Positions 1-64,000 of a stretch of 64,000 nt of DNA are shown here, piece by piece. Both the position numbers and the translations under genes were made by a program. The DNA lies in contig CALWHJ010000002.1 in the NCBI GenBank assembly GCA_944380355.1, positions 64,368-128,367 on the forward strand, written 5' to 3'. How positions within the stretch are numbered: the first letter of the stretch is position 1; every line of letters begins with the position of its first letter. Origin of the DNA: an uncultured Christensenellaceae bacterium. Lineage in GTDB: Bacteria > Bacillota > Clostridia > Christensenellales > UBA3700. The notes under the pieces were generated by a model. It saw only the letters and a program-made list of their open reading frames with translations, ran no database searches and had not been told where the DNA came from.

Positions 1-519
1 ACCAATTCATTATTCGATTCTCTTTCAAAGAAATCAGAAATGGAATTGGAATTAGCTAATACGCTTTATTTTAAATATTATTTTGATATATCCACAGCAA
101 TTGAAGCTACTATAAGAGGTATAACGTTTGTTGAAGGAGAAAAACATAAGTATATCGCACATATCGCAAAGCCCGGTGATGATTGTATAGCATATTTTAA
201 AGATTATGAAGAAGTAAAATCTTTATGTGGATTAGATAATTTGTTTAAAAACTTAGAAAAGCAGAAATTTGAGAATAATTTTTTTAATAAAATTGCAGTT
301 TTAAAAGGACATGCTGTATCGGTTTCATGTGTTAATGATGGAAGTTTTTCTGATCTGTATAAATATGTTAGAAAAACAAGAAATGCGTTAGCTCATGGAT
401 TAAAGGCTGATTCAATAGAATATGATTACAAAACTATAGAGTCATTTTTATATGTTTTCTTTATTTTGCATTCATATTATTCAAAGATTTGTCTTCCAAA
501 GGAGTTAAAGACTGAATAG
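1..519 (+). CDS. HEPN-domain protein, 5' end cut off by window edge
   Basis: The reading frame is open to base 1, and the first ATG (base 40) has no ribosome-binding site, so the true start is probably outside the window. From that ATG 159 residues are visible. Near the C-terminus, residues 114-119 read RNALAH, which fits the Rx4-6H signature of HEPN domains (RNA-cleaving or nucleotide-binding helical domains common in toxin-antitoxin and abortive-infection systems). The protein is rich in Lys, Tyr and Phe and has no membrane segment. It lies upstream of a restriction-modification operon in an AT-rich block, which fits a defence role. That role is inferred from motif and context only; many HEPN proteins are poorly defined. 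Confidence 0.6.
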   Translation, partial: TNSLFDSLSKKSEMELELANTLYFKYYFDISTAIEATIRGITFVEGEKHKYIAHIAKPGDDCIAYFKDYEEVKSLCGLDNLFKNLEKQKFENNFFNKIAVLKGHAVSVSCVNDGSFSDLYKYVRKTRNALAHGLKADSIEYDYKTIESFLYVFFILHSYYSKICLPKELKTE

Positions 520-577
520 AAACATTTATTAGTTTACAAATACTATTCGATTTTCTATTATTACGCTCCACCACACG

Positions 578-625
578 AAACCTAAAACGAACCACTTTTA
601 GTGCAAGTCGTTTTAGGTTTTTTCT
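578..625 (+). terminator. Intrinsic terminator after the HEPN gene
   Basis: A 13-bp perfect stem (578-590 with 608-620, AAACCTAAAACGA arm) encloses a 17-nt loop and runs into a T-rich stretch. It lies about 60 bases after the HEPN stop codon. Confidence 0.8.
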
Positions 626-814
626 TTTATCGTTTCATCGTTTTATTTTTAAAGTGTCAAGAAAATGCTGCCAATTACAAATAAAGATCTCATACAAAAT
701 GGCGTTAAAACTCAGAGTTTGCCAAATAGAGAATACGGGCGGATCGCCAAGCGGTTCAGCGGCGAACGCTCGTTCCCGTGCGCTTTTGAGTTTCGTTTTT
801 GTTGTTTTGTTTGC

Positions 815-871
815 GGCGGGTGCTTGAACGGCGAGGCGTAGCCGAGCCGCTCGTTTATTCAAGCACCCGCC
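815..871. repeat. 14-bp inverted repeat in a GC-rich intergenic patch
   Basis: GGCGGGTGCTTGAA at 815-828 is repeated inverted at 858-871 around a 29-nt GC-rich loop. It sits in the 541-937 gap, otherwise without a convincing gene. The patch 740-875 is much richer in GC than the flanking AT-rich genes, which suggests an inserted repeat element. It has no T-tract, so it is not an ordinary terminator. Confidence 0.6.
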
Positions 872-937
872 ACAGTGCCTTTATTTTTTATCAAATTTAT
901 GTTATAATATTTAAACATTAATAAAGGAGATTTTTTT

Positions 938-1474
938 ATGCCAACAACCTCAATGTCGTATACTCTTACAATCAATAACCGTCAGCAAATGAGAAATGAT
1001 ATAATTGACTTATTCAAAAATGAACAACCTGGAACAGGAACGGGAGCAAATGCTGCAAGATACATTTATGAAGTGGAAAATTTTAACAATTATAAAATAC
1101 AACTTTGCCGTCCTGCTAATTTAAACAAAGGATTTGATTTTACAGTTAATATAACAGGTTTGTATTTTAAGAAGAGAAGACGTTATTCAAATCCAAGTCA
1201 TAAAGATGTAATTTCTGCTTTATTATACTGTAAACAAAATTATCCTAATTATCAATCTATTATAATTCCATTAATTAATGATATCTACAATTGCAAAAAT
1301 ATAACAGTTTCTCAAAGTGGAATTACATTCTTGGATTACAATGGGCAACAACATCCTATCGAAATAATATTGCTTGCGTTAAAATGGCTGTTTATTGAAC
1401 AAGATTTTACATATTGGAACAACAGCGGTAGAAGTATGTTGTACAATTCCTTAAAAAGTAATAATCTTGTCTAA
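938..1474 (+). CDS. Unknown 178-residue protein beside the restriction-modification operon
   Basis: I do not recognise this family. The start is set by an AAAGGAG ribosome-binding site just upstream of ATG 938. The protein is soluble by eye, rich in Asn, Ile and Tyr, with a basic patch (KKRRR near residue 77-82) and no signal peptide or membrane segment. It lies in the same orientation directly upstream of the HTH-Dam/DpnII operon, but an apparent separate promoter and inverted repeat lie between them (1464-1530), and the repeat's first arm overlaps this gene's stop codon. AT-rich base use matches the rest of the 1-4690 block. It may be an accessory of the restriction system or an unrelated cargo gene. 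Confidence 0.6.
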   Translation: MPTTSMSYTLTINNRQQMRNDIIDLFKNEQPGTGTGANAARYIYEVENFNNYKIQLCRPANLNKGFDFTVNITGLYFKKRRRYSNPSHKDVISALLYCKQNYPNYQSIIIPLINDIYNCKNITVSQSGITFLDYNGQQHPIEIILLALKWLFIEQDFTYWNNSGRSMLYNSLKSNNLV

Positions 1475-1530
1475 AACAACAAGAATTTGCTTGCTATTAT
1501 TCGCGATTTAGAATATAATATAGACAAGAT
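1464..1530 (+). promoter_or_regulatory. Promoter of the RM operon flanked by a 10-bp perfect inverted repeat
   Basis: ATCTTGTCTA at 1464-1473 recurs inverted (TAGACAAGAT) at 1521-1530. Between them lie a -35-like TTGCTA (1491-1496), a 17-bp spacer and a -10 TATAAT (1514-1519). The right arm falls on the likely transcription start and the left arm overlaps the upstream stop codon. The Dam methylase that follows has its own N-terminal HTH, so autoregulation through this repeat is a reasonable inference. Confidence 0.6.
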
Positions 1531-1547
1531 ATTTTTGAGGTGATACT

Positions 1548-2615
1548 ATGTTAAGTTTTATTTCTGCTAAAGAAGCCGCCGAAAAATGGAATATTTCTCA
1601 AAGACGTGTTTCAGTGCTTTGTAGTGAAAACAGAATTAACGGTGCAATGATGGTCGGCAATATGTGGATTATTCCGTCAAATGCCGAGAAACCTATTGAT
1701 AAAAGAACTGTTCGTTACAAAAAATCAAAAACGATTACTCTTAAACCGTTTGTAAAATGGGTAGGAGGAAAAAGTAAACTTATCGAACAAATCAAAAAAA
1801 TGCTCCCTACAGACGGCGAAAAAGTTTTAACAAAATATGCCGAACCTATGGTTGGCGGTGGTGCATTGTTTTTCAGCTTATTTTCAAAATACGATTTCGA
1901 AGAATTGTATATCAGTGATATAAATGCCGAACTTATAAACGCATATCAAGCCGTAAAAAATGACGTAGATAATTTGATTGCAAAACTTAACGAAATGCAA
2001 ATGCTATTTTTACCTATGGATGAAAACGGCAGAAAATATTTTTACTATACTATCCGCGAGAAATTTAACTCAACAACCTTGACTGCAGAAACCGCAACAG
2101 AGAAAGCAGCTCAATTTATTTTCCTAAATAAAACTTGCTTTAACGGGCTTTATCGCGTAAACAGGAAAGGACAATTTAACGTTCCTATGGGGGCGTATAA
2201 AAATCCGACTATTTGCGACGAAGAAAATTTGCGTAATATACACGAAGCATTGCAAAACGTTACTATCGTATGTGGCGACTATTCATTGTCAAAATCGTTT
2301 ATTGATCAAGATACGTTTGTGTATCTCGATCCTCCGTATCGCCCTATTTCTGAAACATCAGCGTTTACTTCCTATAATTCCGACGTATTTGACGACGATG
2401 AACAAATTAGGCTTGCAAGATTTATAGACGAAATAAATGCAAGCGGCGCAAAAATAGTTTTAAGCAATTCCGATCCGAAAAACGTCAATCCAGACGATGC
2501 ATTTTTCGATGAACTCTATAAGGCATATCAAATTAAGCGCGTATCAGCAACCCGTATGATTAACAGTAAAGCCGACAGTCGCGGGAAAATAAATGAATTA
2601 CTTATATGCAATTAA
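1548..2615 (+). CDS. dpnM: DNA adenine methylase (DpnM/Dam type) with N-terminal helix-turn-helix
   Basis: A GATC-type N6-adenine methyltransferase of the alpha class. The SAM-binding regions are visible as FVKWVGGKSKL near residue 66 and MVGGGALFF near residue 100; the catalytic DPPY lies near residue 261, followed by RPISETSAFTSY, very like DpnM. It also shares the DpnM-like NGLYRVNRKGQFNVP block. At 355 residues it is about 70 longer than DpnM. The extra is an N-terminal HTH_17/excisionase-like domain (about residues 3-50) that probably binds DNA and may control the operon. GAGGTG precedes ATG 1548. The restriction enzyme follows 13 bases after the stop. Protective methylase of a DpnII-like system; GATC specificity is inferred from homology. 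Confidence 0.9.
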   Translation: MLSFISAKEAAEKWNISQRRVSVLCSENRINGAMMVGNMWIIPSNAEKPIDKRTVRYKKSKTITLKPFVKWVGGKSKLIEQIKKMLPTDGEKVLTKYAEPMVGGGALFFSLFSKYDFEELYISDINAELINAYQAVKNDVDNLIAKLNEMQMLFLPMDENGRKYFYYTIREKFNSTTLTAETATEKAAQFIFLNKTCFNGLYRVNRKGQFNVPMGAYKNPTICDEENLRNIHEALQNVTIVCGDYSLSKSFIDQDTFVYLDPPYRPISETSAFTSYNSDVFDDDEQIRLARFIDEINASGAKIVLSNSDPKNVNPDDAFFDELYKAYQIKRVSATRMINSKADSRGKINELLICN

Positions 2616-2628
2616 GGAGAAGAATTAT

Positions 2629-3492
2629 ATGAAAAGAAATTTTAATGAATGGCTTAAAACTTTCAAATCAAGCATTTGCGATTACGGTTATTATGTCGAT
2701 TTTGAAAAAGTTTATGGCAATATCGAAAATATAAAAGTTGAATTGAATATACTTAACTCGCTTATCGGATCGAAAAATATAGAACACGATTTTAATAAAC
2801 TGATAAACGATTATCCGCAAGTGTTGAAGTGTATTCCCATTTTACTTGCCGTTCGCGGCCGTGAAATTTACGTTATTGACGGAGACGGCGAATATCTTTT
2901 TAACTTTAACAAACCTAACTACACTACGAAAGAATACATAATGTTTATGCAAAAAACAGGTTTGTTTGATTTAATTGCAAATCACGTTATAAATAATCTT
3001 GTCGATTATGTTACGGGCGTTGAAGTTGGACTTGATAGTAACGGACGTAAAAATCGTGGCGGTCATTTAATGGAAAATCTTGTAGAAGATTATCTTATTA
3101 AAGCAGGTCTTATTAAAGGCGAGACATATTTTAAGGAAATGAAGCTGTCTTCGATCGAAAGGAAATGGGATATTGATTTATCAGGCATTTCTAATCAAGG
3201 CAAAGCCGAAAAACGTTTTGATTTTGTTGTTAAGAAAGGCAAAACAATATATGCAATAGAATCAAATTTTTATACAGGCGGAGGTTCAAAACTTAACGAA
3301 ACCGCGCGCAGTTACAAAACGATCGCTTTAGAGGCAAAAGAAATTGACGGCTTTGCTTTCGTGTGGTTTACGGATGGAGCTGACGGTTGGAAATCTGCTC
3401 GCCACAATTTGGAAGAAACCTTTGACGTTTTAGATAATATGTACTGTATTGCCGATTTGGAAAACGGCATAATCGAAAGGTTGTTTGATTGA
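2629..3492 (+). CDS. dpnB: Type II restriction endonuclease, DpnII family
   Basis: Cleaves unmethylated GATC if it keeps the specificity of R.DpnII. Length is 287 residues against 288 for DpnII, and remembered DpnII blocks are clearly present: RNFNEWLKT at the N-terminus, NSLIGSKNIE, LVDYVTGVEVGLDSNGRKNR, and KRFDFVV followed by IESNFYTGGGSKLNETARSY. The D...ExN arrangement in the last two fits the PD-(D/E)xK-like active site of the family. I chose ATG 2629 because AAGGAG lies 10 bases upstream and the result matches the family length; an ATG at 2593 would overlap the methylase. It is followed 1 base after its stop by a second methylase start, so it sits inside a three-gene operon. Confidence 0.93.
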   Translation: MKRNFNEWLKTFKSSICDYGYYVDFEKVYGNIENIKVELNILNSLIGSKNIEHDFNKLINDYPQVLKCIPILLAVRGREIYVIDGDGEYLFNFNKPNYTTKEYIMFMQKTGLFDLIANHVINNLVDYVTGVEVGLDSNGRKNRGGHLMENLVEDYLIKAGLIKGETYFKEMKLSSIERKWDIDLSGISNQGKAEKRFDFVVKKGKTIYAIESNFYTGGGSKLNETARSYKTIALEAKEIDGFAFVWFTDGADGWKSARHNLEETFDVLDNMYCIADLENGIIERLFD

Positions 3493-3493
3493 T

Positions 3494-4234
3494 ATGGCGA
3501 AAAAAATTCCTTTGCAACCCGAAAAATTTGAACTGGAAACAAATACGGTATGGGCATTTCCCGATCGCGGTAAATGGGCAACGCACGACGCCAAATATCG
3601 CGGTAATTGGTCGCCGTATATACCGCGCAATTTAATTTTGCGTTATTCGACGGAAGGCGATACCGTTTTAGACCCTTTTGTAGGTGGCGGGACAACCGCT
3701 GTCGAGGCTAAACTTACAAATAGAAATTTTATCGGTTTTGATATCAATCCCGAAGCAGTCGAATTAAGTCGCAAAAAATGCGAATTTGAGTTTGATACCA
3801 CTGCTACCACTCAAATTGACGTGGCGGATGTAAGAAAATTGCCGCTTGATAACAATTCCGTTGACCTTATCTGCGCTCATCCGCCCTATGCAGATATTAT
3901 TCATTATAGCGAAAACATTGACGGCGATCTTTCGCTCTTAAAGACAAAAGAATTTTTGTTTGAAATGGGAAAAGTGGCTGACGAATTATATCGTGTGCTG
4001 AAAAAGGATAAATTCTGTGCTATTCTTATGGGTGATACACGTAAAAAAGGTATGGTTCAGCCGCTTGCTTTTGAAACAATGCGTATTTTTGAAATGGCAG
4101 GCTTCAAGACGAAAGAAATTATAATTAAGGAACAACACAACTGCAAAGCAACGGGCTATTGGAAAACAAATAGCATAAAATTTAATTTTCTTTTACTCGC
4201 TCACGAATACTTGTTTGTGTTTGAAAAGTTATAA
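3494..4234 (+). CDS. Second DNA methyltransferase of the RM operon (N4/N6-type, HPPY variant)
   Basis: A 246-residue SAM-dependent DNA methylase of the N6_N4_Mtase fold. The SAM motif DPFVGGGTT is near residues 60-68 and precedes the catalytic motif, so the domain order is FxGxG first. The catalytic tetrapeptide is HPPY near residues 128-132, where most adenine or N4-cytosine enzymes have DPPY, SPPY or NPPY. DpnII and LlaDCHI loci carry a second methylase (DpnA), but this protein does not resemble the DpnA sequence I remember and is shorter. ATG 3494 starts 1 base after the endonuclease stop (TGATATG), so translation is likely coupled. Target base and strand preference cannot be told from sequence. 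Confidence 0.8.
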   Translation: MAKKIPLQPEKFELETNTVWAFPDRGKWATHDAKYRGNWSPYIPRNLILRYSTEGDTVLDPFVGGGTTAVEAKLTNRNFIGFDINPEAVELSRKKCEFEFDTTATTQIDVADVRKLPLDNNSVDLICAHPPYADIIHYSENIDGDLSLLKTKEFLFEMGKVADELYRVLKKDKFCAILMGDTRKKGMVQPLAFETMRIFEMAGFKTKEIIIKEQHNCKATGYWKTNSIKFNFLLLAHEYLFVFEKL

Positions 4235-4688
4235 AAGTAGGAATATATATAGAGAACATACTCAATACCGAACTTGCAAGGCTTATAGACTTATTATCAG
4301 CCTTGCAAGATAAAAAAAGTTTTAATGCTTACCTCGAAAAGATTAAAAACCATAATACCCTTTCTTATGGAAGAGGAAAAAAGGAAGATAATAAACAAAC
4401 TTTTAAACGAAATCAAAAGAGGAAAAGATGAAAGTATAATTCCTCTTTATGAAATTATTTCGCCTACGCTTAGATATATAGCTTTAAGATACTTAAAAAA
4501 AGAAGAGGATAAAGCAAAATTTTCTGTTAATCTGTATTGTTGCGGCTCTGCCATATATGGTATACGGGGTGTATACAAAGGCTAAACACAACAAAGTGTA
4601 TATCGTAAATCACACAATAGATGAAGGGAATACCGCTGAAGGAGAGGATAAGATTTAGAAGGGCGTATTAGCGAATTTTTAGCGGATA
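4235..4688. other. Decayed AT-rich zone between the RM operon and chromosomal genes
   Basis: It begins with an 11-bp inverted repeat (4273-4283 with 4299-4309) that could end RM transcription. Overlapping short frames run through it: one (about 4240-4430) encodes a Leu/Lys-rich helix-like stretch, another is the sigma-like fragment listed separately, and a third (ATG near 4556, 36 codons) encodes VYIVNHTIDE, reminiscent of TnpW-like transposon-encoded proteins, followed by stops. This pattern looks like remains of a mobile element. The family likeness is from memory and weak. Confidence 0.4.
4325..4585 (+). pseudogene. Truncated sigma-70-like fragment
   Basis: An 86-codon frame whose middle (IPLYEIISPTLRYIALRYLK followed by KEED) resembles the start of region 2 of ECF or element-encoded sigma-70 factors. 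The rest of region 2 and all of region 4 are missing, and the frame ends in unrelated sequence and a stop. There is no good ribosome-binding site. I read it as a broken gene left from a conjugative or transposable element; it could also be a chance frame. Confidence 0.35.
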
Positions 4689-4718
4689 TTGACTTTTAAA
4701 CGTAAGATGTGCTATACT
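4689..4718 (+). promoter_or_regulatory. Sigma-A promoter for the zinc-ribbon membrane gene
   Basis: TTGACT (4689-4694), 18-bp spacer, TATACT (4713-4718), 30 bases before ATG 4749. It supports the internal start and rules out the longer frame that would begin inside the promoter. Confidence 0.7.
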
Positions 4719-4748
4719 AAAAGCAACGATACACAAGGAGAATGTATT

Positions 4749-5237
4749 ATGGACGAAAACCAAGAGAGACAGCATCAAAAGAAAAAGATAATAATTCGTA
4801 TTATAGGCTCGATATTACTTGCATTAGGAGTAGTATGCGCTATAATAGGATTTGCGGATATGGCAAAGTCTTTCCAAGAGGAACGTATGCCGAAGATTTG
4901 GTTGTTTTTCATAGGATTTCCTTCGATAGCAATAGGCGGATTTATGCTTATCGTGAGTTTTCAGAGGTCTATTCAGAGATATGTCAAAAACGAGAGCGTA
5001 CCCGTATTCAACGAGATGGGACAGCAAATAGCCCCCGGCATATCGTCGATAGCAAATTCCGTAAAGACGGGAATTGAAGAAACAATATGTGCTGCTTGCG
5101 GTACCCCCAACGACAAAGACGCGCAGTTTTGCAAGTCCTGCGGTAAAGCGCTTAAGGTCGTATGTCCCGACTGCGGACAGGCAAACGAAGCGGACGCCAA
5201 GTTCTGCAATAAATGCGGAAAAACTCTTAACAACTGA
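4749..5237 (+). CDS. Small membrane protein with C-terminal double zinc ribbon
   Basis: A 162-residue protein of unknown role. Two hydrophobic segments (about residues 14-35 and 50-70) are followed by a linker and two zinc-ribbon motifs: CAACG..FCKSCGKAL and CPDCG..FCNKCGKTL, each with paired CxxC knuckles. Such zinc_ribbon_2 tails are common on bacterial membrane proteins of unknown function and probably bind zinc and protein partners in the cytoplasm. ATG 4749 follows AAGGAG at proper distance and a promoter at 4689-4718. The gene is monocistronic, closed by the terminator at 5262-5287. Confidence 0.8.
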   Translation: MDENQERQHQKKKIIIRIIGSILLALGVVCAIIGFADMAKSFQEERMPKIWLFFIGFPSIAIGGFMLIVSFQRSIQRYVKNESVPVFNEMGQQIAPGISSIANSVKTGIEETICAACGTPNDKDAQFCKSCGKALKVVCPDCGQANEADAKFCNKCGKTLNN

Positions 5238-5261
5238 CATTAACGAATACAACATATTCAA

Positions 5262-5287
5262 ACGCACCTTCTAAGGTGCGTTTTTTT
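5262..5287 (+). terminator. Intrinsic terminator
   Basis: ACGCACCTT/AAGGTGCGT stem with a 2-base loop followed by a run of T, 24 bases after the zinc-ribbon gene. Confidence 0.9.
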
Positions 5288-5296
5288 AATTGTGTC

Positions 5297-5325
5297 TTGT
5301 TTTGTAAGGCAATTAGGTGTATGAT
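5297..5325 (+). promoter_or_regulatory. Promoter of the MFS gene
   Basis: TTGTTT (5297-5302), 17-bp spacer, TATGAT (5320-5325), 30 bases before ATG 5356. Confidence 0.6.
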
Positions 5326-5355
5326 ATAAGTAGAAAATCTAGGGGGAAAAGCGTT

Positions 5356-6747
5356 ATGCAAAAACTCAAAGCGGCTAAGTCCAATCCTTTGGGCGCGAGA
5401 ATATGGTCGTCGCTCGTTATATGCGGACTGATAGGTCAGATTGCGTGGATTATAGAAAATATGTATTTTGCTACTTTCGCGCAGGATATATTCGAAGATA
5501 CGGCTAAATTCGGAAACAACTATTATATCGCAACCACGCTTATGGTTATTCTCTCCGCGTTGACTGCTACGCTTACGACAATATTCGCAGGCGCGCTAAG
5601 CGACAAGGTCGGCAAGCGCAAGATATTTGTTACGGCGGGCTATATCGTGTGGGGTTTTACGATAATGCTGTTTGCGACGATACCGCTCGACTTTTCGACA
5701 GATAAAAGCGGCGTTATTATCGCGCTTTTGGTAGTCTTTGATTGCATAATGACCTTAGCAGGCTCGACAGCCAACGACGCTGCTTTCAATGCGTGGGTTA
5801 CGGACGTAACCGACAGGACAAACCGCGGAAGGGTCAACACGATTCTTTCAGTAATGCCCGTACTGGCTACCGTTGTCGCGATAGCGATAGCGATGTTCAC
5901 GTACGATAAAGGCAGCTATAAGGCATTTTTTATAGTTTTGGGCGTTATTCCTATAGTAAGCGGAATTATATCGGTTTTTCTGTTGAAGGATTCGCCCTCG
6001 ATAGTAAAATCGGATATGGCGAAATTCTCCGACGTTTTTTACGGATTCAGACCCTCGGTAGCAAAGAGTAACAAGAATATGTTTGTATGTTTGACTGCGC
6101 TCAGCCTGGTAGGTATTGCACAACAGACTTTTATGTCATATCTTATCAACTTTATCACCGTAACAATGGGCATTGAGAACTACATATTGCCTCTCGGAGC
6201 GGTAATAGTTTTGTCGGCTGTGACAACGGGAGTTTTGGGCGTTATGTACGACAAATTCGGCAGAAAGAATTTTTATATTCCCGTAGCTGCCGTAACGGTT
6301 GTGGGTACGCTTGCGATATACCTTGCGAAATTTATGGGAGAGGGCGCGTATCTTCCTATGCTTTACGTAGGCGGTACGGTAATGCTGGGCGCGATGCTGT
6401 GCACGTCGGGTGCGCTTATGGCAGCTTTTCAGGATTATACGCCCAAAGGATACGAGGGCAGATTCCAAGGCGTAAGAATGTGTTTTACCGTGCTGTTGCC
6501 TATGATAATAGGTCCTGTAATTTCGCTTATGATAGGTATCAACTCTTTCGATTCCAACGACTCGGCAATCACCGCGCCGCCGTTTGAGATATTCTTAGCC
6601 GCGTCGATAGTTGCCGCGCTTGCGATAATACCTATCGTATTCGTAGCAAAGGACGCCGACAGACTGAGAGAGCAAAAGAGCTTAGACGAGCAAAATGACA
6701 ATTCGGATATTTGCGAAAATACGCAAGATAATTCTAGTGAAAATTAA
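5356..6747 (+). CDS. Major facilitator superfamily transporter
   Basis: A 463-residue polytopic membrane protein with about 12 hydrophobic segments. The MFS motif A after the second segment reads GALSDKVGKRK, and a related copy (GVMYDKFGRKN) marks the second half. Substrate is not evident; the N-terminal half has some likeness to sugar or multidrug facilitators. ATG 5356 follows AGGGGG and a promoter; a longer frame from 5317 would start inside the promoter. The last about 25 residues are a polar tail with ICENTQ, a pentapeptide also found in the AzlC tail in this window. A terminator follows. Confidence 0.85.
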   Translation: MQKLKAAKSNPLGARIWSSLVICGLIGQIAWIIENMYFATFAQDIFEDTAKFGNNYYIATTLMVILSALTATLTTIFAGALSDKVGKRKIFVTAGYIVWGFTIMLFATIPLDFSTDKSGVIIALLVVFDCIMTLAGSTANDAAFNAWVTDVTDRTNRGRVNTILSVMPVLATVVAIAIAMFTYDKGSYKAFFIVLGVIPIVSGIISVFLLKDSPSIVKSDMAKFSDVFYGFRPSVAKSNKNMFVCLTALSLVGIAQQTFMSYLINFITVTMGIENYILPLGAVIVLSAVTTGVLGVMYDKFGRKNFYIPVAAVTVVGTLAIYLAKFMGEGAYLPMLYVGGTVMLGAMLCTSGALMAAFQDYTPKGYEGRFQGVRMCFTVLLPMIIGPVISLMIGINSFDSNDSAITAPPFEIFLAASIVAALAIIPIVFVAKDADRLREQKSLDEQNDNSDICENTQDNSSEN

Positions 6748-6753
6748 TTTGCA

Positions 6754-6786
6754 AAGGCTGCGGTAAAACGCAGCCTTGTTTTTTGG
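6754..6786 (+). terminator. Intrinsic terminator after the MFS gene
   Basis: AAGGCTGCG/CGCAGCCTT stem (6754-6762 with 6769-6777) and T-tract. Confidence 0.9.
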
Positions 6787-6846
6787 TTTAGAAATTTAGA
6801 AAATTATAAAAGCAATATAGATCGGTATTGTTTTGCGGCGGTATAT

Positions 6847-7563
6847 ATGATAAAATTAAAGGGCAATATGCATGTCGAGAAGGTAAATAAGGATATGGAT
6901 TTAAGTTTTTATCTCAAAGAATACGCGCCCGACGAAAGAAGCATGGAAGAGTACGGCTTTTTGCAAAAAGACGGCAAGAGCGTATTTACTAAAAAAATCG
7001 AAGGCAGCCTTTATCTCGTGCTTACGCTTGCAAAAGACGGTTTTACGGCGAAGGTATGGGATAAGGATTTTGACGATGAGTATTTGCCTTTTAATTTCGA
7101 GGACGAACAAAATCCCGTGCGCGCGAAAGCGGAAGAGATTATTGCCGACGTAATCGGAAAGTGTTTTGTATGTCTCAACGTACGCACAAACGCAATAGAG
7201 GCTTTGGAGAGAAGATTCGGCTCGTTGCACGAAGCTCCGTGGGAGGACGACCCAGACAGTATTACGTTTAAGACGAGGCTGAGCAAAAAATGGTTTGCGA
7301 TAATGATGCGTATTCCCGCCGACCGTCTGGGACTAAAAGGCCGCAATCTCATAGACGTAGCAAATATCAAGCTTCCTCCCGACAAAATAAACGCCTTGAT
7401 AGACAACGTACATTATTTCCGCGCGTATCACATGAACAAGGTACATTGGATGAGCGTAAAGCTCGACAAGGATTTGGATAAGGAAGAATTTATCTCGCTC
7501 GTCGACGTGAGCTATTCGCTTGCCGAGAAGAAAATCACGGACAAAGCTAAGTGCAAAAAATAG
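6847..7563 (+). CDS. MmcQ/YjbR family protein with N-terminal extension
   Basis: The C-terminal about 110 residues carry the MmcQ/YjbR fold pattern (KKWFAIMMRIPADRLGL, then NIKLPPDKINALID, then HMNKVHWMSVKLD and a closing Asp/Ser helix). These small CyaY-like proteins are annotated as DNA-binding but have no settled function. The 100-residue N-terminal half resembles the arm-like part seen in longer members. The start is uncertain: ATG 6847 lacks a clear ribosome-binding site, and ATG 6871 is an alternative. The oxidoreductase gene starts 33 bases downstream with its own AAGGAG. Confidence 0.7.
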   Translation: MIKLKGNMHVEKVNKDMDLSFYLKEYAPDERSMEEYGFLQKDGKSVFTKKIEGSLYLVLTLAKDGFTAKVWDKDFDDEYLPFNFEDEQNPVRAKAEEIIADVIGKCFVCLNVRTNAIEALERRFGSLHEAPWEDDPDSITFKTRLSKKWFAIMMRIPADRLGLKGRNLIDVANIKLPPDKINALIDNVHYFRAYHMNKVHWMSVKLDKDLDKEEFISLVDVSYSLAEKKITDKAKCKK

Positions 7564-7596
7564 AAAAATAATATTCAAAATTAAAGGAGAAAAACA

Positions 7597-8571
7597 ATGT
7601 TCAGATGGGGCGTTATAGGTACGGGTAATATCGCAAAGACCGTATGCGACGCAATAGTTAAAAGCGGCAGGCACGAGGTAGTCGCCGCGTATTCGAGGAC
7701 GGCGGCAAGGGCGGCGAAATTCGCAAAGCGTTACGGCGCAAAAAGCTATACGGACAAGGAAGACTTTTTCGCGGATAAGAATATAGACGCCGTGTATATC
7801 GCTACGCCTCATTCGGCGCACTACTTATATCTTATCGATTGCATAAATCACGGCGTGCCCGCGCTTTGCGAAAAATCTTTTACCGTAAACGCCGAGCAAG
7901 CGAAAGCCGTATTCGACCTTGCGAGGGAAAAGAAAGTGTTCGTATGCGAAGCTATGTGGACTAGATTCGCACCTTTTCTTGACGAGATAAAAAAATGGAT
8001 AGCGGACGGCAGAATAGGAAATATAAAATCCTTTGACGGTAAATTCTGTATGCCCTTAAAACTCATAAAGCCTTTTGTGCCCGAGCGCGTTTATCGCGCG
8101 GAATATGCGGGCGGCTCGCTTTTGGATTTGGGAGTATATCCCGTATCGTTCACGCATATGCTTTTAGGCGTGCCCGACAAGACGGTTTGCGATATGGTTG
8201 TGCAAGACGGTATAGATTATGCCGACAGTATCCGACTTTATTATCCTTCGGGGGTAAGCAACCTGTATTCCTCTCTTACCGACCTTACGAGTTTTACGGG
8301 TACTGTATACGGAGAAAAGGGGAAGATAGTCATTCCCAATTTTACGCGCCCTAAGAAGGCATACCTGTATGTTGACGGCAAAAAAGTAGAGAGCAAAAAA
8401 GGCAAGTGCGGTTATGTCTACGAATTCGACAAGTGCGCTGAGGATATACGCGCGGGACGTATAGAAAGCAGTGTAATGACGTCCAAGGACACGCTCGAGG
8501 TAATGGAGATAATGGACGAGTGCCGAAGACAAAACGCGCTTGAATATCCCGATAAAGTCGAGAGATTATAA
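7597..8571 (+). CDS. Gfo/Idh/MocA family oxidoreductase
   Basis: A 324-residue NAD(P)-dependent dehydrogenase. The Rossmann motif GTGNIA is at residues 8-13 and the substrate-domain motif at about residues 90-94 reads CEKSF, where most family members have EKP. EAMWTRF at about residue 119 is typical of the dihydrodiol dehydrogenase-like branch that reduces or oxidises sugars and cyclic diols. AAAGGAG precedes the ATG. It may be co-expressed with the following kinase-like and esterase genes (27-base gap). The substrate is unknown. Confidence 0.85.
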   Translation: MFRWGVIGTGNIAKTVCDAIVKSGRHEVVAAYSRTAARAAKFAKRYGAKSYTDKEDFFADKNIDAVYIATPHSAHYLYLIDCINHGVPALCEKSFTVNAEQAKAVFDLAREKKVFVCEAMWTRFAPFLDEIKKWIADGRIGNIKSFDGKFCMPLKLIKPFVPERVYRAEYAGGSLLDLGVYPVSFTHMLLGVPDKTVCDMVVQDGIDYADSIRLYYPSGVSNLYSSLTDLTSFTGTVYGEKGKIVIPNFTRPKKAYLYVDGKKVESKKGKCGYVYEFDKCAEDIRAGRIESSVMTSKDTLEVMEIMDECRRQNALEYPDKVERL

Positions 8572-8597
8572 AATACAACAAAATATAAGGGGCTAGT

Positions 8598-9551
8598 ATG
8601 CAGGTAGAGAAGATAATTTCTATAGAACTGACAAAAGAGCAGGCGCAAGAGTATGCCGTAAAAGTCGCAAAGGAAAATACCGACAAAACCGTAAAGCTCG
8701 TCAAGTATATGGGCGGCGGGTCTTTCGGAAAGGCAGTAAAGGTTACGTTTGAGGACAAAAAGAGCATAGTCGTAAAGTTTTTGCGTGCTGAGGGTATGCT
8801 CGAAAAAGAGACGGGCGATTTGACGTTGCTTAGGGAAAATTGCAGCGTAAAGATGCCCGCGGTTTTGTTTGTAAGACATAAGGACGAGCGTGTGCCCGTG
8901 GACTGCTATGCAATGGAATATATCGAGGGCAAACCTATGATATACGATTTTGCGCTTTACTTTGCAAGCAAGAAAAAACGCAGAGCGATTGCCGAAAAAA
9001 TTACCGAGGGACTTCATTCTCTGCACGAGTGCAAGAGTGCGAAATTCGGAGATATACACAATCCCGACTGCGGTAGCTGGAGGGAGTTTTACAAGCCCTT
9101 TGCCGAGCAAATTCTAGTCAAAGCAAAAGAGCTTGCGGACAAGGGAGAGATTAAAAAAGACATAGTCGATACTATGCAAAGAGCGTGGGAGAAATTCGAT
9201 ATTATTTTCGAAGAAGAAGTCAAGGACGCGTGTCTTATTCACGGCGATTTGAACGTGATCAACATAATGGTAGACAAGTCGCATAATCTCAAGGCTTTTA
9301 TCGACCCGCTCAATTCGTGTTATGCAGACAGAGAATACGATTTGTTTCAGTTTTACAATCTCACGGGCAAGAGGTTTTCGCTCGGTGAAGTATATGCGGA
9401 AAAATACGGGGTGAGCAAAAGGTTTTACGACAAGATGGCTTTTTACGGACTTTTCAACGAAGTGTATTGCTATATAAAGTCGGGCGTGCTCGTAGGCTTT
9501 ATAATGCGTCCGCTTGTAAAAAATATGAACAAGAGGCTCAAGGACCTATGA
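8598..9551 (+). CDS. Aminoglycoside/choline kinase-like phosphotransferase
   Basis: A 317-residue protein-kinase-fold enzyme. Visible elements are a Gly-rich N-lobe (MGGGSFGKAVKV), an ATP-binding Lys (VVKFL), the hinge YAMEYIEGKP, the catalytic loop IHGDLNVINIM (Brenner-type HxDxxxxN) and FIDP in the place of the metal-binding DxD. It phosphorylates a small hydroxylated molecule; nothing marks it as an antibiotic-resistance enzyme. Its stop codon overlaps the start of the esterase gene (ATGA), which points to translational coupling in one operon with the upstream oxidoreductase. Confidence 0.82.
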   Translation: MQVEKIISIELTKEQAQEYAVKVAKENTDKTVKLVKYMGGGSFGKAVKVTFEDKKSIVVKFLRAEGMLEKETGDLTLLRENCSVKMPAVLFVRHKDERVPVDCYAMEYIEGKPMIYDFALYFASKKKRRAIAEKITEGLHSLHECKSAKFGDIHNPDCGSWREFYKPFAEQILVKAKELADKGEIKKDIVDTMQRAWEKFDIIFEEEVKDACLIHGDLNVINIMVDKSHNLKAFIDPLNSCYADREYDLFQFYNLTGKRFSLGEVYAEKYGVSKRFYDKMAFYGLFNEVYCYIKSGVLVGFIMRPLVKNMNKRLKDL

Positions 9552-10462
9552 TTTCGCTTGGCGCAAGATTCGTCAAAAGCGCGATAAGACTTTTTACTTT
9601 CAAATACAGGCGCAAGCAGGCGTCCGTATCCCGCAACGTACGCATAAAGTACCGCCCTTATAAGTGTCCTGAAGACTTAAATTATACCGAAGAATATTAC
9701 AACGGCGTAAAAGTGCAAATTCTCTCGCCTGAAAATCCTTCGCGTAACAAGATAATATTGCATTTTCACGGCGGTGGCGGTGCGATAGGTATGGACGGAC
9801 TTTTTTACCACAGGGTAGCAGAGAAGTATGCGCGTATTAGTAATACGAAGGTATACAGTATAGATTATAGGGCGGGCAAAGAGGTGGTGCAACCGTCTTT
9901 TCTCGATGAGTGTTTTTTAGCATACAAAGGCTTGCTTGACAGCGGGCTTAAGGGGGAGGATATCGTTGCTGTCGGGGACAGTATGGGCGCAAATCTTATG
10001 CTTGGCGTATTCCTTAAGGCAAGAGACGAAGGGTTGGATATGCCTAAAGCGGCGGTATCCGTATGTGCCTATGCCAACTGCACGGCAAGCGGAGAGTCAT
10101 ACAGAAAAAACTGTCATAAAGACCCTATGTACGCTTTGCCTTTTTATATGAGCGCGGACAAGTATGCAGACAGACTGAGAAGGCTTCCGGCGTATATAGG
10201 CGACTGCGACCCCCGCGACCCGTATATCTCTCCTGCTTTTGCCGAATACAAAGGTTTTCCCAAGATGCTCGTAGTCGTAGGAGATTGCGAAGTGGACGAG
10301 AGCGACAGCGATATGATATACCTCAGGGCAGTCGAGGCAGGAGTAGAAGTCGAATACAAAAAATACAAAGGAATGTTCCACGATTTTTTATACGCCGTCC
10401 CCTTTTTGAAAGAAAGCAAACAAGCGTGGCGCGATATAGAAAAATTCATTGCAGAAGCTTAA
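9548..10462 (+). CDS. Alpha/beta hydrolase, hormone-sensitive-lipase-like esterase
   Basis: A 304-residue alpha/beta hydrolase of the HSL family: the oxyanion motif HFHGGGG is near residue 75, the nucleophile elbow GDSMGA near residue 140, and FHDF near the C-terminus supplies the catalytic His; an Asp in VGDCEVDESD is the likely third residue. It has no clear signal peptide, so it acts inside the cell on a small ester or acetyl group. ATG 9548 overlaps the kinase stop by ATGA. The upstream part of the longer frame (from 9467) lies wholly inside the kinase gene and is not used. Confidence 0.85.
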   Translation: MISLGARFVKSAIRLFTFKYRRKQASVSRNVRIKYRPYKCPEDLNYTEEYYNGVKVQILSPENPSRNKIILHFHGGGGAIGMDGLFYHRVAEKYARISNTKVYSIDYRAGKEVVQPSFLDECFLAYKGLLDSGLKGEDIVAVGDSMGANLMLGVFLKARDEGLDMPKAAVSVCAYANCTASGESYRKNCHKDPMYALPFYMSADKYADRLRRLPAYIGDCDPRDPYISPAFAEYKGFPKMLVVVGDCEVDESDSDMIYLRAVEAGVEVEYKKYKGMFHDFLYAVPFLKESKQAWRDIEKFIAEA

Positions 10463-10492
10463 AGATAATTGACGCGTGCTAAAGAAAAAATA

Positions 10493-10524
10493 AACCCGCT
10501 AAAAAGCGGGTTTTAAGTTTTTTG
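10493..10524. terminator. Bidirectional terminator between convergent genes
   Basis: AAACCCGCT/AGCGGGTTT stem (10493-10501 with 10506-10514), with A-rich sequence upstream and T-rich downstream. It serves the esterase gene (+) and probably the ANTAR gene (-). Confidence 0.85.
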
Positions 10525-10549
10525 AGTTTTGTTAGAGATTTGAAAAGAT

Positions 10550-11134
10550 TTATTTGTATGAACTGATGATATTTTTGGCAATATCGGTTTTGGATAAGCA
10601 TTTGTCCATAGCTTGTTTTTCTATATAGTAGTGTGCGTCTTCCTCGCTCATTTTCAGCGTGTCGATTAGTATCCATTTTGCTCGGTTGACGATACGTATC
10701 TCCTGCATTTTATCTTCGACGGACGAGATGGTTTTTTCAAACTTTCTCAGCTTTTCTCTGAGCGCGCACAGCCAGTCGAGGGCTTGACGGAAACTTTGAG
10801 GCGAAGTGGGTTTGGCAAGTGTAAACACGCCGAAACGGTAGACTTTGGAATACGTTTCGTCATAGAGTTCCTGTCGTATGAGCAGTAGCGTAGCCACGCC
10901 CTTTTCGTTGCTTGCGTCAATGGCGAGTTTCGTGCCGAAATCGTCGAGAAGAGGCGTATTGATTATCAGTAAATCGTAGTGTCTCTCAAGCATGAGTTTT
11001 TTAGCCGACGAGAAACTGGGAGCAAATTCGATGGGTGAAAATTTTGTTTCGGGCAAAAGAGGAGCTAGAGAAGTTTTGAACTTCTCCGATTGAGATGCTA
11101 TGAGAACGCTGTATACTCGCTCTTCGAGTGCCAT
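10550..11134 (-). CDS. ANTAR-domain RNA-binding regulator with pseudo-receiver
   Basis: A 194-residue AmiR/NasR-type regulator. Residues about 125-185 form the ANTAR domain (coiled coil, then three helices with NRAKWILID, MSEEDAHYYIEKQAMD and DIAKNII), which binds paired RNA hairpins and prevents termination in known members. The N-terminal half has receiver-domain shape, but the phospho-acceptor position is Asn (DLLIIN where DLVLLD is usual) and the first acidic pair is missing, so control is probably by protein contact or ligand, not phosphorylation. It begins 27 bases after glnA on the same strand, so it is likely co-transcribed. It is a plausible regulator of the leader terminators at 16367 and 16664, though those hairpins do not show the known ANTAR loop consensus. 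Confidence 0.88.
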   Translation of the reverse strand: MALEERVYSVLIASQSEKFKTSLAPLLPETKFSPIEFAPSFSSAKKLMLERHYDLLIINTPLLDDFGTKLAIDASNEKGVATLLLIRQELYDETYSKVYRFGVFTLAKPTSPQSFRQALDWLCALREKLRKFEKTISSVEDKMQEIRIVNRAKWILIDTLKMSEEDAHYYIEKQAMDKCLSKTDIAKNIISSYK

Positions 11135-11161
11135 ATTTTGCTCCGAATAAGTTTTATGAGG

Positions 11162-12370
11162 TTATCTGCAATAAGCGTCGATGAGAGATTCGGGCAGATG
11201 TTCCTGCACAAACGCGCTTGCTTTTGCCTGTACTTTAGCTTCTTCCAAAGTAGAGGGAAGCCTTTTGAATTCAGCAAGTGCCGCCTTGTCGAGAGTAAAG
11301 AAGTTTACGTCTGCGGGAGGGGGCAAGGGGAGATTGTTCTTCAATCCGTACAGTCCGGCATAGATGAGCAATGCAAACGCCAGATAAGGATTTGCCTCAG
11401 GGTCGGGAGAGCGCAATTCGAGTCTTTTGTATTCTCCTATCGCTGCGGGAATTCTTATAAGCTGCGAGCGGTTTTGAGCCGACCACGAGATATATGCGGG
11501 AGCTTTGCTGTTTCCCAGACGTTTGTAAGAGTCGGCTACGGGATTGAGGAAAAGCGTGATTTCTCCCGTCTTTTCTAAAAGCGCGGGGATTAGCGCATCG
11601 ATAATTTCCTTTCCGCTTTTGTCGCGTACCGACATATTGATATGCAGTCCGTTGCCTGCGCAATTTTCGAGGGGCTTAGGGGAGAAGTCGGCATAAAGCC
11701 CGTTGCGAGCGGCTACCGTCTTGACTACCGATTTGAAGGTTACGGTGTTGTCTGCCGCAGAAAGCGCGTCGGAATAACGGAAGTCGATTTCGTTTTGTCC
11801 GGGGCCTTCTTCGTGGTGCGAGCTTTCGGGACTTATGCCCATCTGCTCTAGCGTAAGACAGATTTCGCGTCTTACGTTTTCACCCTTATCGTCGGGTGCG
11901 ATATCCATATACTTTGCGTTGTCGTAAGGCTCCTTGGTAGGCTTACCGTATTCGTTGAGACGAAAAAGGTAAAATTCCATTTCCGCGCCGAAGTAGAAGG
12001 TGTATCCTAGACTTTTTGCTTGCTCGACGGCTTTTACGAGAAGGCTTCTCGTATCGTTGGTATAAGCTTTTCCGTCGGGATAGGTGATATTGCAAAACAT
12101 TCTCACGACTCTGCCGTGCTCGGGACGCCAGGGCAAAACCGTAAGCGTGGACGGGTCGGGGCGGAGGAACAAATCGGAGTGGACCTCGTCTTCGAAGCCC
12201 TCAATGGCAGAAGCGTCAATGGCTATGCCGTATTCGAAAGCGCGTTTTAATTCGTGGGGCATAACCGATATGTTTTTCTGCACGCCGTAGACATCGCAAA
12301 AGGCAAGACGAATGAATTTGACGTCTTCCTCGGCAACGTATTGCAATACTTCTTCCTTAGAATATTTCAT
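11162..12370 (-). CDS. glnA: Glutamine synthetase type I (short form)
   Basis: Makes glutamine from glutamate, ammonia and ATP. Signature elements are the beta-grasp N-terminus (VKFIRLAFCDVYG), the ammonium/glutamate site HHEEGPGQNEIDFRYSD, GNGLHINMS, and the ATP site NRSQLIRIPA followed by RLELRSPDPEANPYLAFA. At 402 residues it is shorter than the usual 440-470 of GS I, with trimmed C-terminal parts. In the loop that carries the feedback Arg of B. subtilis GS (EGFVRIEESDM), this protein has EGFEDEVHSDL, so the FBGS-type self-regulation may be absent. There is no adenylylation Tyr motif by eye. AAGGAG precedes ATG 12370; the ANTAR gene follows. Confidence 0.96.
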   Translation of the reverse strand: MKYSKEEVLQYVAEEDVKFIRLAFCDVYGVQKNISVMPHELKRAFEYGIAIDASAIEGFEDEVHSDLFLRPDPSTLTVLPWRPEHGRVVRMFCNITYPDGKAYTNDTRSLLVKAVEQAKSLGYTFYFGAEMEFYLFRLNEYGKPTKEPYDNAKYMDIAPDDKGENVRREICLTLEQMGISPESSHHEEGPGQNEIDFRYSDALSAADNTVTFKSVVKTVAARNGLYADFSPKPLENCAGNGLHINMSVRDKSGKEIIDALIPALLEKTGEITLFLNPVADSYKRLGNSKAPAYISWSAQNRSQLIRIPAAIGEYKRLELRSPDPEANPYLAFALLIYAGLYGLKNNLPLPPPADVNFFTLDKAALAEFKRLPSTLEEAKVQAKASAFVQEHLPESLIDAYCR

Positions 12371-12489
12371 AATGTCTCCTTACGCTTTACGGACGAAGTT
12401 GCGACCGTAAAGAAAAATGTATTTTAGAGATACCGATAAAAATATTTCTTATCAGTATTATATATAATTGCCGTCGATTAATCAAATCT
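12371..12489 (-). promoter_or_regulatory. glnA promoter and structured leader
   Basis: On the minus strand a TTGATT-17-TATAAT promoter lies at about 12461-12489. The leader then has two hairpins: an ACTGATAA/TTATCGGT stem and an 8-bp CTTTACGG/CCGTAAAG stem (12381-12408) just before AAGGAG. The second could block or expose the ribosome-binding site. No T-tract follows either hairpin, so any control would be translational or by a bound protein such as the ANTAR regulator (inference). Confidence 0.55.
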
Positions 12490-12540
12490 TTGGGCAATAT
12501 TTTTGTTACAGGAATTTGCGGATAGCAGAGCGTGACATAC

Positions 12541-12932
12541 AAGCGCGCCGCCGTGCGCGCTGTCCGATAACGGGATTTTGGAATTGATTTATTTAATTTA
12601 AACGGTGCAAAATAAGTGAGTGTTCAGGTTTGTATTACGCTTTCTATACCTCGTAAGCGTGGGTATTTTGTCGAGGCTGTCAAATCCGTAATCCGCTTGA
12701 AGACAGTACCGACAAAGGGTTATATTCGCTTGCCGAATATATACCGTTTCGTTTGCGCCGTAATATAGCGGCACGCCTAGCGCCGCTAATATTGTACCCC
12801 CCGTGCGAGCGCGGAGAGTGGTGTGATTTTGCAAATTTCTAGCGGTTGTCACGAGTCCTGAGCGTACTTGCCGTACGTGACGGCGAGTGACGTTCCTAAA
12901 ATTCGCAAAGGCGCGCCGCTATACGCGCTCGC
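12541..12932. repeat. Intergenic repeat element between glnA and gltB
   Basis: About 390 bases without a convincing gene. The left end (12543-12560) and right end (12911-12928) carry near-identical, internally palindromic 18-mers of the form GCGCGCCGC-N4-CGCGC. Inside, 12799-12823 matches 24 of 25 bases with the inverted copy at 63489-63513, and 12862-12881 is close to the inverted copy at 63435-63454. The element is therefore dispersed in the genome. An 84-codon frame inside it on the minus strand starts in the repeat and is probably not a gene. It may be a REP or MITE-like element without its own transposase. Confidence 0.65.
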
Positions 12933-13652
12933 CTAATTTTCGACATACATCTGCTTATAAGGATTCGCGCTATTGGGCGTGACCACAATATATTCACTCT
13001 CCAGCAAAGCTTTTTTGTCTTTGCCGAATACCTTGCAGAATTCTTCCAGATAAGGGAGTATCTCCTGAATATCTTCCTTTGTCGCTTTATGCGTATTTAC
13101 TTGCGAAGGGAAGTCGATTGAATTGTCTGTGGTGCGCAGAAAAACTTTTCCGCCGTGCATACCCGTGCAAGGGAAGTTGCCCACGATTTTTTTGCCGTCG
13201 GTATTCATACCCAGCACGACGATTATACCGCCCGCGAGGTATTCTCCCAGAAAACTTCCGCATCTTCCGCCGATAATCATTACGGGAAGCTTTTGCTTAT
13301 AGGCTTTCATATGAATTCCCGCGCGGTAGCCCGCGTTTCCGTCGACGTAAATTTTACCGCCGCGCATAGCGTAGCCCGCTGCGTCGCCCGTATTTCCGTG
13401 TATGAATATACGGCCTTCGTTCATCGTATCTCCTACTGCGTCTTGCGCGTTGCCGTTGACTACGACGTCCGCACCGTTGAGGTATGCTCCAAGAGCATTG
13501 CCGGGAGTGCCGTTGACGACTATTTCTTTGCCGCTCAGACCCGCGGCTATAAATCTCTGTCCAAGACAGTTGTCTATCTGTACCTGCGAGGCGCATTGCC
13601 TTACGGTATCGTTCAAATCTTCGTTGGTATATTGTGTTGCGTCTATTATCAT
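12933..13652 (-). CDS. Glutamate synthase GXGXG domain subunit (GltB3)
   Basis: A 239-residue stand-alone version of the C-terminal right-handed beta-helix of the glutamate synthase large subunit. The turns repeat G-x-x-x-G signatures (NGTPGNALGAYLNG, NGNAQDAVGDTMNEG, HGNTGDAAGYAMRGG, DGNAGYRAGIHMK), followed by MIIGGRCGSFLGEYLAGG. In the complex it is structural and helps hold the ammonia tunnel. ATG 13652 follows AGGTGA; the longer frame upstream runs into the gltB2 gene and is not used. It is the last gene of a three-gene operon that splits GltB as in archaea. Confidence 0.92.
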   Translation of the reverse strand: MIIDATQYTNEDLNDTVRQCASQVQIDNCLGQRFIAAGLSGKEIVVNGTPGNALGAYLNGADVVVNGNAQDAVGDTMNEGRIFIHGNTGDAAGYAMRGGKIYVDGNAGYRAGIHMKAYKQKLPVMIIGGRCGSFLGEYLAGGIIVVLGMNTDGKKIVGNFPCTGMHGGKVFLRTTDNSIDFPSQVNTHKATKEDIQEILPYLEEFCKVFGKDKKALLESEYIVVTPNSANPYKQMYVEN

Positions 13653-13678
13653 ATTATCACCTGTTGAATGTGCGACGG

Positions 13679-15184
13679 TTATTCTCCCGCGTGGAGTATG
13701 CCGAGAATATCCAGTTCTTTTTGGTTGAGGCCTATGCCTCTGAGCATAAGGCGGTTGCCTTTGAGAGCTTCTATGGAGTTGATGCCCATACCTCCCATAA
13801 TCTCCATTATCTCGTGTTTCCAAGCGGACAGGAGATTGACAAGACGTTTTGCTCCCCATTCGGGGTCAAGACGGCTGACGAGTTCGGGACGCTGAGTAGC
13901 TATACCCCAGTTGCATTTACCGCTTTGACAGTTACGGCAGAGGTGACAGCCCATAGCTATGAGTGCGGCTGTCGCGATATAGCACGCGTCTGCGCCCAGG
14001 GCTACCGCTTTGACTACATCGGCTGCGCTTCTTATACTTCCGCCTGCGATAATGGATACGTCGTTTCTTATGCCTTCGTCTCTGAGTCTTTGGTCAACGG
14101 CGGCAAGAGCGAGTTCGACGGGAATACCTACGTTGTCGCGAATACGGGTAGGTGCCGCTCCGGTACCGCCTCTGAATCCGTCTATCGCGATGATGTCCGC
14201 ACCGCTTCTTGCGATACCGCTGGCGATTGCCGCGATATTGTGTACGGCGGCAACTTTTACGATTACGGGCTTTTTATATTCGGTAGCTTCTTTGAGCGAG
14301 TAAACGAGCTGTCGCAAATCTTCGATTGAGTAAATATCGTGATGAGGTGCGGGTGAGATTGCGTCCGAGCCTTCGGGTACCATTCTGGTACGCGCTACGT
14401 CACCTACGATTTTGGAGCCCGGCAAGTGTCCGCCGATACCGGGCTTTGCGCCCTGACCCATTTTGATTTCGATTGCCGCACCCGCCTGAAGATATTTTTC
14501 GTGTACGCCGAATCTGCCCGAAGCTACTTGTACTATAGTATTTGCGCTGAAAGGGTAGAAGTTTTCGTGCAGACCGCCTTCTCCGGTATTGTAATAAGTA
14601 CCGAGAGCGGTAGCGGCATTTGCAAGGCTTTCGTGAGCGTTGTAGCTTATCGAGCCGTAACTCATTGCCGAAAACATTACGGGCAGCGAAAGTTCGAGTT
14701 GAGGGGGTATATCGCATACGAGTTTACCGTCCTTATCTCTGGTGACGGAGGAGGGTTTTTTACCTAAGAAAACGCGCGTTTCCATAGGTTCTCTCAGAGG
14801 GTCGATAGGAGGATTGGTAACCTGTGACGCATTGATGAGTATTTTATCGAAGTAGGTGGGAAGAGGCTTGGGATTGCCCATAGAGGAGAGCAATACGCCG
14901 CCGCTTTGAGCCTGCTTGTAGATTTCGCGTATGGTATCGTTTTGCCAGTTGGCGTTTTCTTTGAGAGTGCAGTCGCTTTTGACGATTTTGAGGGCGCGCG
15001 TAGGACATACCGAAACGCAGCGCTGGCAGTTGACGCACTTGGTATCGTCGCTCAGCATAATTTTGTTTTTGTCGGAGTAAAAGTGTACGCCGTGAGCGCA
15101 TTGTGTTTCGCATATACGGCAACGCGTACAGCGGGCGTCGTTGCGCACTACTTCGTATTCGGGATATATAAATTCTGCTTGCAT
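13679..15184 (-). CDS. gltB: Glutamate synthase FMN/Fe-S subunit with N-terminal ferredoxin domain (GltB2)
   Basis: A 501-residue archaeal-type glutamate synthase core. Residues about 15-70 form a two-cluster ferredoxin domain (CTRCRICETQC and CVNCQRCVSVCP). The rest is the FMN-binding barrel with MFSAMSYGSISYNAHE, GEGGLHENF, KMGQGAKPGIGGHLPG, SPAPHHDIYSIEDL, GADIIAIDGFRGGTGAAPT, and the 3Fe-4S-type cysteine run CHLCRNCQSGKCNWG. It makes glutamate from 2-oxoglutarate and the ammonia supplied by GltB1. No GltD-like NADPH subunit is encoded in this window, so electrons may come from ferredoxin or from a GltD elsewhere. Its start overlaps the GltB1 stop (TGATG). Confidence 0.94.
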   Translation of the reverse strand: MQAEFIYPEYEVVRNDARCTRCRICETQCAHGVHFYSDKNKIMLSDDTKCVNCQRCVSVCPTRALKIVKSDCTLKENANWQNDTIREIYKQAQSGGVLLSSMGNPKPLPTYFDKILINASQVTNPPIDPLREPMETRVFLGKKPSSVTRDKDGKLVCDIPPQLELSLPVMFSAMSYGSISYNAHESLANAATALGTYYNTGEGGLHENFYPFSANTIVQVASGRFGVHEKYLQAGAAIEIKMGQGAKPGIGGHLPGSKIVGDVARTRMVPEGSDAISPAPHHDIYSIEDLRQLVYSLKEATEYKKPVIVKVAAVHNIAAIASGIARSGADIIAIDGFRGGTGAAPTRIRDNVGIPVELALAAVDQRLRDEGIRNDVSIIAGGSIRSAADVVKAVALGADACYIATAALIAMGCHLCRNCQSGKCNWGIATQRPELVSRLDPEWGAKRLVNLLSAWKHEIMEIMGGMGINSIEALKGNRLMLRGIGLNQKELDILGILHAGE

Positions 15185-16275
15185 CAGTACTTGCCCTCCT
15201 CAACTTTTACTATTACGGGTTCGCCGCCTTCGGGAGCGTAGACGTCTTTTACGTCGGGGCACATAACCCTTATAGCGGCTTCCTCGCTTGCGACATAAAC
15301 CTTGTCGTCTTTTTCGGCGACGACCATCGAGCGTAACTTAAGTCTGTCGTTGAGAGCCATAAGTCCGCCTTCGAAGCCGAGTACGATGGAGAAAGGACCT
15401 GTTACGAGAAGGCTGGAGTACACCGTGCGCAGATACGTGAGTTTTGCTCTTTCTTCGGGGGACTTTTTTGCGATAGTCGACCAGAAAGGCGCGGCGATTA
15501 CGGAAGCGAGTTCGTCGAGAGTCAAGCCCTGTTTTCTCAAAAGGTAATCGGAGATATACGTAATAACTTCCGTATCTGTCTGAAGGGTACATTTGTATCC
15601 GTACATTTCTATAAATCTTCTGTTGGCGTCGTAGGAAGATATTTCGCCGTTGTGGACGATAGTGTAGTCGAGAAGCGCAAAGGGATGCGCGCCGCCCCAC
15701 CAGCCGGGGGTATTAGTAGGATAGCGGCCGTGCGCTGTCCACGAGTAGCCCTCGTATTCGTCGAGGCGGTAGAATTTACCGACGTCTTCGGGGAAGCCGA
15801 CGGCTTTGAAAACGCCCATATTTTTTCCGCTGGAAACCACGTACGCGCCCTTGATATTTATATTGATATGCATTACGGTACGCGCAACGAACTCTCTCTC
15901 GTCGAGTTGCGCGTTGGCAACGGAGGACTTAAGAGGAGCGAGAAAATAGCGGTAAATAATAGGCTCGTCTACGATAGCGGGGATTTTGCGTACGGGAATA
16001 GGCTGCGACTTGACAATTTCGTAGCTTTCTTTGAGATACTGTTCGGTATCTTTTTGTACGCTTCTGTTGTCGAAGAAAAAGTGGAAAGCGTAAAAGTCCT
16101 TGTACTCGGGATAGATGCCGTAGCCGGCGAAGCCGCCGCCTAGGCCGTTGCTTCTCTCGTGCATAGGCACCATACTGTCGACGATGCTTTTGCCGCTCAT
16201 TTTGTTACCCTCTTTGGAAATTACCGCCGCGATGGCGCAACCTGAGGGTATTCTGATTTGACCTTCTGACTGCAT
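15184..16275 (-). CDS. Glutamate synthase amidotransferase subunit (GltB1), class II glutaminase
   Basis: A 363-residue N-terminal nucleophile (Ntn) glutaminase that releases ammonia for GltB2. The start is set by TAAGGAAT before ATG 16275. The likely nucleophile Cys is residue 13 (IPSGCAIAAVIS), so a 12-residue leader would have to be removed, as in PurF and GltB. Later blocks such as GRYPTNTPGWWGGAHPF and VHNGEISSY are the classic glutamine-site motifs. The frame extends upstream to 16380, but that part overlaps the leader terminator and lacks a ribosome-binding site. It is the first gene of gltB1-gltB2-gltB3. Confidence 0.92.
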   Translation of the reverse strand: MQSEGQIRIPSGCAIAAVISKEGNKMSGKSIVDSMVPMHERSNGLGGGFAGYGIYPEYKDFYAFHFFFDNRSVQKDTEQYLKESYEIVKSQPIPVRKIPAIVDEPIIYRYFLAPLKSSVANAQLDEREFVARTVMHININIKGAYVVSSGKNMGVFKAVGFPEDVGKFYRLDEYEGYSWTAHGRYPTNTPGWWGGAHPFALLDYTIVHNGEISSYDANRRFIEMYGYKCTLQTDTEVITYISDYLLRKQGLTLDELASVIAAPFWSTIAKKSPEERAKLTYLRTVYSSLLVTGPFSIVLGFEGGLMALNDRLKLRSMVVAEKDDKVYVASEEAAIRVMCPDVKDVYAPEGGEPVIVKVEEGKY

Positions 16276-16361
16276 AATAAATTCCTTACTCTTTAATTTA
16301 CTCTGTTTGACCGCTGAGAGTATGTGCGATGCAGTGTCGCTCACAAAACTTTGGCGGTATG

Positions 16362-16454
16362 AAAAAAAGCGCTCATTCAAAAGGACGCGATGTCCTCTGA
16401 ATGAACGCCTTTGCTCATTACGGAAATTTTAGCATAAGATAGGTGGGCTGTCAA
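16362..16454 (-). promoter_or_regulatory. gltB promoter with promoter-proximal terminator (attenuator)
   Basis: On the minus strand, TTGACA (16454-16449), 17-bp spacer and TAAAAT (16431-16426) put the start near 16419. About 7 bases later begins a long hairpin (16412-16369): outer stem of GGCGTTCATTCA type, inner AGGAC/GTCCT, loop of 5, followed by seven T. The stop signal lies about 90 bases before the gltB1 ATG, so most transcripts should end unless something prevents it. Between it and the ATG lies a further hairpin (TGTG-GCGA/TCGC-CACA type). Confidence 0.8.
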
Positions 16455-16617
16455 CAAACTGGACGATTTTTTTGAAAATTTTAAAAGATGCAGAAATTTC
16501 CGTATTCTTGATGAATACGCGCAATAGTACTGAATAAAATATAATACACACGTGCGAGAAGCACAGGACGTATTGGAATTATTTGAATAATTGCACGAAA
16601 AAAATATTCAAAAACCG

Positions 16618-16705
16618 TTGACAAGATATGCCGATGCGAGTATAATTCAACTAACAAAAGGCAAAGGTGTCTTTGAGAATTCACTCAGAGGCACCTTATT
16701 TTTTT
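16618..16705 (+). promoter_or_regulatory. asnB consensus promoter with promoter-proximal terminator (attenuator)
   Basis: TTGACA (16618-16623), 17-bp spacer, TATAAT (16641-16646): a perfect promoter. Start is near 16653. A 14-bp stem (16664-16677 with 16684-16697, G-T pairs allowed) with the six-base loop AATTCA is followed by seven T (16699-16705). The asnB ATG is 130 bases further on. A second long stem (AGTATTTTCC near 16720 with its complement near 16770) lies between. The arrangement mirrors the divergent gltB leader. Confidence 0.8.
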
Positions 16706-16837
16706 ACCTTTCGGCATAGAGTATTTTCCTTGAAAATGGCGCGAAGCGGTACAGGCAAGAGCGCGGGGAAAATGCTGATAAAATTAATATTCGTTCGCTC
16801 AGGCGATGGATAAATAAATTAAAGAGAGTAGAGAATT

Positions 16838-18415
16838 ATGTGTTCGATTATGGGTTACTGCGCAGAGGGCGCAGACAAAGAATTGTTCAAACAGTGTTTT
16901 GACCGCACCATATCGAGAGGCCCCGACGATACGCGAATAGTGGATACGGGCAAGGGACTTCTCGGTTTTCACAGACTTGCTATAATGGGTCTTTCACCCG
17001 AGGGTATGCAACCCTTCGAACTCAACGGTAATTACTGCGTATGCAACGGCGAACTTTACGGTTATGAAAAAGTAAAGAGCGAATTGTCGCGAGAATACAC
17101 ATTTAAGAGCGGCAGCGACTGCGAAATCATCTTGCCTATGTACGAAAAGTACGGCACAGATATGTTTGCTATGCTCGACGCGGAATTTGCGTGCATAATT
17201 TACGATGCTAAAAAAGGCGGTTACATTGCGGCGCGCGACCCTATCGGCATAAGACCTTTGTTTTACGGCTATGACGACAAGGGCGTAATCGTTTTTGCAA
17301 GCGAAGCAATCAACTTAATGGGGCTTGTAAAGGAAATAATTCCTTTCCCTCCCGAACATTTTTATTGCGACGGACAATTTATTAGGTACTCAAATGTTGC
17401 CAAACCCGACAAAAAGTGCTATGATAGTATAGAAAAAATTTGCGATAACATCCGCGAAAAACTTACGGCGGGCATAGAGAAGCGACTCGTTGCCGACGCA
17501 AAGGTAGGTTTCTTGCTCAGCGGAGGACTCGATTCCTCTCTCGTATGCGCTGTTGCCGCAAAGAAATCCGACAAGCCTTTGCGTACTTTTTCGATAGGTA
17601 TGAGTACGGACGCTATCGACCTCAAGTATGCAAAACAGGTAGCCGATTATATCGGCAGCGAGCATACGGAAGTCATCATAGACAAGTCCGACGTACTCTC
17701 CTCGCTCGAGAAGGTAATCAAAATTCTCGGTACTTTCGATATTACTACGATAAGAGCGAGCATAGGTATGTATCTCGTATGTAAAGCAATACACGAGACT
17801 ACGGATATAAGAGTATTGCTTACGGGAGAAATCTCCGACGAGCTTTTCGGATACAAATATACGGACTTCGCGCCTTCTGCAGAAGCTTTCCAGCAAGAGG
17901 CGGAAAAGAGAATCAGCGAGCTTTATATGTACGACGTCCTAAGAGCGGACAGATGTATATCCGTCAACTCTCTTGAGGCAAGAGTACCTTTCGGCGATTT
18001 GGATTTCGTCAAATACGTTATGTCGGTAGACCCCGAGAAAAAGCTCAACAAGTACAACAAGGGTAAATACCTTTTGCGTAAAGCTTTCGAAGGCGATTAT
18101 CTTCCTTACGATATACTCTACCGCGAAAAAGCGGCTTTTTCCGACGCGGTAGGTCACTCGATGGTAGACTATCTCAAGGAGTATGCCGAGAGTCAGTATA
18201 CCGACGAAGAGTACGAAGAGAAGCGCAAGAAATATACGCATGCGACGCCTTTTACAAAAGAGTCGCTTTTGTACAGAGAACTGTTTGAAAAATATTACCC
18301 CGGTCAGGGACGTATGATAGCCGACTTCTGGATGCCCAACAAGTCCTGGGAAGGCTGCGACGTCAACGACCCCTCTGCGAGAGTATTGTCCAACTACGGC
18401 GACAGCGGAAAATAA
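16838..18415 (+). CDS. asnB: Asparagine synthase (glutamine-hydrolysing)
   Basis: Makes asparagine from aspartate, glutamine and ATP. The Ntn nucleophile is Cys2 (MCSIMGYC), followed by RGPDDTR, FHRLAIMG and the glutamine-site CNGELYGYE. The synthetase half has the PP-loop LLSGGLDSSLV near residue 230 and the GEISDELFGYKY block. Length (525) is normal for the bacterial AsnB short form. AAAGAGAG-type Shine-Dalgarno precedes ATG 16838. The transcript begins with an intrinsic terminator (16664-16705), suggesting antitermination control. guaA follows after 77 bases with no clear terminator between. Confidence 0.95.
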   Translation: MCSIMGYCAEGADKELFKQCFDRTISRGPDDTRIVDTGKGLLGFHRLAIMGLSPEGMQPFELNGNYCVCNGELYGYEKVKSELSREYTFKSGSDCEIILPMYEKYGTDMFAMLDAEFACIIYDAKKGGYIAARDPIGIRPLFYGYDDKGVIVFASEAINLMGLVKEIIPFPPEHFYCDGQFIRYSNVAKPDKKCYDSIEKICDNIREKLTAGIEKRLVADAKVGFLLSGGLDSSLVCAVAAKKSDKPLRTFSIGMSTDAIDLKYAKQVADYIGSEHTEVIIDKSDVLSSLEKVIKILGTFDITTIRASIGMYLVCKAIHETTDIRVLLTGEISDELFGYKYTDFAPSAEAFQQEAEKRISELYMYDVLRADRCISVNSLEARVPFGDLDFVKYVMSVDPEKKLNKYNKGKYLLRKAFEGDYLPYDILYREKAAFSDAVGHSMVDYLKEYAESQYTDEEYEEKRKKYTHATPFTKESLLYRELFEKYYPGQGRMIADFWMPNKSWEGCDVNDPSARVLSNYGDSGK

Positions 18416-18492
18416 CCGTATGCCGCGAGTGACTGCCCGCGGATGCCCAACCGTAAACAAGGCGCAAGCCTGATATTTTAAAGAGGATAAAT

Positions 18493-20022
18493 ATGGAAAA
18501 AGTACTGGTACTTGATTTCGGCGGACAATATAATCAGCTTATTGCCCGCAGAGTAAGAGAACAAAACGTTTACGCAGAGATTAAGCCCTACAACAAAATC
18601 ACTCCCGAAGAGATTAAGAAAGAGGGCTACAAGGGCATTATTTTCACAGGCGGTCCCAACAGTGTTTACGAAGAAAAATCTCCCCGTTGCAGCAAGGAGG
18701 TTTTACATCTCGGTATTCCCGTATTGGGAATTTGTTACGGCGCGCAGCTTATCGCTTATCTTGAGGGCGGCGAGGTATGCAAAGCCGACAATATCAGCGA
18801 ATACGGCAGAGTACGTCTCGAAGTTAAGGAAGACACACTTTTCGAAGGTGTGCCTTCTTTCAGTGAATGCTGGATGAGTCATACCGACTACGTCAAGGTA
18901 TTGCCCGAGGGCTTCGAGGTAACTGCTACTACCGAGCATTGTCCCTGTGCCGCTATGAGCAACGGCAAGGATATTTACGCCGTGCAGTTCCACCCCGAGG
19001 TAACGCATACCGTTTACGGCAAGAGCGTATTGCACAACTTCCTTTTCGGAGTATGCAAATGCAAGGGCGACTGGCAAATGGCGGATTTTGCCAAGGAAGC
19101 GATTGAAAATTACAAAAAACAGCTTGCGGGCAAGAAGGTGCTGTGCGCGTTGAGCGGCGGCGTGGATTCTTCGGTAGCGGCTGTGTTGTTGCATAAAGCG
19201 ATAGGCGACAATCTGACCTGCGTATTTGTCGACCACGGTCTTTTGAGAAAGGACGAGGGCGATATGGTAGAGAAGATTTTCAAAGAGCGATTCAATATGA
19301 AAATCATCAGAGTAAACGCAGAAGATTTGTTCCTCGCAAAGCTCAAGGGCGTAACAGAGCCTGAGAAGAAGCGCAAGATAATAGGCGAGGAATTTATAAG
19401 AGTATTCGAAAAAGAAGCCAAGAAGATAGGCAAGGTAAATTATCTCGTACAGGGTACCATTTATCCCGACGTAATCGAGAGCGGAGCGGGAGACGCGTCC
19501 ACGATAAAGAGCCATCACAACGTAGGCGGACTTCCCAGCGTAATAGATTTTGACGAGATTATCGAGCCTTTGAGAATGCTATTCAAGGACGAAGTAAGAG
19601 CCGTAGGTACGGAGCTGGGCATACCCGCAGATTTGGTATGGCGTCAGCCTTTCCCCGGTCCGGGTCTTGCGATAAGAGTTATCGGCGAAATAACCAAAGA
19701 GAAGCTGGATATTCTGCGCGAAGCGGACGCTATTTTCAGAGACGAAATCAAGCGTGCCGGACTCGAGAAAATTACCAATCAGTATTTTGCCGTACTTACC
19801 GACAGCAGAAGCGTAGGCGTAATGGGCGATGCGAGAACTTACGGTTACACGGTTGCATTGAGAGCGGTTACGACGGACGACTTTATGACGGCTGACTGGA
19901 CCAAACTTCCTTACGAAGTACTCGACAGAGCCAGCAACAGAATTACCAACGAAGTGAGAAGCATAGGAAGAGTAGTTTATGACGTCACTTCCAAACCCCC
20001 CGCAACGGTAGAGTGGGAATAA
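18493..20022 (+). CDS. guaA: GMP synthase (glutamine-hydrolysing)
   Basis: Converts XMP to GMP. The N-terminal class I amidotransferase has GICYGAQL (nucleophile Cys) and QFHPEVTHT (His-Glu of the triad). The ATP pyrophosphatase part has the P-loop [14 protein letters not shown] near residue 220, and the dimerisation domain ends in [11 protein letters not shown] as in all GuaA. Length 509 is typical. AAAGAGGA precedes the ATG. It sits between asnB and purF, and a terminator follows. Confidence 0.97.
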
Positions 20023-20025
20023 GAG

Positions 20026-20054
20026 CGCAAGCGGATTTATCCGCCTGCGTTTTT
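20026..20054 (+). terminator. Intrinsic terminator between guaA and purF
   Basis: Stem CGCA-A-GCGGAT with ATCCGC-C-TGCG (20026-20049), two-base loop and T5. Confidence 0.85.
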
Positions 20055-20128
20055 CGCGATTTAAAGCAATAACATACGCAAAAGAAAGAGTAAAAGGAAA
20101 GAGTAAAAGGAAAATCGGAGGAGTTAAT

Positions 20129-21559
20129 ATGCAAGGAGAAGTCAACGAGGAGTGCGGAGTATTCGGTATATTCGCGCCCGCTCCCTCTAACGTGGCAAAG
20201 TACGTATACTACGGTTTGTACGCGCTTCAGCACAGAGGTCAGGAGAGTTGCGGAATAGTAGTCAACGATGACGGCATTTTCAAATCGCACAAGGATTTGG
20301 GACTCGTCAACGAAGTTTTCAACAAGGACGTAATGGCAAGACTTCCGCAGGGCAAAATCGCAGTAGGACACGTAAGATACGGCACTACGGGAGCGACCAA
20401 CCGTAACAACTGTCAGCCTATCGAGGTTAACCACAGAAAGGGAAGAATAGCTATCGCGCACAACGGAAATCTTTCCAACGCTTACAACTTGAGAGAGCAG
20501 CTCGAGATGACGGGCGCGATTTTCCATACAACTTGCGATACCGAGATAATAGCTTATCTTATTACGAAAGAAAGACTTACCGCGCCTTCTACCGAGAAGG
20601 CTTTGAGCGAGGTTTTCAACAAAATCGAAGGAGCGTATTCGCTCGTACTTATGACCCCCACGAAACTTATCGCGGCGAGAGACCCTCAGGGCTTCCGTCC
20701 TCTTTGCTACGGCATAACGCCCTCCAACGCGTACATAGTCGCGTCTGAGAGCTGCGCGCTCAAGGCAGTAGGCGCGAAGTACGTGAGAGATATAGAAGCG
20801 GGAGAAATAGTAGTATTCGACGACGAAGGCGTACATTCCAACCGCACGCATTGCGGCAAGAATAAAAAGTTGTCGAGGTGCATATTCGAGTACATTTATT
20901 TTGCGCGCCCCGACTCGGTGATTGACGGCGTTTCCGTACATAAGTCGAGAGAAAAAGCGGGACAGTTGCTTGCAAAGGCACACCCCGTCGAAGCTGACGT
21001 AGTAATAGGAGTACCCGATTCGGGGCTTGACGCCGCACTCGGTTACAGCAAGCAGTCGGGAATACCTTACGGTATAGGATTTATCAAAAACAAGTATATC
21101 GGCAGAACGTTTATCACGCCCGGACAGGACGACAGAGCAAATCTCGTCAACATTAAACTCAATCCCATTTCGGACACCGTAGACGGCAAAAGAGTAGTGC
21201 TTATAGACGACTCGATTGTCAGAGGTACGACAAGCAGACGTATAGTTACGCAGCTGAGAATGGCGGGAGCAAAAGAGATACATATGCGCATATCCGCGCC
21301 TCCTTTCCTCTATCCCTGCTATTACGGCACGGACATAGATTCGAGAGAAAACCTCATTGCGGTCAATCACTCGGTAGACGAAATCTGCAAGATGATAGGA
21401 GCCGACAGTCTGGGATATCTGTCCTTCGAGGATTTGAGCAGACTCATAGATTCGGACGATTTCTGTGCGGCTTGTTTCTGCGGAGATTACCCTACGAAAG
21501 TTTACGAGGGAAAGAAAGACAGGTTTGAGAGAAAACTTTCCGAAAAAGAAGACGACTGA
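20129..21559 (+). CDS. purF: Amidophosphoribosyltransferase
   Basis: First step of purine synthesis: PRPP plus glutamine to phosphoribosylamine. The nucleophile is Cys9 after an 8-residue leader (NEECGVFGIF) that is normally cut off. The glutaminase has GHVRYGTTG and AHNGNLSNA; the PRPP site is VVLIDDSIVRGTTS. FCAACFCGDYPTKVY near the C-terminus matches the cysteine pattern of the 4Fe-4S, oxygen-sensitive B. subtilis-type enzyme, in line with an anaerobe. GGAGG lies just before ATG 20129. No other pur genes are beside it; its neighbours are other glutamine users. Confidence 0.96.
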   Translation: MQGEVNEECGVFGIFAPAPSNVAKYVYYGLYALQHRGQESCGIVVNDDGIFKSHKDLGLVNEVFNKDVMARLPQGKIAVGHVRYGTTGATNRNNCQPIEVNHRKGRIAIAHNGNLSNAYNLREQLEMTGAIFHTTCDTEIIAYLITKERLTAPSTEKALSEVFNKIEGAYSLVLMTPTKLIAARDPQGFRPLCYGITPSNAYIVASESCALKAVGAKYVRDIEAGEIVVFDDEGVHSNRTHCGKNKKLSRCIFEYIYFARPDSVIDGVSVHKSREKAGQLLAKAHPVEADVVIGVPDSGLDAALGYSKQSGIPYGIGFIKNKYIGRTFITPGQDDRANLVNIKLNPISDTVDGKRVVLIDDSIVRGTTSRRIVTQLRMAGAKEIHMRISAPPFLYPCYYGTDIDSRENLIAVNHSVDEICKMIGADSLGYLSFEDLSRLIDSDDFCAACFCGDYPTKVYEGKKDRFERKLSEKEDD

Positions 21560-21562
21560 CGA

Positions 21563-21592
21563 TTGACAAATTATCGGAAATACGGATATAAT
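21563..21592 (+). promoter_or_regulatory. carAB promoter
   Basis: TTGACA (21563-21568), 18-bp spacer, TATAAT (21587-21592), 24 bases before the carA ATG. No attenuator is seen in the short leader. Confidence 0.8.
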
Positions 21593-21616
21593 CATTAGAA
21601 AAAATAGAGAGGAAAT

Positions 21617-22711
21617 ATGAAGGAATTCGACGCAAAGATAGTTTTTGAAGACGGTACGGAATACTACGGTTACGCTTTCGGCGCGAAAGAGCAGAAAGTT
21701 ACGGAGTTGGTATTCAATACTTCTATGGCGGGTTATCAGGAGATACTGTCAGACCCGTCTTATACCTACCAGACTGTAGTTATGACTTATCCGCTCATAG
21801 GCAACTACGGTATGACTTCGTGGGATTACGAAACCAAGACACCCACGATAGGCGGACTTGTCGTAAGAGAATACAACGATTTTCCCTCCAACTGGGGTAG
21901 CGTAGAGTCGCTCGGCGAAGTAATGGAAAAATACGGTGTTACGGGTATATCGGGTATAGACACGAGAAAACTGACGAGAAGAATACGCGATTTGGGAAGC
22001 TGTAAGATTTTGACGACCGCGGCTTCGACTCCTCTCGACGAGGCATTGAAAATACTCGCAAGCACCGACGTGCCCAGGGACGGCGTATCAAAAGTAAGCT
22101 GCAAAAAAGCGTGGGAGAGCAAGGCTCAGGACGCGGCTTACAAGGTAGTCGCCGTGGATTGCGGAATAAAGCACAATATTATCCGCTCGCTCAACAAGAG
22201 AGGCTGCGACGTGGTAGTCGTGCCTTGGAATACTACGGCTAAGCAAATCGAGGCTATGCGACCCGACGGAGTATTTTTCTCCAACGGTCCCGGAGACCCC
22301 GAGGACGTAGTACCCGTAATCAACCTCATAAAAGAAATCAAAGGCAAGTATCCTATATTCGGAATATGCCTCGGTCATCAGCTCATCTCGCTTGCTTACG
22401 GGGCCAAGACCTACAAACTCAAATTCGGACACAGAGGCGGCAACCATCCCGTCAAGGACTTGAAGACGGGCAAGATAGAGGTTACGGCGCAAAACCACTC
22501 TTACGCGGTTGACGCGAAGAGCGTGGGAAAAACCGACCTTACGGTTACGCATATGAATATTCTCGACAATACGGTAGAGGGCGTAGAGTGCGTCAAAGAC
22601 AATATCTTCAGCGTGCAATACCACCCCGAGAGCTGCCCCGGTCCTCAGGACAGCGCGTACTTGTTCGACAAGTTTATAAGAAATATAGAGGAGGGTAAGA
22701 AAAATGCCTAA
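21617..22711 (+). CDS. carA: Carbamoyl-phosphate synthase small (glutaminase) subunit
   Basis: A 364-residue class I amidotransferase that feeds ammonia to CarB. The N-terminal CPSase_sm domain shows [17 protein letters not shown]; the triad is in FGICLGHQL (Cys) and [12 protein letters not shown] (His, Glu). GAGAGGAA precedes the ATG. The stop overlaps the carB start by 8 bases, so translation is coupled. Carbamoyl phosphate serves pyrimidines and arginine; no pyr or arg gene is adjacent. Confidence 0.97.
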
Positions 22712-25700
22712 GCGTACGGATATAAAGAAAGTTCTTGTTATAGGCAGCGGACCTATCGTAATAGGTCAGGCGGCAGAATTCGACTATGCGGGTACGCAGG
22801 CTTGTCTTGCGCTCAAAGAGCAGGGCTACGAAGTAGTGCTTTGCAACTCCAACCCCGCTACCATAATGACGGATACGTCGATAGCCGACAAGGTGTATAT
22901 GGAGCCTTTGACGCTCGAGTATCTTGCTAAGATAATAAGATTCGAGCGTCCCGACGCGATTATACCGGGTATAGGCGGACAGACGGGACTCAACCTTGCC
23001 ATACAGCTAGAGAAGAAAGGCGTACTCAAGGAGTGTCGCGTAGAGCTTCTCGGTACGGACGTCAAGAGTATAGAAAGAGCCGAGGACAGAGAGCTTTTCA
23101 AGGAACTTTGCGAAAGTCTCGGTGAACCCGTGCTTCCTTCGCAGATTGCTAATACTATCGAAGAGGGTCTCGAGGCGGTAGAGAAGATAGGCTACCCCGT
23201 AGTGCTTCGTCCCGCGTTTACGCTCGGCGGTACGGGCGGCGGCTTTGCCGACAACGAAGAGGAGTTTTTGGAGATTATCAAAAACGCTTTGAGTTTGTCC
23301 CCCGTGCATCAGGTACTCGTCGAGAAGAGTATCAAGGGCTACAAGGAAATCGAATATGAGGTTATGCGTGACGCCAACGATACGGCTATCGCGATATGTA
23401 ATATGGAAAACATCGACCCCGTAGGAATACACACGGGCGACTCCATAGTAGTATGTCCCTCGCAGACTCTGACCAACAGAGAATATCAGATGCTGAGAGA
23501 CAGCGCGCTCAAGATAATAAGAGAACTCAAGATAGAGGGCGGCTGCAACGTGCAATTCGCACTCGACCCCAAGTCCTTCCAGTATTATCTCATCGAGGTA
23601 AACCCCAGAGTTTCGCGTTCGTCCGCGCTTGCTTCCAAGGCGAGCGGATATCCTATCGCGAGAGTTTCCGCACAGATAGGCATAGGAATGAACCTCGACG
23701 AAATTATGCTTGCCAATACCCCCGCGTCATTCGAGCCTTCGCTTGACTACGTGGTTACCAAGATGCCCCGCTTCCCCTTCGATAAGTTTGCCGACGCCAA
23801 CAACAAGCTCGGTACGCAGATGAAAGCTACGGGCGAGGTAATGAGCGTAGGCAGAACGATAGAGGAAAGCTTGCTCAAAGCTATACGTTCGCTAGAGATA
23901 GGCGTATATCACATGTATATGCCCAAATTCGACACGATGAGCAGAGACGAGCTTTTGCAATATATCTCTATCGGTACGGATGACAGAATATACGCAATCG
24001 CTCAGCTTTTGAGAATGGGCGAGAGCATAGACAGAATAGCTCATATCACCAAGATTGACGAGCTGTTTGTCCGCAAATTCAAGAATATCGTAGACGAGGA
24101 AAAGAAACTCACGGCAAACGTAGGCAATCCAGACGTGCTTAAAGAAGCCAAGAAAATGGGCTTCTCAGATAAGGCTATTGCCAAGTTCTGGCAGATGAAA
24201 GAAATCCAGGTCAACAAGCTGAGAAAGGACAACGGCATTGTTCCCGTATACAAGATGATAGACAGCTGCGCGGCAGAGTTCGACAGTTATATTCCTTACT
24301 TCTATTCGACCTACGAGGAGGAAAACGAATCCAAGGTTTCGGATAAGAAAAAGGTCGTCGTGCTCGGCAGCGGTCCTATACGTATAGGTCAGGGCGTGGA
24401 ATTCGACTATTCGACCGTGCACGCAGTAAAGACTATAAAGAGGTCGGGTTTCGAGGCTATAATAATCAACAACAACCCCGAAACCGTATCGACCGATTAC
24501 ACCACGGCGGACAAGCTGTACTTCGAGCCTTTGTGCACCGAAGACGTAATGAACATTATCGAGATGGAAAAGCCAATCGGCGTAATAGCTTCTTTGGGCG
24601 GTCAGACGGCAATCAACCTTGCCGAATCGCTTATGGAGAGAGGTGCGAAGATTATAGGTACGGATTGCGACGCTATCGAAAAGGCAGAAAACCGCGACGC
24701 GTTCGAAAAACTGCTTTTGTCTTTGAATATACCTCAGCCTAAGGGCAGAGCCGTAACCAAGATAGAAGACGGACTTCAAGCCGCTAAAGAGATAGGCTAT
24801 CCCGTACTCGTACGTCCCAGCTTCGTACTCGGCGGCAGAGCTATGAGAATAGTCGCCGGCGAAGAACAGCTCAAACATTATCTCAAGACGGCAGTTGAAA
24901 TCGACGAGGATAAGCCCGTACTCGTAGACAAGTATATTCAGGGTAAGGAAGTCGAGGTTGACGCGGTATGCGACGGCAAGGACGTATTCGTTCCCGGCAT
25001 AATGGAACTCGTAGAGCGTACGGGCGTACACTCGGGCGACTCGATAAGCGTTTACCCCACGTTCAGCATTAGCGACAAGGTCAAGAAGACGATTATAGAT
25101 TACACGCAAAAGCTCGGCAAGGGCATAGGTATCGTGGGACTTTACAATATACAGTTCATCGTCGACAAGGACGACAACGTATATATTATTGAGGTAAATC
25201 CCCGTTCGTCGCGTACGGTGCCTTTCCTCTCGAAAGCTACGGGTTACGATTTGGCGGATATCGCTACTCTCGTAATACTCGGCAAGAGCCTTAAAGAACA
25301 GGGCTACGCAATCAGCTATCCTCCCGAGAAAAAGAGATGGTACGCAAAAGCTCCCGCTTTCTCCTTCTCCAAATTGAGAGGTATGGACTCCTATCTGTCT
25401 CCCGAGATGAAATCTACGGGCGAGGCAATAGGCTACGACAAGGCACTCAACAGAGCATTGTACAAGGCTTTGCAGGCGTCGGGCGTAAAGGTGCAGAATT
25501 ACGGCACGGTACTCGCTACCATTGCCGACAACGACAAGCCAGAAGCTTTGCCTTTGATTAGAAGATTCTACAACTTAGGATTCAATATCGAGGCTACCGA
25601 GGGCACGGCTAAATTCCTCAAAGAGCACGGCATCAAGACCCGTCCCCGCAAGAAGATAAGCGACGGTTCGACGGATATTCTCGACTCTATACGTCAGGGC

Positions 25701-25886
25701 TACGTAACCTACGTTATCAATACCCGCGACGTAAGTGCGGAAAACAAAATGGCAGACGGTTCGGCAATCCGTCAGTGCGCTATCGAAAACAACGTTACGG
25801 TGTTCACCGCACTCGATACGGTAAAAGTACTGCTTGACGTACTCGAAGAAATTACTATGAGCGTTTCGACTATAGACGCAGAATAA
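22704..25886 (+). CDS. carB: Carbamoyl-phosphate synthase large subunit
   Basis: A 1060-residue protein made of two homologous ATP-grasp halves. Each begins with [21 protein letters not shown] or the similar [20 protein letters not shown], and holds GGTGGG- or GGRAMR-type ATP-grasp loops and an IEVNPR metal-binding motif. The N-half phosphorylates bicarbonate, the C-half carbamate; an oligomerisation domain joins them, and an MGS-like allosteric domain (from about residue 935) closes the protein. AGGAGGG lies before ATG 22704. The length is normal. Confidence 0.97.
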
Positions 25887-25994
25887 CAACTTAAGCTCAG
25901 CGCCTTAAATTGTTTTATCCGAGCGCATACAGAGCATAAAAAAGACCAAAATATCAAAGGGCTTAAAGCCTGAATAAGTGAAAAAATATACGGA

Positions 25995-27185
25995 GTGAAT
26001 ATGTTAAAACCCAACACAAATTACAACAATCTCAAAGACTCGTATCTCTTTTACAGAATATCCCAAAAGGTAGCAAAGTATCTCGACGAGCATAAGGGCT
26101 CGAGAGTACTCAGATTAGGCATAGGCGACGTATCTCTTCCCCTTTGCAAAACTGTAATCGACGCTTTGCATAAGGCGGTTGACGACCAGGCAAACAAGTC
26201 TACTTTCCACGGCTATATGCCCGAGTGCGGCGCGGATTTTTTCAAGAAAGCCGTAGCCGGATATTATGAGAAAAGAGGCGTAAAATTGTTAGAAGACGAA
26301 GTTTTCGTATCCTCCGGCGCGAGTGACGAACTCGGTGATATTCTCGACCTTTTCGACAAGTCGGACAGCGTACTCGTAATCGAGCCTGCTTATCCCGCAT
26401 ACGTCGACGCCAACGTAATGGTAGGAAGAGAAATACTGCATCTCTCTTCGGGCAAGGAAAACGGATTTTTGCCTCTTCCCGACGAGAGCGTAAAAGCAGA
26501 TTTGGTGTATATCTGTTCTCCCAACAATCCTACGGGCGCGGTATATGACAAGGCAAGTCTCAAGAAGTGGGTAGACTGGGCAAACGCACGCGGTGCGGTA
26601 ATATTGTTTGACGCGGCTTACGAGGCTTTTATAGAGGACGACACGCTTCCTCACAGCATTTTCCAGATTGACGGTGCGCGTACTTGCGCGATAGAAATCT
26701 GTTCGCTTTCCAAGACGGCAGGCTTTACGGGTACCCGTTGCGGCTATACCGTAATTCCCAAAGAACTCGAAAGGGGCGGTATGAATCTCAATGCAATGTG
26801 GGTGCGCAACCGTACCACCAAGACCAACGGCGTATCTTATATTCTGCAAAGAGGCGCGGCGGCTGTGTTTACCGACGAGGGGCTCAAAGAAATACACGAG
26901 AATATAGCAATTTACAAGCAAAACGCAAAGTGCATTATGGCTGCGCTCGACCAACTCGGCATTTGGTATTGCGGCGGCAAAAACGCTCCTTATATCTGGC
27001 TCAAGTGTCCTAAAGGTATGTCCAGCTGGGAATTTTTCGATTATCTTCTCGACAAGGCGCAAATCGTCGGCACTCCCGGCGAAGGTTTCGGCAGTTGCGG
27101 CGAAGGCTACTTCCGTTTCTCCACTTTCGGCAGCGTTGAGGATACAAAGGAAGCTGCAAGAAGACTCATTGAGCTTTTGGGATAA
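25995..27185 (+). CDS. dapL: LL-diaminopimelate aminotransferase
   Basis: A 396-residue PLP aminotransferase of fold type I that turns tetrahydrodipicolinate directly into LL-diaminopimelate. The DapL-type N-terminus (LKDSYLFYRISQKV, RLGIGDVSLPL) and SPNNPTGAVYDK, the PLP-lysine block EICSLSKTAGFTGTRCGYTV and the closing FRFSTFG are clear. It provides lysine and cell-wall diaminopimelate. The 108-base gap after carB has no terminator by eye, so read-through is possible. A second diaminopimelate enzyme, Ddh, is encoded at 56330. A strong terminator follows. Confidence 0.95.
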   Translation: MNMLKPNTNYNNLKDSYLFYRISQKVAKYLDEHKGSRVLRLGIGDVSLPLCKTVIDALHKAVDDQANKSTFHGYMPECGADFFKKAVAGYYEKRGVKLLEDEVFVSSGASDELGDILDLFDKSDSVLVIEPAYPAYVDANVMVGREILHLSSGKENGFLPLPDESVKADLVYICSPNNPTGAVYDKASLKKWVDWANARGAVILFDAAYEAFIEDDTLPHSIFQIDGARTCAIEICSLSKTAGFTGTRCGYTVIPKELERGGMNLNAMWVRNRTTKTNGVSYILQRGAAAVFTDEGLKEIHENIAIYKQNAKCIMAALDQLGIWYCGGKNAPYIWLKCPKGMSSWEFFDYLLDKAQIVGTPGEGFGSCGEGYFRFSTFGSVEDTKEAARRLIELLG

Positions 27186-27205
27186 AAACATTGAAATTTT
27201 CAGAA

Positions 27206-27244
27206 AAAGGCAAAACCATAGATATTTTGGTTTTGCCTTTTTTT
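27206..27244 (+). terminator. Intrinsic terminator after dapL
   Basis: AAAGGCAAAACC paired with GGTTTTGCCTTT (27206-27217 with 27229-27240), then more T. It closes the nitrogen cluster. Confidence 0.9.
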
Positions 27245-27258
27245 ATCAAAATTAGCTC

Positions 27259-27553
27259 TTGAAATATGATAAACAATATGTTATAATCTTTTGGGGAGGA
27301 CTTGAAACTATTCACAAGGGTACATAATCTCGGAGGTATAATTGAAAGTCGATTTTTTTGACGGTTAATAAATTTATTTAATTTAATTGATAGCAAACGA
27401 TTAATAATATTGTTTGCAATTTTCAAAATACGCATTTTTATGGTATTAATAACATTTGCTTATTGCCGATATTCATATAGCGGCAAAGGAACTGTTTTAT
27501 TGATTCAGCAAATAATTCATTAAATTCAAAATGTCCAGAATTAAGGGAAAAAT
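27259..27553 (+). promoter_or_regulatory. Promoter and long AT-rich leader of the FtsX-type ABC operon
   Basis: TTGAAA (27259-27264), 17-bp spacer, TATAAT (27282-27287). The ATG of the first permease is 260 bases later. The leader has two Shine-Dalgarno-like runs (GGGGAGGA at 27293, CGGAGG at 27331) without a good ATG after either, and no clear terminator hairpin. A minus-strand frame here (27166-27435) is not supported. Confidence 0.5.
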
Positions 27554-28726
27554 ATGCGCAATATTTTTATGCTGTCTCTGAAGAAAATCAGAGAAGATAT
27601 ATCTCACTCCGTTGTCTTGATATGTTGTATAGTGTTGCTTTGCACGATAATAACGGTATTCGGAAATATCAGTTATTATCTAGAGATAAACATACGGGAT
27701 TTAGTATCAGAGGAGATAAACCAAAAAGGTATCGATATAGAGATAATAGGATTAAATGACAAATATCTTGACAATGAAGATATTTCTTTGACGATAGAAA
27801 AAACAGAGGCAATGAGTCCGGGTTTTGTTTATGACGGAATGATCGAATCGGCTAAATACGCTCTAGATTCGAAGTCTGTGACGATTTTGCCTTTTTTTGC
27901 ATACGGTATGGCAAATCCGTTTCAATTAATCAAAGGAGACGTATTGAATGAAGATGCTGACGGAAGCGGTTTTATTTGGCTGTCGCAAGACTTCGATTAT
28001 TACGATATCGGGGATAAAGTGACACTTAAAATAGACGGAAAAGACAATATTTTTGTAGTAAAAGGTATTGTCAATGGAAAGAGATCGTATATCGATTACA
28101 GAAATTTCGATATGAAAAATTTGTGTTGCATAGATACGACTGTTACAGAGGGAGTATCGGTTATAAGCACATTGAAAAAACTGTCAAGAGATTTTGAAAA
28201 ATATTATGATATAAAACCCTATACGGAGCAGAACAACTATTCGGTAGTTTCCGTTATTTTATCGACTTACGATTATCTGAATATGTATTTTTTGATAGTC
28301 GCAGGGGTATGTTTATTTTTGATTGCCATTACGATTGCACTGGCTTTTTTGGGACTTGTCAATGCAGTAAAAATCAATAACGATAAAAATCGAAAATTTT
28401 TCGGAATGCTCAAATCTCTGGGCTTAAAAGATAACGGTATAATGTTTTACAACTTGTCATTGTGGATTTTTTATATTCTGATAGGAGTGGCTGCGGCTGC
28501 GATAATCTCGTCGATAATACTCCATTTTTCGTTGGCTAACGTTATGGCTGTGATTTTTGAGTTGGCAGGATATGCAGAAGGTATGCAATTTATAGTAGGT
28601 TTTGCCTGGTGGATACCGTTTGTCTGTATTTGCGTAATGCTTATAATATGTTTGATTCTTGCAAAAATTGAAAGCAAACGTTTGTCAAAAACCGAAATAT
28701 CGCAATTACTGAAGGGGGAACAATGA
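27554..28726 (+). CDS. FtsX-like ABC transporter permease, first subunit
   Basis: A 390-residue membrane protein. One N-terminal transmembrane segment (about residues 17-40) is followed by a large extracellular MacB-type domain (about 45-225) and three C-terminal segments (about 240-270, 298-325 and 350-375), the FtsX/MacB permease layout. The gene is markedly more AT-rich than the nitrogen cluster. Its last four bases overlap the next permease start (ATGA). With the two following genes it forms an exporter or mechanotransmission pump of the type that removes antimicrobial peptides or lipoproteins; no sensor kinase is adjacent, so the substrate is unknown. Confidence 0.82.
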   Translation: MRNIFMLSLKKIREDISHSVVLICCIVLLCTIITVFGNISYYLEINIRDLVSEEINQKGIDIEIIGLNDKYLDNEDISLTIEKTEAMSPGFVYDGMIESAKYALDSKSVTILPFFAYGMANPFQLIKGDVLNEDADGSGFIWLSQDFDYYDIGDKVTLKIDGKDNIFVVKGIVNGKRSYIDYRNFDMKNLCCIDTTVTEGVSVISTLKKLSRDFEKYYDIKPYTEQNNYSVVSVILSTYDYLNMYFLIVAGVCLFLIAITIALAFLGLVNAVKINNDKNRKFFGMLKSLGLKDNGIMFYNLSLWIFYILIGVAAAAIISSIILHFSLANVMAVIFELAGYAEGMQFIVGFAWWIPFVCICVMLIICLILAKIESKRLSKTEISQLLKGEQ

Positions 28727-30159
28727 AAACAGGTCAGCTTTTATATTTGGCGAAGTTAAGTCTCAAATCGACAAAAAAGAGCAACAAAATAATTATTTTT
28801 ATGCTTGCGGTCAGTATGATTATACTCATCCCCGTGACGGTTTTGTGGATAAGCGTCAATGTGTCGGTAAACAAACAGATAAATTCTATGCCTTATATGT
28901 TATACAGCGAAGCGGAAATAAAAGATTACCGACTTGAAGACGAGGGGGCAAACGGAGGACTTGACGGGAAACAACAAATATCGGCGTTTGAAGATATTGA
29001 GACAAAGATAGTATATGAGAGATACTATCTTACCAATGCTTTTGCTATGGTTGACGTAGTCGTCAGTGTGGGAGGGCAAGAATACGCTTTGAACAAAGAA
29101 GAAAGATTTTATAACGTAATCGATATCGATAAAAGCGATTATTTTTTTCCAAAGAATCTGAATTCTTACGGTTCGGTTTTTGCGGACAATTGCGATAAGT
29201 CTTTTGGCGGAAACGGGAAAAAGCAAGTCATAGTTTGCGAAAAGCTTCTTGACGAGATAGGAGTAGAAAAAGAAGACGCATACGGCAAAAAAATCACCGT
29301 ATCGTCGTCAACTCCTTATTACGACGGATATTTATGTTACGAATACGAAATAGTTGGTATCATACGAAAAGAGGTGAGTGCCATGTACGACGGTGCAGAC
29401 ACGTTTATGAGTGCACTTTTATTTTTCTGTTCTTCCAACGTTTATGACGAAAAAGGCGAAGGTGTGCTCAAACCCGTTATGACAGGCAACGGTTACGAAT
29501 ACGGGTTTGTCAATATAGATAAAAAGGACGTTTTGAATAAAGAATATATGATGATAGGATTGGGAAGTACGTCATACGAAATCGATTCTTTTGCAAGTAC
29601 GCATATCTTTATCGAATCTTCGTCTTATAAAAAACTTGCTCAAATAAACGATTCTTTGATTCATAAGGCAATCTCTTTGGATACATCTCAACTTTTTGCC
29701 AAATATAAACAATTATACGATATAAGCAATGTCTTGACATTTATATTTGCTTCTGCCGGCACCGTGTTGCTTATAATAACAATCATGTATTATTATCTCA
29801 ATATCAAACACGATATTGAAAAAAGAAAGAATTTCTTGACTGTTATGCGTGCTGTCGGGGCGCATGATAAGGACATTCCGAAAGTGTATATGATGCAATC
29901 CAATATTATTTGTGCTATAGCTTCGCTGATTTTCCTTGTAATAGGTTTAGCTCTATGCATAAGTATAAAATATGCAGTTGCGGCTATTATGAAAGTCAGT
30001 GGAATAAGCGTTGCGATAAGTGTTTCATGGTCAATGATATTTATAAGTTTGTTTGGCATGATAGCTATAATGTTTGCTATAACGAATATCATAGCGTTTG
30101 TTTGTACAGTGAGATTGTCCAAGCAATCCATTATCGAAATACTTCACAAGGAACAATAA
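28723..30159 (+). CDS. FtsX-like ABC transporter permease, second subunit
   Basis: A 478-residue permease with the same layout: an N-terminal segment (about residues 25-48), an extracellular domain of about 290 residues, and three C-terminal segments. It differs in sequence from the first permease, so the transporter is probably a heterodimer. The start codon overlaps the previous stop. TTATGCGTGCTGTCGGGG codes for VMRAVGA, corresponding to the usual LRAiGA-type FtsX signature after transmembrane segment 2. The ATPase gene follows 10 bases after the stop. Confidence 0.82.
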   Translation: MKTGQLLYLAKLSLKSTKKSNKIIIFMLAVSMIILIPVTVLWISVNVSVNKQINSMPYMLYSEAEIKDYRLEDEGANGGLDGKQQISAFEDIETKIVYERYYLTNAFAMVDVVVSVGGQEYALNKEERFYNVIDIDKSDYFFPKNLNSYGSVFADNCDKSFGGNGKKQVIVCEKLLDEIGVEKEDAYGKKITVSSSTPYYDGYLCYEYEIVGIIRKEVSAMYDGADTFMSALLFFCSSNVYDEKGEGVLKPVMTGNGYEYGFVNIDKKDVLNKEYMMIGLGSTSYEIDSFASTHIFIESSSYKKLAQINDSLIHKAISLDTSQLFAKYKQLYDISNVLTFIFASAGTVLLIITIMYYYLNIKHDIEKRKNFLTVMRAVGAHDKDIPKVYMMQSNIICAIASLIFLVIGLALCISIKYAVAAIMKVSGISVAISVSWSMIFISLFGMIAIMFAITNIIAFVCTVRLSKQSIIEILHKEQ

Positions 30160-30169
30160 GGAGATTTAT

Positions 30170-30838
30170 ATGATTAAAATAAATGACGTTTCAAAAGCAT
30201 TCGGTCAAGGCGCAGGCAGTGTAGTAGCTTTGGACAATATCAACCTAACTATAGAAAGCGGTAAGTTCGTCGCTATTACGGGCAAGTCGGGAAGCGGCAA
30301 ATCCACGCTTCTCAACATCGTAGGCGCACTTGAAAAACCCGATACTGGATACGTCGAGATAGACGGCGAAAATCTTAATATTCTCAAAGCCGATTCTCTT
30401 GCGGATTTCAGGAACAAAAAACTCGGATATGTTTTTCAATCGTTTTATCTTGAGCCGGAATTCAGCGTAATTGAAAATGTAGCATTGCCGCTTTTGATTG
30501 CCGGGGAGAAAAAAGCGGACAGGGAAGAAAAAGCAAAAATCATGATAAATAAATTAGGACTTTTTGACAAAACTTCAGAAAAAGTAAAAAATCTTTCGGG
30601 CGGACAAAAGCAAAGAGTGGCTATAGCAAGAGCATTAGTGAACGATCCTGATATTATCCTTGCAGACGAACCGACAGGTAATCTGGATTCTGCAAACGGC
30701 AATGAGGTTATAGAAATTTTACGCCAAATAGCAAATGACGGAAAAACCGTATTGATGGTAACTCACAACTTGCAGGACGCTAATGTTGCTGATTATAAAA
30801 TAACTTTAAAAGACGGCAAAATAATAGAAACGACATGA
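30170..30838 (+). CDS. ABC transporter ATP-binding protein (LolD/MacB type)
   Basis: A 222-residue ATPase with Walker A GKSGSGKSTLLN (near residue 39), Q-loop FQSFYLEPEFSVIENV, signature LSGGQKQRVAIARAL, Walker B IILADEPTGNLDS and switch His (MVTHNL). The size and the LDS after Walker B are typical of the FtsE/LolD/MacB/BceA group that powers FtsX-like permeases. AAGGAG precedes the ATG. Its base composition is a little richer in GC than the two permeases. No terminator is obvious in the 140 bases that follow, which otherwise look empty. Confidence 0.92.
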   Translation: MIKINDVSKAFGQGAGSVVALDNINLTIESGKFVAITGKSGSGKSTLLNIVGALEKPDTGYVEIDGENLNILKADSLADFRNKKLGYVFQSFYLEPEFSVIENVALPLLIAGEKKADREEKAKIMINKLGLFDKTSEKVKNLSGGQKQRVAIARALVNDPDIILADEPTGNLDSANGNEVIEILRQIANDGKTVLMVTHNLQDANVADYKITLKDGKIIETT

Positions 30839-30978
30839 TAATCAATTATTTTTCAACTCCCTACCCACTTTGCATATAGGTAAATACCTTCGTATTCGGA
30901 GTCGAGATTGTTATCCGTTTTGAACGAAGAAAAAACACAAACTGTACAAATCGATACTTCAGAATGCAAGATATGATT

Positions 30979-31305
30979 TTACGCAAAGCGTATTATCAAT
31001 TCTACGATAAATACCGCCGCCGTAGCAGAAAGCGCGACGGTGAGAAGTCCGCGTTTGAACAAGGAGAGTATTATCGCGACAATCATACCGACGAGCGCGG
31101 AGTAAAAGCTTGACGTCGAGTAGAGCACGGCGGGAAAGACCATTGCCGTGAGTACGCCGTAGGGAAGGTATTCGAGCAAAGAGCGGAAAAATCTGCTCTT
31201 GATTTTTTTGCGTACAAGCACGAGCGTCAGCACTCTGCAAAGGTAAGTGATGAGTGCCATCAAAAGTATTTTCCACACTACTTCAAAGACTGCCATTGTT
31301 GTCAT
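30979..31305 (-). CDS. azlD: Branched-chain amino acid exporter small subunit, AzlD family
   Basis: A 108-residue protein with three to four hydrophobic helices. Short AzlD proteins pair with AzlC to export branched-chain amino acids (or analogues) from the cell. YLCRVLTLVLVRKKIKSRFF at the N-terminus and ending in helices is typical. Its first 23 bases overlap the end of azlC in another frame, so translation is coupled. Confidence 0.85.
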   Translation of the reverse strand: MTTMAVFEVVWKILLMALITYLCRVLTLVLVRKKIKSRFFRSLLEYLPYGVLTAMVFPAVLYSTSSFYSALVGMIVAIILSLFKRGLLTVALSATAAVFIVELIIRFA

Positions 31306-32218
31306 CTCCTTCGGTGGGAATTGCTTTTGTGCCGATTGCGGTATTTTGCGTGTTTTCGCAGGTATTTTGAGTATTTTCCGCGTTTAAATAAGTTTGGTTT
31401 TCCGCGGGAATATCCGTATTTTCGCAAGTATTTTCAGCGTCATCAGACGAGAGGTTTGCGCCTTTGTTTTTGTTGTCGGATTCAGCGTCGCAAGATTCGG
31501 TATTCGAGTTGTCGTCGCCTGCGTTGTTTTCGTCGTCTTTTACGGGGAAGAAAATCGCTCCTATCACGGCAGAAGAGATGCCGCAGATTATTACAGCCCA
31601 GCCCGACGAGAGATTTTTCAAGTAAGGCGTATAGTAGAAAAGGCAGCTGAGGGCTATCGCAGAAAGCACCACGGTTGCGACTGCTTTAGAGCTGCGGCAG
31701 GGAGGGATTACGATTGCTATAAACATACCGTAAAGAGCAATTCCGAATGCGCTCAACAGTATGTCGGGCAGTATGCCGCCCGCAAGCGCGCCCAAAAGCG
31801 TGCCTAGCACCCAACCCGAAAAAGACGTAGTCATTACGCCCAGATAATAGTCGAAAGTAACCTCGCATTGTCTGCGCATAGCTACCGCATAGTTTTCGTC
31901 GGTAAGACCGAAAGCAATCAATAACCTTTGTCCTAATGTGGTTTTAGGCGATAGCTTCTGAGAGAGTGAAATAGCCATAAGAGAGTAGCGCGCATTGATA
32001 ACCAGCATTGTAGCGATAAGTTCGAGTACGCTGCCTGCCGCGGCAATGAGGTCCATACCGGCAAACTGTCCCGTGCCAGTAAAATTGGTAAGCGAACAGA
32101 ATACGGGCATCCACCACTTAAAGCCTTTGGCTACGCAGCTTACGCCGAAAGTAAATGATACCGTCAGGTATCCGAGCATTATAGGTATTCCGTCCTTACA
32201 ACCCTGCTTATAACGCAT
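31283..32218 (-). CDS. azlC: AzlC family branched-chain amino acid exporter with long polar tail
   Basis: The first about 230 residues are an ordinary AzlC membrane protein (GIPIMLGYLTVSFTFGV start; six or so helices; RYSLMAISLSQKL and GLTDENYAVAMR blocks). A further about 75 residues form an acidic, Asn/Thr/Glu-rich tail with repeats of the type AENTxxTCENT, which is not part of the family. The corresponding DNA (31330-31450) contains repeated TTTTCGCA-GTATTTT units, so the tail probably grew by repeat expansion or insertion. GAAGGAGA precedes the ATG. Operon with azlD. Confidence 0.85.
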   Translation of the reverse strand: MRYKQGCKDGIPIMLGYLTVSFTFGVSCVAKGFKWWMPVFCSLTNFTGTGQFAGMDLIAAAGSVLELIATMLVINARYSLMAISLSQKLSPKTTLGQRLLIAFGLTDENYAVAMRRQCEVTFDYYLGVMTTSFSGWVLGTLLGALAGGILPDILLSAFGIALYGMFIAIVIPPCRSSKAVATVVLSAIALSCLFYYTPYLKNLSSGWAVIICGISSAVIGAIFFPVKDDENNAGDDNSNTESCDAESDNKNKGANLSSDDAENTCENTDIPAENQTYLNAENTQNTCENTQNTAIGTKAIPTEGDDNNGSL

Positions 32219-32335
32219 ATTCTCTCCTTCTCAGGCGGCTTTTTAAGACCGCATATTATAATAGCACGCATTGACGATATAAGCAAATCAAAGTGAAAAC
32301 ATTATCCCGATATTCTTAAAATTTTGCATTTGCTA

Positions 32336-32364
32336 TTGAAAAAGTTTTGCCTGGCAGTTATAAT
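32336..32364 (+). promoter_or_regulatory. Promoter of the 32393 gene
   Basis: TTGAAA (32336-32341), 17-bp spacer, TATAAT (32359-32364), followed 22 bases later by GGAGG and ATG 32393. The longer frame from 32324 would begin inside the promoter. Confidence 0.75.
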
Positions 32365-32392
32365 GATACAAACGAGTAAAGGAGGAAAAATT

Positions 32393-32767
32393 ATGACAGT
32401 GTCGTTAAAGAAACCTTTGATTGTGGAGATGTTCAATTTTTATGACAACAATGAGTGGTTGGACGTCAACAATTTTTACGAAGATGAAATCAACAAATTC
32501 AAAGAATACGCAAGCGGAAAAGGCTATTCGGTCAGGTTGCTATACAGGACGGAAAACGGTTTGGCGGCAGAAGAGATATACGTCATCGTAGAAAGCGCGG
32601 ACAAACTCGACGAGGAGTTGAAGGACAAGCTCAAACAGCTCATTAGACTGATATGCAACGACGGGTTGCCTTGCGCATATTCCGTAGCTAACCGCAAGAA
32701 TCTGAAAAATGCAGAAATATATTATAAGATAACGAATTTTTACCTCACGGAAAAGCTAGGAAAATAA
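32393..32767 (+). CDS. Unknown 124-residue soluble protein
   Basis: I do not recognise this family. The start is fixed by AAAGGAGG and the promoter at 32336. The protein is mixed alpha/beta by eye with alternating charged stretches (NKFKEYASGKGYSVRLLYRT; KLDEELKDKLKQLIRLI) and no signal peptide, membrane segment or cysteine pair. The HTH gene 107 bases downstream has its own promoter, so the two are separate units. Confidence 0.6.
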   Translation: MTVSLKKPLIVEMFNFYDNNEWLDVNNFYEDEINKFKEYASGKGYSVRLLYRTENGLAAEEIYVIVESADKLDEELKDKLKQLIRLICNDGLPCAYSVANRKNLKNAEIYYKITNFYLTEKLGK

Positions 32768-32820
32768 CTTTCTAAAATGATTAAATACGCTATTCGGCGT
32801 GCAAATTGTTTGCAAAAAAA

Positions 32821-32849
32821 TTGACAAAATAACGCCTGTCCTATATATT
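32821..32849 (+). promoter_or_regulatory. Promoter of the membrane HTH/secreted protein pair
   Basis: TTGACA (32821-32826), 17-bp spacer, TATATT (32844-32849), 25 bases before ATG 32875. Confidence 0.75.
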
Positions 32850-32874
32850 ATAACTATATTGGTAGGTTTAGAGT

Positions 32875-33414
32875 ATGGTTAAAGAATTAATTAGCAGCAA
32901 AATCAAAAACATTCGCACGTTGAACAAGCTTTCGCAAGAAGAATTTGCAGAGAAGCTGGAAGTCAGCAGACAAACGGTTTATTATTGGGAAGCGGGTAAG
33001 GCTGTACCCGATTACAATAAAATCGTTATTCTTTGCAAGGAATTCGATATGTCTCCCAACGAGTTTTTCTCAGATGACGTATGCGCTTGCACTCTCGACG
33101 AGAGTTGCGATTGCGCTATCGCCGAAAGTGTCGAAGAGACTGATATCGTAGACAATAAGAAAAGTCTTTTGAAGAAAATACTCTTGGCTGCTTTTTCGCT
33201 TCTCGTTTCCATCGTATTTCTGTCAGTCGGGTTGAAAGGCATTTTCGCAGGTTTTGAAAATGCAGAAGGCAATCTTGCAAACCTGTCGGTATACAGTTTT
33301 AATATGTCTGCAGATAACGTATTGTCTTTGTTATTATTGGTTATCGCCGTAGTGCTGGCAGTGCTTTCCTCGGTACTTCTTGCACGTCGCGGTAAAATAA
33401 AAAATAAGGAGTAA
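32875..33414 (+). CDS. XRE-family HTH regulator with C-terminal membrane anchor
   Basis: A 179-residue protein. Residues about 4-60 are a classical lambda-repressor-like HTH (IRTLNKLSQEEFAEKLEVSR, then QTVYYWEAGKAVPD). A linker with four cysteines (CACTLDESCDC, about residues 74-84) leads to two hydrophobic segments (about 103-124 and 148-169) with a short loop outside. Such membrane-tethered HTH proteins may sense the envelope. It sits 5 bases before a secreted protein gene under one promoter, so the partner may be its ligand or target. Both points are inferred from context. Confidence 0.82.
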   Translation: MVKELISSKIKNIRTLNKLSQEEFAEKLEVSRQTVYYWEAGKAVPDYNKIVILCKEFDMSPNEFFSDDVCACTLDESCDCAIAESVEETDIVDNKKSLLKKILLAAFSLLVSIVFLSVGLKGIFAGFENAEGNLANLSVYSFNMSADNVLSLLLLVIAVVLAVLSSVLLARRGKIKNKE

Positions 33415-33419
33415 AAACT

Positions 33420-33908
33420 ATGTTGAAGTCCAAAAAAATGTTGCAATTCAACTTGGTACTGCTTGCAGTACTCACACTCGCGCTTGCGCTGATACTACCT
33501 TTCACGGCTAGTACTGCAAAAGCCGAAACACTTGCCCAAACGCAAAGCGAACAACCTGACACGAGAGGTTTGTTTACTCGTCTTACGTTGAGTTTGGACA
33601 AGCACAGCGACGGTTATCTGACCGCTACGGCTAAAAACGAATTTACCTTGGGAACGTCCGTAATACAGGTAATAGTAGAGATTTATTCAGCTTATGACAT
33701 ATACGACGATTACAACGATATGATTCTCGAGGCGAGAATAGCTACTGCCGATTTGGATATATACGATGAGCTTAGCGTAACTTGTCCTACCGGCGGAGTA
33801 TCGAGATACTGGTGTGCGGTAATGAAGTACAAGCACGACGAAAAAGACTGGGTAACAAAGATGACTTCCGTCGTACATCTTGACGCATACGGCAATAAAA
33901 TCAATTAA
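33420..33908 (+). CDS. Secreted or surface protein of unknown function
   Basis: A 162-residue protein with a textbook signal peptide: KSKK start, a hydrophobic core to about residue 28, and ASTAKAE as the cleavage region (about residue 35). The mature part (about 127 residues) is acidic and beta-rich by eye, with one Cys pair (about residues 121 and 132) and two YD-rich segments (SAYDIYDDYNDM). It has no anchor motif. It follows the membrane HTH gene by 5 bases with AAGGAG between, so they are co-expressed. I do not recognise the family. Confidence 0.7.
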   Translation: MLKSKKMLQFNLVLLAVLTLALALILPFTASTAKAETLAQTQSEQPDTRGLFTRLTLSLDKHSDGYLTATAKNEFTLGTSVIQVIVEIYSAYDIYDDYNDMILEARIATADLDIYDELSVTCPTGGVSRYWCAVMKYKHDEKDWVTKMTSVVHLDAYGNKIN

Positions 33909-33962
33909 GGTCAATACCTGACAATTACAAAAGACTTGCATAGAATTACCAAAGATAAATAC

Positions 33963-33988
33963 AATCGCCGCCCTCAAAGGCGGCGATT
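33963..33988 (+). terminator. Strong hairpin after the secreted protein gene
   Basis: AATCGCCGCC/GGCGGCGATT 10-bp stem with a six-base loop; the T-tract is weak (TTGCTT). Confidence 0.65.
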
Positions 33989-34083
33989 TGCTTAAGACAA
34001 TTGATTTAAGATGATTAATTAACGTATTTTTATAAATTTTTATGAGAGCATAGCTTGCATTACTAAGTCAATTCGAATAGACT

Positions 34084-36540
34084 TCAGTTGTCGCGTTTTT
34101 TAAGACGTATAAGCGTTTTGAGCGTGTTTTTTGCGCACAGCTGCATCTCGCCTGAAGTTATGCATCCTTCTTTGTCTACGGACTTTATCAAATCCTTGTA
34201 CTTTTTGTACCCCTTAAGCGAATACGTTATCGTGCCTGGCATAAGCACGTCAACTTGCGAACGTATTCTGTAAGCGTTGTCGTAAATCGCGGGAAACTCG
34301 GGACTTACGGCTTTTCTCATCCACCAGTCGGTGATTACCGTACCGTCGTATCCCCATTCTTTTCTCAATACTACGGCTACGGTATCGTAGTTGTAATGGC
34401 ACCATACGCCGTTGATTTTGTTGTAACTTGTCATAATATTGACGGGATTGCTTTCTTTTACGCATATTTCGAAGCCTTTGAGATAAATCTCTCTCAGCGC
34501 GCGTTCGGAAACTCTGCTGTCATTGACGTTACGCTTTACTTCCTGATTGTTGCACGCAAAGTGTTTGGGGCAGGAGGCTTTGCCATTACTCTGTATTCCG
34601 TCGGTAAAAGCGCACGCGAATTTACCGCTTATGAGAGGGTCTTCCGAATAGTATTCGAAATTGCGGCCGCACAGAGGATTGCGGTGTATATTCATACCCG
34701 CGCCCAAAAGTACGTCGGTAGAGTAATGCTCCATCTCTTGAGCGACTTTTTCATAGAGATTTTTTACCAGTGCGGTATCCCACGTGCTTGCGAGCGCGCT
34801 GCCGCAAGGCAAAAGCGCGTTGTAATAACCTATACGTATACCTGCGGGACCGTCGGTAGTTATGACAGGCATTACGCCCTTATCCGTAAGAGATTTTATT
34901 ATTCCGCCGTACGTGCCCGCATTGCCGGCTACGCCCTGAGGAGCGTTCATACAGCCGTAGCCTCTCGTGAGAGCCTGTAACTCTTCGTCATTGAGTACGG
35001 CTACGAAATCGTCGAGAGAGAGTTTGCCGTCTATTACGTCTTTAAAGTTTTCGCCGTTGTACTCTCTTCGGGGAATAGGAGCGGGTAGATTGTCGGTAAT
35101 TCGCTTTTTGAGGTCATAATCCGCGCAAGGCGTCTGTTCGTATACGGCTGTTATGCTGTCGCCGTCGGATTGTGCTTTAAGACGGGGGAAAGGATTTTGC
35201 ACTTTGCACACAGGGGTAAGCGTTTGGAGTACTTTGTCCTTATCGAGAGAGTATTCTCCCGCTTTCAAATCTGCGCGTACGCTGTTGCCGAGATAGAAAG
35301 CGTAATTGCCTTTTTCAAGTACGTAAGAATATATGTTGCCCGTCGCTCCCGAGTCGTCGTAAGAAGAATAGCCGTAGTCCTTGCAACTCAATTCTATTAT
35401 TTGGCTTTCTCCCGCGTTCAAAAGCTTTGTCTTTGCAAAAGCGACAAGTACTCTCGAGGGTTTGCCCAGTTTCCCCTGAGGCGCACTTACATAGAGTTGG
35501 ATTACTTCGCGTCCGGCGCGTTTGCCGATATTTTTGACTTCTGCCTTTACGCAAATACCGTCCTTGGTTTTTTTGAACTCGCGAGCAGCGATATCGAAAC
35601 AAGTATAAGACAAACCGTATCCGAAAGGATAGAGTACTTTGTCTTTGGCAAAGGTCTCGAAATATCGGTATCCTACGTAAATGTCTTCGCGGTATTCGTT
35701 GTATTCCAACCCTCCGAAATTAGCTGACGAGGGGTAGTCTTCGTAATTCAAAGCTATAGTATCGGTGAGTTTTGCCGAGGGATTGACTTTGCCGGTCAGT
35801 ACGTCTGCTACGGCATTGCCGCTTTCCATACCGCCTTGCCAAGCATATACGAGCGCGGAAATTTTGCCTTTGCAATCTTTCGTCCACGCCATATCTATTA
35901 CGTTGCCTGCGTCAATTACAACCACGGTTTTTTTGAAAGAGGAAGTTACCTCGTCGAGCAAAGCGCGTTCATCGTCGGTCAGATAATAGCTTCCTTTAGC
36001 AAGCGCGTTTTCTCTGTCCTCTCCGGCGGCACGGCCTATAACTACAACCGCGACGTCATTTTTCTCCGCTGCTTTTTTAATTATCTCTGCGGGAAGCGTT
36101 GCTTCGGGGTAGCTCATAGGCCAATGTCCCCACCAGCCGTCGCCGGGCTGGTTTTTGGGAATAGCGCGCCATTTGAGATAGAAGCTTCTTACGTCTTCGT
36201 CGATTTGCAAATATCCGTCTTTTTGTGCGTCTGCAAGGGCTTCGTCCAGATTTATTTTGTAGGGCGCGTTTACGTTGCCGCCGCTGCCGTATCCTACGTA
36301 AAACCAGTCAAACTGACATCTGCCGAATACAGCAGTCCTGACTCCGTTTTCTAAAGGCAGCACGCCGTCGTTTTCAAGCAACACACAGCCGTCCGCACCT
36401 GCCTGACGTATGACTTCTCCTATGCCGGGAGTAACGTATCTCTCTCCTTGGGCGGTATTCTCTTCCTGCATAAGTCCGTTTCCGGTAAATCTGTCGCTGA
36501 TTTTTTTGATAAGTCTTTCGATAGCCTTTTTAATACCCAT
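34084..36540 (-). CDS. Family 3 glycoside hydrolase with permuted domain order
   Basis: An 818-residue beta-glucosidase-like enzyme without signal peptide. Unlike most GH3 proteins, the alpha/beta sandwich domain comes first (ADGCVLLENDGVLPLE near residue 50, VLYPFGYGLSYT near 315), then a fibronectin-like domain, and the TIM-barrel domain last (TDGPAGIR, NIHRNPLCGRNFEYYSEDP, PKHFACNNQE). The nucleophile is Asp738 in VITDWW. This reversed order is known from Butyrivibrio and Ruminococcus beta-glucosidases. GGTGCG-type weak ribosome-binding site; promoter at 36569-36597. It probably splits imported oligosaccharides; the sugar is not determined. Confidence 0.92.
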   Translation of the reverse strand: MGIKKAIERLIKKISDRFTGNGLMQEENTAQGERYVTPGIGEVIRQAGADGCVLLENDGVLPLENGVRTAVFGRCQFDWFYVGYGSGGNVNAPYKINLDEALADAQKDGYLQIDEDVRSFYLKWRAIPKNQPGDGWWGHWPMSYPEATLPAEIIKKAAEKNDVAVVVIGRAAGEDRENALAKGSYYLTDDERALLDEVTSSFKKTVVVIDAGNVIDMAWTKDCKGKISALVYAWQGGMESGNAVADVLTGKVNPSAKLTDTIALNYEDYPSSANFGGLEYNEYREDIYVGYRYFETFAKDKVLYPFGYGLSYTCFDIAAREFKKTKDGICVKAEVKNIGKRAGREVIQLYVSAPQGKLGKPSRVLVAFAKTKLLNAGESQIIELSCKDYGYSSYDDSGATGNIYSYVLEKGNYAFYLGNSVRADLKAGEYSLDKDKVLQTLTPVCKVQNPFPRLKAQSDGDSITAVYEQTPCADYDLKKRITDNLPAPIPRREYNGENFKDVIDGKLSLDDFVAVLNDEELQALTRGYGCMNAPQGVAGNAGTYGGIIKSLTDKGVMPVITTDGPAGIRIGYYNALLPCGSALASTWDTALVKNLYEKVAQEMEHYSTDVLLGAGMNIHRNPLCGRNFEYYSEDPLISGKFACAFTDGIQSNGKASCPKHFACNNQEVKRNVNDSRVSERALREIYLKGFEICVKESNPVNIMTSYNKINGVWCHYNYDTVAVVLRKEWGYDGTVITDWWMRKAVSPEFPAIYDNAYRIRSQVDVLMPGTITYSLKGYKKYKDLIKSVDKEGCITSGEMQLCAKNTLKTLIRLKKRDN

Positions 36541-36568
36541 ATCGCACCTTAAATAATATATTTATTTT

Positions 36569-36597
36569 ATCATATCAAATATATACCGCTTAGTCAA
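36569..36597 (-). promoter_or_regulatory. Promoter of the GH3 gene
   Basis: On the minus strand TTGACT (36597-36592), 17-bp spacer, TATGAT (36574-36569), about 30 bases before the GH3 ATG. Confidence 0.7.
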
Positions 36598-36997
36598 TGC
36601 GCGTTTGAAAAGTCTTAAAATGAGCGCTGTGAATATTAGATAAATTTTCTAGTTTTAAGTAGGATATTACGTTAATATAAACTCATTAAGCTGCCGTAAG
36701 GCCAACGGCGAAAATTTCTATTGTAAAAACGGCCTTAGAAGTTGGTAAAACAATATTTAAAAAGGACCAAGGAATTCTGATAAAAAATCTTTAAGCAGCG
36801 ACATAATCCGTGCTGTCAAATTATCTATATATTCAATCTGAGATGCTAAATTGATAGATAACGCAAATTACATGGCAGGGCAGTGAATAAGCCGAGAAAA
36901 ATTCTCGGCTTACGATTTCAATTATTCGGAAAATACTGTTTGCAGAGGGATATTACGACGTAAAATCTTTTTCCCTAGGTATCAACAAATACAGATT
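36598..36997. other. AT-rich intergenic region with hairpins
   Basis: No gene is seen. It holds a GCCGT/ACGGC hairpin near 36693-36710 and a perfect 11-bp palindromic stem with a three-base loop (TAAGCCGAGAA arm, 36888-36912) that lacks a T-tract and may mark the end of the minus-strand membrane gene. Confidence 0.5.
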
Positions 36998-37402
36998 TTA
37001 TTCTTCCGCTTTAGGTGCTTCTATGTTTTTCTGTTTTTCCGAAGTATCTTCCGTATTCTTTTGCGAATTGCTTTTTCCGAAGAATGCTATTGCCCCGAAT
37101 ACTACAAATACGATTGCCTCGGCTATCGCCACAATCTTTGACAGTACGCCGTAAACTTTATAAGCTTCCGATGCATAGAAACCGCTGTCAAAGCCGCCGA
37201 TATTCGTAAATATCGTAAATATCACGGTTATTGCAGTAAATATCAACGTAACGATAAAAGCCTTCTTAGTCTCGTTTTTAAGTTTTTCGTCGTTCGATTT
37301 TACGATAGCATAACCCCCTACCACGGCGAAAGCTACTATGCTGAGATATCCGCACAGCCATATCAAAAGAGCCTTCCATCTTGTGCTCCAACCTTCTTTC
37401 AT
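36998..37402 (-). CDS. Small membrane protein of unknown function
   Basis: A 134-residue protein with three hydrophobic segments (about residues 10-33, 46-67 and 83-108) and a charged C-terminal tail (KNTEDTSEKQKNIEAPKAEE). GGAGGG precedes the ATG, and a perfect promoter lies at 37439-37467. It is monocistronic. I do not recognise the family. Confidence 0.7.
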   Translation of the reverse strand: MKEGWSTRWKALLIWLCGYLSIVAFAVVGGYAIVKSNDEKLKNETKKAFIVTLIFTAITVIFTIFTNIGGFDSGFYASEAYKVYGVLSKIVAIAEAIVFVVFGAIAFFGKSNSQKNTEDTSEKQKNIEAPKAEE

Positions 37403-37438
37403 ATTTTTCCCTCCTTTTCTATATTATTTTATGTTTTC

Positions 37439-37467
37439 ATTATAACAACTAATGCTAACAGTGTCAA
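37439..37467 (-). promoter_or_regulatory. Consensus promoter of the small membrane protein gene
   Basis: On the minus strand TTGACA (37467-37462), 17-bp spacer, TATAAT (37444-37439). Confidence 0.8.
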
Positions 37468-37666
37468 TATAGTAAAAAGTAAGGACATTTTGAGTATGGT
37501 TATTGGCATATAATTAAAAAGTCAATGGGCAACGAAAAAACATTGCATTATAGTAGATATGCTGTTTAACAAATAAAAAAACCGAATTATCTCTAACACT
37601 AAAAAATCAGCTTATTATTGATTTATCATTCAGATTGTATTTGTGTAACAATAATCAAAAATAAAT

Positions 37667-37736
37667 TCTTTACTTTTAATGTGAGGTATTGCAAAATCTT
37701 TACTTTTGTTATATAATATAACCATATAAGTAAAGA
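37667..37736 (+). promoter_or_regulatory. fic promoter with palindromic operator
   Basis: -35 TTGCAA (37689-37694), 17-bp spacer, -10 TATAAT (37712-37717). TCTTTACTT at 37697-37705 recurs inverted as AAGTAAAGA at 37728-37736, bracketing the -10, and a third direct copy lies at 37667-37675. The Fic protein begins with an HTH, so autorepression is likely. Confidence 0.7.
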
Positions 37737-37752
37737 AAAAGGCGGAGATTAG

Positions 37753-38652
37753 ATGATTATCAATCAAGCAAGATTAAAAGATTTACTCAAAGAAAGAGGT
37801 TTGACAAAATCAGCATTAAGCAAAGAGATCGGTGTTTCATCCAGAACGATTGCAAAAATCGCTAAAGGCGAAGCGATTAATGATAAAGTTGTATGTAGAA
37901 TTGCTGAATTTTTAGGCGTAGACAGTAGTGTAATCGCAAATGTTAATAGGATTCTCAAAACCTTGCAGACTGAGATGCAATTAAAAGTCAGCGGTGGGCT
38001 TTATCACGAAACGCAAATCAAACTGACATATAATTCAAATCATATAGAGGGCAGTAAACTGACTGAAGAGCAGACCAGATATATCTTCGAAACAAAAACA
38101 GTCGGGAAGTTATCATCGGATGTCAAGATAGACGATATTTTAGAAACAAACAATCATTTTCGATGTATTGATTATGTTATCGAAAAAGCCAACGATAAGC
38201 TCTCAGAAGAGTATATTTTGACTTTGCAAAAAATACTAAAAGAAGGTACAGAACACGCTAAAACTTATGGTGCAGGAAGATATAAATTATTACCTAATAC
38301 TGTCGGCGGTATCGCAACCACAGAACCAGAAAAAGTTGAAACAGAAATGAAGAAGTTAATATCTTGGTATAATTCTCTGAAAAAAGTTACTTTTGAAGAT
38401 ATTGTCGAATTTCATTATCGCTTTGAGCTCATACACCCTTTTCAAGACGGAAACGGCAGAATCGGTCGTCTAATAGCTTTTAAGCAATGTCTTGACAGCA
38501 ACATTATCCCTTTTTATATCGACGATGGCAATAAGTGGTTTTATTACCGAGGACTTAGGGAATGGAATAGTGACAAGAATTATCTAATAGAAACTTGTCG
38601 ATTTGGTCAAGATCAATATAAATCACTATTAAAATATTTTGGGATAAATTAA
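37753..38652 (+). CDS. HTH-Fic protein (AMPylator-like), N-terminal inhibitory helix type
   Basis: A 299-residue protein. Residues about 1-60 are an XRE-like HTH (KSALSKEIGVSSRTIAKIAK). The inhibitory motif (S/T)xxxE(G/N) is met by SNHIEG near residue 96-101, which makes it a class II Fic. The active site HPFQDGNGRIGR (near residue 232) is a full match to HxFx(D/E)GNGRxxR, so the enzyme should be able to transfer AMP or a similar group to a target hydroxyl. GGCGGAG precedes the ATG. It lies in an AT-rich patch beside tRNA-Ser, typical of acquired genes. The target is unknown; toxin or regulatory roles are both possible. Confidence 0.9.
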   Translation: MIINQARLKDLLKERGLTKSALSKEIGVSSRTIAKIAKGEAINDKVVCRIAEFLGVDSSVIANVNRILKTLQTEMQLKVSGGLYHETQIKLTYNSNHIEGSKLTEEQTRYIFETKTVGKLSSDVKIDDILETNNHFRCIDYVIEKANDKLSEEYILTLQKILKEGTEHAKTYGAGRYKLLPNTVGGIATTEPEKVETEMKKLISWYNSLKKVTFEDIVEFHYRFELIHPFQDGNGRIGRLIAFKQCLDSNIIPFYIDDGNKWFYYRGLREWNSDKNYLIETCRFGQDQYKSLLKYFGIN

Positions 38653-39117
38653 TAACTAGATTTCTCATAATAAAGTTATCTAAAAATTTATCCTTAAATT
38701 TATAAAATACAAAATTTCAAGATATGATAAAAGATAGTAATATAGATTTACTATTTAAATATATTAATAAAGTGACTAAAGCTTATGAAAAACAATTATA
38801 CATAATGTACCTAGTGGATACAGTACTTCAGTCAGTATAAAGTATTATTTAGATTAGTTTATTGGCTTTCGATATTTATGTTGATAAAAATAAATTTAAT
38901 AATGTTAGATATCAACAAAAATAGCGTAATATATTTTCGAAAGATGAATAGGCGGGTATAGATAACCCGTCTATTTAGTAAAATACCCTAATTCGTTTCT
39001 TTTCTGATTTAGATATTTTTTAGACCGTTGCGGTTTGTATAAAATCGTATTGAAATAATGCCTGAAACGCCTTTTGTAGAAAAATAGCGGAACCGTGTGT
39101 TCAAACGCGATTCCGCT
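38653..39117. other. AT-rich intergenic stretch between fic and the tRNA repeats
   Basis: No solid gene. A 38-codon frame (38724-38840) has plausible helix-like content but no ribosome-binding site and may be a relic. A hairpin at about 38947-38978 (AATAG-CGGGT/ACCCG-CTATT) and another at 39086-39117 (AGCGGAA/TTCCGCT, T-rich on the minus strand) look like transcription stops. Confidence 0.45.
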
Positions 39118-39403
39118 TGGCAGAGAGTGAGGGATTTGTAAGGAGCAGAGCGACGGAATAGCTAGCAAGCGGATAGCGTCTCGTGCGAGCGTCACGTTAT
39201 TTCGGTGCTCACGAACTCTCGCAAAAAGAAATAGGACACAGAAAGCTGTGTCCTATTCTATGGCAGAGAGTGAGGGATTTGTAAGGAGCAGAGCGACGGA
39301 ATAGCTAGCAAGCGGATAGCGTCTCGTGCGAGCGTCACGTTATTTCGGTGCTCACGAACTCTCGCAAAAAGAAATAGGACACAGAAAGCTGTGTCCTATT
39401 CTA
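39118..39403 (-). repeat. Two identical 143-bp tandem repeats carrying the tRNA-Ser 3' end
   Basis: 39118-39260 and 39261-39403 are identical by eye. On the minus strand each unit starts with an AGGACACAG/CTGTGTCCT terminator hairpin followed by a T-rich run, continues through about 90 GC-richer bases, and ends with a copy of the last about 20 bases of tRNA-Ser, including CCA (TGGCAGAGAGTGAGGGATTT on the plus strand). The real tRNA abuts the second unit at 39404. The copies lack the anticodon and D arms, so they are not tRNA genes. Confidence 0.85.
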
Positions 39404-39494
39404 TGGCAGAGAGTGAGGGATTTGAACCCTCGGAACGGGATTACCGTTCACACGATTTCCAATCGTGCGCCTTCGACCACTCAGCCAACTCTCT
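39404..39494 (-). tRNA. tRNA-Ser (anticodon GGA)
   Basis: 91 nt including encoded CCA. Acceptor AGAGAGT pairs with ACTCTCT; D-arm GGCTGAGTGGTCGAAGGC; anticodon stem CACGA/TCGTG with loop TTGGAAA (anticodon GGA, reads UCC/UCU); a long variable arm typical of class II tRNA-Ser; T-arm GAGGG-TTCAAAT-CCCTC. Discriminator G. A terminator hairpin follows in the repeat at 39376-39400. Confidence 0.95.
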
Positions 39495-39749
39495 ATTTGT
39501 CTTAATAAGTCGAATTTCTCTTGTGTTAAGTTTTCGTAATGAGATATTAGCATAAAAATAATGTTTTGGCAAGCGATTTTTGCATATTTGCGATTATTGA
39601 AGAGATGGAGCGTATAAAAAACGGGGAATTGCAGAAAATTGTAATGAAACAAAAAAGCACAGTCAAAGGTTACGGTTAGTATAGCGGGCTAAACTAAGGT
39701 TACATACAGTTACAGACGACAAGCGGGTATCGTTGTCGGAGGAGGAAAT

Positions 39750-40181
39750 ATGACTGAAGAGAGTACGAATTTACTCAAGAAGTGCAATGCGGGTGCCAAA
39801 ATGGCAATAGGCACTATCGAAAGGGTATATCCTTTTGTGACGGAAAAGGCACTTAAAGACGCATTGTCTGAATATATAAAAAAGCACGAGGATATAGTAG
39901 CGCGCACAAGAGAGCAACTTGCGGAGTTTTGCGAGGGCGGAGCCGACCCTAATCCGATAGCGCAGTTTATGGCAAAGATGACGACTAAAATGCGTTTGAA
40001 GAGGGACAGTTCTGACGGCAATATAGCGGTAATGGTAATAGAAGGCTGCAATATGGGCGCGAAGAAGCTGAGGGAGTACAGAAAGAAGTACAGCGGTGCG
40101 ACGGAAGAGAGTTGCGAGACGCTGCAAAGTCTTATGGAACTTGAAGGCAAGCTTATGAGCGAGATGCAGAGTTATTTATAG
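39750..40181 (+). CDS. Small all-helical protein, probably a four-helix bundle
   Basis: A 143-residue soluble protein made of amphipathic helices (LLKKCNAGAKMAIGTIERV; DALSEYIKKHEDIVARTREQ; ending in ELEGKLMSEMQSYL). A conserved-looking CNxGxK motif occurs twice (residues 12-17 and about 99-104, CNMGAKK), and DPNPIAQFMAKM lies in the middle. It resembles a widespread clostridial family of unknown function with a ferritin-like or DUF2383-like outline; that likeness is from memory. GGAGG precedes the ATG. It is monocistronic, followed by a terminator. Confidence 0.7.
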   Translation: MTEESTNLLKKCNAGAKMAIGTIERVYPFVTEKALKDALSEYIKKHEDIVARTREQLAEFCEGGADPNPIAQFMAKMTTKMRLKRDSSDGNIAVMVIEGCNMGAKKLREYRKKYSGATEESCETLQSLMELEGKLMSEMQSYL

Positions 40182-40188
40182 AAGGAAG

Positions 40189-40213
40189 CGGGGCGCGAGC
40201 CCCGTATTTTTTG
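40189..40213 (+). terminator. Intrinsic terminator
   Basis: CGGGGC/GCCCCG stem (40189-40194 with 40199-40204) and a T-run. Confidence 0.85.
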
Positions 40214-40278
40214 TAAACGGAATATTAAATGCTATCCGCAAAAAGGTCAATGGCAAGCAAAACAGGGGCGAAGAGAGC

Positions 40279-40327
40279 AATAATTTGCAAATTATTATTG
40301 CATAAAGGCAAATAATAGTGATATACT
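40279..40327 (+). promoter_or_regulatory. Wzz promoter with 18-bp perfect palindrome upstream
   Basis: AATAATTTGCAAATTATT at 40279-40296 is its own reverse complement. It ends 1 base before a -35 TTGCAT (40298-40303), 18-bp spacer and TATACT (40322-40327). The position suits an activator or repressor site. Confidence 0.65.
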
Positions 40328-40367
40328 AAAGCTATCATAATCACAAAAGCACATCTGCGGAGGGAAT

Positions 40368-41765
40368 ATGGAAGAGAATATAAACGGCGAGTTGACGTTC
40401 AAGATGATATGGCAACGTATCAAAAGAAGCGGCGTCCGAATAATTGTGTACATTCTAATCGCGCTGATAGTAGGTGCAGGAATACTCGGTCTCGCGGACG
40501 TAATTTTCAGCAAGAGTCAGTTTGAGACCAGAATAACCTATTATTACGAGGGCGTAGAAGAAGGTACCGACCCTTGGGGCGGACAGATGGATTTTGTCAA
40601 CGGAGTAAAATCCGTAAGCAACGTATCCAAGGCTTTGTCGATTAAATGCGTATACAGCGAAGAGGAAGTAGCGGAGTTGCTCGACCCCGTAATCAAAAAT
40701 CTTACTGTTATCACCGATATGACAGACGTCAATAAAAACGCTGATGAAATCATTCTCAACGCTGATTATAATTTCAGAATTATACTGACGCAGTCGGGCG
40801 AGATCGACAAGCAAATCAATTCCAAGAACGACTACTACAATATAGTAGATGCAATAACGTCTACGTATATCGAATCGTTCAAAAGCAAATATTCCTATTC
40901 AACAAACCTTTCGGCAATATCTTCCGCAGGCACGAATTATCTCGACAAGTATTATAATATCCGAAATCTTTTGGGAATAATGAAGAGCGAAGCAGACAGT
41001 CTTGCGGCAAAGTCACCTTTGTTTGAGTCTACCACGCAGAATCTTTCTTTCAGCAATTTGTCCAAAAGAGCAGAGACACTTGCACTCGAGCTTGACACAT
41101 ACAAGTATTATATCGTCAGCAACGGTATAGATTCGGGCAGCGAAAAGAGTAATATCGACGCCAGAGTACAGGAGTATACCGACAGGGTAGCTACTTATGA
41201 AAAGAACGTGACGACTTATACTACCGCATTCGAGACCTTGTGTTCGCAGAATAACATTGTAATCCCCAGTGACCCTACGCAGGTTTATCCTATCGTAAGT
41301 CAGCAGGGCAAGGAGATAATCGAGAATCTTATAGCTGCTATTAATACTCTTACCGAGGCGCAGAACAATCTCAATGACTGGACGTATTACAAGACTTGTT
41401 ACGAGAGTGCAAACTTTAGCGCAAAGCCCGAGGAAGAGAGAAACCGGATAATCGCTAACGCAGATGCGATGGAAGCGGATTTGATAGCAGACGCCAACGC
41501 ATTGCTTGCAGCATATCAGAATATGATAAAGGATTACAACGAGAGCTACAATGTACAGTCGCTTGTCAGAGTAACTTCGCAGGCAACCAAAACCAAGGAT
41601 TCGCCTATAACTATGGTAGTATTTGTGATAATCGAAGCCGTATTGCTTATTATTGCGGTAATTATCGCTATGGGCGTAACGGCAAAGAAGGGCGAGATGG
41701 TTTTGAGAAAGAGACTTAAGCTTGACGCTAAATCCGATGACTCTACCACGGAAAACAAAGAATAA
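40368..41765 (+). CDS. Wzz/YveK-type polysaccharide chain-length or co-polymerase protein
   Basis: A 465-residue membrane protein with the Wzz layout: N-terminal transmembrane helix (about residues 24-46), a long coiled extracellular region (about 50-415), a second transmembrane helix (about 418-442) and a short charged cytoplasmic tail. It has no C-terminal BY-kinase domain. Such proteins set the length of exported polysaccharide chains. GGAGGG precedes the ATG. An O-antigen ligase or polymerase gene follows after a terminator, which supports the assignment. Confidence 0.75.
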   Translation: MEENINGELTFKMIWQRIKRSGVRIIVYILIALIVGAGILGLADVIFSKSQFETRITYYYEGVEEGTDPWGGQMDFVNGVKSVSNVSKALSIKCVYSEEEVAELLDPVIKNLTVITDMTDVNKNADEIILNADYNFRIILTQSGEIDKQINSKNDYYNIVDAITSTYIESFKSKYSYSTNLSAISSAGTNYLDKYYNIRNLLGIMKSEADSLAAKSPLFESTTQNLSFSNLSKRAETLALELDTYKYYIVSNGIDSGSEKSNIDARVQEYTDRVATYEKNVTTYTTAFETLCSQNNIVIPSDPTQVYPIVSQQGKEIIENLIAAINTLTEAQNNLNDWTYYKTCYESANFSAKPEEERNRIIANADAMEADLIADANALLAAYQNMIKDYNESYNVQSLVRVTSQATKTKDSPITMVVFVIIEAVLLIIAVIIAMGVTAKKGEMVLRKRLKLDAKSDDSTTENKE

Positions 41766-41782
41766 TATAAATCGTAATTAAA

Positions 41783-41812
41783 AGGACCTGCGGCAGCGGG
41801 TCTTTTTTTTGT
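41783..41812 (+). terminator. Intrinsic terminator after the Wzz gene
   Basis: GACCTGC/GCGGGTC stem (41785-41791 with 41796-41802) followed by T8. Confidence 0.9.
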
Positions 41813-42086
41813 TGTTTTCGGCGGCATACGGCGGGAGAGGGACAGGTGGTAAACGGTCTACAAACAGGCAGAGAACGGGCGTAAACAGGCAGGGAATGAT
41901 TTTTAGGCAAATGCTAATTATATATCCGTAATTAAAAAGTTTTTATCTTGTCTAATGAAAGATAAAGAAGTTATGGCAGGATATGAAGTTCGGATATAAA
42001 CCTCAGTCGGTGTAAAGACATTATACCGAGTGTATATAGCGGGCTACTGTTACTGCATTCTATATTACCGGTGCATATAAAATGCA

Positions 42087-42115
42087 TTGACAAATGGCGG
42101 TAGAGGAATTAAAAT
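42087..42115 (+). promoter_or_regulatory. Promoter placed directly against the ligase start codon
   Basis: TTGACA (42087-42092), 17-bp spacer, TAAAAT (42110-42115). The ATG at 42123 is 7 bases after the -10, so the transcript would start at or within one base of it. The 275 bases upstream hold AAACAGGCAG-type short repeats (41859-41898) and no gene. Confidence 0.6.
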
Positions 42116-42122
42116 AGAAAAT

Positions 42123-43586
42123 ATGGAAGAGATTCTCGCTCAGCGAATAGAAAAAAAGAAGTTTTTGGAAACCGTCCAACGCTATATGGCTTATGTGCTT
42201 TTTGCGGGTGTTATACTCGTAGTGCTGCAGGGATTTTTCTCGGTGTCGCTTTTGGGTAGGGTAAAGAATTTTATATCGTCCGACTCAAGCGACCATTTTA
42301 TGTATTATTCGCAGGTTTATCTTAAATACTGTTCTATGCTTCTGACGCTTGCGCTGCTCAGTTACTATACGCTCAGCATATATAAAGCGGTAGTGACGAA
42401 AGAATATGACGTAAAGGGCTTTTTCGCACGCAACGCAATGATAATCCCTTTGTTTGCGATGCTGATATGGGCGTTTATAGCCCTGTTTAAGTCCCCTGAC
42501 TTCGAGAAATCTCTCTACGGTTCGGGATATATCAACGAAGGCTTTTTCACCGTACTCGAATACGCTACGGTTTTCCTTGCCGCTTATGCGGTAAAAGACG
42601 AGCTGAAGTTTTCCAAAGAGGCGGTATTGTGGACGTTTGTCATAATGGCGGGCATAATATGTTTTATTATATGGGGTTCGGTAGTGGTACGTTACAATTT
42701 TGGTACCAACAAAATGAACGGCGTATTCAACAATTCCAATCACTACGGATATTTTCTCGCAATGTCCACTACGGCGACTTTCTCGCTGATGGTATATACT
42801 AAAAACACTAAAAAACTTGCAGTGCTTGCGGCGTTGCTCGCGCTCAATATGCACAATCTTTTATACTGCAATACGCTGGGCGCAAATCTTGCGTTTATCG
42901 TCGGAATAGTATTCGTATTGTGCAGCGGGTATATGACAAAGAAAATCAACACTTCCTCGCTATTAATCGCGCTTGCCGTATGCGCTATAGTGACGATTAT
43001 CGACGAAGCGAGCGGAGCTACGCATATGTGGGAGTCTTACAAGACGCTTCTCAGGGATTTGGGCTTTATAGCCGACCACGCCGCGGGCGGCGATTCCAAT
43101 GTCGATATAGTAGGTACGGGAAGATACTCTCTGTGGAAGAGGACAATTGTGGTTATCAAGAAAGTACCTTGGTTCGGAAAAGGACTCGACCTTTATTACC
43201 GCAACAACATATACGACCCTACGCTTGACGTACCTCACAACGAATATCTGGCAATCGCAAGCAACATAGGAATACCCGGACTCGTATTCTATCTTTTCAC
43301 GATAATATGGTGGTTTGCTCAGGCGGTACAGCAAAAGAGAAATCTCAGCGTTGGCGACCTTGTATTGTTGGCTACTTCGGCGGCGTATATGGCATCGGCG
43401 TTTACGGGTAACTCTTTCACTTATACTTATCCTTACTTCTTGATTTTCTTTGCAATGAGTATGCAGTACAACAAACCCGTACCCACAAAATACGGCGACT
43501 TGCAAAAGCTCAATACTCCAAAAGCTATGGAAGAGAGGGCGCGCGAAAGCGAAAGCGCAGAAGCGTCGGATGTCAAATCCATATAG
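42123..43586 (+). CDS. O-antigen ligase/polymerase family membrane protein
   Basis: A 487-residue protein with about ten to twelve hydrophobic segments and the large periplasmic-type loop of the Wzy_C family (FGKGLDLYYRNNIYDPTLDV, then PHNEYLAIASNIGIPGLVFY near residue 375). It joins or polymerises glycan repeat units at the outer face of the membrane, consistent with the Wzz-type gene before it. The start is uncertain: a longer frame begins with TTG 42087, which is the -35 box of a good promoter, so I prefer ATG 42123, giving a leaderless message. No proper ribosome-binding site is present for either. Confidence 0.8.
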   Translation: MEEILAQRIEKKKFLETVQRYMAYVLFAGVILVVLQGFFSVSLLGRVKNFISSDSSDHFMYYSQVYLKYCSMLLTLALLSYYTLSIYKAVVTKEYDVKGFFARNAMIIPLFAMLIWAFIALFKSPDFEKSLYGSGYINEGFFTVLEYATVFLAAYAVKDELKFSKEAVLWTFVIMAGIICFIIWGSVVVRYNFGTNKMNGVFNNSNHYGYFLAMSTTATFSLMVYTKNTKKLAVLAALLALNMHNLLYCNTLGANLAFIVGIVFVLCSGYMTKKINTSSLLIALAVCAIVTIIDEASGATHMWESYKTLLRDLGFIADHAAGGDSNVDIVGTGRYSLWKRTIVVIKKVPWFGKGLDLYYRNNIYDPTLDVPHNEYLAIASNIGIPGLVFYLFTIIWWFAQAVQQKRNLSVGDLVLLATSAAYMASAFTGNSFTYTYPYFLIFFAMSMQYNKPVPTKYGDLQKLNTPKAMEERARESESAEASDVKSI

Positions 43587-43658
43587 CGAGAAGGCACAAA
43601 GGCTGTATGAGGAGCATAGACTGTAACGTACGGGGCTTAAAAGCGTAAGAAAAAACGG

Positions 43659-43920
43659 TTGACAAAGCATTTAGTATTTACTATAATACATATACAAGCG
43701 AATAAGCTATGACGGACAAGAGTAGCAAATCTCAGGCAGGTACAGAGAAAAAGGTCGGCGGCTGAAAGCCTTTTCGAAGCGGTGTTGCGAAGTGCGGTTC
43801 GTTGGCTCGCGGAGGAAATGCCGCGCGTGGGGTCGCGTTAAGACCGAAGAGAGGAATAGAGATATTCAATCAAAGTGGAACCACGGGCAATCGTCTTTGA
43901 AGACGGTTGCTTTTTTGTTT
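43659..43920 (+). promoter_or_regulatory. T-box riboswitch of the cysE-cysS operon, with promoter
   Basis: Promoter TTGACA (43659-43664), 17-bp spacer, TATAAT (43682-43687). The leader from about 43694 has the T-box stem I features (GACGGACAAGAGTAG, then GGTACAGAGA), the conserved T-box AAAGTGGAACCACGGG at 43872-43887 and a terminator GCAATCGTC/GACGGTTGC (43887-43895 with 43902-43910) with T6. A TGC at 43793-43795 is a likely Cys specifier, matching the genes controlled. Uncharged tRNA-Cys should favour read-through. Confidence 0.92.
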
Positions 43921-44030
43921 TTATCTGCGTTTAAGCGTGCGGATAAAAGATAAATCCTTGCAGAGAGTTTAAAACTTTTCGCTCGGTAAAAAATAAAACT
44001 GCGACAAAGCAGTCCCATCGGGAGGTAACG

Positions 44031-44801
44031 ATGAGTAAAAAAGAAAAGAAAAAAAGCAAGATAGCTATGGACTTGCAGGCCGCTATGGACAAGGACCCGG
44101 CGGCAAGAAACAAGTTTGAAATATTCTTTACGTACGGCGGTTTCAAGGCGTTGTACAGGCACAGGTTTGCGCACTGGTTTTACAATCACGGCGCGAAGTA
44201 TCTGGCAAAGCTGATATCGGCAGGCACGCGCCGTAAGACGGGAATAGACATTCACCCCGCGGCAAAGATAGCGGGCGGAGTATTTATCGACCACGGCGTA
44301 GGCGTAGTCATAGGCGAAACGGTAGAGATAGGTACAAACGTGCTCATATATCAGGGAGTTACGCTCGGCGGTACGGGCAAGGACACGGGAAAACGCCATC
44401 CTACCATCGAGGACAACGTAATGATATCCGCGGGCGCGAAAGTGCTCGGGCCTATCACCGTAGGGCACAATTCAAAGATAGGCGCGGGAAGCGTAGTGCT
44501 TAAGGACGTTCCCCCCAATTCTACGGTAGTAGGCGTGCCCGGAAGAGTCGTCAAGTACAACGATATGCGCGTGGACGACATAGACCAGAAATTGCCTGAC
44601 CCTATACTCGAGGAATTTGCAAGACTCAACAAGAGGATTGCCGCTTTAGAGGACGCGCTAAAAGTCAAGTCTTGCAAGTATTCCATTACTATGCAAAACG
44701 ATTGCGACGACGATAAGGGCGCGACGGTCATCGAGGAAGAAATAGTCGAGTTAAAACACGAGATAGACGAAAACAAGGAGAAGTTGCACGCCGATAAATA
44801 A
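44031..44801 (+). CDS. cysE: Serine O-acetyltransferase
   Basis: Makes O-acetylserine for cysteine synthesis. The left-handed beta-helix of hexapeptide repeats is clear (GIDIHPAAKIAGGVFIDHG, VVIGETVEIG, GVTLGGTGKDTGKRHPTIED), with the acetyl-CoA site around NSKIGAGSVVLKDVPPNSTV. The N-terminal helical region is short, as in the EpsC-type enzymes. The last about 50 residues add a charged, coiled-coil-like tail (EEIVELKHEIDENKEKL) beyond the usual end. GGGAGG precedes the ATG. Controlled by the T-box and followed by cysS 21 bases later. Confidence 0.94.
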   Translation: MSKKEKKKSKIAMDLQAAMDKDPAARNKFEIFFTYGGFKALYRHRFAHWFYNHGAKYLAKLISAGTRRKTGIDIHPAAKIAGGVFIDHGVGVVIGETVEIGTNVLIYQGVTLGGTGKDTGKRHPTIEDNVMISAGAKVLGPITVGHNSKIGAGSVVLKDVPPNSTVVGVPGRVVKYNDMRVDDIDQKLPDPILEEFARLNKRIAALEDALKVKSCKYSITMQNDCDDDKGATVIEEEIVELKHEIDENKEKLHADK

Positions 44802-44822
44802 GGTCGCAACAACGAGGTGAAT

Positions 44823-46214
44823 ATGCTTAAGATTTACAATACGCTCACAAGACAAAAGGAAGAATTCGTACCCGTAGCGCAAGGCAAGGTATCAATGTAC
44901 AGTTGCGGACCTACGGTATACAGTTACGCTCATATCGGCAACCTGAGGACTTATATCTTTATGGATATTTTCAGACGCGTACTCAAATACGACGGCTACA
45001 AACTCAAGGGTGTTATGAACATAACCGACGTAGGACACCTTCTCAGCGACGGCGACGAAGGTGAAGACAAGATGGCTAAGGCGGCGAGAGAACAGAATAA
45101 AACGCCGTGGGAGATTGCCGAGTATTATACGGAGTACTTTTTCAACGACTTCAAGAAGCTCAATATAGGAAAGCCTGAGATAATAGCAAAGGCTACCGAG
45201 CACATACCCGAGATGATAAAGGACGTACAGACGCTTGTTGACAAGGGCTATGCCTACGAGATAGACGACGGAATATATTTCGATATATCCAAATTCCCCG
45301 ACTACGGCAAGCTGTCGCGTCTTAACTTAGAGGAGCAACAGGCGGGAGCGCGAGTCGAGGTAAACTCTCAAAAGCGTCATCCTGCGGATTTTGCGGTATG
45401 GAAGAAGGCTGACCCTCAGCACATAATGCAGTGGGAAAGTCCCTGGGGTATGGGTTATCCCGGCTGGCATATCGAGTGCTCGACTATGAGCAGAAAATAT
45501 CTCGGTTCGCATTTCGATATACACACGGGCGGCGTTGACGCAATCCCCGTGCATCATGAAAACGAGATTGCTCAAAACGAAGCTCTCGAGGGACACAAGA
45601 CCGTCAACTATTGGGTGCACAGCGAGTTTATGCTCGTAGACAACGGCAAAATGTCCAAGAGTCTGGGCAACGTATACCGCATCGACCAGCTCGAAGAGAG
45701 AGGCTACCGCGCGCTCGATTACAGATATTTCTGCCTCAATGCGCATTACAGAAAGAAACTCAATTTTACTTTCGAGGGCATGGACGGCGCGAAGACGTCT
45801 TACTCCAGACTGTTAAGCGTGCTTTATCAGCATAAGACGTCGGACAAGACGACAGACCAAAGCGTGCTCGAGGCTTACAAAAAACAATTTGACGAGGCAA
45901 TCAACGACGACCTCAATATTCCTCTCGCTTTGGGCGTTATGTGGACGATGGTCAAAGAGCCTAAGAGCAAGGATATCTACAAGCTTGCGCTCGAATTCGA
46001 CAAAGTGCTAGGACTATCGCTCGACAAGGCCGCGCCTTCAGAGGAAGAAGAGCAGGATATTCCCGAGGATATAAAGGAACTTGCAGAGAAGAGGTATCAG
46101 GCTAAAAAACAAAAGGACTTTGCAACAGCCGATGCATTGAGAGCTAAGATTTCCGAACAGGGTTACGCCGTACTCGATTCCAAAGACGGATACAAAATAG
46201 TTAAAAACAACTGA
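44823..46214 (+). CDS. cysS: Cysteinyl-tRNA synthetase
   Basis: Charges tRNA-Cys. The class I HIGH motif is AHIGN in CGPTVYSYAHIGNLRTY, KMSKS is intact (NGKMSKSLGN), and the zinc-binding Cys and His residues occur in CGPT, HIECS and HHENEIAQ. The C-terminal DALR-type helical region ends in DSKDGYKIVKN. Length 463 is normal. I chose ATG 44823, which follows GAGGTG; GTG 44817 lies within that ribosome-binding site. With cysE it is under one Cys-type T-box, a common operon in Firmicutes. Confidence 0.97.
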   Translation: MLKIYNTLTRQKEEFVPVAQGKVSMYSCGPTVYSYAHIGNLRTYIFMDIFRRVLKYDGYKLKGVMNITDVGHLLSDGDEGEDKMAKAAREQNKTPWEIAEYYTEYFFNDFKKLNIGKPEIIAKATEHIPEMIKDVQTLVDKGYAYEIDDGIYFDISKFPDYGKLSRLNLEEQQAGARVEVNSQKRHPADFAVWKKADPQHIMQWESPWGMGYPGWHIECSTMSRKYLGSHFDIHTGGVDAIPVHHENEIAQNEALEGHKTVNYWVHSEFMLVDNGKMSKSLGNVYRIDQLEERGYRALDYRYFCLNAHYRKKLNFTFEGMDGAKTSYSRLLSVLYQHKTSDKTTDQSVLEAYKKQFDEAINDDLNIPLALGVMWTMVKEPKSKDIYKLALEFDKVLGLSLDKAAPSEEEEQDIPEDIKELAEKRYQAKKQKDFATADALRAKISEQGYAVLDSKDGYKIVKNN

Positions 46215-46221
46215 TTTCAAG

Positions 46222-46247
46222 AAGCATCCTTTTCAGGGTGCTTTTTT
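46222..46247 (+). terminator. Intrinsic terminator after cysS
   Basis: AAGCATCC/GGGTGCTT stem with a six-base loop and T6. Confidence 0.9.
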
Positions 46248-46295
46248 CGTATTTGTAAAAAAACGCTTACAAACACCCGTTGTGATTTTTTTGCG

Positions 46296-46324
46296 TTGAC
46301 AAGAGTAGGGGGATAGTCTATAAT
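46296..46324 (+). promoter_or_regulatory. Perfect promoter of the lipoprotein gene
   Basis: TTGACA (46296-46301), 17-bp spacer, TATAAT (46319-46324). Confidence 0.8.
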
Positions 46325-46345
46325 GAATTCGAAGAGGAAAAAATT

Positions 46346-47395
46346 ATGAAGAAAATAGTTACTGTAATTTTATTAGTTTTCACAATGGTCGGAATTGTTG
46401 CTTTCGCAGGTTGTACCGACCCCGCTGAGCGCGCCGAAGTGGATTTGACTTTCGACGGATTAGGGCTTGAACCGCCCGAGGATATTGCGTCTGCGGCTAC
46501 TCCCGTTGACCCTTCGAAAATCACTTTGAGCAGCGAAGTCACCACGGACAAGGCAGTACTCGAATCCATAAGATATTTGCTAAAACTTTCCAATCAGAAC
46601 AATATCGATACAGAGTTTTACGCGGCGGCGGCATACGGTACGGGAGAAGCGTATATTCCCAGCGCAAATCTCGTAGGCTCGATGGATACGCGCGAGTGGA
46701 GAATTTACGACCACGGCGAATACTTCTTCGATTCTTACGGACTTGTAGTCGAGGGGTACAGCAAGAAGGATGACGGTTCCAAAGGAGATGTTCCCAGCGG
46801 ATTGGTTAGCCTCATAAGTCAGGTACTCAACTTTACGGAGAGAGTTTATTCTCCCGACAGCCAGACCTTCTACAAACTCAAGGACGGCAAGAGTACGGTA
46901 GATTCCTTCAAGAAGTATCCTTCGCTCGACGCTATAACCTACAAAAAGCCTAAGCCCGAAGTTACGAGTGTGGACGAGTACATAAAGCAAAACTTCTACC
47001 GCAATTCCTTCAAGGATTATATTACCGACGACCTCGATTACGAGGAGTGCGTAACCGAAGGCTCGCTTACCTACGACGAAATCAACGGAATATATACCTT
47101 GACTTGCGAAATCAACTGTGACAACGAAATAGCTCTCGACTTGTCCATACAGAGCATGAAAAAGAGTGCGAGCACGGATATTTTCAAGTATGCCAAAAAG
47201 TCGCTCGTTATAGAGATTTGGGAATGCGGACTTATCAGAAAGTACCTCAACGACAACAGATGGGAGGCAGAACTTCTCGGTTACTTGGAAGGTTCTAGCG
47301 AAAACTATTACGAGCAGATATTCGCATACGACAAGAGTCTTATAGAGGTAATGCAAGTTTCCGACGAAATCAAAAATGCCGTAATGGGAAAATAA
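46346..47395 (+). CDS. Lipoprotein of unknown function
   Basis: A 349-residue protein with a lipoprotein signal (KKIVTVILLVFTMVGIVAFAGC; lipid would be added at Cys22). The mature part is acidic, with many Asp/Tyr and repeated beta-like segments, and no enzyme motif I know. It could be a solute-binding or LppX/LolA-like carrier, but nothing decides this. GAGGAA precedes the ATG and a consensus promoter lies upstream. It is monocistronic, ending against the convergent cvpA gene with a shared terminator. Confidence 0.75.
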   Translation: MKKIVTVILLVFTMVGIVAFAGCTDPAERAEVDLTFDGLGLEPPEDIASAATPVDPSKITLSSEVTTDKAVLESIRYLLKLSNQNNIDTEFYAAAAYGTGEAYIPSANLVGSMDTREWRIYDHGEYFFDSYGLVVEGYSKKDDGSKGDVPSGLVSLISQVLNFTERVYSPDSQTFYKLKDGKSTVDSFKKYPSLDAITYKKPKPEVTSVDEYIKQNFYRNSFKDYITDDLDYEECVTEGSLTYDEINGIYTLTCEINCDNEIALDLSIQSMKKSASTDIFKYAKKSLVIEIWECGLIRKYLNDNRWEAELLGYLEGSSENYYEQIFAYDKSLIEVMQVSDEIKNAVMGK

Positions 47396-47480
47396 TTTTC
47401 TTAGTGTCAGCGTAAAGATTTTTCAATTATCAATTATTAATTATTAATCAACATTATTAATCAACGCGCAACAATAACAA

Positions 47481-47509
47481 AAAAAAGGACTGCAGTCGCA
47501 GTCCTTTTT
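47481..47509. terminator. Bidirectional terminator between lipoprotein and cvpA
   Basis: AAAAAGGACTGC/GCAGTCCTTTTT stem with a four-base loop, A-tract on one side and T-tract on the other, between convergent genes. Confidence 0.9.
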
Positions 47510-47535
47510 GAACGTCAGTATTGAAGTAGAGGAGA

Positions 47536-48138
47536 TTAAATTCCTATAAGGCTTCCTATTGCCCTAGCCGTTTGTTGTACGTCGCCGCTTGCCGAATCCC
47601 CTTTGAAGCCGTTGATAAACTTGTCAAACACGCCGCCCTCCTTTGCAAGAGCTTCCATAAAGGAATTGAAGAGGTTGTTGGAAACAAGCCATCTCGAAAA
47701 CGCGTCTTTTTCTGAATTCTCTATAACCGACTTCATAGCTTCCGTATCTCTGAAAATATTGATAACGTATCCTATGAGGATGAGGAATACCAGTCCTATA
47801 AAGCCGTAAAGCAATGCGCCGAATACTCTGTTGGCAGGACCGAGAGGGGATTTTTCCACGCGCTTGTTTATAAGCCACGCGATTATCGAAAATACTACTA
47901 TGCACACTATTGCCACTATAAGCGCGCTTACGCCCGATACTATACCGGGGTGTACGTTCTTGTCCTTAAAAGCGGATTCGTTGAGACTGTTGGCAATAGG
48001 AGGAGTAAGCAGTACCGTTATAAGCGAAGTACCGCCTGCAATCAGTAATTTCAAAAGTGCTTGTACAATGCCCTTAAACGCGCCTACTATTATGCAGACG
48101 ATGAGGACAATCAAAGATAAAATTGTAATATACGACAT
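47536..48138 (-). CDS. CvpA family membrane protein
   Basis: A 200-residue protein with four hydrophobic helices, typical of the CvpA/colicin V production family (IVGAFKGIVQALLKLL in the first helix, RVFGALLYGFIGLVFLILIG in the last). Members affect envelope robustness and, in Firmicutes, are often uncharacterised. The last about 65 residues are soluble. GAGGTGCG-type ribosome-binding site precedes the ATG. Monocistronic. Confidence 0.78.
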   Translation of the reverse strand: MSYITILSLIVLIVCIIVGAFKGIVQALLKLLIAGGTSLITVLLTPPIANSLNESAFKDKNVHPGIVSGVSALIVAIVCIVVFSIIAWLINKRVEKSPLGPANRVFGALLYGFIGLVFLILIGYVINIFRDTEAMKSVIENSEKDAFSRWLVSNNLFNSFMEALAKEGGVFDKFINGFKGDSASGDVQQTARAIGSLIGI

Positions 48139-48333
48139 AATATACGCACCTCTTTATCCTTAGACTTTCTCAGAACAAGCCTGTTCTTAACTTGATTATA
48201 ACCGCATTTTAATATTTTGTCAAACTTTAACATTTTTATAAAACCGATTTTACTTTTCCTATGAGTTTGCGCGTATTTTGCAAAATAAAGGCATAAAAGA
48301 ATAAAACGCGCTGCGCTGTCTACAATTAATGAT

Positions 48334-48786
48334 ATGGAAAATCTTGTATTTTTATGTTTAGGCACAACCAAAATCAGCGGAGACAGTATAGGACCGAAGG
48401 TGGGCGACAGGCTCAAAGAGATGAATATCGGCGCGTACGTATACGGTGACACGCGTCGTCAGGTAACGTCAATAAACGTCGAAGACTATGTGGCAATGCT
48501 CAAAAAGCGTCACTCGGGCGACAGAATAATCGCCGTGGATTCGGCACTCGGCAAGAGCGCGGATATAGGTAAAATCAAAATTACCGACGCGGGCGTAAAG
48601 CCGGGCGGAGCTTTCAACAAAACGCGTGAAAGAGTGGGGGATATGGGCATACTCGCGGTCGTGGGAGACAGTGAAAAAGACAGGCTCGACCAACTCAGAA
48701 ACAGCTCTTCCGCACTTGTGGACGAGCTGGTCGAAAAGGTAGTGGGTTACGCGTTGACCTATGCCGACGATATGCGTTTTTTGTGA
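48334..48786 (+). CDS. yyaC: YyaC-type spore protease-like protein (DUF1256)
   Basis: A 150-residue relative of the germination protease GPR. LCLGTTKISGDSIGPKVGDR at the N-terminus and IIAVDSALGKSADIGKIKIT, followed by GGAFNKTRERVGDMGILAVV, match the YyaC/DUF1256 pattern. In Bacillus it is a sporulation-associated protein of uncertain role. Its presence suggests a spore-forming ancestry. The ribosome-binding site is weak. It lies just before ftsH, which has its own promoter. Confidence 0.82.
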   Translation: MENLVFLCLGTTKISGDSIGPKVGDRLKEMNIGAYVYGDTRRQVTSINVEDYVAMLKKRHSGDRIIAVDSALGKSADIGKIKITDAGVKPGGAFNKTRERVGDMGILAVVGDSEKDRLDQLRNSSSALVDELVEKVVGYALTYADDMRFL

Positions 48787-48845
48787 TTTTTACGCGCCGT
48801 AAACCAAATATTTACAATTCTTTACAAAGGAAATTAAATCTTGTG

Positions 48846-48917
48846 TTGACTATCACATAAATTTTTTATATAATAGTAACGATAGTTTTTAACTAAACGG
48901 CGTCGGCATTTTTTGCC
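48846..48917 (+). promoter_or_regulatory. ftsH promoter and hairpin beside the ribosome-binding site
   Basis: TTGACT (48846-48851), 17-bp spacer, TATAAT (48869-48874). A perfect hairpin TCGGCA-TTTTT-TGCCGA sits at 48903-48919 immediately before GGAGG and the GTG start; it could mask the ribosome-binding site by stacking but has no T-tract after it. Confidence 0.65.
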
Positions 48918-48931
48918 GAATGGAGGAAAAA

Positions 48932-51187
48932 GTGAACAAAAAAGCATTGATAGGCAGATACGTCGTGCTCGCGTTGAGCGTAGTACTTATAATCGTGCTC
49001 GTATACTTTATGTTTTTCAACAGCAAGCCTGTGGAAATCGCATACAGCAACGACGTCAGCGGCGACAATCAGGGTCTTATCCAGCGTATAGAAGCGGGCA
49101 ACATATCCGCACTTTATATCGAGTCCTACCGCGTTTACGCTCTCAAGGGCGACGCGTCGCAAAAGGAAATAGAGGCGTTTTACAACAACCCTACCAAGAA
49201 GGCTACCTACGTAGCCGCGATAGACTACCGCACGGACTTCAAAGAATATCTCGAAAAACTCAGAGATGAACAAGCAGGACCGGACGGAACGGGTACGGTT
49301 ACCGTGCCTCAGTACGTATTCAACGACCCCAACTCGGGAGTTAATCTCAGCTCTTTGATTTTCCCTATACTCGCGCTCATACTGTGTGCGATCGTGGTAT
49401 TCATAATCTTCAGACAAAACGCAAGTTCCAACCGTCAGGCTCTCAACTTCGGCAAGACCAAGGCGCGTTTGAATATGAATGTATCCGTAAGATTTACGGA
49501 TGTTGCGGGAGCTGAGGAAGAGAAAGAGGAACTCAAGGAAATCGTAGAATTCCTCAAAGACCCCAAGAAATTCCTTGCGCTCGGTGCAAGAATACCCAAG
49601 GGCGTTTTGCTCGTAGGCCCTCCCGGAACAGGTAAGACGCTGTTTGCCAAAGCGGTAGCGGGCGAATCCAACGTACCTTTCTTCTCTATAAGCGGTTCGG
49701 ACTTCGTGGAGATGTTCGTAGGTACGGGTGCTGCGAGAGTAAGAGACTTGTTTGACCAAGCCAAGAAAAATATGCCTTGTATCGTGTTTATCGACGAAAT
49801 AGACGCGGTGGGCAGACAGAGAGGTTCGGGCTTGGGCGGCGGACACGACGAAAGAGAGCAGACGCTCAACCAGTTGCTCGTTCAGATGGACGGCTTCGAG
49901 AAAAACGAAGGCATTATCATAATGGCAGCTACCAACAGAGCGGACATACTCGACCCCGCGCTTTTGAGACCGGGCAGATTTGACAGACAGATATACGTCA
50001 ACGTACCCGACGTTAAGGGCAGAGAGGAAATTCTCAAAGTACATTCGAGAAACAAACCTCTTGCCGACGACGTATCCTTCAAAATTCTTGCGAGAATGAC
50101 GAGCGGTTTCAGCGGTGCAGACCTCGAAAATCTGCTCAACGAGGCGGCTATTCTTGCGGCAAGAGCCAACAGAAAAGTCATCATTATGGAAGATATCCTC
50201 GAGGGTATCAACAAAGTTATTGCAGGACCTCAGAAGAAGAGCAGAGTAGTCACGGACAGCGACAAGAGAATTACCGCTTATCACGAGTCGGGACACGCGA
50301 TTATCGGCAAACTTTTGGAAAATTGCGACGACGTACAGGAAGTCAGTATTATCCCCAGAGGTATGGCGGCGGGCTATACTCTTACCCGTCCAGACAACGA
50401 CGACAGCCACGTTACGCGTAACAAGCTCATAGATATGATTACGATGATGCTCGGCGGAAGAGCGGCTGAAGAAATCGTAATTCACGATATATCCACAGGC
50501 GCGTCAAACGATATCGAAAGAGCAAGCAACATTGCCAAGAAGATGGTTACACAGTGGGGTATGTCCAAGGCGATAGGCAATATGTATCTCGGCGGCGACA
50601 AGGAAGTATTCCTCGGCAGAGATTACGGTACTACGCACTCTTACAGTGAGGATCTCGGCGGCATTATAGACAACGAAATCAAGAAAATTCTCGACGACTG
50701 CTACAAGAGAGCACTAGACATCTTGCAGAAAAACCGTAAGATAATGGATAATATGGTCAAGGTGCTTTTTGAGAAAGACACGATTTATACCGAGGAAGTC
50801 AATATGCTCTTTGACGGTAAGAGCGCCGAAGACGTAATTGCTTTCATCGACGAAAAACAGGCTAAGAAAGAGACCTACAAAAAGGACGCTTTCAAGAGCG
50901 AAAGCGTAAAGGTCAATATCGTGCCCGAAACGCCCGAGAGTCAAAAGCCCGAGAGCGAGGTAAGCGAAAAGACGCAAGAGGGCGCAGAGGACAATGCTTT
51001 TGAAAAATCTCAAGCAGTCGAAGAAAAGGTCGAAGAGAAGGCTGAAAAGCAAGAAGAAAAGCCTTCGACCGCTACGGTTGAAAAACGCGCTTCCGCTTCA
51101 AGAAAGACGACCTCGAGTGCGGCTAAAAAAACCGCAGGCAAGAAGACGTCGGACAGTGGCAAGAAAGAGGACGGAAAAGAAGAATAA
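48932..51187 (+). CDS. ftsH: ATP-dependent zinc metalloprotease FtsH
   Basis: A membrane AAA protease that degrades misfolded membrane and short-lived cytosolic proteins. Two transmembrane helices (about residues 8-28 and 140-160) flank the external domain. The AAA domain has Walker A GPPGTGKT (near 229), Walker [13 protein letters not shown] and the [22 protein letters not shown]; the zinc site is HESGH (near 450) with the third ligand further on. The start is GTG 48932, 6 bases after GGAGG; ATG 48920 overlaps the ribosome-binding site. The last about 120 residues form a Lys/Glu/Ala/Ser-rich tail ([20 protein letters not shown]) unusual for the family. Confidence 0.95.
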
Positions 51188-51202
51188 CTGTATAAGCTCA
51201 GA

Positions 51203-51231
51203 AAAAAAAGACGGGTTAGCCCGTCTTTTTT
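51203..51231 (+). terminator. Intrinsic terminator after ftsH
   Basis: AGACGGG/CCCGTCT stem with a four-base loop, flanked by A and T runs. Confidence 0.9.
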
Positions 51232-51317
51232 ATGTTCGAAAAAGTTGGGTTTTTTCTTATTGATTTTACGGAAAAGCAAAAAATTTGTACGATTAATAAG
51301 TGCCGCTTAAATGATTA

Positions 51318-51346
51318 TTTACAAAATACTTTATATATGATATAAT
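51318..51346 (+). promoter_or_regulatory. Promoter of the fucosidase gene
   Basis: TTTACA (51318-51323), 17-bp spacer, TATAAT (51341-51346), 45 bases before ATG 51391. Confidence 0.6.
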
Positions 51347-51390
51347 TAATTCATCAAATAAATTTTTATAAATTTTTCAGTAAGGGATTT

Positions 51391-52962
51391 ATGAGAAAAA
51401 AAGGATTGATTTATATTGCTGGGGTAACAGTTATGGCTATTTGTATACTCTTTTCAGGATGTAAGAATTACAATTATTACGAAGTACCCACAAAGACTTA
51501 TAAAGAGGGAGAAGAATTTCTCGAGGGTTGCGGCAATACCAACAACGGCTATGACAAAGAGAGCGAAGAGGTTGACAGACTTATAAGCGTTACGCCTTCG
51601 CAAAGACAGCTCGACTATATGGAAATGGAGTATTACAACTTCATTCACTTCGGTATGAATACTATGACGGGCAAAGAATGGGGCAAGGGCAACGAAGACC
51701 CTGCGAAGTTTAATCCCGAAAAACTCGATACCGACCAGTGGTGCGAGATACTCAAGGCGTCGGGCAGCAAAGGCGTTATAATCACGGCAAAACATCACGA
51801 CGGTTTTTGTCTGTGGCAGACGGAGACTACCGAGCACAGCATAAAAAACAGTCCTTATAAGGACGGCAACGGAGATATAGTCGGCGAGCTTGCAGCAAGC
51901 TGTAAAAAATACGGGCTTAAGATGGGTATATACCTTTCTCCCTGGGATATGAACGCAGAGTGTTACGGCACCAACGCGTACAACGATTTTTACAAAGCGC
52001 AGCTTACAGAACTTCTTGACGGAAGATACGGCGAGATATTCTGCGTATGGATGGACGGCGCGCTGGGAGAAGAGGCAGAACTCGACAAGGATTTTGCCTA
52101 CGACATAGAGGGCTATGAGGAGCTTATTCAGCAGTTGCAGCCTAATTGCATTACGGCTATACAGGGCAGCGACGTAAGATGGGTAGGCAACGAGGCAGGA
52201 ATTGCACGCGAGAGCGAATGGAGCGTAGTCAGCGTAAGCAACGCGGCGAGCGACAACTTCCAGACTAGCGAGGACGGCGCGGACGAGTTGCAGAAAGTCA
52301 GCGACGAGGACAGAGATTTGGGTAGCCGCGAGCTTTTGGAAAAATATCAGGATTTGGCGTGGAGACCTGCGGAAGTTGACGTAAGCATAAGAAAAGGTTG
52401 GTTCTATCACTGGAATCAAAGCCCCAAGAAGCTTGACCATCTCTTGCAGATTTACTATACGTCAGTAGGCGGCAACAGCAGTCTTTTGCTCAACGTACCG
52501 CCCAATAAAGACGGTTTGATTAGCAAGAAAGACGAAGAGGTGTTGAGGGCTTTCGGCAAGGCTATCGCCGACAGCAAGGCAAATCCCGTAGCGGTAGAAA
52601 GAATAGAAGTCGGCGACAATAATTCTACCGAGGCAAAGAGCGAGCTTAACGCACTTCTCAACAGCGAAAGAGACGGCTATACTTTCGAAGACGACGAATA
52701 CATTCTCGACTTCCATCTCAAAGAGAGCGTGAGTATAACGCGTTTCGACATCAGAGAAGACGTGAGATCTTCTCAGAGAGTAGAGGAATTCGAGGTGTGG
52801 ATAAAAGTCGGAGATAAATGGCAGATTATCGGCGACAGTACGGTAATAGGCAACAGACGCACTCTCGTATTCAAGGATTTGCCCAAGACAAATCTAGTAA
52901 GAATCACGATAAAGCAATCGCGCTCCGTACCCGTCATAAGAAGCGTTGAGTTGTACGCCTAA
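51391..52962 (+). CDS. GH29 alpha-L-fucosidase-like lipoprotein
   Basis: A 523-residue surface enzyme. A lipoprotein signal ends in LFSGC (Cys about 24). The GH29 barrel follows: NFIHFGMNTMTGKEWG, GVIITAKHHDGFCLWQT, GIYLSPWDMN, and the nucleophile region FCVWMDGALG (Asp near residue 221). A C-terminal F5/8-type or CBM32-like beta-sandwich (about residues 430-523) probably binds sugar. It removes terminal fucose from glycans, which fits a host-associated or mucin/plant-glycan niche. AGTAAGGG is the ribosome-binding site. A GH38-like gene follows on the same strand. Confidence 0.9.
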   Translation: MRKKGLIYIAGVTVMAICILFSGCKNYNYYEVPTKTYKEGEEFLEGCGNTNNGYDKESEEVDRLISVTPSQRQLDYMEMEYYNFIHFGMNTMTGKEWGKGNEDPAKFNPEKLDTDQWCEILKASGSKGVIITAKHHDGFCLWQTETTEHSIKNSPYKDGNGDIVGELAASCKKYGLKMGIYLSPWDMNAECYGTNAYNDFYKAQLTELLDGRYGEIFCVWMDGALGEEAELDKDFAYDIEGYEELIQQLQPNCITAIQGSDVRWVGNEAGIARESEWSVVSVSNAASDNFQTSEDGADELQKVSDEDRDLGSRELLEKYQDLAWRPAEVDVSIRKGWFYHWNQSPKKLDHLLQIYYTSVGGNSSLLLNVPPNKDGLISKKDEEVLRAFGKAIADSKANPVAVERIEVGDNNSTEAKSELNALLNSERDGYTFEDDEYILDFHLKESVSITRFDIREDVRSSQRVEEFEVWIKVGDKWQIIGDSTVIGNRRTLVFKDLPKTNLVRITIKQSRSVPVIRSVELYA

Positions 52963-53031
52963 TCTTACAAACGACATTGTACGACACGTTCGGGTTATGC
53001 TCGGCAGACACGTAATCTGAACCGATACTAT

Positions 53032-53056
53032 ATACCGCGTCTTACGGGCGCGGTAT
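53032..53056 (+). terminator. Hairpin terminator after the fucosidase gene
   Basis: ATACCGCG/CGCGGTAT stem (53032-53039 with 53049-53056) followed by AT-rich sequence with T5. Confidence 0.7.
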
Positions 53057-53075
53057 TAAATTTTTATTTCCCCTC

Positions 53076-53104
53076 TTGTATAAGGGGAGCATTTGTGATA
53101 AAAT
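53076..53104 (+). promoter_or_regulatory. Promoter of the GH38-like gene
   Basis: TTGTAT (53076-53081), 17-bp spacer, TAAAAT (53099-53104), 56 bases before ATG 53161. Confidence 0.55.
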
Positions 53105-53160
53105 GATTATACGGTCTTAAGGCATTATGCCCTGAGACTTGTTCAAAAGAAGGGAAGATT

Positions 53161-55860
53161 ATGGCAAAAACCGTTTACGTAGTTTCCAAAACTCATTTGG
53201 ACTTGGGATATACCAATCTCGCTGAGAGAGTGGTGGATAAGTATCTCGAAAAATATATCCCCAACGCTATTCAGATAGCAAAAGAAGTCAATACCGACGG
53301 CAAAAAATTCGTATGGACTCTCGGCTCGTGGCTTATAGACCGCGCATTGAGAGACGATGACGAAAAGAGAGGAAAAGAACTCGAAGAGGCTTGTATGAGA
53401 GGAGATATCGTCGCTCACGCAATGCCTTTTACCGTGCAGAGCGAGCTCGAGGACGTTACGCTTTTCGAAGACGGACTAAAGATTATCAAGGAGCTTGATA
53501 AGCGTTTCGGCAGAAATACGATAGCAGCAAAGATGACGGATGTCCCGGGGCATACAATCGGTATAGTCCCCCTACTTGCAAAGCACGGCATAAAGATGCT
53601 GCATATAGGCGTCAACCGCACGTCTGCAATGCCCGAAGTGCCTCCTATATTCGTGTGGGAGTGCGACGGCGCGCAAATAATCGTTGTCTACGAGGGCAGT
53701 TACGGCGGTACCGTAACTCATCCGGCGCTCGAAGAAGTGCTTGTGTTTGACCACTCTACGGACAACTGCGGACCTCGCGACGCAAAAACCGTACTCAAAA
53801 ATTTTGAAAAGATAAAGAAAAAGTACAAGGGCTATGAGGTAGTAGCGGGTACTATGGACGATTTTGCTCAAAAGCTTTGGGAGATAAAAGACCAATTGCC
53901 CGTGGTAAAGCGCGAGATAGGCGATACGTGGATACACGGCGTAAGCGCCGACCCTTACAAATACGGCGCGCTCAGAATGCTCGAGGATATGCGCAACGAG
54001 TGGGTAAGAAAAAAACAGCTTTCGCCTTCCGGCGAAGCTTACAGAGTGTTCACCGATAACTTGCTGTGCCTTGCAGAGCATACGGCGGGCAGAGGCATAC
54101 TCAACGCTTTCAGAGACTACGACAACTATTTGAAACCCGATTTTCTCGAGGCGCGCAAAGCCGACGCCAAGATACAGCGTTACGGAATTTTCCGCATACC
54201 TTTTCTCAGAGATTTTATGAAAAAGCGCGGCGGCAAGGGCAGATATACGCGTATGACCAAATCGTGGAACGAACAGCGAGATTACGTCATCAAGGCTATC
54301 GAAGCTTTGCCTTTGAAGCTTTATATCGAAGCGTTTACAAAACTCAAAGCTTTGCGCCCCGACGAGTGCTGTTATCCCGACGGCACGAGAGTTTTTCCCG
54401 ATACGCCTGTCAAATGCGGAAAATGGAAGTTGGAACTCAATTCTTTCGGCGCGCCTAAAAACCTCTTTATGGGCAACCGCGCTCTTATAGAGAATAACCA
54501 AGAGAGTATAGTCGACTACAAGAGTTTGGGACCTGCCGATTTTAAATTCTGGCTCAAGAATTATCACAGAAATCTATGCAAAACTTTTACGTGGGCTATA
54601 CCCGATTTTGCCCGTCCCAAATTGAAACGCGTGGCAAAGTATTATCCTCAGGGCAATTTCCCCTATACGATGAGCGAAGCGGTATACGATAAGACCAAGG
54701 AGTTTGAGAGAGTTACGGTCAGACTTGCAGGCAGAAAGCAGATTATGCCTCAGCTGGGAATGCCCAGAAAACTCACCGTGCAGTACATATTCTTTGAAAA
54801 CTATATGCAATTGCGTCTGGAATGGACGGACAAGGACGTAAGCAGGCTTCCCGAAGAGATATGGTTGCATCTGGGAATATCGCCCGACAGAGACAAGATA
54901 TTCTATCACAAGTTGGGACAAAAGCTTAGTCCCTACGAGATAGTGCCCAACGGCGGCCGCAATTTGTCCGTTACCGAAGGTATAGAATTCGACGTCGGAG
55001 GCAAGTCTTTCAGATTGCAGCCCAAACAGGCAGTACCCGTATCTTTAGGCAGAGGAAAACTTTTGCATTTCGACAACAAACTGGAAAACAGCAAGTACGG
55101 AATATCCTTCCTCGTTCAAAACAATATATGGGGTACAAACTATCCGCTGTGGTACGAGGATAACGCGGCGGTTTGGTTTGATTTAGCACCGGTAGAGGAG
55201 TACGAAAAAGGTATAAAAAGCTATGAGCCTAAGATACAGGTCAACGTAGTAAAGCTAAAGGCACTCGATGACAAAAAGTACATACTGACTGATGAAGAAA
55301 GAGCCGAATTCAACAAGGCTATGCGCAATGCCGTCAACAAAAAGCCTGCCGCACCTGCGACAGACGGCGCACTCGCCACGGCAGACGTAATAGAGGACGA
55401 TATTCCCGCAACCGATTCAGCAATTGAGAAAAAAGCTGCAAAGAGTACGTCGGACAAAACGGCGCTAAAGAAAAAGACTTCCAAACCCGCGTATTCGGGG
55501 CTGGGTATAGTCAAACCAATAATGGACAGAGCTACCGTGCTCAACGACGACTTGATAGAGCCTACGGACGACGATGACGACCCTCCCGCCCCCGTAAGCA
55601 GCATACGCACGGGAAGAATGGTTACTTTGGGCGCAAACTCTTCCTCAGAAATGGGAAAATTCTCCATTCAACCCAGAGCGGTTGCGAGAATAAATCTGGG
55701 AGACGAGCCTATAGAGGAGCCTACAGACGAGAAGGACGGAGAGGTCAAGTCGGTCAAAAAGAAAAGCGCGTCCGCTGCTTCGGCAAAGAGCGCGGCAAAA
55801 CCTGTAGCAAAGACTGGCAGCAAGTCTACGGCAAAACAAAGCAAAACCACTAAACAATAA
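53161..55860 (+). CDS. GH38-like hydrolase (DUF5054 type) with long Lys/Ala-rich tail
   Basis: An 899-residue protein. The N-terminus VVSKTHLDLGYTNLAERV has the H-x-D metal-binding pattern of alpha-mannosidase-like (GH38) catalytic domains, and MTDVPGHTIGIVPLLAKHGI, then WECDGAQIIVVYEGSYGG, continue the barrel; the layout fits the DUF5054 group, whose substrate is not settled. A beta-sandwich follows to about residue 715. The last about 170 residues are low-complexity, with repeats of SAKSAAKPVAKTGSK type and acidic patches. No signal peptide, so it should be cytoplasmic. AAGGGAAG precedes the ATG. Confidence 0.8.
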   Translation: MAKTVYVVSKTHLDLGYTNLAERVVDKYLEKYIPNAIQIAKEVNTDGKKFVWTLGSWLIDRALRDDDEKRGKELEEACMRGDIVAHAMPFTVQSELEDVTLFEDGLKIIKELDKRFGRNTIAAKMTDVPGHTIGIVPLLAKHGIKMLHIGVNRTSAMPEVPPIFVWECDGAQIIVVYEGSYGGTVTHPALEEVLVFDHSTDNCGPRDAKTVLKNFEKIKKKYKGYEVVAGTMDDFAQKLWEIKDQLPVVKREIGDTWIHGVSADPYKYGALRMLEDMRNEWVRKKQLSPSGEAYRVFTDNLLCLAEHTAGRGILNAFRDYDNYLKPDFLEARKADAKIQRYGIFRIPFLRDFMKKRGGKGRYTRMTKSWNEQRDYVIKAIEALPLKLYIEAFTKLKALRPDECCYPDGTRVFPDTPVKCGKWKLELNSFGAPKNLFMGNRALIENNQESIVDYKSLGPADFKFWLKNYHRNLCKTFTWAIPDFARPKLKRVAKYYPQGNFPYTMSEAVYDKTKEFERVTVRLAGRKQIMPQLGMPRKLTVQYIFFENYMQLRLEWTDKDVSRLPEEIWLHLGISPDRDKIFYHKLGQKLSPYEIVPNGGRNLSVTEGIEFDVGGKSFRLQPKQAVPVSLGRGKLLHFDNKLENSKYGISFLVQNNIWGTNYPLWYEDNAAVWFDLAPVEEYEKGIKSYEPKIQVNVVKLKALDDKKYILTDEERAEFNKAMRNAVNKKPAAPATDGALATADVIEDDIPATDSAIEKKAAKSTSDKTALKKKTSKPAYSGLGIVKPIMDRATVLNDDLIEPTDDDDDPPAPVSSIRTGRMVTLGANSSSEMGKFSIQPRAVARINLGDEPIEEPTDEKDGEVKSVKKKSASAASAKSAAKPVAKTGSKSTAKQSKTTKQ

Positions 55861-55870
55861 ATACTTAAAG

Positions 55871-55896
55871 GCGGTATGTTTTGTATACCGCTTTTT
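55871..55896 (+). terminator. Intrinsic terminator after the GH38-like gene
   Basis: GCGGTAT/ATACCGC stem with a seven-base loop and T5. Confidence 0.85.
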
Positions 55897-55898
55897 AG

Positions 55899-56186
55899 TT
55901 AAAGCGAGGCAGATATGAAATAAGCATACCTAAAGGATTCAGGATAGGGCACGCGCAGGACGAGCATACGGGAGTAACTGCGATTATATGCGAGAAAGGT
56001 TGCGTTGCGGGAGTCGACGTCAGAGGAGGCGCGCCGGGCACGAGAGAGACAGACCTTTTGAAAAGCGAAAAAGCCGCACAGCAGATACACGCGGTAGTGC
56101 TCACGGGCGGCTCGGCTTTCGGACTTGACAGCGCGGACTACGAATTCGAATACGATGACGAAGAGTTCGCCGATGACGGCGAATAG
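55899..56186 (+). pseudogene. Remnant of a P1-family (DmpA/S58) peptidase
   Basis: The frame 55899-56183 (stop 56184-56186) has no start codon yet reads IPKGFRIGHAQDEHTGVTAI, then GVDVRGGAPGTRETDLL and HAVVLTGGSAFGLDSA, the conserved N-terminal third of P1 aminopeptidase-like Ntn proteins. It then switches to an unrelated acidic run (EYDDEEFADDGE) and stops, so the catalytic Ser region and the rest are gone. It lies straight after a terminator and has no promoter. Clearly a truncated gene. Confidence 0.85.
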
Positions 56187-56266
56187 GCGTACGACATACG
56201 AAAATTTCCGCATTTTTGCCGAGAGAAAACAATTTGTCTTTCGGCAAAAATTTTTATACAAAATTT

Positions 56267-56296
56267 TGGACAAACAAAAAGCGTTTGGTATATAAT
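56267..56296 (+). promoter_or_regulatory. ddh promoter
   Basis: TGGACA (56267-56272), 18-bp spacer, TATAAT (56291-56296), 34 bases before ATG 56330. Confidence 0.7.
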
Positions 56297-56329
56297 ATAG
56301 AAAACTTATAAAAGGAAGGAGTACCGATA

Positions 56330-57313
56330 ATGATAAGAATAGGTATATTAGGTTACGGCAATCTCGGCAAGGGAGTAGAGAGCGCAATCGCACACAATCC
56401 CGATACCGCTTTGACGGCAATATTTACGAGAAGAAATCCCGAGAGCATTCAGCCTCTCACCAAGGGCGTACAGGTATATAAAGCCGACGATATCGCAAAA
56501 TACAAAGACGATATAGACGTACTCATACTCTGCGGCGGTTCTGCTACGGATTTGCCCGTACAGACTCCCGCTGTCGCAAAGTATTTCAACGTAATCGACA
56601 GTTTCGATACGCACGCAAACATCCCTCAGCATTTTTCCAATGTAGACAAAGCCGCTAAAGAAAACGGCAAGCTCGCGCTTATCAGCTGCGGTTGGGACCC
56701 CGGTATGTTCTCTCTCAACAGAGTTTACGCAGAGAGCGTTTTGCCGGGCGGCGCAACCTATACTTTCTGGGGCAAGGGCGTAAGTCAGGGACACTCCGAC
56801 GCTATCAGAAGAATTAAAGGCGTGGTTGACGCAAGACAGTATACCATACCCGTAGAGAGTGCGCTCGAAGCGGTAAGAAGCGGAAGCAACCCTTCGCTTA
56901 CCACAAGACAAAAGCACACCAGAGAGTGCTATGTAGTAGTAGAAGACGGTGCGGACAAGGCGTCTATCGAGAAACAAATCAAAGAGATGCCCAACTATTT
57001 TGCTGACTATGACACTACCGTCAACTTCATATCTTTGGAGGAGCTCAAGGCAAAGCACAACGGCATACCTCACGGAGGTTTTGTAATCAGAAGCGGACAG
57101 ACGGGAGCGAGCGACGAATACAGCAACGTAATAGAGTATTCTCTCAAGCTCGATTCCAACCCCGCGTTTACCTCGTCCGTACTCGTTGCTTATGCGAGAG
57201 CGGTATACAGAATGAGCAAGGAGGGCAAGAGCGGATGCATAACCGTACTCGACGTCGCGCCCGCATATCTCTCGCCTCTCGACGGAGCGGAATTGAGAGC
57301 AAAGATGCTTTGA
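56330..57313 (+). CDS. ddh: meso-Diaminopimelate D-dehydrogenase
   Basis: Converts tetrahydrodipicolinate directly to meso-diaminopimelate with NADPH and ammonia. The Rossmann motif is GILGYGNLGKGVE (residues 5-17); FTRRNPE, DVLILCGGSATDLP, CGWDPGMFSLNRVY and KGVSQGHSDAIRRI are typical of Ddh. Length 327 is normal. AAGGAAGGAG precedes the ATG. It stands alone between a peptidase remnant and a terminator. The dapL gene at 25995 provides a second, different route to diaminopimelate. Confidence 0.95.
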   Translation: MIRIGILGYGNLGKGVESAIAHNPDTALTAIFTRRNPESIQPLTKGVQVYKADDIAKYKDDIDVLILCGGSATDLPVQTPAVAKYFNVIDSFDTHANIPQHFSNVDKAAKENGKLALISCGWDPGMFSLNRVYAESVLPGGATYTFWGKGVSQGHSDAIRRIKGVVDARQYTIPVESALEAVRSGSNPSLTTRQKHTRECYVVVEDGADKASIEKQIKEMPNYFADYDTTVNFISLEELKAKHNGIPHGGFVIRSGQTGASDEYSNVIEYSLKLDSNPAFTSSVLVAYARAVYRMSKEGKSGCITVLDVAPAYLSPLDGAELRAKML

Positions 57314-57343
57314 TTGTCTAACGATAAAGTTTTGACAAATCAA

Positions 57344-57373
57344 AATCCGCGTATTATCGTACGCGGATTTTTT
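57344..57373 (+). terminator. Intrinsic terminator after ddh
   Basis: AATCCGCGT/ACGCGGATT stem with an eight-base loop and T6. Confidence 0.9.
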
Positions 57374-57493
57374 CTGGCTTAGAAATCGATTTTTGTCAAA
57401 CGGATTTAGTTTTTACGTTTTGCGTTAGTATCGCGTATGCAAACCGAAAAACGCTTTTTTCATTTTAAACTAAAACTAAACTAAAATTGCGTA

Positions 57494-57671
57494 TTGCAAA
57501 TAAGCAGATTATATAGTATAATAAAAATAACGATAAAGAAAACGCGGTTTTCGCGCGGACGTTTTTAGTACGTCAACGTTATGAAATTATTACGTTAATT
57601 TTTTTTTACCGAGAAACTAATGACTTTTATCGGTAAAGTCAATCAACAGTTCGGATAAGGAAAGGAGAGAA
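57494..57671 (+). promoter_or_regulatory. Promoter and 150-base structured leader of the helicase gene
   Basis: TTGCAA (57494-57499), 17-bp spacer, TATAAT (57517-57522). The leader holds a GACGT/ACGTC hairpin near 57569-57586, an AACGT/ACGTT hairpin followed by nine T (about 57588-57617), and a TACCGA/TCGGTA stem (about 57607-57640) before GGAAAGGAG. The hairpin plus T-run looks like a weak attenuator. Confidence 0.5.
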
Positions 57672-60600
57672 ATGGCAGAAGAATTAGAAGAGCAGGTCAA
57701 TGAAGTAAGCGAAGTCAAGGAAAAGGCAAAGACCGAAAAGGCCGAGAAACCTCCCGTAGATAAAATGCCCGTGGAGATTACTCTCGAATGCGCGCCCGTA
57801 GTCAACTACTATCAGGTGCAAAACGGTATCAGTCCTATCCGCAGGCTTTACGTCAAAAACAGAAGCAACGAAGACAAGGAAAATCTTAAAGTGCGCGTTA
57901 CTTCTCAGCCCGACTTTATGTTGCCCTACGAGATAGAGCAGGCAATACTTCCCCGCCGCACAAACGCGAAATTCGATTGTCAGGCAAAGCTGTCTCCGCT
58001 GTTTATGGTTGCGGTGGACAAGACCTTGCAGGGCTTGATTACGGTAGAGGTACTCTTTGACGATGAGGTAGTTGCAAAACAAAGCTGCGAAGTGCAGATT
58101 ACCGCTTTCAACGAGTGTAACTACGAAGGAAGCCCCGAAAGTCTTGCTACGTTCGTAAAGCGTACTCCCCAGGTCAACCAGCTTATGTCGCTTATCGAGG
58201 CAAAGCTCAAAAAATGGAATTTGCCTTCGCAGAGCGGATATACCGCAAATACCAACAAAAACTACGTGCGCAATTACTTTGCCGCGGCATTCAGCGTACT
58301 CAACGACCAGCGTTTTGAGTACTACAAGTCGCAAGAGAGCAAGAGCGAAATGATACAAACGCACAAAGATTTGCTCGAAGGCAAAGTAGCTACGGCTACC
58401 GAGCTTGCGCTTTTATACGCTTCGTTGGTAGAAGCCAACGGACAAAACGCCGTCATAGGACACATAGGCGACGAATGGTACGTGGGCGTATTTACCACCA
58501 ACGAGTGTTTGCCTTTGCTCGTAAGCGACGACGTTGAGCTGATTGCTCAAAAAGCCGAAAAAGACGTCAACGAGTTCACTCTCGTGGCTATGTCGGATAC
58601 GGTCAGCGGCGTATCTTTCGAAAAGGCGGAGAAAAACGCTTTCAATGCAATAAAGAAAGACCCTGCCGTAGATTTTATAGTAGACATTAAGAGAGCGAGA
58701 ATAATGCATATCTATCCTTTGCCCGAGAGAGTGCTCGGCAAGGACGGATACGACCTCGTACAGAGCAGAGATTACATTACGTCGCTCGCGCCTAAGCAAT
58801 TCAAGGAATACGGCGGAGACGTCGGCGGCGAAAAGGAAATCAGCAGAGTAGCGCAATGGGAAAGACGACTTCTCGATATGGATATGAGAAACGCCCTTCT
58901 CAACTTCAAAGTTTCGCGCTCGGCAGTCAAACTTCTCGTGCCTACGCTTGACGATTTTATAGGCGCGATGAGCGAAAACAAAGCTTTTGTCGTCGACCCC
59001 AAACCCAGAGACGGAGCGACGAGTCTAGAGAAAATCACGGACGGTTTCGAGAGGTCTTCGTTCCTCAAGCCTTTCGTGGATTACGTAGGATACGAATACA
59101 AAAACAAACGACTTCTTACCGTATACGACCAGAAGTCGCACGAGGGAATAATGCTCAGACTGTTCAGAAAGGAGCAGTCCATACAAGAGGAGACGGGTAC
59201 CAGCACGCTTTATCTGGCGGTAGGTTTCCTGAAATGGAAAGAGAACGAAAACGCCGAAGAAAAGTACGCGCCTTTGCTGCTCTATCCCGTAAGTCTTAGC
59301 AAGAAGGGCGTAGCTTCTCCCGTATATACGCTTGACGTCAACGTCGAAGACGTGCGCCTTAACAGCACGCTGCTCGAATTTTTGTATCAGGAATTCAATC
59401 TGGACATCAGAGGACTTTCTTCCGTACAGCTCGATTCTCAGCAAAACATTCTCTCCGTAATAGCGAGAATAAAGAAAGAGACGGTAGGCTTTAAAGGTTG
59501 GGAAATTATGTCCAACGTATTTTTGGCTACGTTGTCTTTCGGCAACTATCAGCTGTGGTACGACGTCAAATACAAGTCCGAAAAATTCAAGGAACATCCT
59601 ATCGTCAATTCGCTTATCAACAACAAGCTCGAACTTCCCGAAGACGCCTTCAATCTGTCTGACAGTTCGAGTGACGAAGCGTACACGGCGGAAGACAGAA
59701 TGTATCTGCCTATATCGGCGGACTCTTCGCAGTACTCGGCTATCAAGGACAGCTTAAGCAAGAGTTTCGTATTGCACGGACCTCCGGGCACTGGTAAATC
59801 GCAGACGATTACCAACATTATCGCCAACAACATAGTACGCGGTAAGAGAGTATTGTTTGTGGCGGAAAAGATGGCGGCATTGTCTGTCGTTCATCACAGA
59901 TTGCAGAGCATCGGACTCGGTGACTTCTGTCTCGAACTTCATTCCAACAAGACCAATAAGAACACTGTTTTGTCGCAGATAGTCAACACTCTTTCGCTTG
60001 CTGAAAGCAGGCCTCAGGAACAGCTTGACGACGATAAACTTCAGGATATCAACGATTGCATAGACAAGCTGGAGAGAGAACTCGAGGCTATGCACCGCAA
60101 GAGATATCTGGGTATATCGCTCTATCAGGGCATAATGGGCTATTTTGAAAATCAGGATTCTCCCGACTGTTTGCGCATTGACAGCATATTCTACGAAAAA
60201 CTCGTAGGCTCGACTTTCAACAAGTATATAGACATACTTACCGAGCTTACTATGCGCGCCAAGGAGTGCGGAGATATAGAGAAATCGCCTTTCAGACACA
60301 TAGGCGGATTCAACTATTCCGAAAAGTGGAGTGAAGAGGGTAATTCCATACTCGAGATTTATCTGATGGAACTCAAGCATCTCAGGCAGTATGCGCGTAC
60401 TTTGATGCCTTTGTTCAATATGCGTACGGTCGCGCTCACTACGGCAAAACTCAAAGCGTTGTACAGAATATGCAAAGCTTTGCATATCGACTATATTCAG
60501 AATTATTTCAAGAGCCTTTCCAAACAGCCAAGAGGTATCGTTCAGTCCTACCTCGAGGCGGAGTCTCGCGTAGACACGATGCTCAACGAATATACCGCCA

Positions 60601-63380
60601 AGTACGGTACTTATCCTGAGGGCATTTCGTCCGAAGAACTTATCGCGACCTTGAAGAGCGGCTCTATAAGCAGTAAGATAAAGCGCGTCATACCTTCGGG
60701 TATCGACAAGCGCGACAGATGGGCTTACGTCGAATACCTCTCCAAGTGCGAGCAAATCCGCTCGACCTTGAGAAAGCGCGAAGAGGAACTTGCGGATATT
60801 CTGCAAATCTCTCCCGACGATTCGGCGAAAATCAAGCTTTGCACGACGGAAATCGACCAGCTTTACGAAAACGCGCAAAAGCTTTATGCCGAACTCAACA
60901 ACGAAGTATTCGAGGACAGCTGTTTCAGACTTGTAAAATTCGGTCCCAACGCGTTTATGCTGTATTATCAGTATGCGTACGAGAGCTGCGCGAAAGCAGA
61001 GGGCGCATTCTGCAAGATATTCAGCACACGCGGTTACAGCGGCGGCAACGATATCAACTCCAAGATAGAATATCTTACGAGCATACAAAAGAACTTCGAC
61101 TTTATCCCCAACTGGTGCAAGTATCAGGAAATCGTCGAAAAGTGTAAGGCAAGCGGTCTCGACTTTATTCTCGAGCCTCTCAATGACGGCGAGATATCGG
61201 CAGTCGAGGTTTTGAGCTGTTTCAAGAAGTGCGTATACTTCAACTTCGTAAGAAGCGAATTGCTCCTCGACGACGTACTATGTCAATTCTCAGGTCTTAC
61301 TCTCGAAGAGCTTGCCAACAAGTTCAAGGAGCTTACCGAGGACTACGAGAGATGGACGAAAGGCGAGCTTTACAACAAGCTGGTTGCAGGCATACCCCGT
61401 CCCGACGAAGAGGGCGACCACAATCTCGAAAGAGTTGTGCTTATGCGTGCGGAGAAGTCGGGTATGAAGGGCACAACGCTCAGAAATCTCTTTGCAAAGA
61501 TACCCAATATTCTTGCAAAGTGCTGTCCTTGTATGCTTATGAGTCCTACGTCCGTAACACAATTTTTGGACATAGACTCTGACAATAAGTTTGACCTTGT
61601 CATATTCGACGAAGCGTCGCAGTTGCCTACCTGTAAAGCGGTCGGCTGTATTGCGAGAGGTAAAAACGTTATCGTCGTAGGCGACCCTCAGCAGTTGCCT
61701 CCTACGACATTCTTCAACGTCGATTACAAGGACGACGAGCATTACGAAATCGAAGACCTCGACAGTATTCTCGACGACTGTCTCGCGCTCGGTATGCCTC
61801 AGAATCACCTCTTGTGGCACTACCGCTCCTTGCACGAAAGCCTTATCGCTTTCTCCAACGCAATGTACTACGGCAATACGCTGCTTACATTCCCTTCACC
61901 CAACGAGCTTAACAGCAAAGTATCCTTCAGATACGTTGACGGTGTGTATGAGAGAGGCGGAGCAAAACACAACAAGAAAGAGGGCGACGAGCTTGTCGAG
62001 GAAGTTATCAGACGTCTCAAAGACCCTCAGGAACGCAAGTACAGCATAGGTATCGTTACGTTCAATATGGCACAGCAAGTCTATATCGAAAACGAACTTT
62101 CCAAGCGTTTGCACGAGCATAAACTCGACCAGTACGCATACGACAGAGAAGAGCCTATTTTCGTCAAGAATCTCGAAAACGTACAAGGTGACGAAAGAGA
62201 CCTCATACTCTTCAGCGTAGGCTACGGTCCCGACAAAAACGGCAAACTCTCTCTGAACTTCGGTCCTATCAACCAGAACGGCGGTTACAAGCGTCTTAAC
62301 GTTGCCGTAACCAGAGCGCGCAACGAAATGATAGTATTCAGCGGTATTACGGGCAATATGATTGACCTCAACCGTACCAACAGCAAGGGCGTCGAGGGCT
62401 TGAAAGCATTCCTCGAATACGCAGAGCGCGGTAAGGATATGCTTGCGATAAGCAATATGGATATCGTAAGAAGAAGCGCGGGTATCAGTGAGCTTCTCGG
62501 CAAGGAACTCAAGGACAGAGGAATTCCCTGCGACTACAACGTAGGCGTCAGCGACTTCAAGATAGACGTAGCCGTAGTCGACCCCAAGAACAAGCACAAA
62601 TATATCCTTGCTATTCTTGCCGACAGCGAGAACTCCTGCAAGCTCAAGGGCGTAAGAGACAGGGTAATGATGCAGACCAAGATTTTGAGAAAGCTCGGTT
62701 GGAATACCTATCAGCTGTGGACTGTAAATTACTTCAACAACCCTAGACGCGAAATACAGAAAATCAAGGACTATATCGCTACCCTCACTCAAAAGAAGGT
62801 ACTCAGCAAGAAAGCAGTAAGAGACACTATCGCTAAGTACAGAGTACCTTACAAGGCATATCCTATCAAGCCTATGATGAGAGTAGGTACCGATTACGTG
62901 CTCGATATAGTCAACGAAGAAAGAATAAAAGAGAAGATAAGAGCCATTATCGAGAAGGAGTCACCTATCGAACTCCATTGCCTTATGGACAAGTTGACGT
63001 TTATGTTCAATCTGCCCAAGAGCGCAAAGAAAGCCATCGCAACCTTACAGGGTTACGTAGCAGAATTCGATACTTTCAAGAAAGAAGTAGCCGGCAAAGT
63101 CTTCTACGTAGACAAATCTGTCGATACCTTCCGTCCTTCCGACGCCAAGGTTAAGCGAGATATAGCTACTATCTATCCCGAAGAAATTCTTGCCGCAGTC
63201 AAGTGTGCTATCGAGAGTAATATAGGTCTTGACCGCGACGGAGTAATCAAAGAGGTAATAGCACTCTTTGCTTACGGAAAAAAGACAAAGACTGTCGTCG
63301 ACTGGATAGACAATGCGATAGACATTGCGATAGACGATAGGCAGTTGATGGTTACTGTGGACGGCAAGCTGTCCACTTAA
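57672..63380 (+). CDS. DUF4011/SF1 helicase/Vsr-like protein (Hhe-type defence candidate)
   Basis: A 1902-residue protein. Order: charged coil (1-35), beta-rich domain (about 36-145), a second N-terminal region, the DUF4011 motif QWERRLLDMDMRNALLNFKV (near 395), SF1 helicase with Walker A HGPPGTGKSQT (near 702), Walker B VIFDEASQLP (near 1310), GDPQQLPP (near 1336), NVQGDERDLILFS (near 1503) and RLNVAVTRARNE (near 1540), then a Vsr-like nuclease fold (YNVGVSDFKIDVAVVDP, near 1618) and a DUF3320-like C-terminus. DUF4011-helicase-Vsr proteins are reported anti-phage genes (hhe). Here the usual GIECDG active-site stretch reads AILADS, so the acidic Glu seems lost. GGAAAGGAG precedes the ATG. Confidence 0.88.
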   Translation: MAEELEEQVNEVSEVKEKAKTEKAEKPPVDKMPVEITLECAPVVNYYQVQNGISPIRRLYVKNRSNEDKENLKVRVTSQPDFMLPYEIEQAILPRRTNAKFDCQAKLSPLFMVAVDKTLQGLITVEVLFDDEVVAKQSCEVQITAFNECNYEGSPESLATFVKRTPQVNQLMSLIEAKLKKWNLPSQSGYTANTNKNYVRNYFAAAFSVLNDQRFEYYKSQESKSEMIQTHKDLLEGKVATATELALLYASLVEANGQNAVIGHIGDEWYVGVFTTNECLPLLVSDDVELIAQKAEKDVNEFTLVAMSDTVSGVSFEKAEKNAFNAIKKDPAVDFIVDIKRARIMHIYPLPERVLGKDGYDLVQSRDYITSLAPKQFKEYGGDVGGEKEISRVAQWERRLLDMDMRNALLNFKVSRSAVKLLVPTLDDFIGAMSENKAFVVDPKPRDGATSLEKITDGFERSSFLKPFVDYVGYEYKNKRLLTVYDQKSHEGIMLRLFRKEQSIQEETGTSTLYLAVGFLKWKENENAEEKYAPLLLYPVSLSKKGVASPVYTLDVNVEDVRLNSTLLEFLYQEFNLDIRGLSSVQLDSQQNILSVIARIKKETVGFKGWEIMSNVFLATLSFGNYQLWYDVKYKSEKFKEHPIVNSLINNKLELPEDAFNLSDSSSDEAYTAEDRMYLPISADSSQYSAIKDSLSKSFVLHGPPGTGKSQTITNIIANNIVRGKRVLFVAEKMAALSVVHHRLQSIGLGDFCLELHSNKTNKNTVLSQIVNTLSLAESRPQEQLDDDKLQDINDCIDKLERELEAMHRKRYLGISLYQGIMGYFENQDSPDCLRIDSIFYEKLVGSTFNKYIDILTELTMRAKECGDIEKSPFRHIGGFNYSEKWSEEGNSILEIYLMELKHLRQYARTLMPLFNMRTVALTTAKLKALYRICKALHIDYIQNYFKSLSKQPRGIVQSYLEAESRVDTMLNEYTAKYGTYPEGISSEELIATLKSGSISSKIKRVIPSGIDKRDRWAYVEYLSKCEQIRSTLRKREEELADILQISPDDSAKIKLCTTEIDQLYENAQKLYAELNNEVFEDSCFRLVKFGPNAFMLYYQYAYESCAKAEGAFCKIFSTRGYSGGNDINSKIEYLTSIQKNFDFIPNWCKYQEIVEKCKASGLDFILEPLNDGEISAVEVLSCFKKCVYFNFVRSELLLDDVLCQFSGLTLEELANKFKELTEDYERWTKGELYNKLVAGIPRPDEEGDHNLERVVLMRAEKSGMKGTTLRNLFAKIPNILAKCCPCMLMSPTSVTQFLDIDSDNKFDLVIFDEASQLPTCKAVGCIARGKNVIVVGDPQQLPPTTFFNVDYKDDEHYEIEDLDSILDDCLALGMPQNHLLWHYRSLHESLIAFSNAMYYGNTLLTFPSPNELNSKVSFRYVDGVYERGGAKHNKKEGDELVEEVIRRLKDPQERKYSIGIVTFNMAQQVYIENELSKRLHEHKLDQYAYDREEPIFVKNLENVQGDERDLILFSVGYGPDKNGKLSLNFGPINQNGGYKRLNVAVTRARNEMIVFSGITGNMIDLNRTNSKGVEGLKAFLEYAERGKDMLAISNMDIVRRSAGISELLGKELKDRGIPCDYNVGVSDFKIDVAVVDPKNKHKYILAILADSENSCKLKGVRDRVMMQTKILRKLGWNTYQLWTVNYFNNPRREIQKIKDYIATLTQKKVLSKKAVRDTIAKYRVPYKAYPIKPMMRVGTDYVLDIVNEERIKEKIRAIIEKESPIELHCLMDKLTFMFNLPKSAKKAIATLQGYVAEFDTFKKEVAGKVFYVDKSVDTFRPSDAKVKRDIATIYPEEILAAVKCAIESNIGLDRDGVIKEVIALFAYGKKTKTVVDWIDNAIDIAIDDRQLMVTVDGKLST

Positions 63381-63434
63381 GCGACCGCATATATCAGCAC
63401 ATCTTTTCCTTTTGTCAGCGGTGCGCCCGCCGCA

Positions 63435-63513
63435 GTTACGTACGACAAGTACGCGCCTTTGCGGGCGACCTCGAAAAAGAAAAATCTGCACCACTCTCCG
63501 TGCTCGCACGGGG
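63435..63513 (-). repeat. Second copy of the dispersed intergenic repeat
   Basis: Reverse complement of 63489-63513 matches 12799-12823 in 24 of 25 bases, and 63435-63454 matches 12862-12881 closely (GCGTACTTG-CGTACGT core). It lies in the 237-base gap after the helicase gene, in inverted orientation to the glnA-gltB copy. Confidence 0.75.
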
Positions 63514-63533
63514 TTAGGTAATAAAAGAATAAT

Positions 63534-63570
63534 AAAGCCACTCTCTATACTTATAGAGGGTGGCTTTTTT
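63534..63570 (+). terminator. Strong intrinsic terminator after the helicase gene
   Basis: 15-bp stem AAAGCCACTCTCTAT with ATAGAGGGTGGCTTT (one G-T pair), four-base loop, T-run. Confidence 0.9.
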
Positions 63571-63572
63571 AT

Positions 63573-63594
63573 AAAAAAGACCGCATTTGCGGTC
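63573..63594 (-). terminator. Terminator of the minus-strand HTH genes
   Basis: GACCGC/GCGGTC stem (63579-63584 with 63589-63594), followed on the minus strand by six T. Confidence 0.8.
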
Positions 63595-63617
63595 GCATAG
63601 TTTTTTAATATTATATA

Positions 63618-63830
63618 TCAATCTACATATCCTATAAGATAATTTACGTCGCTGTCCAATATTTTCGCCAATTTAATCAGCATATCCAGCGAACATTCTC
63701 TTTGCCCGTTTTCCCAATAGCCTACAAGCCTTACCGATATGTGCAATTCGTCGGCAAGAGCTTGACGCGTCATATTCTTTTCTTCGCGCAATTCTTTAAG
63801 CCTTGTATTGAATTTATTTTGGTTTTTCAT
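63618..63830 (-). CDS. XRE-family HTH regulator
   Basis: A 70-residue stand-alone Cro/C1-type HTH. LKELREEKNMTRQALADELH and SVRLVGYWENGQRECSLDML form the helix-turn-helix; it ends in LDSDVNYLIGYVD, a common dimer-helix ending. Its ATG lies 1 base after the stop of another HTH gene, so both are translated from one message. Possibly the regulator of an accessory element beyond the window edge. Confidence 0.85.
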   Translation of the reverse strand: MKNQNKFNTRLKELREEKNMTRQALADELHISVRLVGYWENGQRECSLDMLIKLAKILDSDVNYLIGYVD

Positions 63831-63831
63831 T

Positions 63832-64000
63832 TCAGTCTTGATAGCCTATCAGATAATCTACGCTTACGTCGAAAAATTTTGCAATATCCATAAGAATATC
63901 ATAGCTTGGTTGATTTCTGCCTATCTCCCAAGCGGAAACAGCCGACTTACACACGTTGACGGCTTTAGCTAAATCCTGTTGCGTCATATTGTTTACGGCG
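63832..64000 (-). CDS. XRE-family HTH regulator, 5' end outside the window
   Basis: The last 55 codons of a second HTH protein: MTQQDLAKAVNVCKSAVSAW, then EIGRNQPSYDILMDIAKFFD and VSVDYLIGYQD, then TGA at 63834-63832. It is closely similar in layout to the next gene (both end in YLIGY plus two residues), so the pair looks like a tandem duplication that has diverged. Confidence 0.8.
   Translation of the reverse strand, partial: AVNNMTQQDLAKAVNVCKSAVSAWEIGRNQPSYDILMDIAKFFDVSVDYLIGYQD

Follow-up and report, generated by a model that had tools for sequence, protein, structure and literature searches.

The leaders of gltB1 and asnB, two divergent genes in the window (the whole 64-kb stretch of DNA analysed here), are very probably attenuators, off by default, that represent a one-hexaloop form of the established ANTAR antitermination switch. 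As far as the sequences go, each leader has two mutually exclusive folds, a small stem that covaries among relatives, a near-constant loop and no second hexaloop; such leaders are associated with ANTAR genes and nitrogen genes, and the element is widespread in Clostridia. Binding of an ANTAR protein and antitermination itself are suggested by co-occurrence and gene neighbourhood, and the transcription start sites are predicted.

Layout of the locus and folds of the two leaders

The two genes are transcribed away from each other, gltB1 on the minus and asnB on the plus strand, with gltB2, gltB3, glnA and an ANTAR gene on the gltB side. A preliminary description of this DNA had reported that both transcripts start with a consensus promoter followed at once by an intrinsic terminator, and that glnA and an ANTAR gene lie nearby; the following features bear out both statements:

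10550–11134, minus strand: ANTAR protein with a pseudo-receiver domain, the predicted likely binder (PF03861, 6e-14), directly downstream of glnA
11162–12370, minus strand: glnA, glutamine synthetase (PF00120, 7.7e-89; PF03951)
12933–13859, minus strand: gltB3, GXGXG part of glutamate synthase (PF01493); open reading frame as listed, a later true start being probable
13679–15184, minus strand: gltB2, ferredoxin and synthase part of glutamate synthase (PF01645)
15184–16275, minus strand: gltB1, class II glutamine amidotransferase part of glutamate synthase (PF00310); start codon taken as the ATG at 16275, from the translation
16362–16412, minus strand: gltB intrinsic terminator, stem 16412–16369 plus U-tract, its 5' arm overlapping the antiterminator hairpin
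16401–16418, minus strand: predicted gltB antiterminator hairpin ATGAGC-AAAGGC-GTTCAT, hexaloop 16412–16407 with A1 and G4
16426–16454, minus strand: gltB promoter TTGACA-17-TAAAAT (11/12, TG before the -10 box; promoter scan), kept in relatives
16618–16646, plus strand: asnB promoter TTGACA-17-TATAAT (12/12; promoter scan)
16657–16674, plus strand: predicted asnB antiterminator hairpin AAAGGC-AAAGGT-GTCTTT, hexaloop 16663–16668 with A1 and G4
16664–16705, plus strand: asnB intrinsic terminator, stem 16664–16697 plus T7, its 5' arm overlapping the antiterminator hairpin
16838–18415, plus strand: asnB, glutamine-hydrolysing asparagine synthase (NF006949, 1.3e-181)

The two promoters are among the top three promoter matches in 8000–24000. 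Since shuffled versions of this stretch have 19.1 +/- 4.2 promoter-like sites and the real one has 31, lone weak promoter matches mean little. Regarding the terminators, the scan detected 14 pairs, a 6-base loop (AATTCA) and T7 for asnB, while the gltB terminator, with its 5-base loop (ATCGC) and T7, is plain in the sequence though absent from the scan list, and folds at about -29 to -33 kcal/mol with flanks included.

Upstream of and partly within each terminator, a small hairpin can form, reading AAAGGC-AAAGGY-GUCUUU in RNA on the asnB side and AUGAGC-AAAGGC-GUUCAU on the gltB side. Its hexaloop AAAGG(C/U) carries in both leaders the A at position 1 and G at position 4 that are the signature of ANTAR target RNAs as described in PMC3369931. 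The loop and 3' half of this hairpin overlap the terminator 5' arm, so that the two folds exclude each other, and the 5' half of the small stem sits outside the core terminator stem in the window. When forced, the small hairpins fold at -7.0 (asnB) and -13.9 kcal/mol (gltB), compared with -21.9 and -29.4 kcal/mol for the respective terminators. The terminator is thus more stable, and the small hairpin should win only when held by something. In the asnB loop, position 6 is a U, which is able to pair with A1. The preliminary description had judged the apical terminator loops, found them unfit for an A1/G4 hexaloop and considered the signal to be possibly new; it is the 5' arm, in its alternative fold, that supplies an A1/G4 hexaloop, and the real departure from the ANTAR motif is that there is only one.

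Conservation, covariation and a single hexaloop

A DNA search of 149 genomes, including the one that contains the window, resulted in matches in 27. In the closest relative found, promoter and hairpin were 99% (asnB) and 95% (gltB) identical, and the first 120 nt of the coding sequences 98% and 94%, compared with 73% and 63% for the remaining leader and 69% and 59% for the 100 nt upstream. In other families of the order, promoter-hairpin modules precede gltB and, divergently, glnN (type III glutamine synthetase), which occupies the place of asnB. Terminator 5' arms are nearly constant, with few changes from AAGGCAAAGGYGTCTTTGAG on the asnB/glnN side and ATGAGCAAAGGCGTTCATT on the gltB side. 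Apical terminator loops vary between species in sequence and length and were therefore rejected as the signal. Further hairpins between terminator and start codon, proposed earlier as part of a shared design, were likewise rejected, since they are not conserved; the start codon follows about 25–50 bases past the terminator in several other genera, though a few leaders are longer.

For a wider search, a covariance model (R1) was built from 18 sequences with pairs for the terminator only, the 5' flank being included as unpaired. R1 matched 52 of 297 genomes of the order (E ≤ 0.1) in 35 of 125 genera, yielding 161 match rows over both strands. After mirror strands, the L062 copies in L098 and weak rows had been dropped, 90 rows were inspected, one strand per site chosen by eye. 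In 70 of these, a promoter of at least 9/12 was found directly upstream together with the hexaloop hairpin. The remaining 20 had no such promoter; 11 of them lacked the hairpin as well and nine carried it, namely four second modules of tandem leaders and five that were left out. A promoter of at least 9/12 was thus seen in 0/11 rows lacking the hairpin, compared with 83/4000 random positions in the same loci. R1 seed genomes contribute 21 of the 70 promoter-bearing leaders. In the leaders at L058/L061 (about 1501–1551), the terminator is an almost perfect palindrome, so that both strands match the model.

Though the model contained no pairs for it, the small stem covaries. In 43 distinct hairpins, 93.0% of cells were paired (74.0 +/- 1.7% after shuffling), and 62 cells showed double changes, compared with 19.1 +/- 7.4 in shuffles (0/500 reached 62) and at most 15 when the partner was slid. 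After removal of the R1 seed genomes, 31 distinct hairpins still revealed 90.3% paired cells (71.2% shuffled, maximum 77.4%) and 44 double changes (13.6 shuffled, maximum 27). The notion of paired attenuators on two nitrogen genes in the preliminary description is supported: they are conserved in further families of the order, and throughout the phylum such attenuators stand ahead of nitrogen genes. In the loop, the script demanded A1 and G4, which every promoter-bearing R1 row had; the other positions in the 70 leaders are A at position 2 (70), A51/G7/T7/C5 at position 3, G67/A3 at position 5 and C63/T7 at position 6. A free position 3 between near-constant neighbours fits the expectation for a protein that reads the loop.

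The described ANTAR RNA motif consists of two hexaloop hairpins joined by a short linker (PMC3369931), a pair that these leaders do not have. Their hairpin lies 4–19 nt past the -10 box (median 9.5; at least 14 nt in 8/70 promoter-bearing leaders), which leaves no transcribed room for an upstream first hairpin (P1), if the predicted starts are right. Since R1 had no promoter requirement, the 5'-terminal position of the hairpin is a result and not an assumption, whereas a second model (R2, built from 46 of the candidate sequences and comprising promoter and small hairpin, no terminator) and an exact-pattern scan do require a promoter. Within 45 nt downstream, a second hexaloop was detected in 3/70 leaders, no commoner than in shuffles (3.5%). 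In a few leaders, a complete module including a terminator is followed by a second one; such tandem pairs of hexaloop-terminator modules were seen ahead of glnN in L064, L067, L062/L098 and L095.

A predicted ANTAR partner, the proposed mechanism and its rivals

ANTAR genes were found in 46/52 genomes with an R1 match and in 86/245 others (p 6e-13). For R2, the counts were 80/93 vs 52/204 in the order (p 2e-23) and 30/33 (counted by eye) vs 172/365 in the phylum (p 6e-7), all three p values being uncorrected for shared ancestry. An ANTAR gene was undetected in 13/93 R2-match genomes at E ≤ 0.05 and in 1/46 at E ≤ 0.001. R2 matches were absent from 52/132 ANTAR genomes of the order, which may in part be explained by the strict filters. 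In the genus of the window, three of seven genomes (G007, G004, and G001) have an ANTAR gene and neither an R1 nor an R2 match, the proteins of G007 and G001 being of a diverged ANTAR type. A second glnA-linked ANTAR protein type (ELKLVDRAKCLLI type) occurs in species of this genus (L224–L228); three of these five genomes also carry the type of the window, and the single match in G007 and G001 is of the ELKLVDRAKCLLI type.

The ANTAR gene of the window is the sole ANTAR match in its own genome (96.9% complete). Overall, glnA was present in the fetched stretch of 50/63 ANTAR loci, including 30/32 loci picked mainly from element-bearing genomes and genus mates; the other 30 are those that scored best for ANTAR in the order, some of them EutV-like proteins that have no glnA nearby. 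The predicted structure of the window protein (mean pLDDT 90) had as nearest solved folds EutV, alone and with RNA (6wsh/6ww6), Rv1626 and AmiR, in line with the matches by sequence. It thus appears to share the fold of the EutV/REC-ANTAR regulators (PMC8934654), with a TM score of up to 0.76 to 6ww6, and it carries their ANTAR domain. In 38 aligned sequences, with residue numbers matched to EutV by inference from a separate alignment, the equivalents of EutV Lys149 and Glu160 are invariant, the G4-stacking Tyr164 is replaced by an invariant His, and Arg142 is not kept. Further differences from EutV are the position beside glnA and an Asn instead of the phospho-acceptor Asp (Asn59 in the window protein; Asn in at least 90% of the 38 sequences). 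The receiver domain is therefore probably not phosphorylated, and, judging from its sequence, the pseudo-receiver is probably not switched in that way; by eye, no kinase gene was found beside the ANTAR gene in the window. A protein or ligand signal is likely, for which the adjoining glutamine synthetase would be the obvious candidate partner by analogy with the GS-GlnR circuit (PMC9249791).

Based on these observations, we propose the following mechanism. RNA polymerase would start at the sigma-A promoter and first make a 5'-terminal hairpin of mostly 4–8 pairs carrying the hexaloop A-A-N-G-G/A-C/U. The longer and more stable intrinsic terminator would then re-use the loop and 3' half of this hairpin as its 5' arm, so that, unaided, the transcript would stop at about 50–60 nt. 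An active ANTAR protein, encoded beside glnA, would bind the single hexaloop, hold the small hairpin and block the terminator, allowing transcription of gltB or asnB. The switch would read glutamine or nitrogen status via the pseudo-receiver partner, perhaps the neighbouring glutamine synthetase. That nitrogen shortage, rather than plenty, opens it is the simpler guess; the regulon mixes glutamine-making and glutamine-spending enzymes, which makes the polarity of the signal ambiguous.

Several other explanations were weighed against this single-hexaloop switch. Hairpins at the extreme 5' end can act alone, as promoter-proximal partial terminators or RNA-stabilising stems, and constitutive structures of this kind would need no switch; we consider this quite improbable, since it leaves unexplained why the small stem covaries with its 5' half outside the core terminator stem, why the loop is near-constant around a free position 3, and why an ANTAR gene goes along with it. 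Glutamine-related targets and action at the transcript level would also suit a protein-free attenuator that reads glutamine or another metabolite directly, such as a riboswitch with a glutamine-type aptamer. However, the conserved part is an 18-nt hairpin whose presence tracks ANTAR genes, and the Rfam comparison proposed in the preliminary description, glutamine riboswitches included, gave no family in either leader at curated thresholds (the whole window gave a tRNA only). Searches up to E 5 resulted only in chance matches of the leaders to eukaryotic snoRNA and miRNA families, and those of a wider stretch at E ≤ 2 only in a snoRNA and an sRNA match well under the cut-offs. A direct metabolite sensor is thus very improbable, and a glutamine riboswitch, a T-box or another known leader RNA was rejected for want of an Rfam match.

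Many gltB leaders have an ATG at the predicted start or close to it; there, ATGAGCAAAGGCGTTCAT could be read as a leaderless short reading frame (MSKGVH...) and the leader as a leader-peptide attenuator. This is extremely unlikely: ACGAAC, GTGAAC or ACGGGC replace ATGAGC elsewhere with the pairing kept, an ATG start occurs in only 14/85 of the pattern set (among the matches listed), and by eye the frame continues differently between species. The reading frame was rejected, as it is not kept across leaders. A classical two-hexaloop ANTAR leader, with a true start further upstream and hence an overlooked first hairpin, has in its favour that, by eye, the 5' arm agrees with 11/13 positions of the eut consensus of Enterococcus, AGCAANGRRGCUY (PMC3369931). 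It is nevertheless very unlikely in view of the short distance between promoter and hairpin in the 70 promoter-bearing leaders, with which a P1 of at least 12 nt plus linker would begin before the predicted start.

The preferred reading, a switch with one hexaloop, has its closest known counterpart in the ANTAR dual-hexaloop RNAs of E. faecalis eut, K. oxytoca nasF and P. aeruginosa amiE as described by Ramesh 2012 (PMC3369931). Common to both are an A1/G4 small hairpin that re-uses the 5' arm of an intrinsic terminator, and thus overlaps and excludes it, as well as the link to nitrogen genes and an ANTAR gene in the genome; in contrast to the two hexaloops with a short linker there, one is found here, at the very 5' end of the transcript, on a stem that is mostly longer (the search in that study had a minimum of 3 pairs). 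EutV antitermination needs two hexaloops and their spacing (PMC3369931; PMC8934654), so a single hairpin could bind without antiterminating. As reported in the EutV structural study (PMC8934654), the minimal ANTAR site was redefined as a single hexaloop, a EutV dimer has to touch both hexaloops if termination is to be prevented, and further bioinformatics was called for on the role of single hexaloops.

An ANTAR gene within a glutamine synthetase/glutamate synthase cluster is likewise described for nitR of Clostridium acetobutylicum and Clo1313_2030 of C. thermocellum, the expression of the latter following its GS/GOGAT cluster (PMC4676874); the portion of that paper available describes no hexaloop or leader structure. 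In the GS-GlnR circuit of Gram-positives, a regulator gene is also paired with glutamine synthetase (PMC9249791). GlnR, however, is a DNA-binding repressor, whereas the regulator here has an RNA-binding domain and its link to glutamine synthetase consists solely of gene adjacency. In the titles and abstract openings searched, a set that largely leaves aside subscription journals, we found no single-hexaloop attenuators on glnN, gltB or asnB.

As a tentative extension, possible rather than probable, we suggest a phylum-wide glutamine-economy regulon of Clostridia in which an ANTAR protein that needs no phosphorylation is signalled to by the neighbouring glutamine synthetase and, by binding one hexaloop on the RNA emerging from the polymerase, opens terminators close to the promoter. 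If true, this would be an RNA-level counterpart of the GS-GlnR circuit, and one hexaloop would be enough for antitermination. Apart from this extension, the leaders described here make up a sizeable natural collection of predicted single-hexaloop attenuators, which at about 50–60 nt in the window are of a length suited to direct in vitro testing. They also suggest a regulon by which numerous Clostridia would control how they assimilate ammonium and use glutamine, and they extend the candidate ANTAR targets by asnB, purF, guaA and pyrG; none of the four is named in the passages of PMC3369931 compared here, and the target list there is non-exhaustive.

Distribution and target genes

R2 revealed matches in 93/297 genomes of the order and 50/125 genera (E ≤ 0.05), and in 33/398 genomes of the phylum and 28/267 genera (E ≤ 0.02, own genome included); E-values of R1 and R2 are rough, and many of the genomes are draft assemblies. 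Among 39 R2 loci examined, 36 were readable (L158, L179, and L189 were left out), and all 36 showed the hairpin with an overlapping terminator-like stem, a count that has no shuffled control; L150, L153, L160 and L162 were already among the 70 leaders described above.

Altogether, 106 promoter-plus-hairpin rows corresponded to 102 distinct sites. Gene classes were assigned by BLAST and from the longest open reading frame that begins no more than 700 nt away; at least one row (L055) was misread. The next long open reading frame was glnN in 43 sites, glutamate synthase in 37, asnB in five, gdhA (NADP glutamate dehydrogenase) in four, and purF and pyrG (CTP synthase) in two each, while guaA, an ammonium transporter (amt), the amino acid carrier agcS and purB occurred once each and five sites were ambiguous or misread.

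An exact-pattern scan of named genomes with a fixed loop core and closing C-G pair hit at least 119 stretches; at least 80 loci were listed, containing at least 87 matches. Among the matches listed, 70/85 readable ones had a stem of at least 4 pairs, compared with a mean of 25.1 and a maximum of 38 when partners were shuffled; with two already-seen sites removed, the numbers were 68/83 vs a mean of 24.6 and a maximum of 35. An overlapping terminator accompanied 69/70 of these stems and 7/15 of the shorter ones, again among the matches listed. Record titles in this listed set include Lachnospiraceae, Oscillospiraceae, Ruminococcus, Agathobaculum, Pectinatus brassicae and Blautia schinkii, and two are Bacteroidales genera, for which misbinning is possible. 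Classes among the 85 listed matches were glnN (35), gltB (11), amt-like (6), purF-like (3), glnA-like (3), and asnB, guaA and gdhA (1 each), with 24 lacking a class. When nine of the proteins (eight without class) were compared with Pfam, two were asparagine synthetase A and the others included citrate synthase and an ABC ATPase; some have no clear nitrogen role. Short-stemmed matches that lack a nitrogen gene appear to be chance hits, so that some of the 85 would not be real. By weight, the target set is a glutamine and ammonium regulon.

A wider regulon in the own genome of the window was rejected: the core pattern GCAAWGGNGTY gave 17 matches, compared with 7 for the reversed pattern; by eye, only the asnB and gltB leaders among the 17 have promoter and terminator, and R1 and R2 with their strict filters detected only these two there. 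Downstream of the asnB leader, asnB, guaA, purF, carA and carB follow in series on the plus strand (16838–25886), all encoding glutamine-dependent enzymes and all except asnB named by eye, and these genes with the leader ahead may form one glutamine-spending unit. In the gap between guaA and purF, a strong hairpin followed by TTTTT (20026–20054) would divide such a unit, and by eye this hairpin has no ANTAR hexaloop. Immediately ahead of carA (21563–21592) lies another sigma-A promoter with a perfect match (12/12, spacer 18); the scan lists no terminator after it.

What the first reader, a model, noticed from the sequence alone, without database searches (positions are those of the whole stretch)
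57672..63380. Large DUF4011-helicase-Vsr defence candidate with an apparently decayed nuclease site
The domain order fits the single-gene anti-phage system reported as Hhe, but in the Vsr-like part the stretch usually reading GIECDG reads AILADS, with the acidic Glu replaced by Leu while the upstream Asp (KIDVAVVDP) is kept. The helicase motifs look intact. A helicase that has lost cleavage may work by translocation or by signalling, or may need a partner nuclease. The N-terminal 330 residues are not covered by a domain I know well.
Basis: partly seen in the sequence, partly recalled or inferred. Interest (0 to 1): 0.7.

Follow-up and report, generated by a model that had tools for sequence, protein, structure and literature searches.

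The report
Anti-phage helicase turned core gene
A very large helicase gene in an uncultured gut bacterium descends from an anti-phage protein whose nuclease and protease-like active sites were both lost long ago; it is preserved by strong selection, sits among ordinary metabolic genes, and relatives are present in every sampled species of some genera, so it looks like a defence protein turned into a resident cell component rather than a decaying gene.

Summary
In detail: window 57672-63380 is one intact 1902-aa ORF, and its Vsr-like domain reads KIDVAVVDP...AILADS, with Leu1649 where GIECDG relatives have Glu. The reading as a decayed Hhe nuclease is not supported. The protein belongs with NCBIfam ProA (1428 bits; cut-off 1500), not Hhe (658; cut-off 2000). 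The Glu loss is ancient: one change at the base of a 59-sequence ProA clade, always to Leu/Ile/Met/Val. The Vsr-like domain has the lowest dN/dS of the protein (about 0.01). In the query's Christensenellales clade it also turned strongly basic (+5.5 charges per 100 residues, against -1 to -2 in relatives); no other domain did. The uncovered N-terminus is an Ig-like sandwich plus a transglutaminase-like domain whose Cys and His are lost in all 53 clade members but present in all 13 nearest Glu-less relatives. SF1 helicase motifs are intact. The gene is not in a defence island; relatives occur in 61/61 and 61/61 sampled species of two genera, some directly before comEC-holA or after rnhB-yraN. 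Most likely it is an ATP-driven nucleic-acid translocase using a Vsr/RAP-like pseudonuclease as a binding clamp: a domesticated, doubly enzyme-dead ProA variant. No activity was tested.

The parts
57662..57669 (+). ribosome-binding site AAGGAGAG upstream of the ATG
   Evidence: sequence
57672..63380 (+). 1902-aa ProA-family DUF4011 / SF1 helicase / Vsr-like protein, single-gene unit
   Evidence: ORF; NCBIfam ProA 1428 bits over residues 45-1868; PADLOC PDC-S37 969 bits
57762..58112 (+). Ig-like beta-sandwich, residues 31-147
   Evidence: AlphaFold2 model pLDDT 89; VIA-align Z up to 11.1 to Ig-like sandwiches of protein 4.2, transglutaminases and GH2 enzymes
58122..58706 (+). transglutaminase-like pseudo-domain, residues 151-345
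   Evidence: relatives hit Transglut_core/DUF553 below cut-off with invariant Cys-His-Asp; model topology
58395..58397 (+). Ala242 in the transglutaminase Cys column (lost)
   Evidence: Cys 13/13 in nearest relatives, 0/53 in the query's clade
58473..58475 (+). Glu268 in the transglutaminase His column (lost)
58530..58532 (+). Asp287, third residue of the triad, kept
   Evidence: 53/53
58866..59384 (+). DUF4011
   Evidence: Pfam PF13195, E 3e-35
59721..60098 (+). SF1 helicase RecA1 with Walker A GPPGTGKS
   Evidence: Pfam AAA_11
60132..61451 (+). long insert between the two helicase halves, residues 821-1260
   Evidence: no Pfam domain
61515..62339 (+). helicase Walker B (FDEAS), motif III and RecA2 (AAA_12)
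   Evidence: Pfam; motif columns invariant in 90/90 for Asp1313, Glu1314, Gln1341, Arg1548
62469..62789 (+). Vsr/MTES_1575-like domain with remodelled site, residues 1600-1706
   Evidence: Pfam MTES_1575; [quoted passage not shown] VIA Z 8.8 to Vsr 1CW0; dN/dS about 0.01
62565..62567 (+). Asp1632, Vsr Asp51 equivalent, kept
   Evidence: 88/90 over the three groups
62616..62618 (+). Leu1649 in the Glu column
62622..62624 (+). Asp1651, invariant
   Evidence: 90/90
62874..63356 (+). C-terminal region, DUF3320-like, residues 1735-1895
   Evidence: Pfam DUF3320 below cut-off at 1747-1781; homologues annotated DUF3320

Best explanation
It is a divergent, domesticated descendant of the anti-phage protein ProA. 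The working engine is an SF1 (UPF1/IGHMBP2-like) helicase that moves along DNA or RNA by ATP hydrolysis. The C-terminal Vsr-like domain no longer cuts: it has become a basic, highly conserved nucleic-acid-binding clamp, as RAP domains such as that of FASTKD4 have done. The N-terminal Ig-like plus dead transglutaminase-like module probably recruits partners or regulates the motor. It acts as one protein, with no partner nuclease gene beside it, and serves a resident function in nucleic-acid metabolism in Christensenellales. Shown: ancestry, loss pattern, intact helicase motifs, constraint, basic shift, core-gene distribution in some genera. Inferred: absence of cleavage, nucleic-acid binding, non-defence role.
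For: Tree of 80 sequences on DUF4011 and helicase columns: Glu lost at the base of a 59-row ProA clade (SH-aLRT 99; 2 losses in all), transglutaminase Cys lost once at the base of a 42-row clade (95). Site table: Glu 24/24, then hydrophobic in 13/13 and 53/53; alpha-A Glu (Vsr Glu25) 24/24, 6/13, 2/53; Vsr Asp97 column Asp 24/24, 1/13, then Val/Asn/Thr; Cys and His 13/13 against 0/53 (Vsr mapping). dN/dS 0.010-0.011 in the Vsr-like domain against 0.033-0.035 for the whole gene. At matched helicase identity of 0.7 the Vsr-like domain is more alike in the query's clade (0.54 against 0.43) and the transglutaminase-like domain less alike (0.34 against 0.50). Vsr-like domain charge +5.5 per 100 residues against -1.2 and -2.1; no other domain shifts so. 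Present in 61/61 and 61/61 species sampled in two genera and 13/13 in another. In the window's own subclade it occurs together with a diaminopimelate dehydrogenase and a GNAT gene in all four genomes; operon-like with comEC-holA or rnhB-yraN elsewhere. No defence gene among the neighbours tested. Precedent: FASTKD4 Vsr-like domain binds RNA without cleavage (PMC11879112); inactivated PD-(D/E)XK domains kept for nucleic-acid binding in CoCoNuTs (PMC11090510).
Against: Two Asp residues (1632, 1651) are kept almost without exception, which a purely structural or binding domain need not do. Vsr itself works without a Glu at that strand-3 position (own knowledge of the Vsr sequence). In the query's own genus only 4 of 17 genomes carry it, so it is not universal. 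Core distribution does not exclude a constitutive anti-phage role. Nearly all genomes are metagenome-assembled and nothing was measured.
Confidence: 0.5

Rival explanations
1. It is still an anti-phage protein, acting by ATP-driven translocation, displacement or roadblock rather than cleavage, and is kept by nearly all species of some genera as constitutive immunity.
For: Family name and profile: ProA 1428 bits, PDC-S37 969 bits; the clade is nested within sequences above the ProA cut-off, and one of four clade members scored (L141, 1561) is itself above it. A DUF4011 gene is a core gene in P. aeruginosa, flanking a defence hotspot (PMC10250203).
Against: No defence genes nearby, no viral or plasmid copies close to the query, genus-wide fixation, neighbours are comEC-holA, trmD-rnhB-yraN or metabolic genes.
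Confidence: 0.25
2. The Vsr-like domain still cleaves nucleic acid with a rebuilt site made of Asp1632, Asp1651 and perhaps a nearby acid, as Vsr does without the usual Glu.
For: Asp1632 and Asp1651 almost invariant; strongest purifying selection of the protein falls on this domain; fold match to Vsr.
Against: Equivalents of Vsr Glu25, Asp97 and the His are also lost; one sister lineage lost Asp1632 too and keeps the gene (L162, L163); the domain has become basic.
Confidence: 0.15
3. It is the helicase half of a two-part system and relies on a separate nuclease encoded elsewhere.
For: Dead nuclease domain with intact motor; general precedent of separate nuclease and helicase subunits in Hachiman (PMC12278908, abstract).
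Against: No nuclease gene is conserved next to it across genera; RNase HII and YraN are neighbours only in one genus.
Confidence: 0.06
4. A decaying gene on its way to loss.
For: Two active sites have lost catalytic residues.
Against: 1902-codon open frame, dN/dS 0.03, and 0.01 in the domain said to be decayed; the same substitutions fixed across families.
Confidence: 0.02

Closest known systems
ProA anti-phage protein (NCBIfam NF058533; PADLOC candidate PDC-S37)
   Same: Full-length collinear match (residues 45-1868 to profile 1-1901), same domain order: Ig-like, transglutaminase-like, DUF4011, split SF1 helicase, Vsr-like, DUF3320-like C-terminus; the tree places the query inside the ProA clade.
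   Different: 1428 bits, under the curated cut-off of 1500; transglutaminase Cys and His lost; Vsr-like domain basic; core-gene distribution. The Glu loss is shared with many ProA proteins above the cut-off.
Hhe (NCBIfam NF042953, PADLOC Hhe)
   Same: DUF4011, SF1 helicase and Vsr/MTES_1575 domain in one protein.
   Different: 658 bits against a cut-off of 2000, best stretch only the C-terminal half.
RAP domains (FASTKD4, apicomplexan mitoribosome RAP proteins)
   Same: Vsr-like fold with altered site kept for RNA binding; VIA Z 8.1-9.5 and weak profile matches.
   Different: No helicase; eukaryotic organelle proteins; no shared ancestry beyond the fold shown.
Vsr endonuclease (1CW0) and endonuclease-like 3HRL
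   Same: Fold, Z 8.8 and 10.4; Asp51 equivalent kept.
   Different: Glu25, His and Asp97 equivalents lost in the query.
CoCoNuT type III-B CnuH (UPF1-like SF1 helicase fused to a Vsr-like domain)
   Same: SF1 helicase fused to a Vsr-like domain (PMC11090510).
   Different: Works with McrBC-type partners; no DUF4011 or transglutaminase-like part in the passages read.

Membership tests
ProA (NF058533) | score over the curated cut-off of 1500 bits | tested here: not met
   1428.4 bits; clade relatives 1412, 1449 and 1561
ProA (NF058533) | full-length collinear domain order | tested here: met
   profile 1-1901 of 1903 covered; alignments
ProA (NF058533) | phylogenetic position inside the ProA clade | tested here: met
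   nested among above-cut-off sequences such as L052, L054, L055, L056 and L104
ProA (NF058533) | transglutaminase-like Cys-His-Asp (as seen in 13/13 near relatives) | tested here: not met
   Ala242, Glu268, Asp287
ProA (NF058533) | anti-phage activity | not testable with these tools
   needs plaque assays; no paper on ProA was found in the library
Hhe (NF042953) | score over the curated cut-off of 2000 bits | tested here: not met
   658 bits
[quoted passage not shown]
   model; Z 10.4 to 3HRL, 8.8 to 1CW0; Pfam 64 bits
Vsr/MTES_1575 nuclease | catalytic set: alpha-A Glu, Asp, Glu-x-Asp, His, Asp97 equivalent | tested here: not met
   Ser1606, Asp1632, Leu1649/Asp1651, Cys1656, Val1665
SF1 helicase (UPF1/IGHMBP2-like) | motifs I, II, III, V, VI | tested here: met
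Transglutaminase-like enzyme | fold | tested here: inconclusive
   below-cut-off Pfam hits in intact relatives; consistent topology; the fold search was filled by the Ig-like part
Defence island gene | mobile or defence-gene neighbourhood | tested here: not met
RAP-like RNA-binding domain | binds nucleic acid without cleavage | not testable with these tools
   basic charge only

The most novel reading that the evidence does not exclude
An anti-phage effector was domesticated in Christensenellales into a core nucleic-acid translocase by losing two enzymatic sites in order (nuclease Glu first, transglutaminase Cys/His later) and turning the nuclease fold into a basic clamp, perhaps tied to DNA uptake or replication (operon-like link to comEC and holA in relatives).
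Probability: 0.35. Interest if true: 0.75.

Novelty: new variant of a known kind. Interest (0 to 1): 0.56.

Why it matters
If right, it is a traceable case of an immune protein becoming a resident cell component in bacteria, with intermediates still living: Glu-plus ProA, Glu-less ProA with an intact transglutaminase-like site, and the doubly dead core form. It gives a natural series for asking which activities of ProA are needed for phage defence, and warns that annotation by domain (nuclease, anti-phage) could mislead for many Christensenellales genomes.

Tried and rejected
Hhe as the family: rejected by score. Neutral decay: rejected by dN/dS and clade-wide fixation. Partner nuclease next door: no conserved candidate. 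Phage or plasmid mobility of the query type: viral contigs gave nothing, phages one distant record at 36%, plasmids only distant homologues, the best at 34%. Literature on ProA or PDC-S37: none found in the open library. Single-sequence PDB search of the Vsr-like domain: only chance matches; profile searches were needed. Fold search of the N-terminal model was filled by the Ig-like part, so the transglutaminase-like fold rests on weak Pfam hits, invariant Cys-His-Asp in relatives and topology.

Full report
Observation. The window holds one intact 1902-codon frame at 57672-63380 with a good ribosome-binding site. Pfam finds DUF4011, a split SF1 helicase and REase_MTES_1575, all above cut-off. 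The gene is present once in its genome, a 1.6 Mb genome whose nearest named relatives are uncultured Christensenellaceae.

Family. NCBIfam gives ProA 1428 bits over the whole protein (cut-off 1500) and Hhe only 658 bits (cut-off 2000); PADLOC gives PDC-S37 969 bits against Hhe 456. Other members of the query's clade score 1412, 1449 and 1561 for ProA; intact relatives of full length score 2079-2298. In a tree of 80 sequences built only on DUF4011 and helicase columns, the query's clade is nested within ProA. I therefore call it a ProA-derived protein and not an equivalog.

History of the nuclease site. Glu is present in 24 of 24 sequences of the outer groups, and replaced by Leu, Ile, Met or Val in 13 of 13 ProA proteins with an intact transglutaminase-like triad and in 53 of 53 of the query's clade. 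Parsimony needs two losses, one at the base of the 59-row clade (support 99) and one in an Acinetobacter plasmid form (L085). Sequence alignment of the Glu-plus profile to Vsr 1CW0 maps the alpha-A Glu, the KID Asp and the second Asp of RDRD to the Vsr stretches that hold Glu25, Asp51 and Asp97 (the residue roles are my own knowledge, and the Asp51-His69 pair is described in PMC11879112). Of these, only the KID Asp remains in the query; the His is lost too. Asp1651 is invariant in all three groups.

Not decay. Between the query and its 94% and 91% relatives, dN/dS is 0.033-0.035 for the gene and 0.010-0.011 for the Vsr-like domain, the lowest of all segments (dS is near saturation, so the values are rough). 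At matched helicase identity this domain is more conserved in the query's clade than in the Glu-less proteins outside it, while the transglutaminase-like domain is less conserved (sequence pairs are not independent). The domain's net charge moved from -2.1 and -1.2 to +5.5 per 100 residues; the other domains moved by no more than about 2 from the Glu-less sister group.

Fold. [quoted passage not shown] VIA-align gives Z 10.4 to 3HRL, 9.8 to I-Bth0305I, 9.5 to a mitoribosomal protein of the Toxoplasma large subunit, 8.8 to Vsr 1CW0 and 8.1 to FASTKD4; Foldseek itself had no match below E 0.001. FASTKD4 is a solved example of a Vsr-like domain that is reported to bind RNA without cleavage (PMC11879112).

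N-terminus. Residues 31-147 model as an Ig-like sandwich (Z up to 11.1). Residues 151-345 are transglutaminase-like: intact relatives have invariant Cys, His and Asp and weak hits to Transglut_core and DUF553; in the model the Cys column is the first residue of a helix and the His column the first of a strand. In the query's clade Cys and His are gone in 53 of 53 (one row keeps a His by the alignment of the smaller tree set, L099, but not the Cys) while Asp stays in 53 of 53. The Cys loss maps to one branch.

Genomic setting. The neighbours in the window are diaminopimelate dehydrogenase, a DUF5054 protein, alpha-L-fucosidase, then (beyond the window) an LRR protein, a GNAT protein and citrate synthase; none hits a defence model (citrate synthase and the rest). 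In the genus, the four genomes that have the gene also share the dehydrogenase and a close GNAT gene, and no others have that dehydrogenase. In a sister family the gene was found in 61 of 61 species in each of two genera (two of the second set are fragments that cannot be told with certainty from the shorter paralogue), and 13 of 13 in genus g5. There it lies 3 to 21 bases before comEC, followed by holA, in several genomes of g276 and g584 (with larger gaps or other neighbours in some), or shortly after rnhB-yraN and before trkH in g278 (yraN by sequence resemblance only). This is the behaviour of a core gene. It is not proof against a constitutive immune role.

Conclusion. Shown: ancestry, order of losses, constraint, basic shift, intact helicase motifs, core-like distribution in several genera. 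Inferred: no cleavage, nucleic-acid clamp, resident role. The best single reading is a domesticated ProA pseudoenzyme with a working motor.

Noticed in passing
window 63621-63830 (-) and beyond: Small Cro/C1-type helix-turn-helix gene(s) on the minus strand just downstream; similar small ORFs occur in this position in close relatives.
   Followed up: no
L085 (Acinetobacter plasmid pOXA58_005078) 456-5609: Independent loss of the same Glu (GIIVDG) in a ProA protein with an intact transglutaminase-like triad, next to a site-specific integrase on a plasmid; many Acinetobacter plasmids carry a homologue.
   Followed up: partly
L162 and L163 (family f229): A Christensenellales lineage that has also lost the KID Asp (Asn, Ser), the most complete loss of the nuclease site seen.
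   Followed up: partly
L023-L029 (genus g1): Genomes of the same genus without the query-type gene often carry a different DUF4011 protein of about 1520 aa with an intact ECDG-type site.
   Followed up: partly
L169, L171-L173, L181: Operon-like order ProA-derived gene, comEC, holA in a sister family, with a UvrD-like helicase of about 790 aa upstream in several.
   Followed up: partly
window 48893-64000: Many long antisense ORFs (up to 530 aa) opposite real genes, probably a codon-usage effect and not genes.
   Followed up: no
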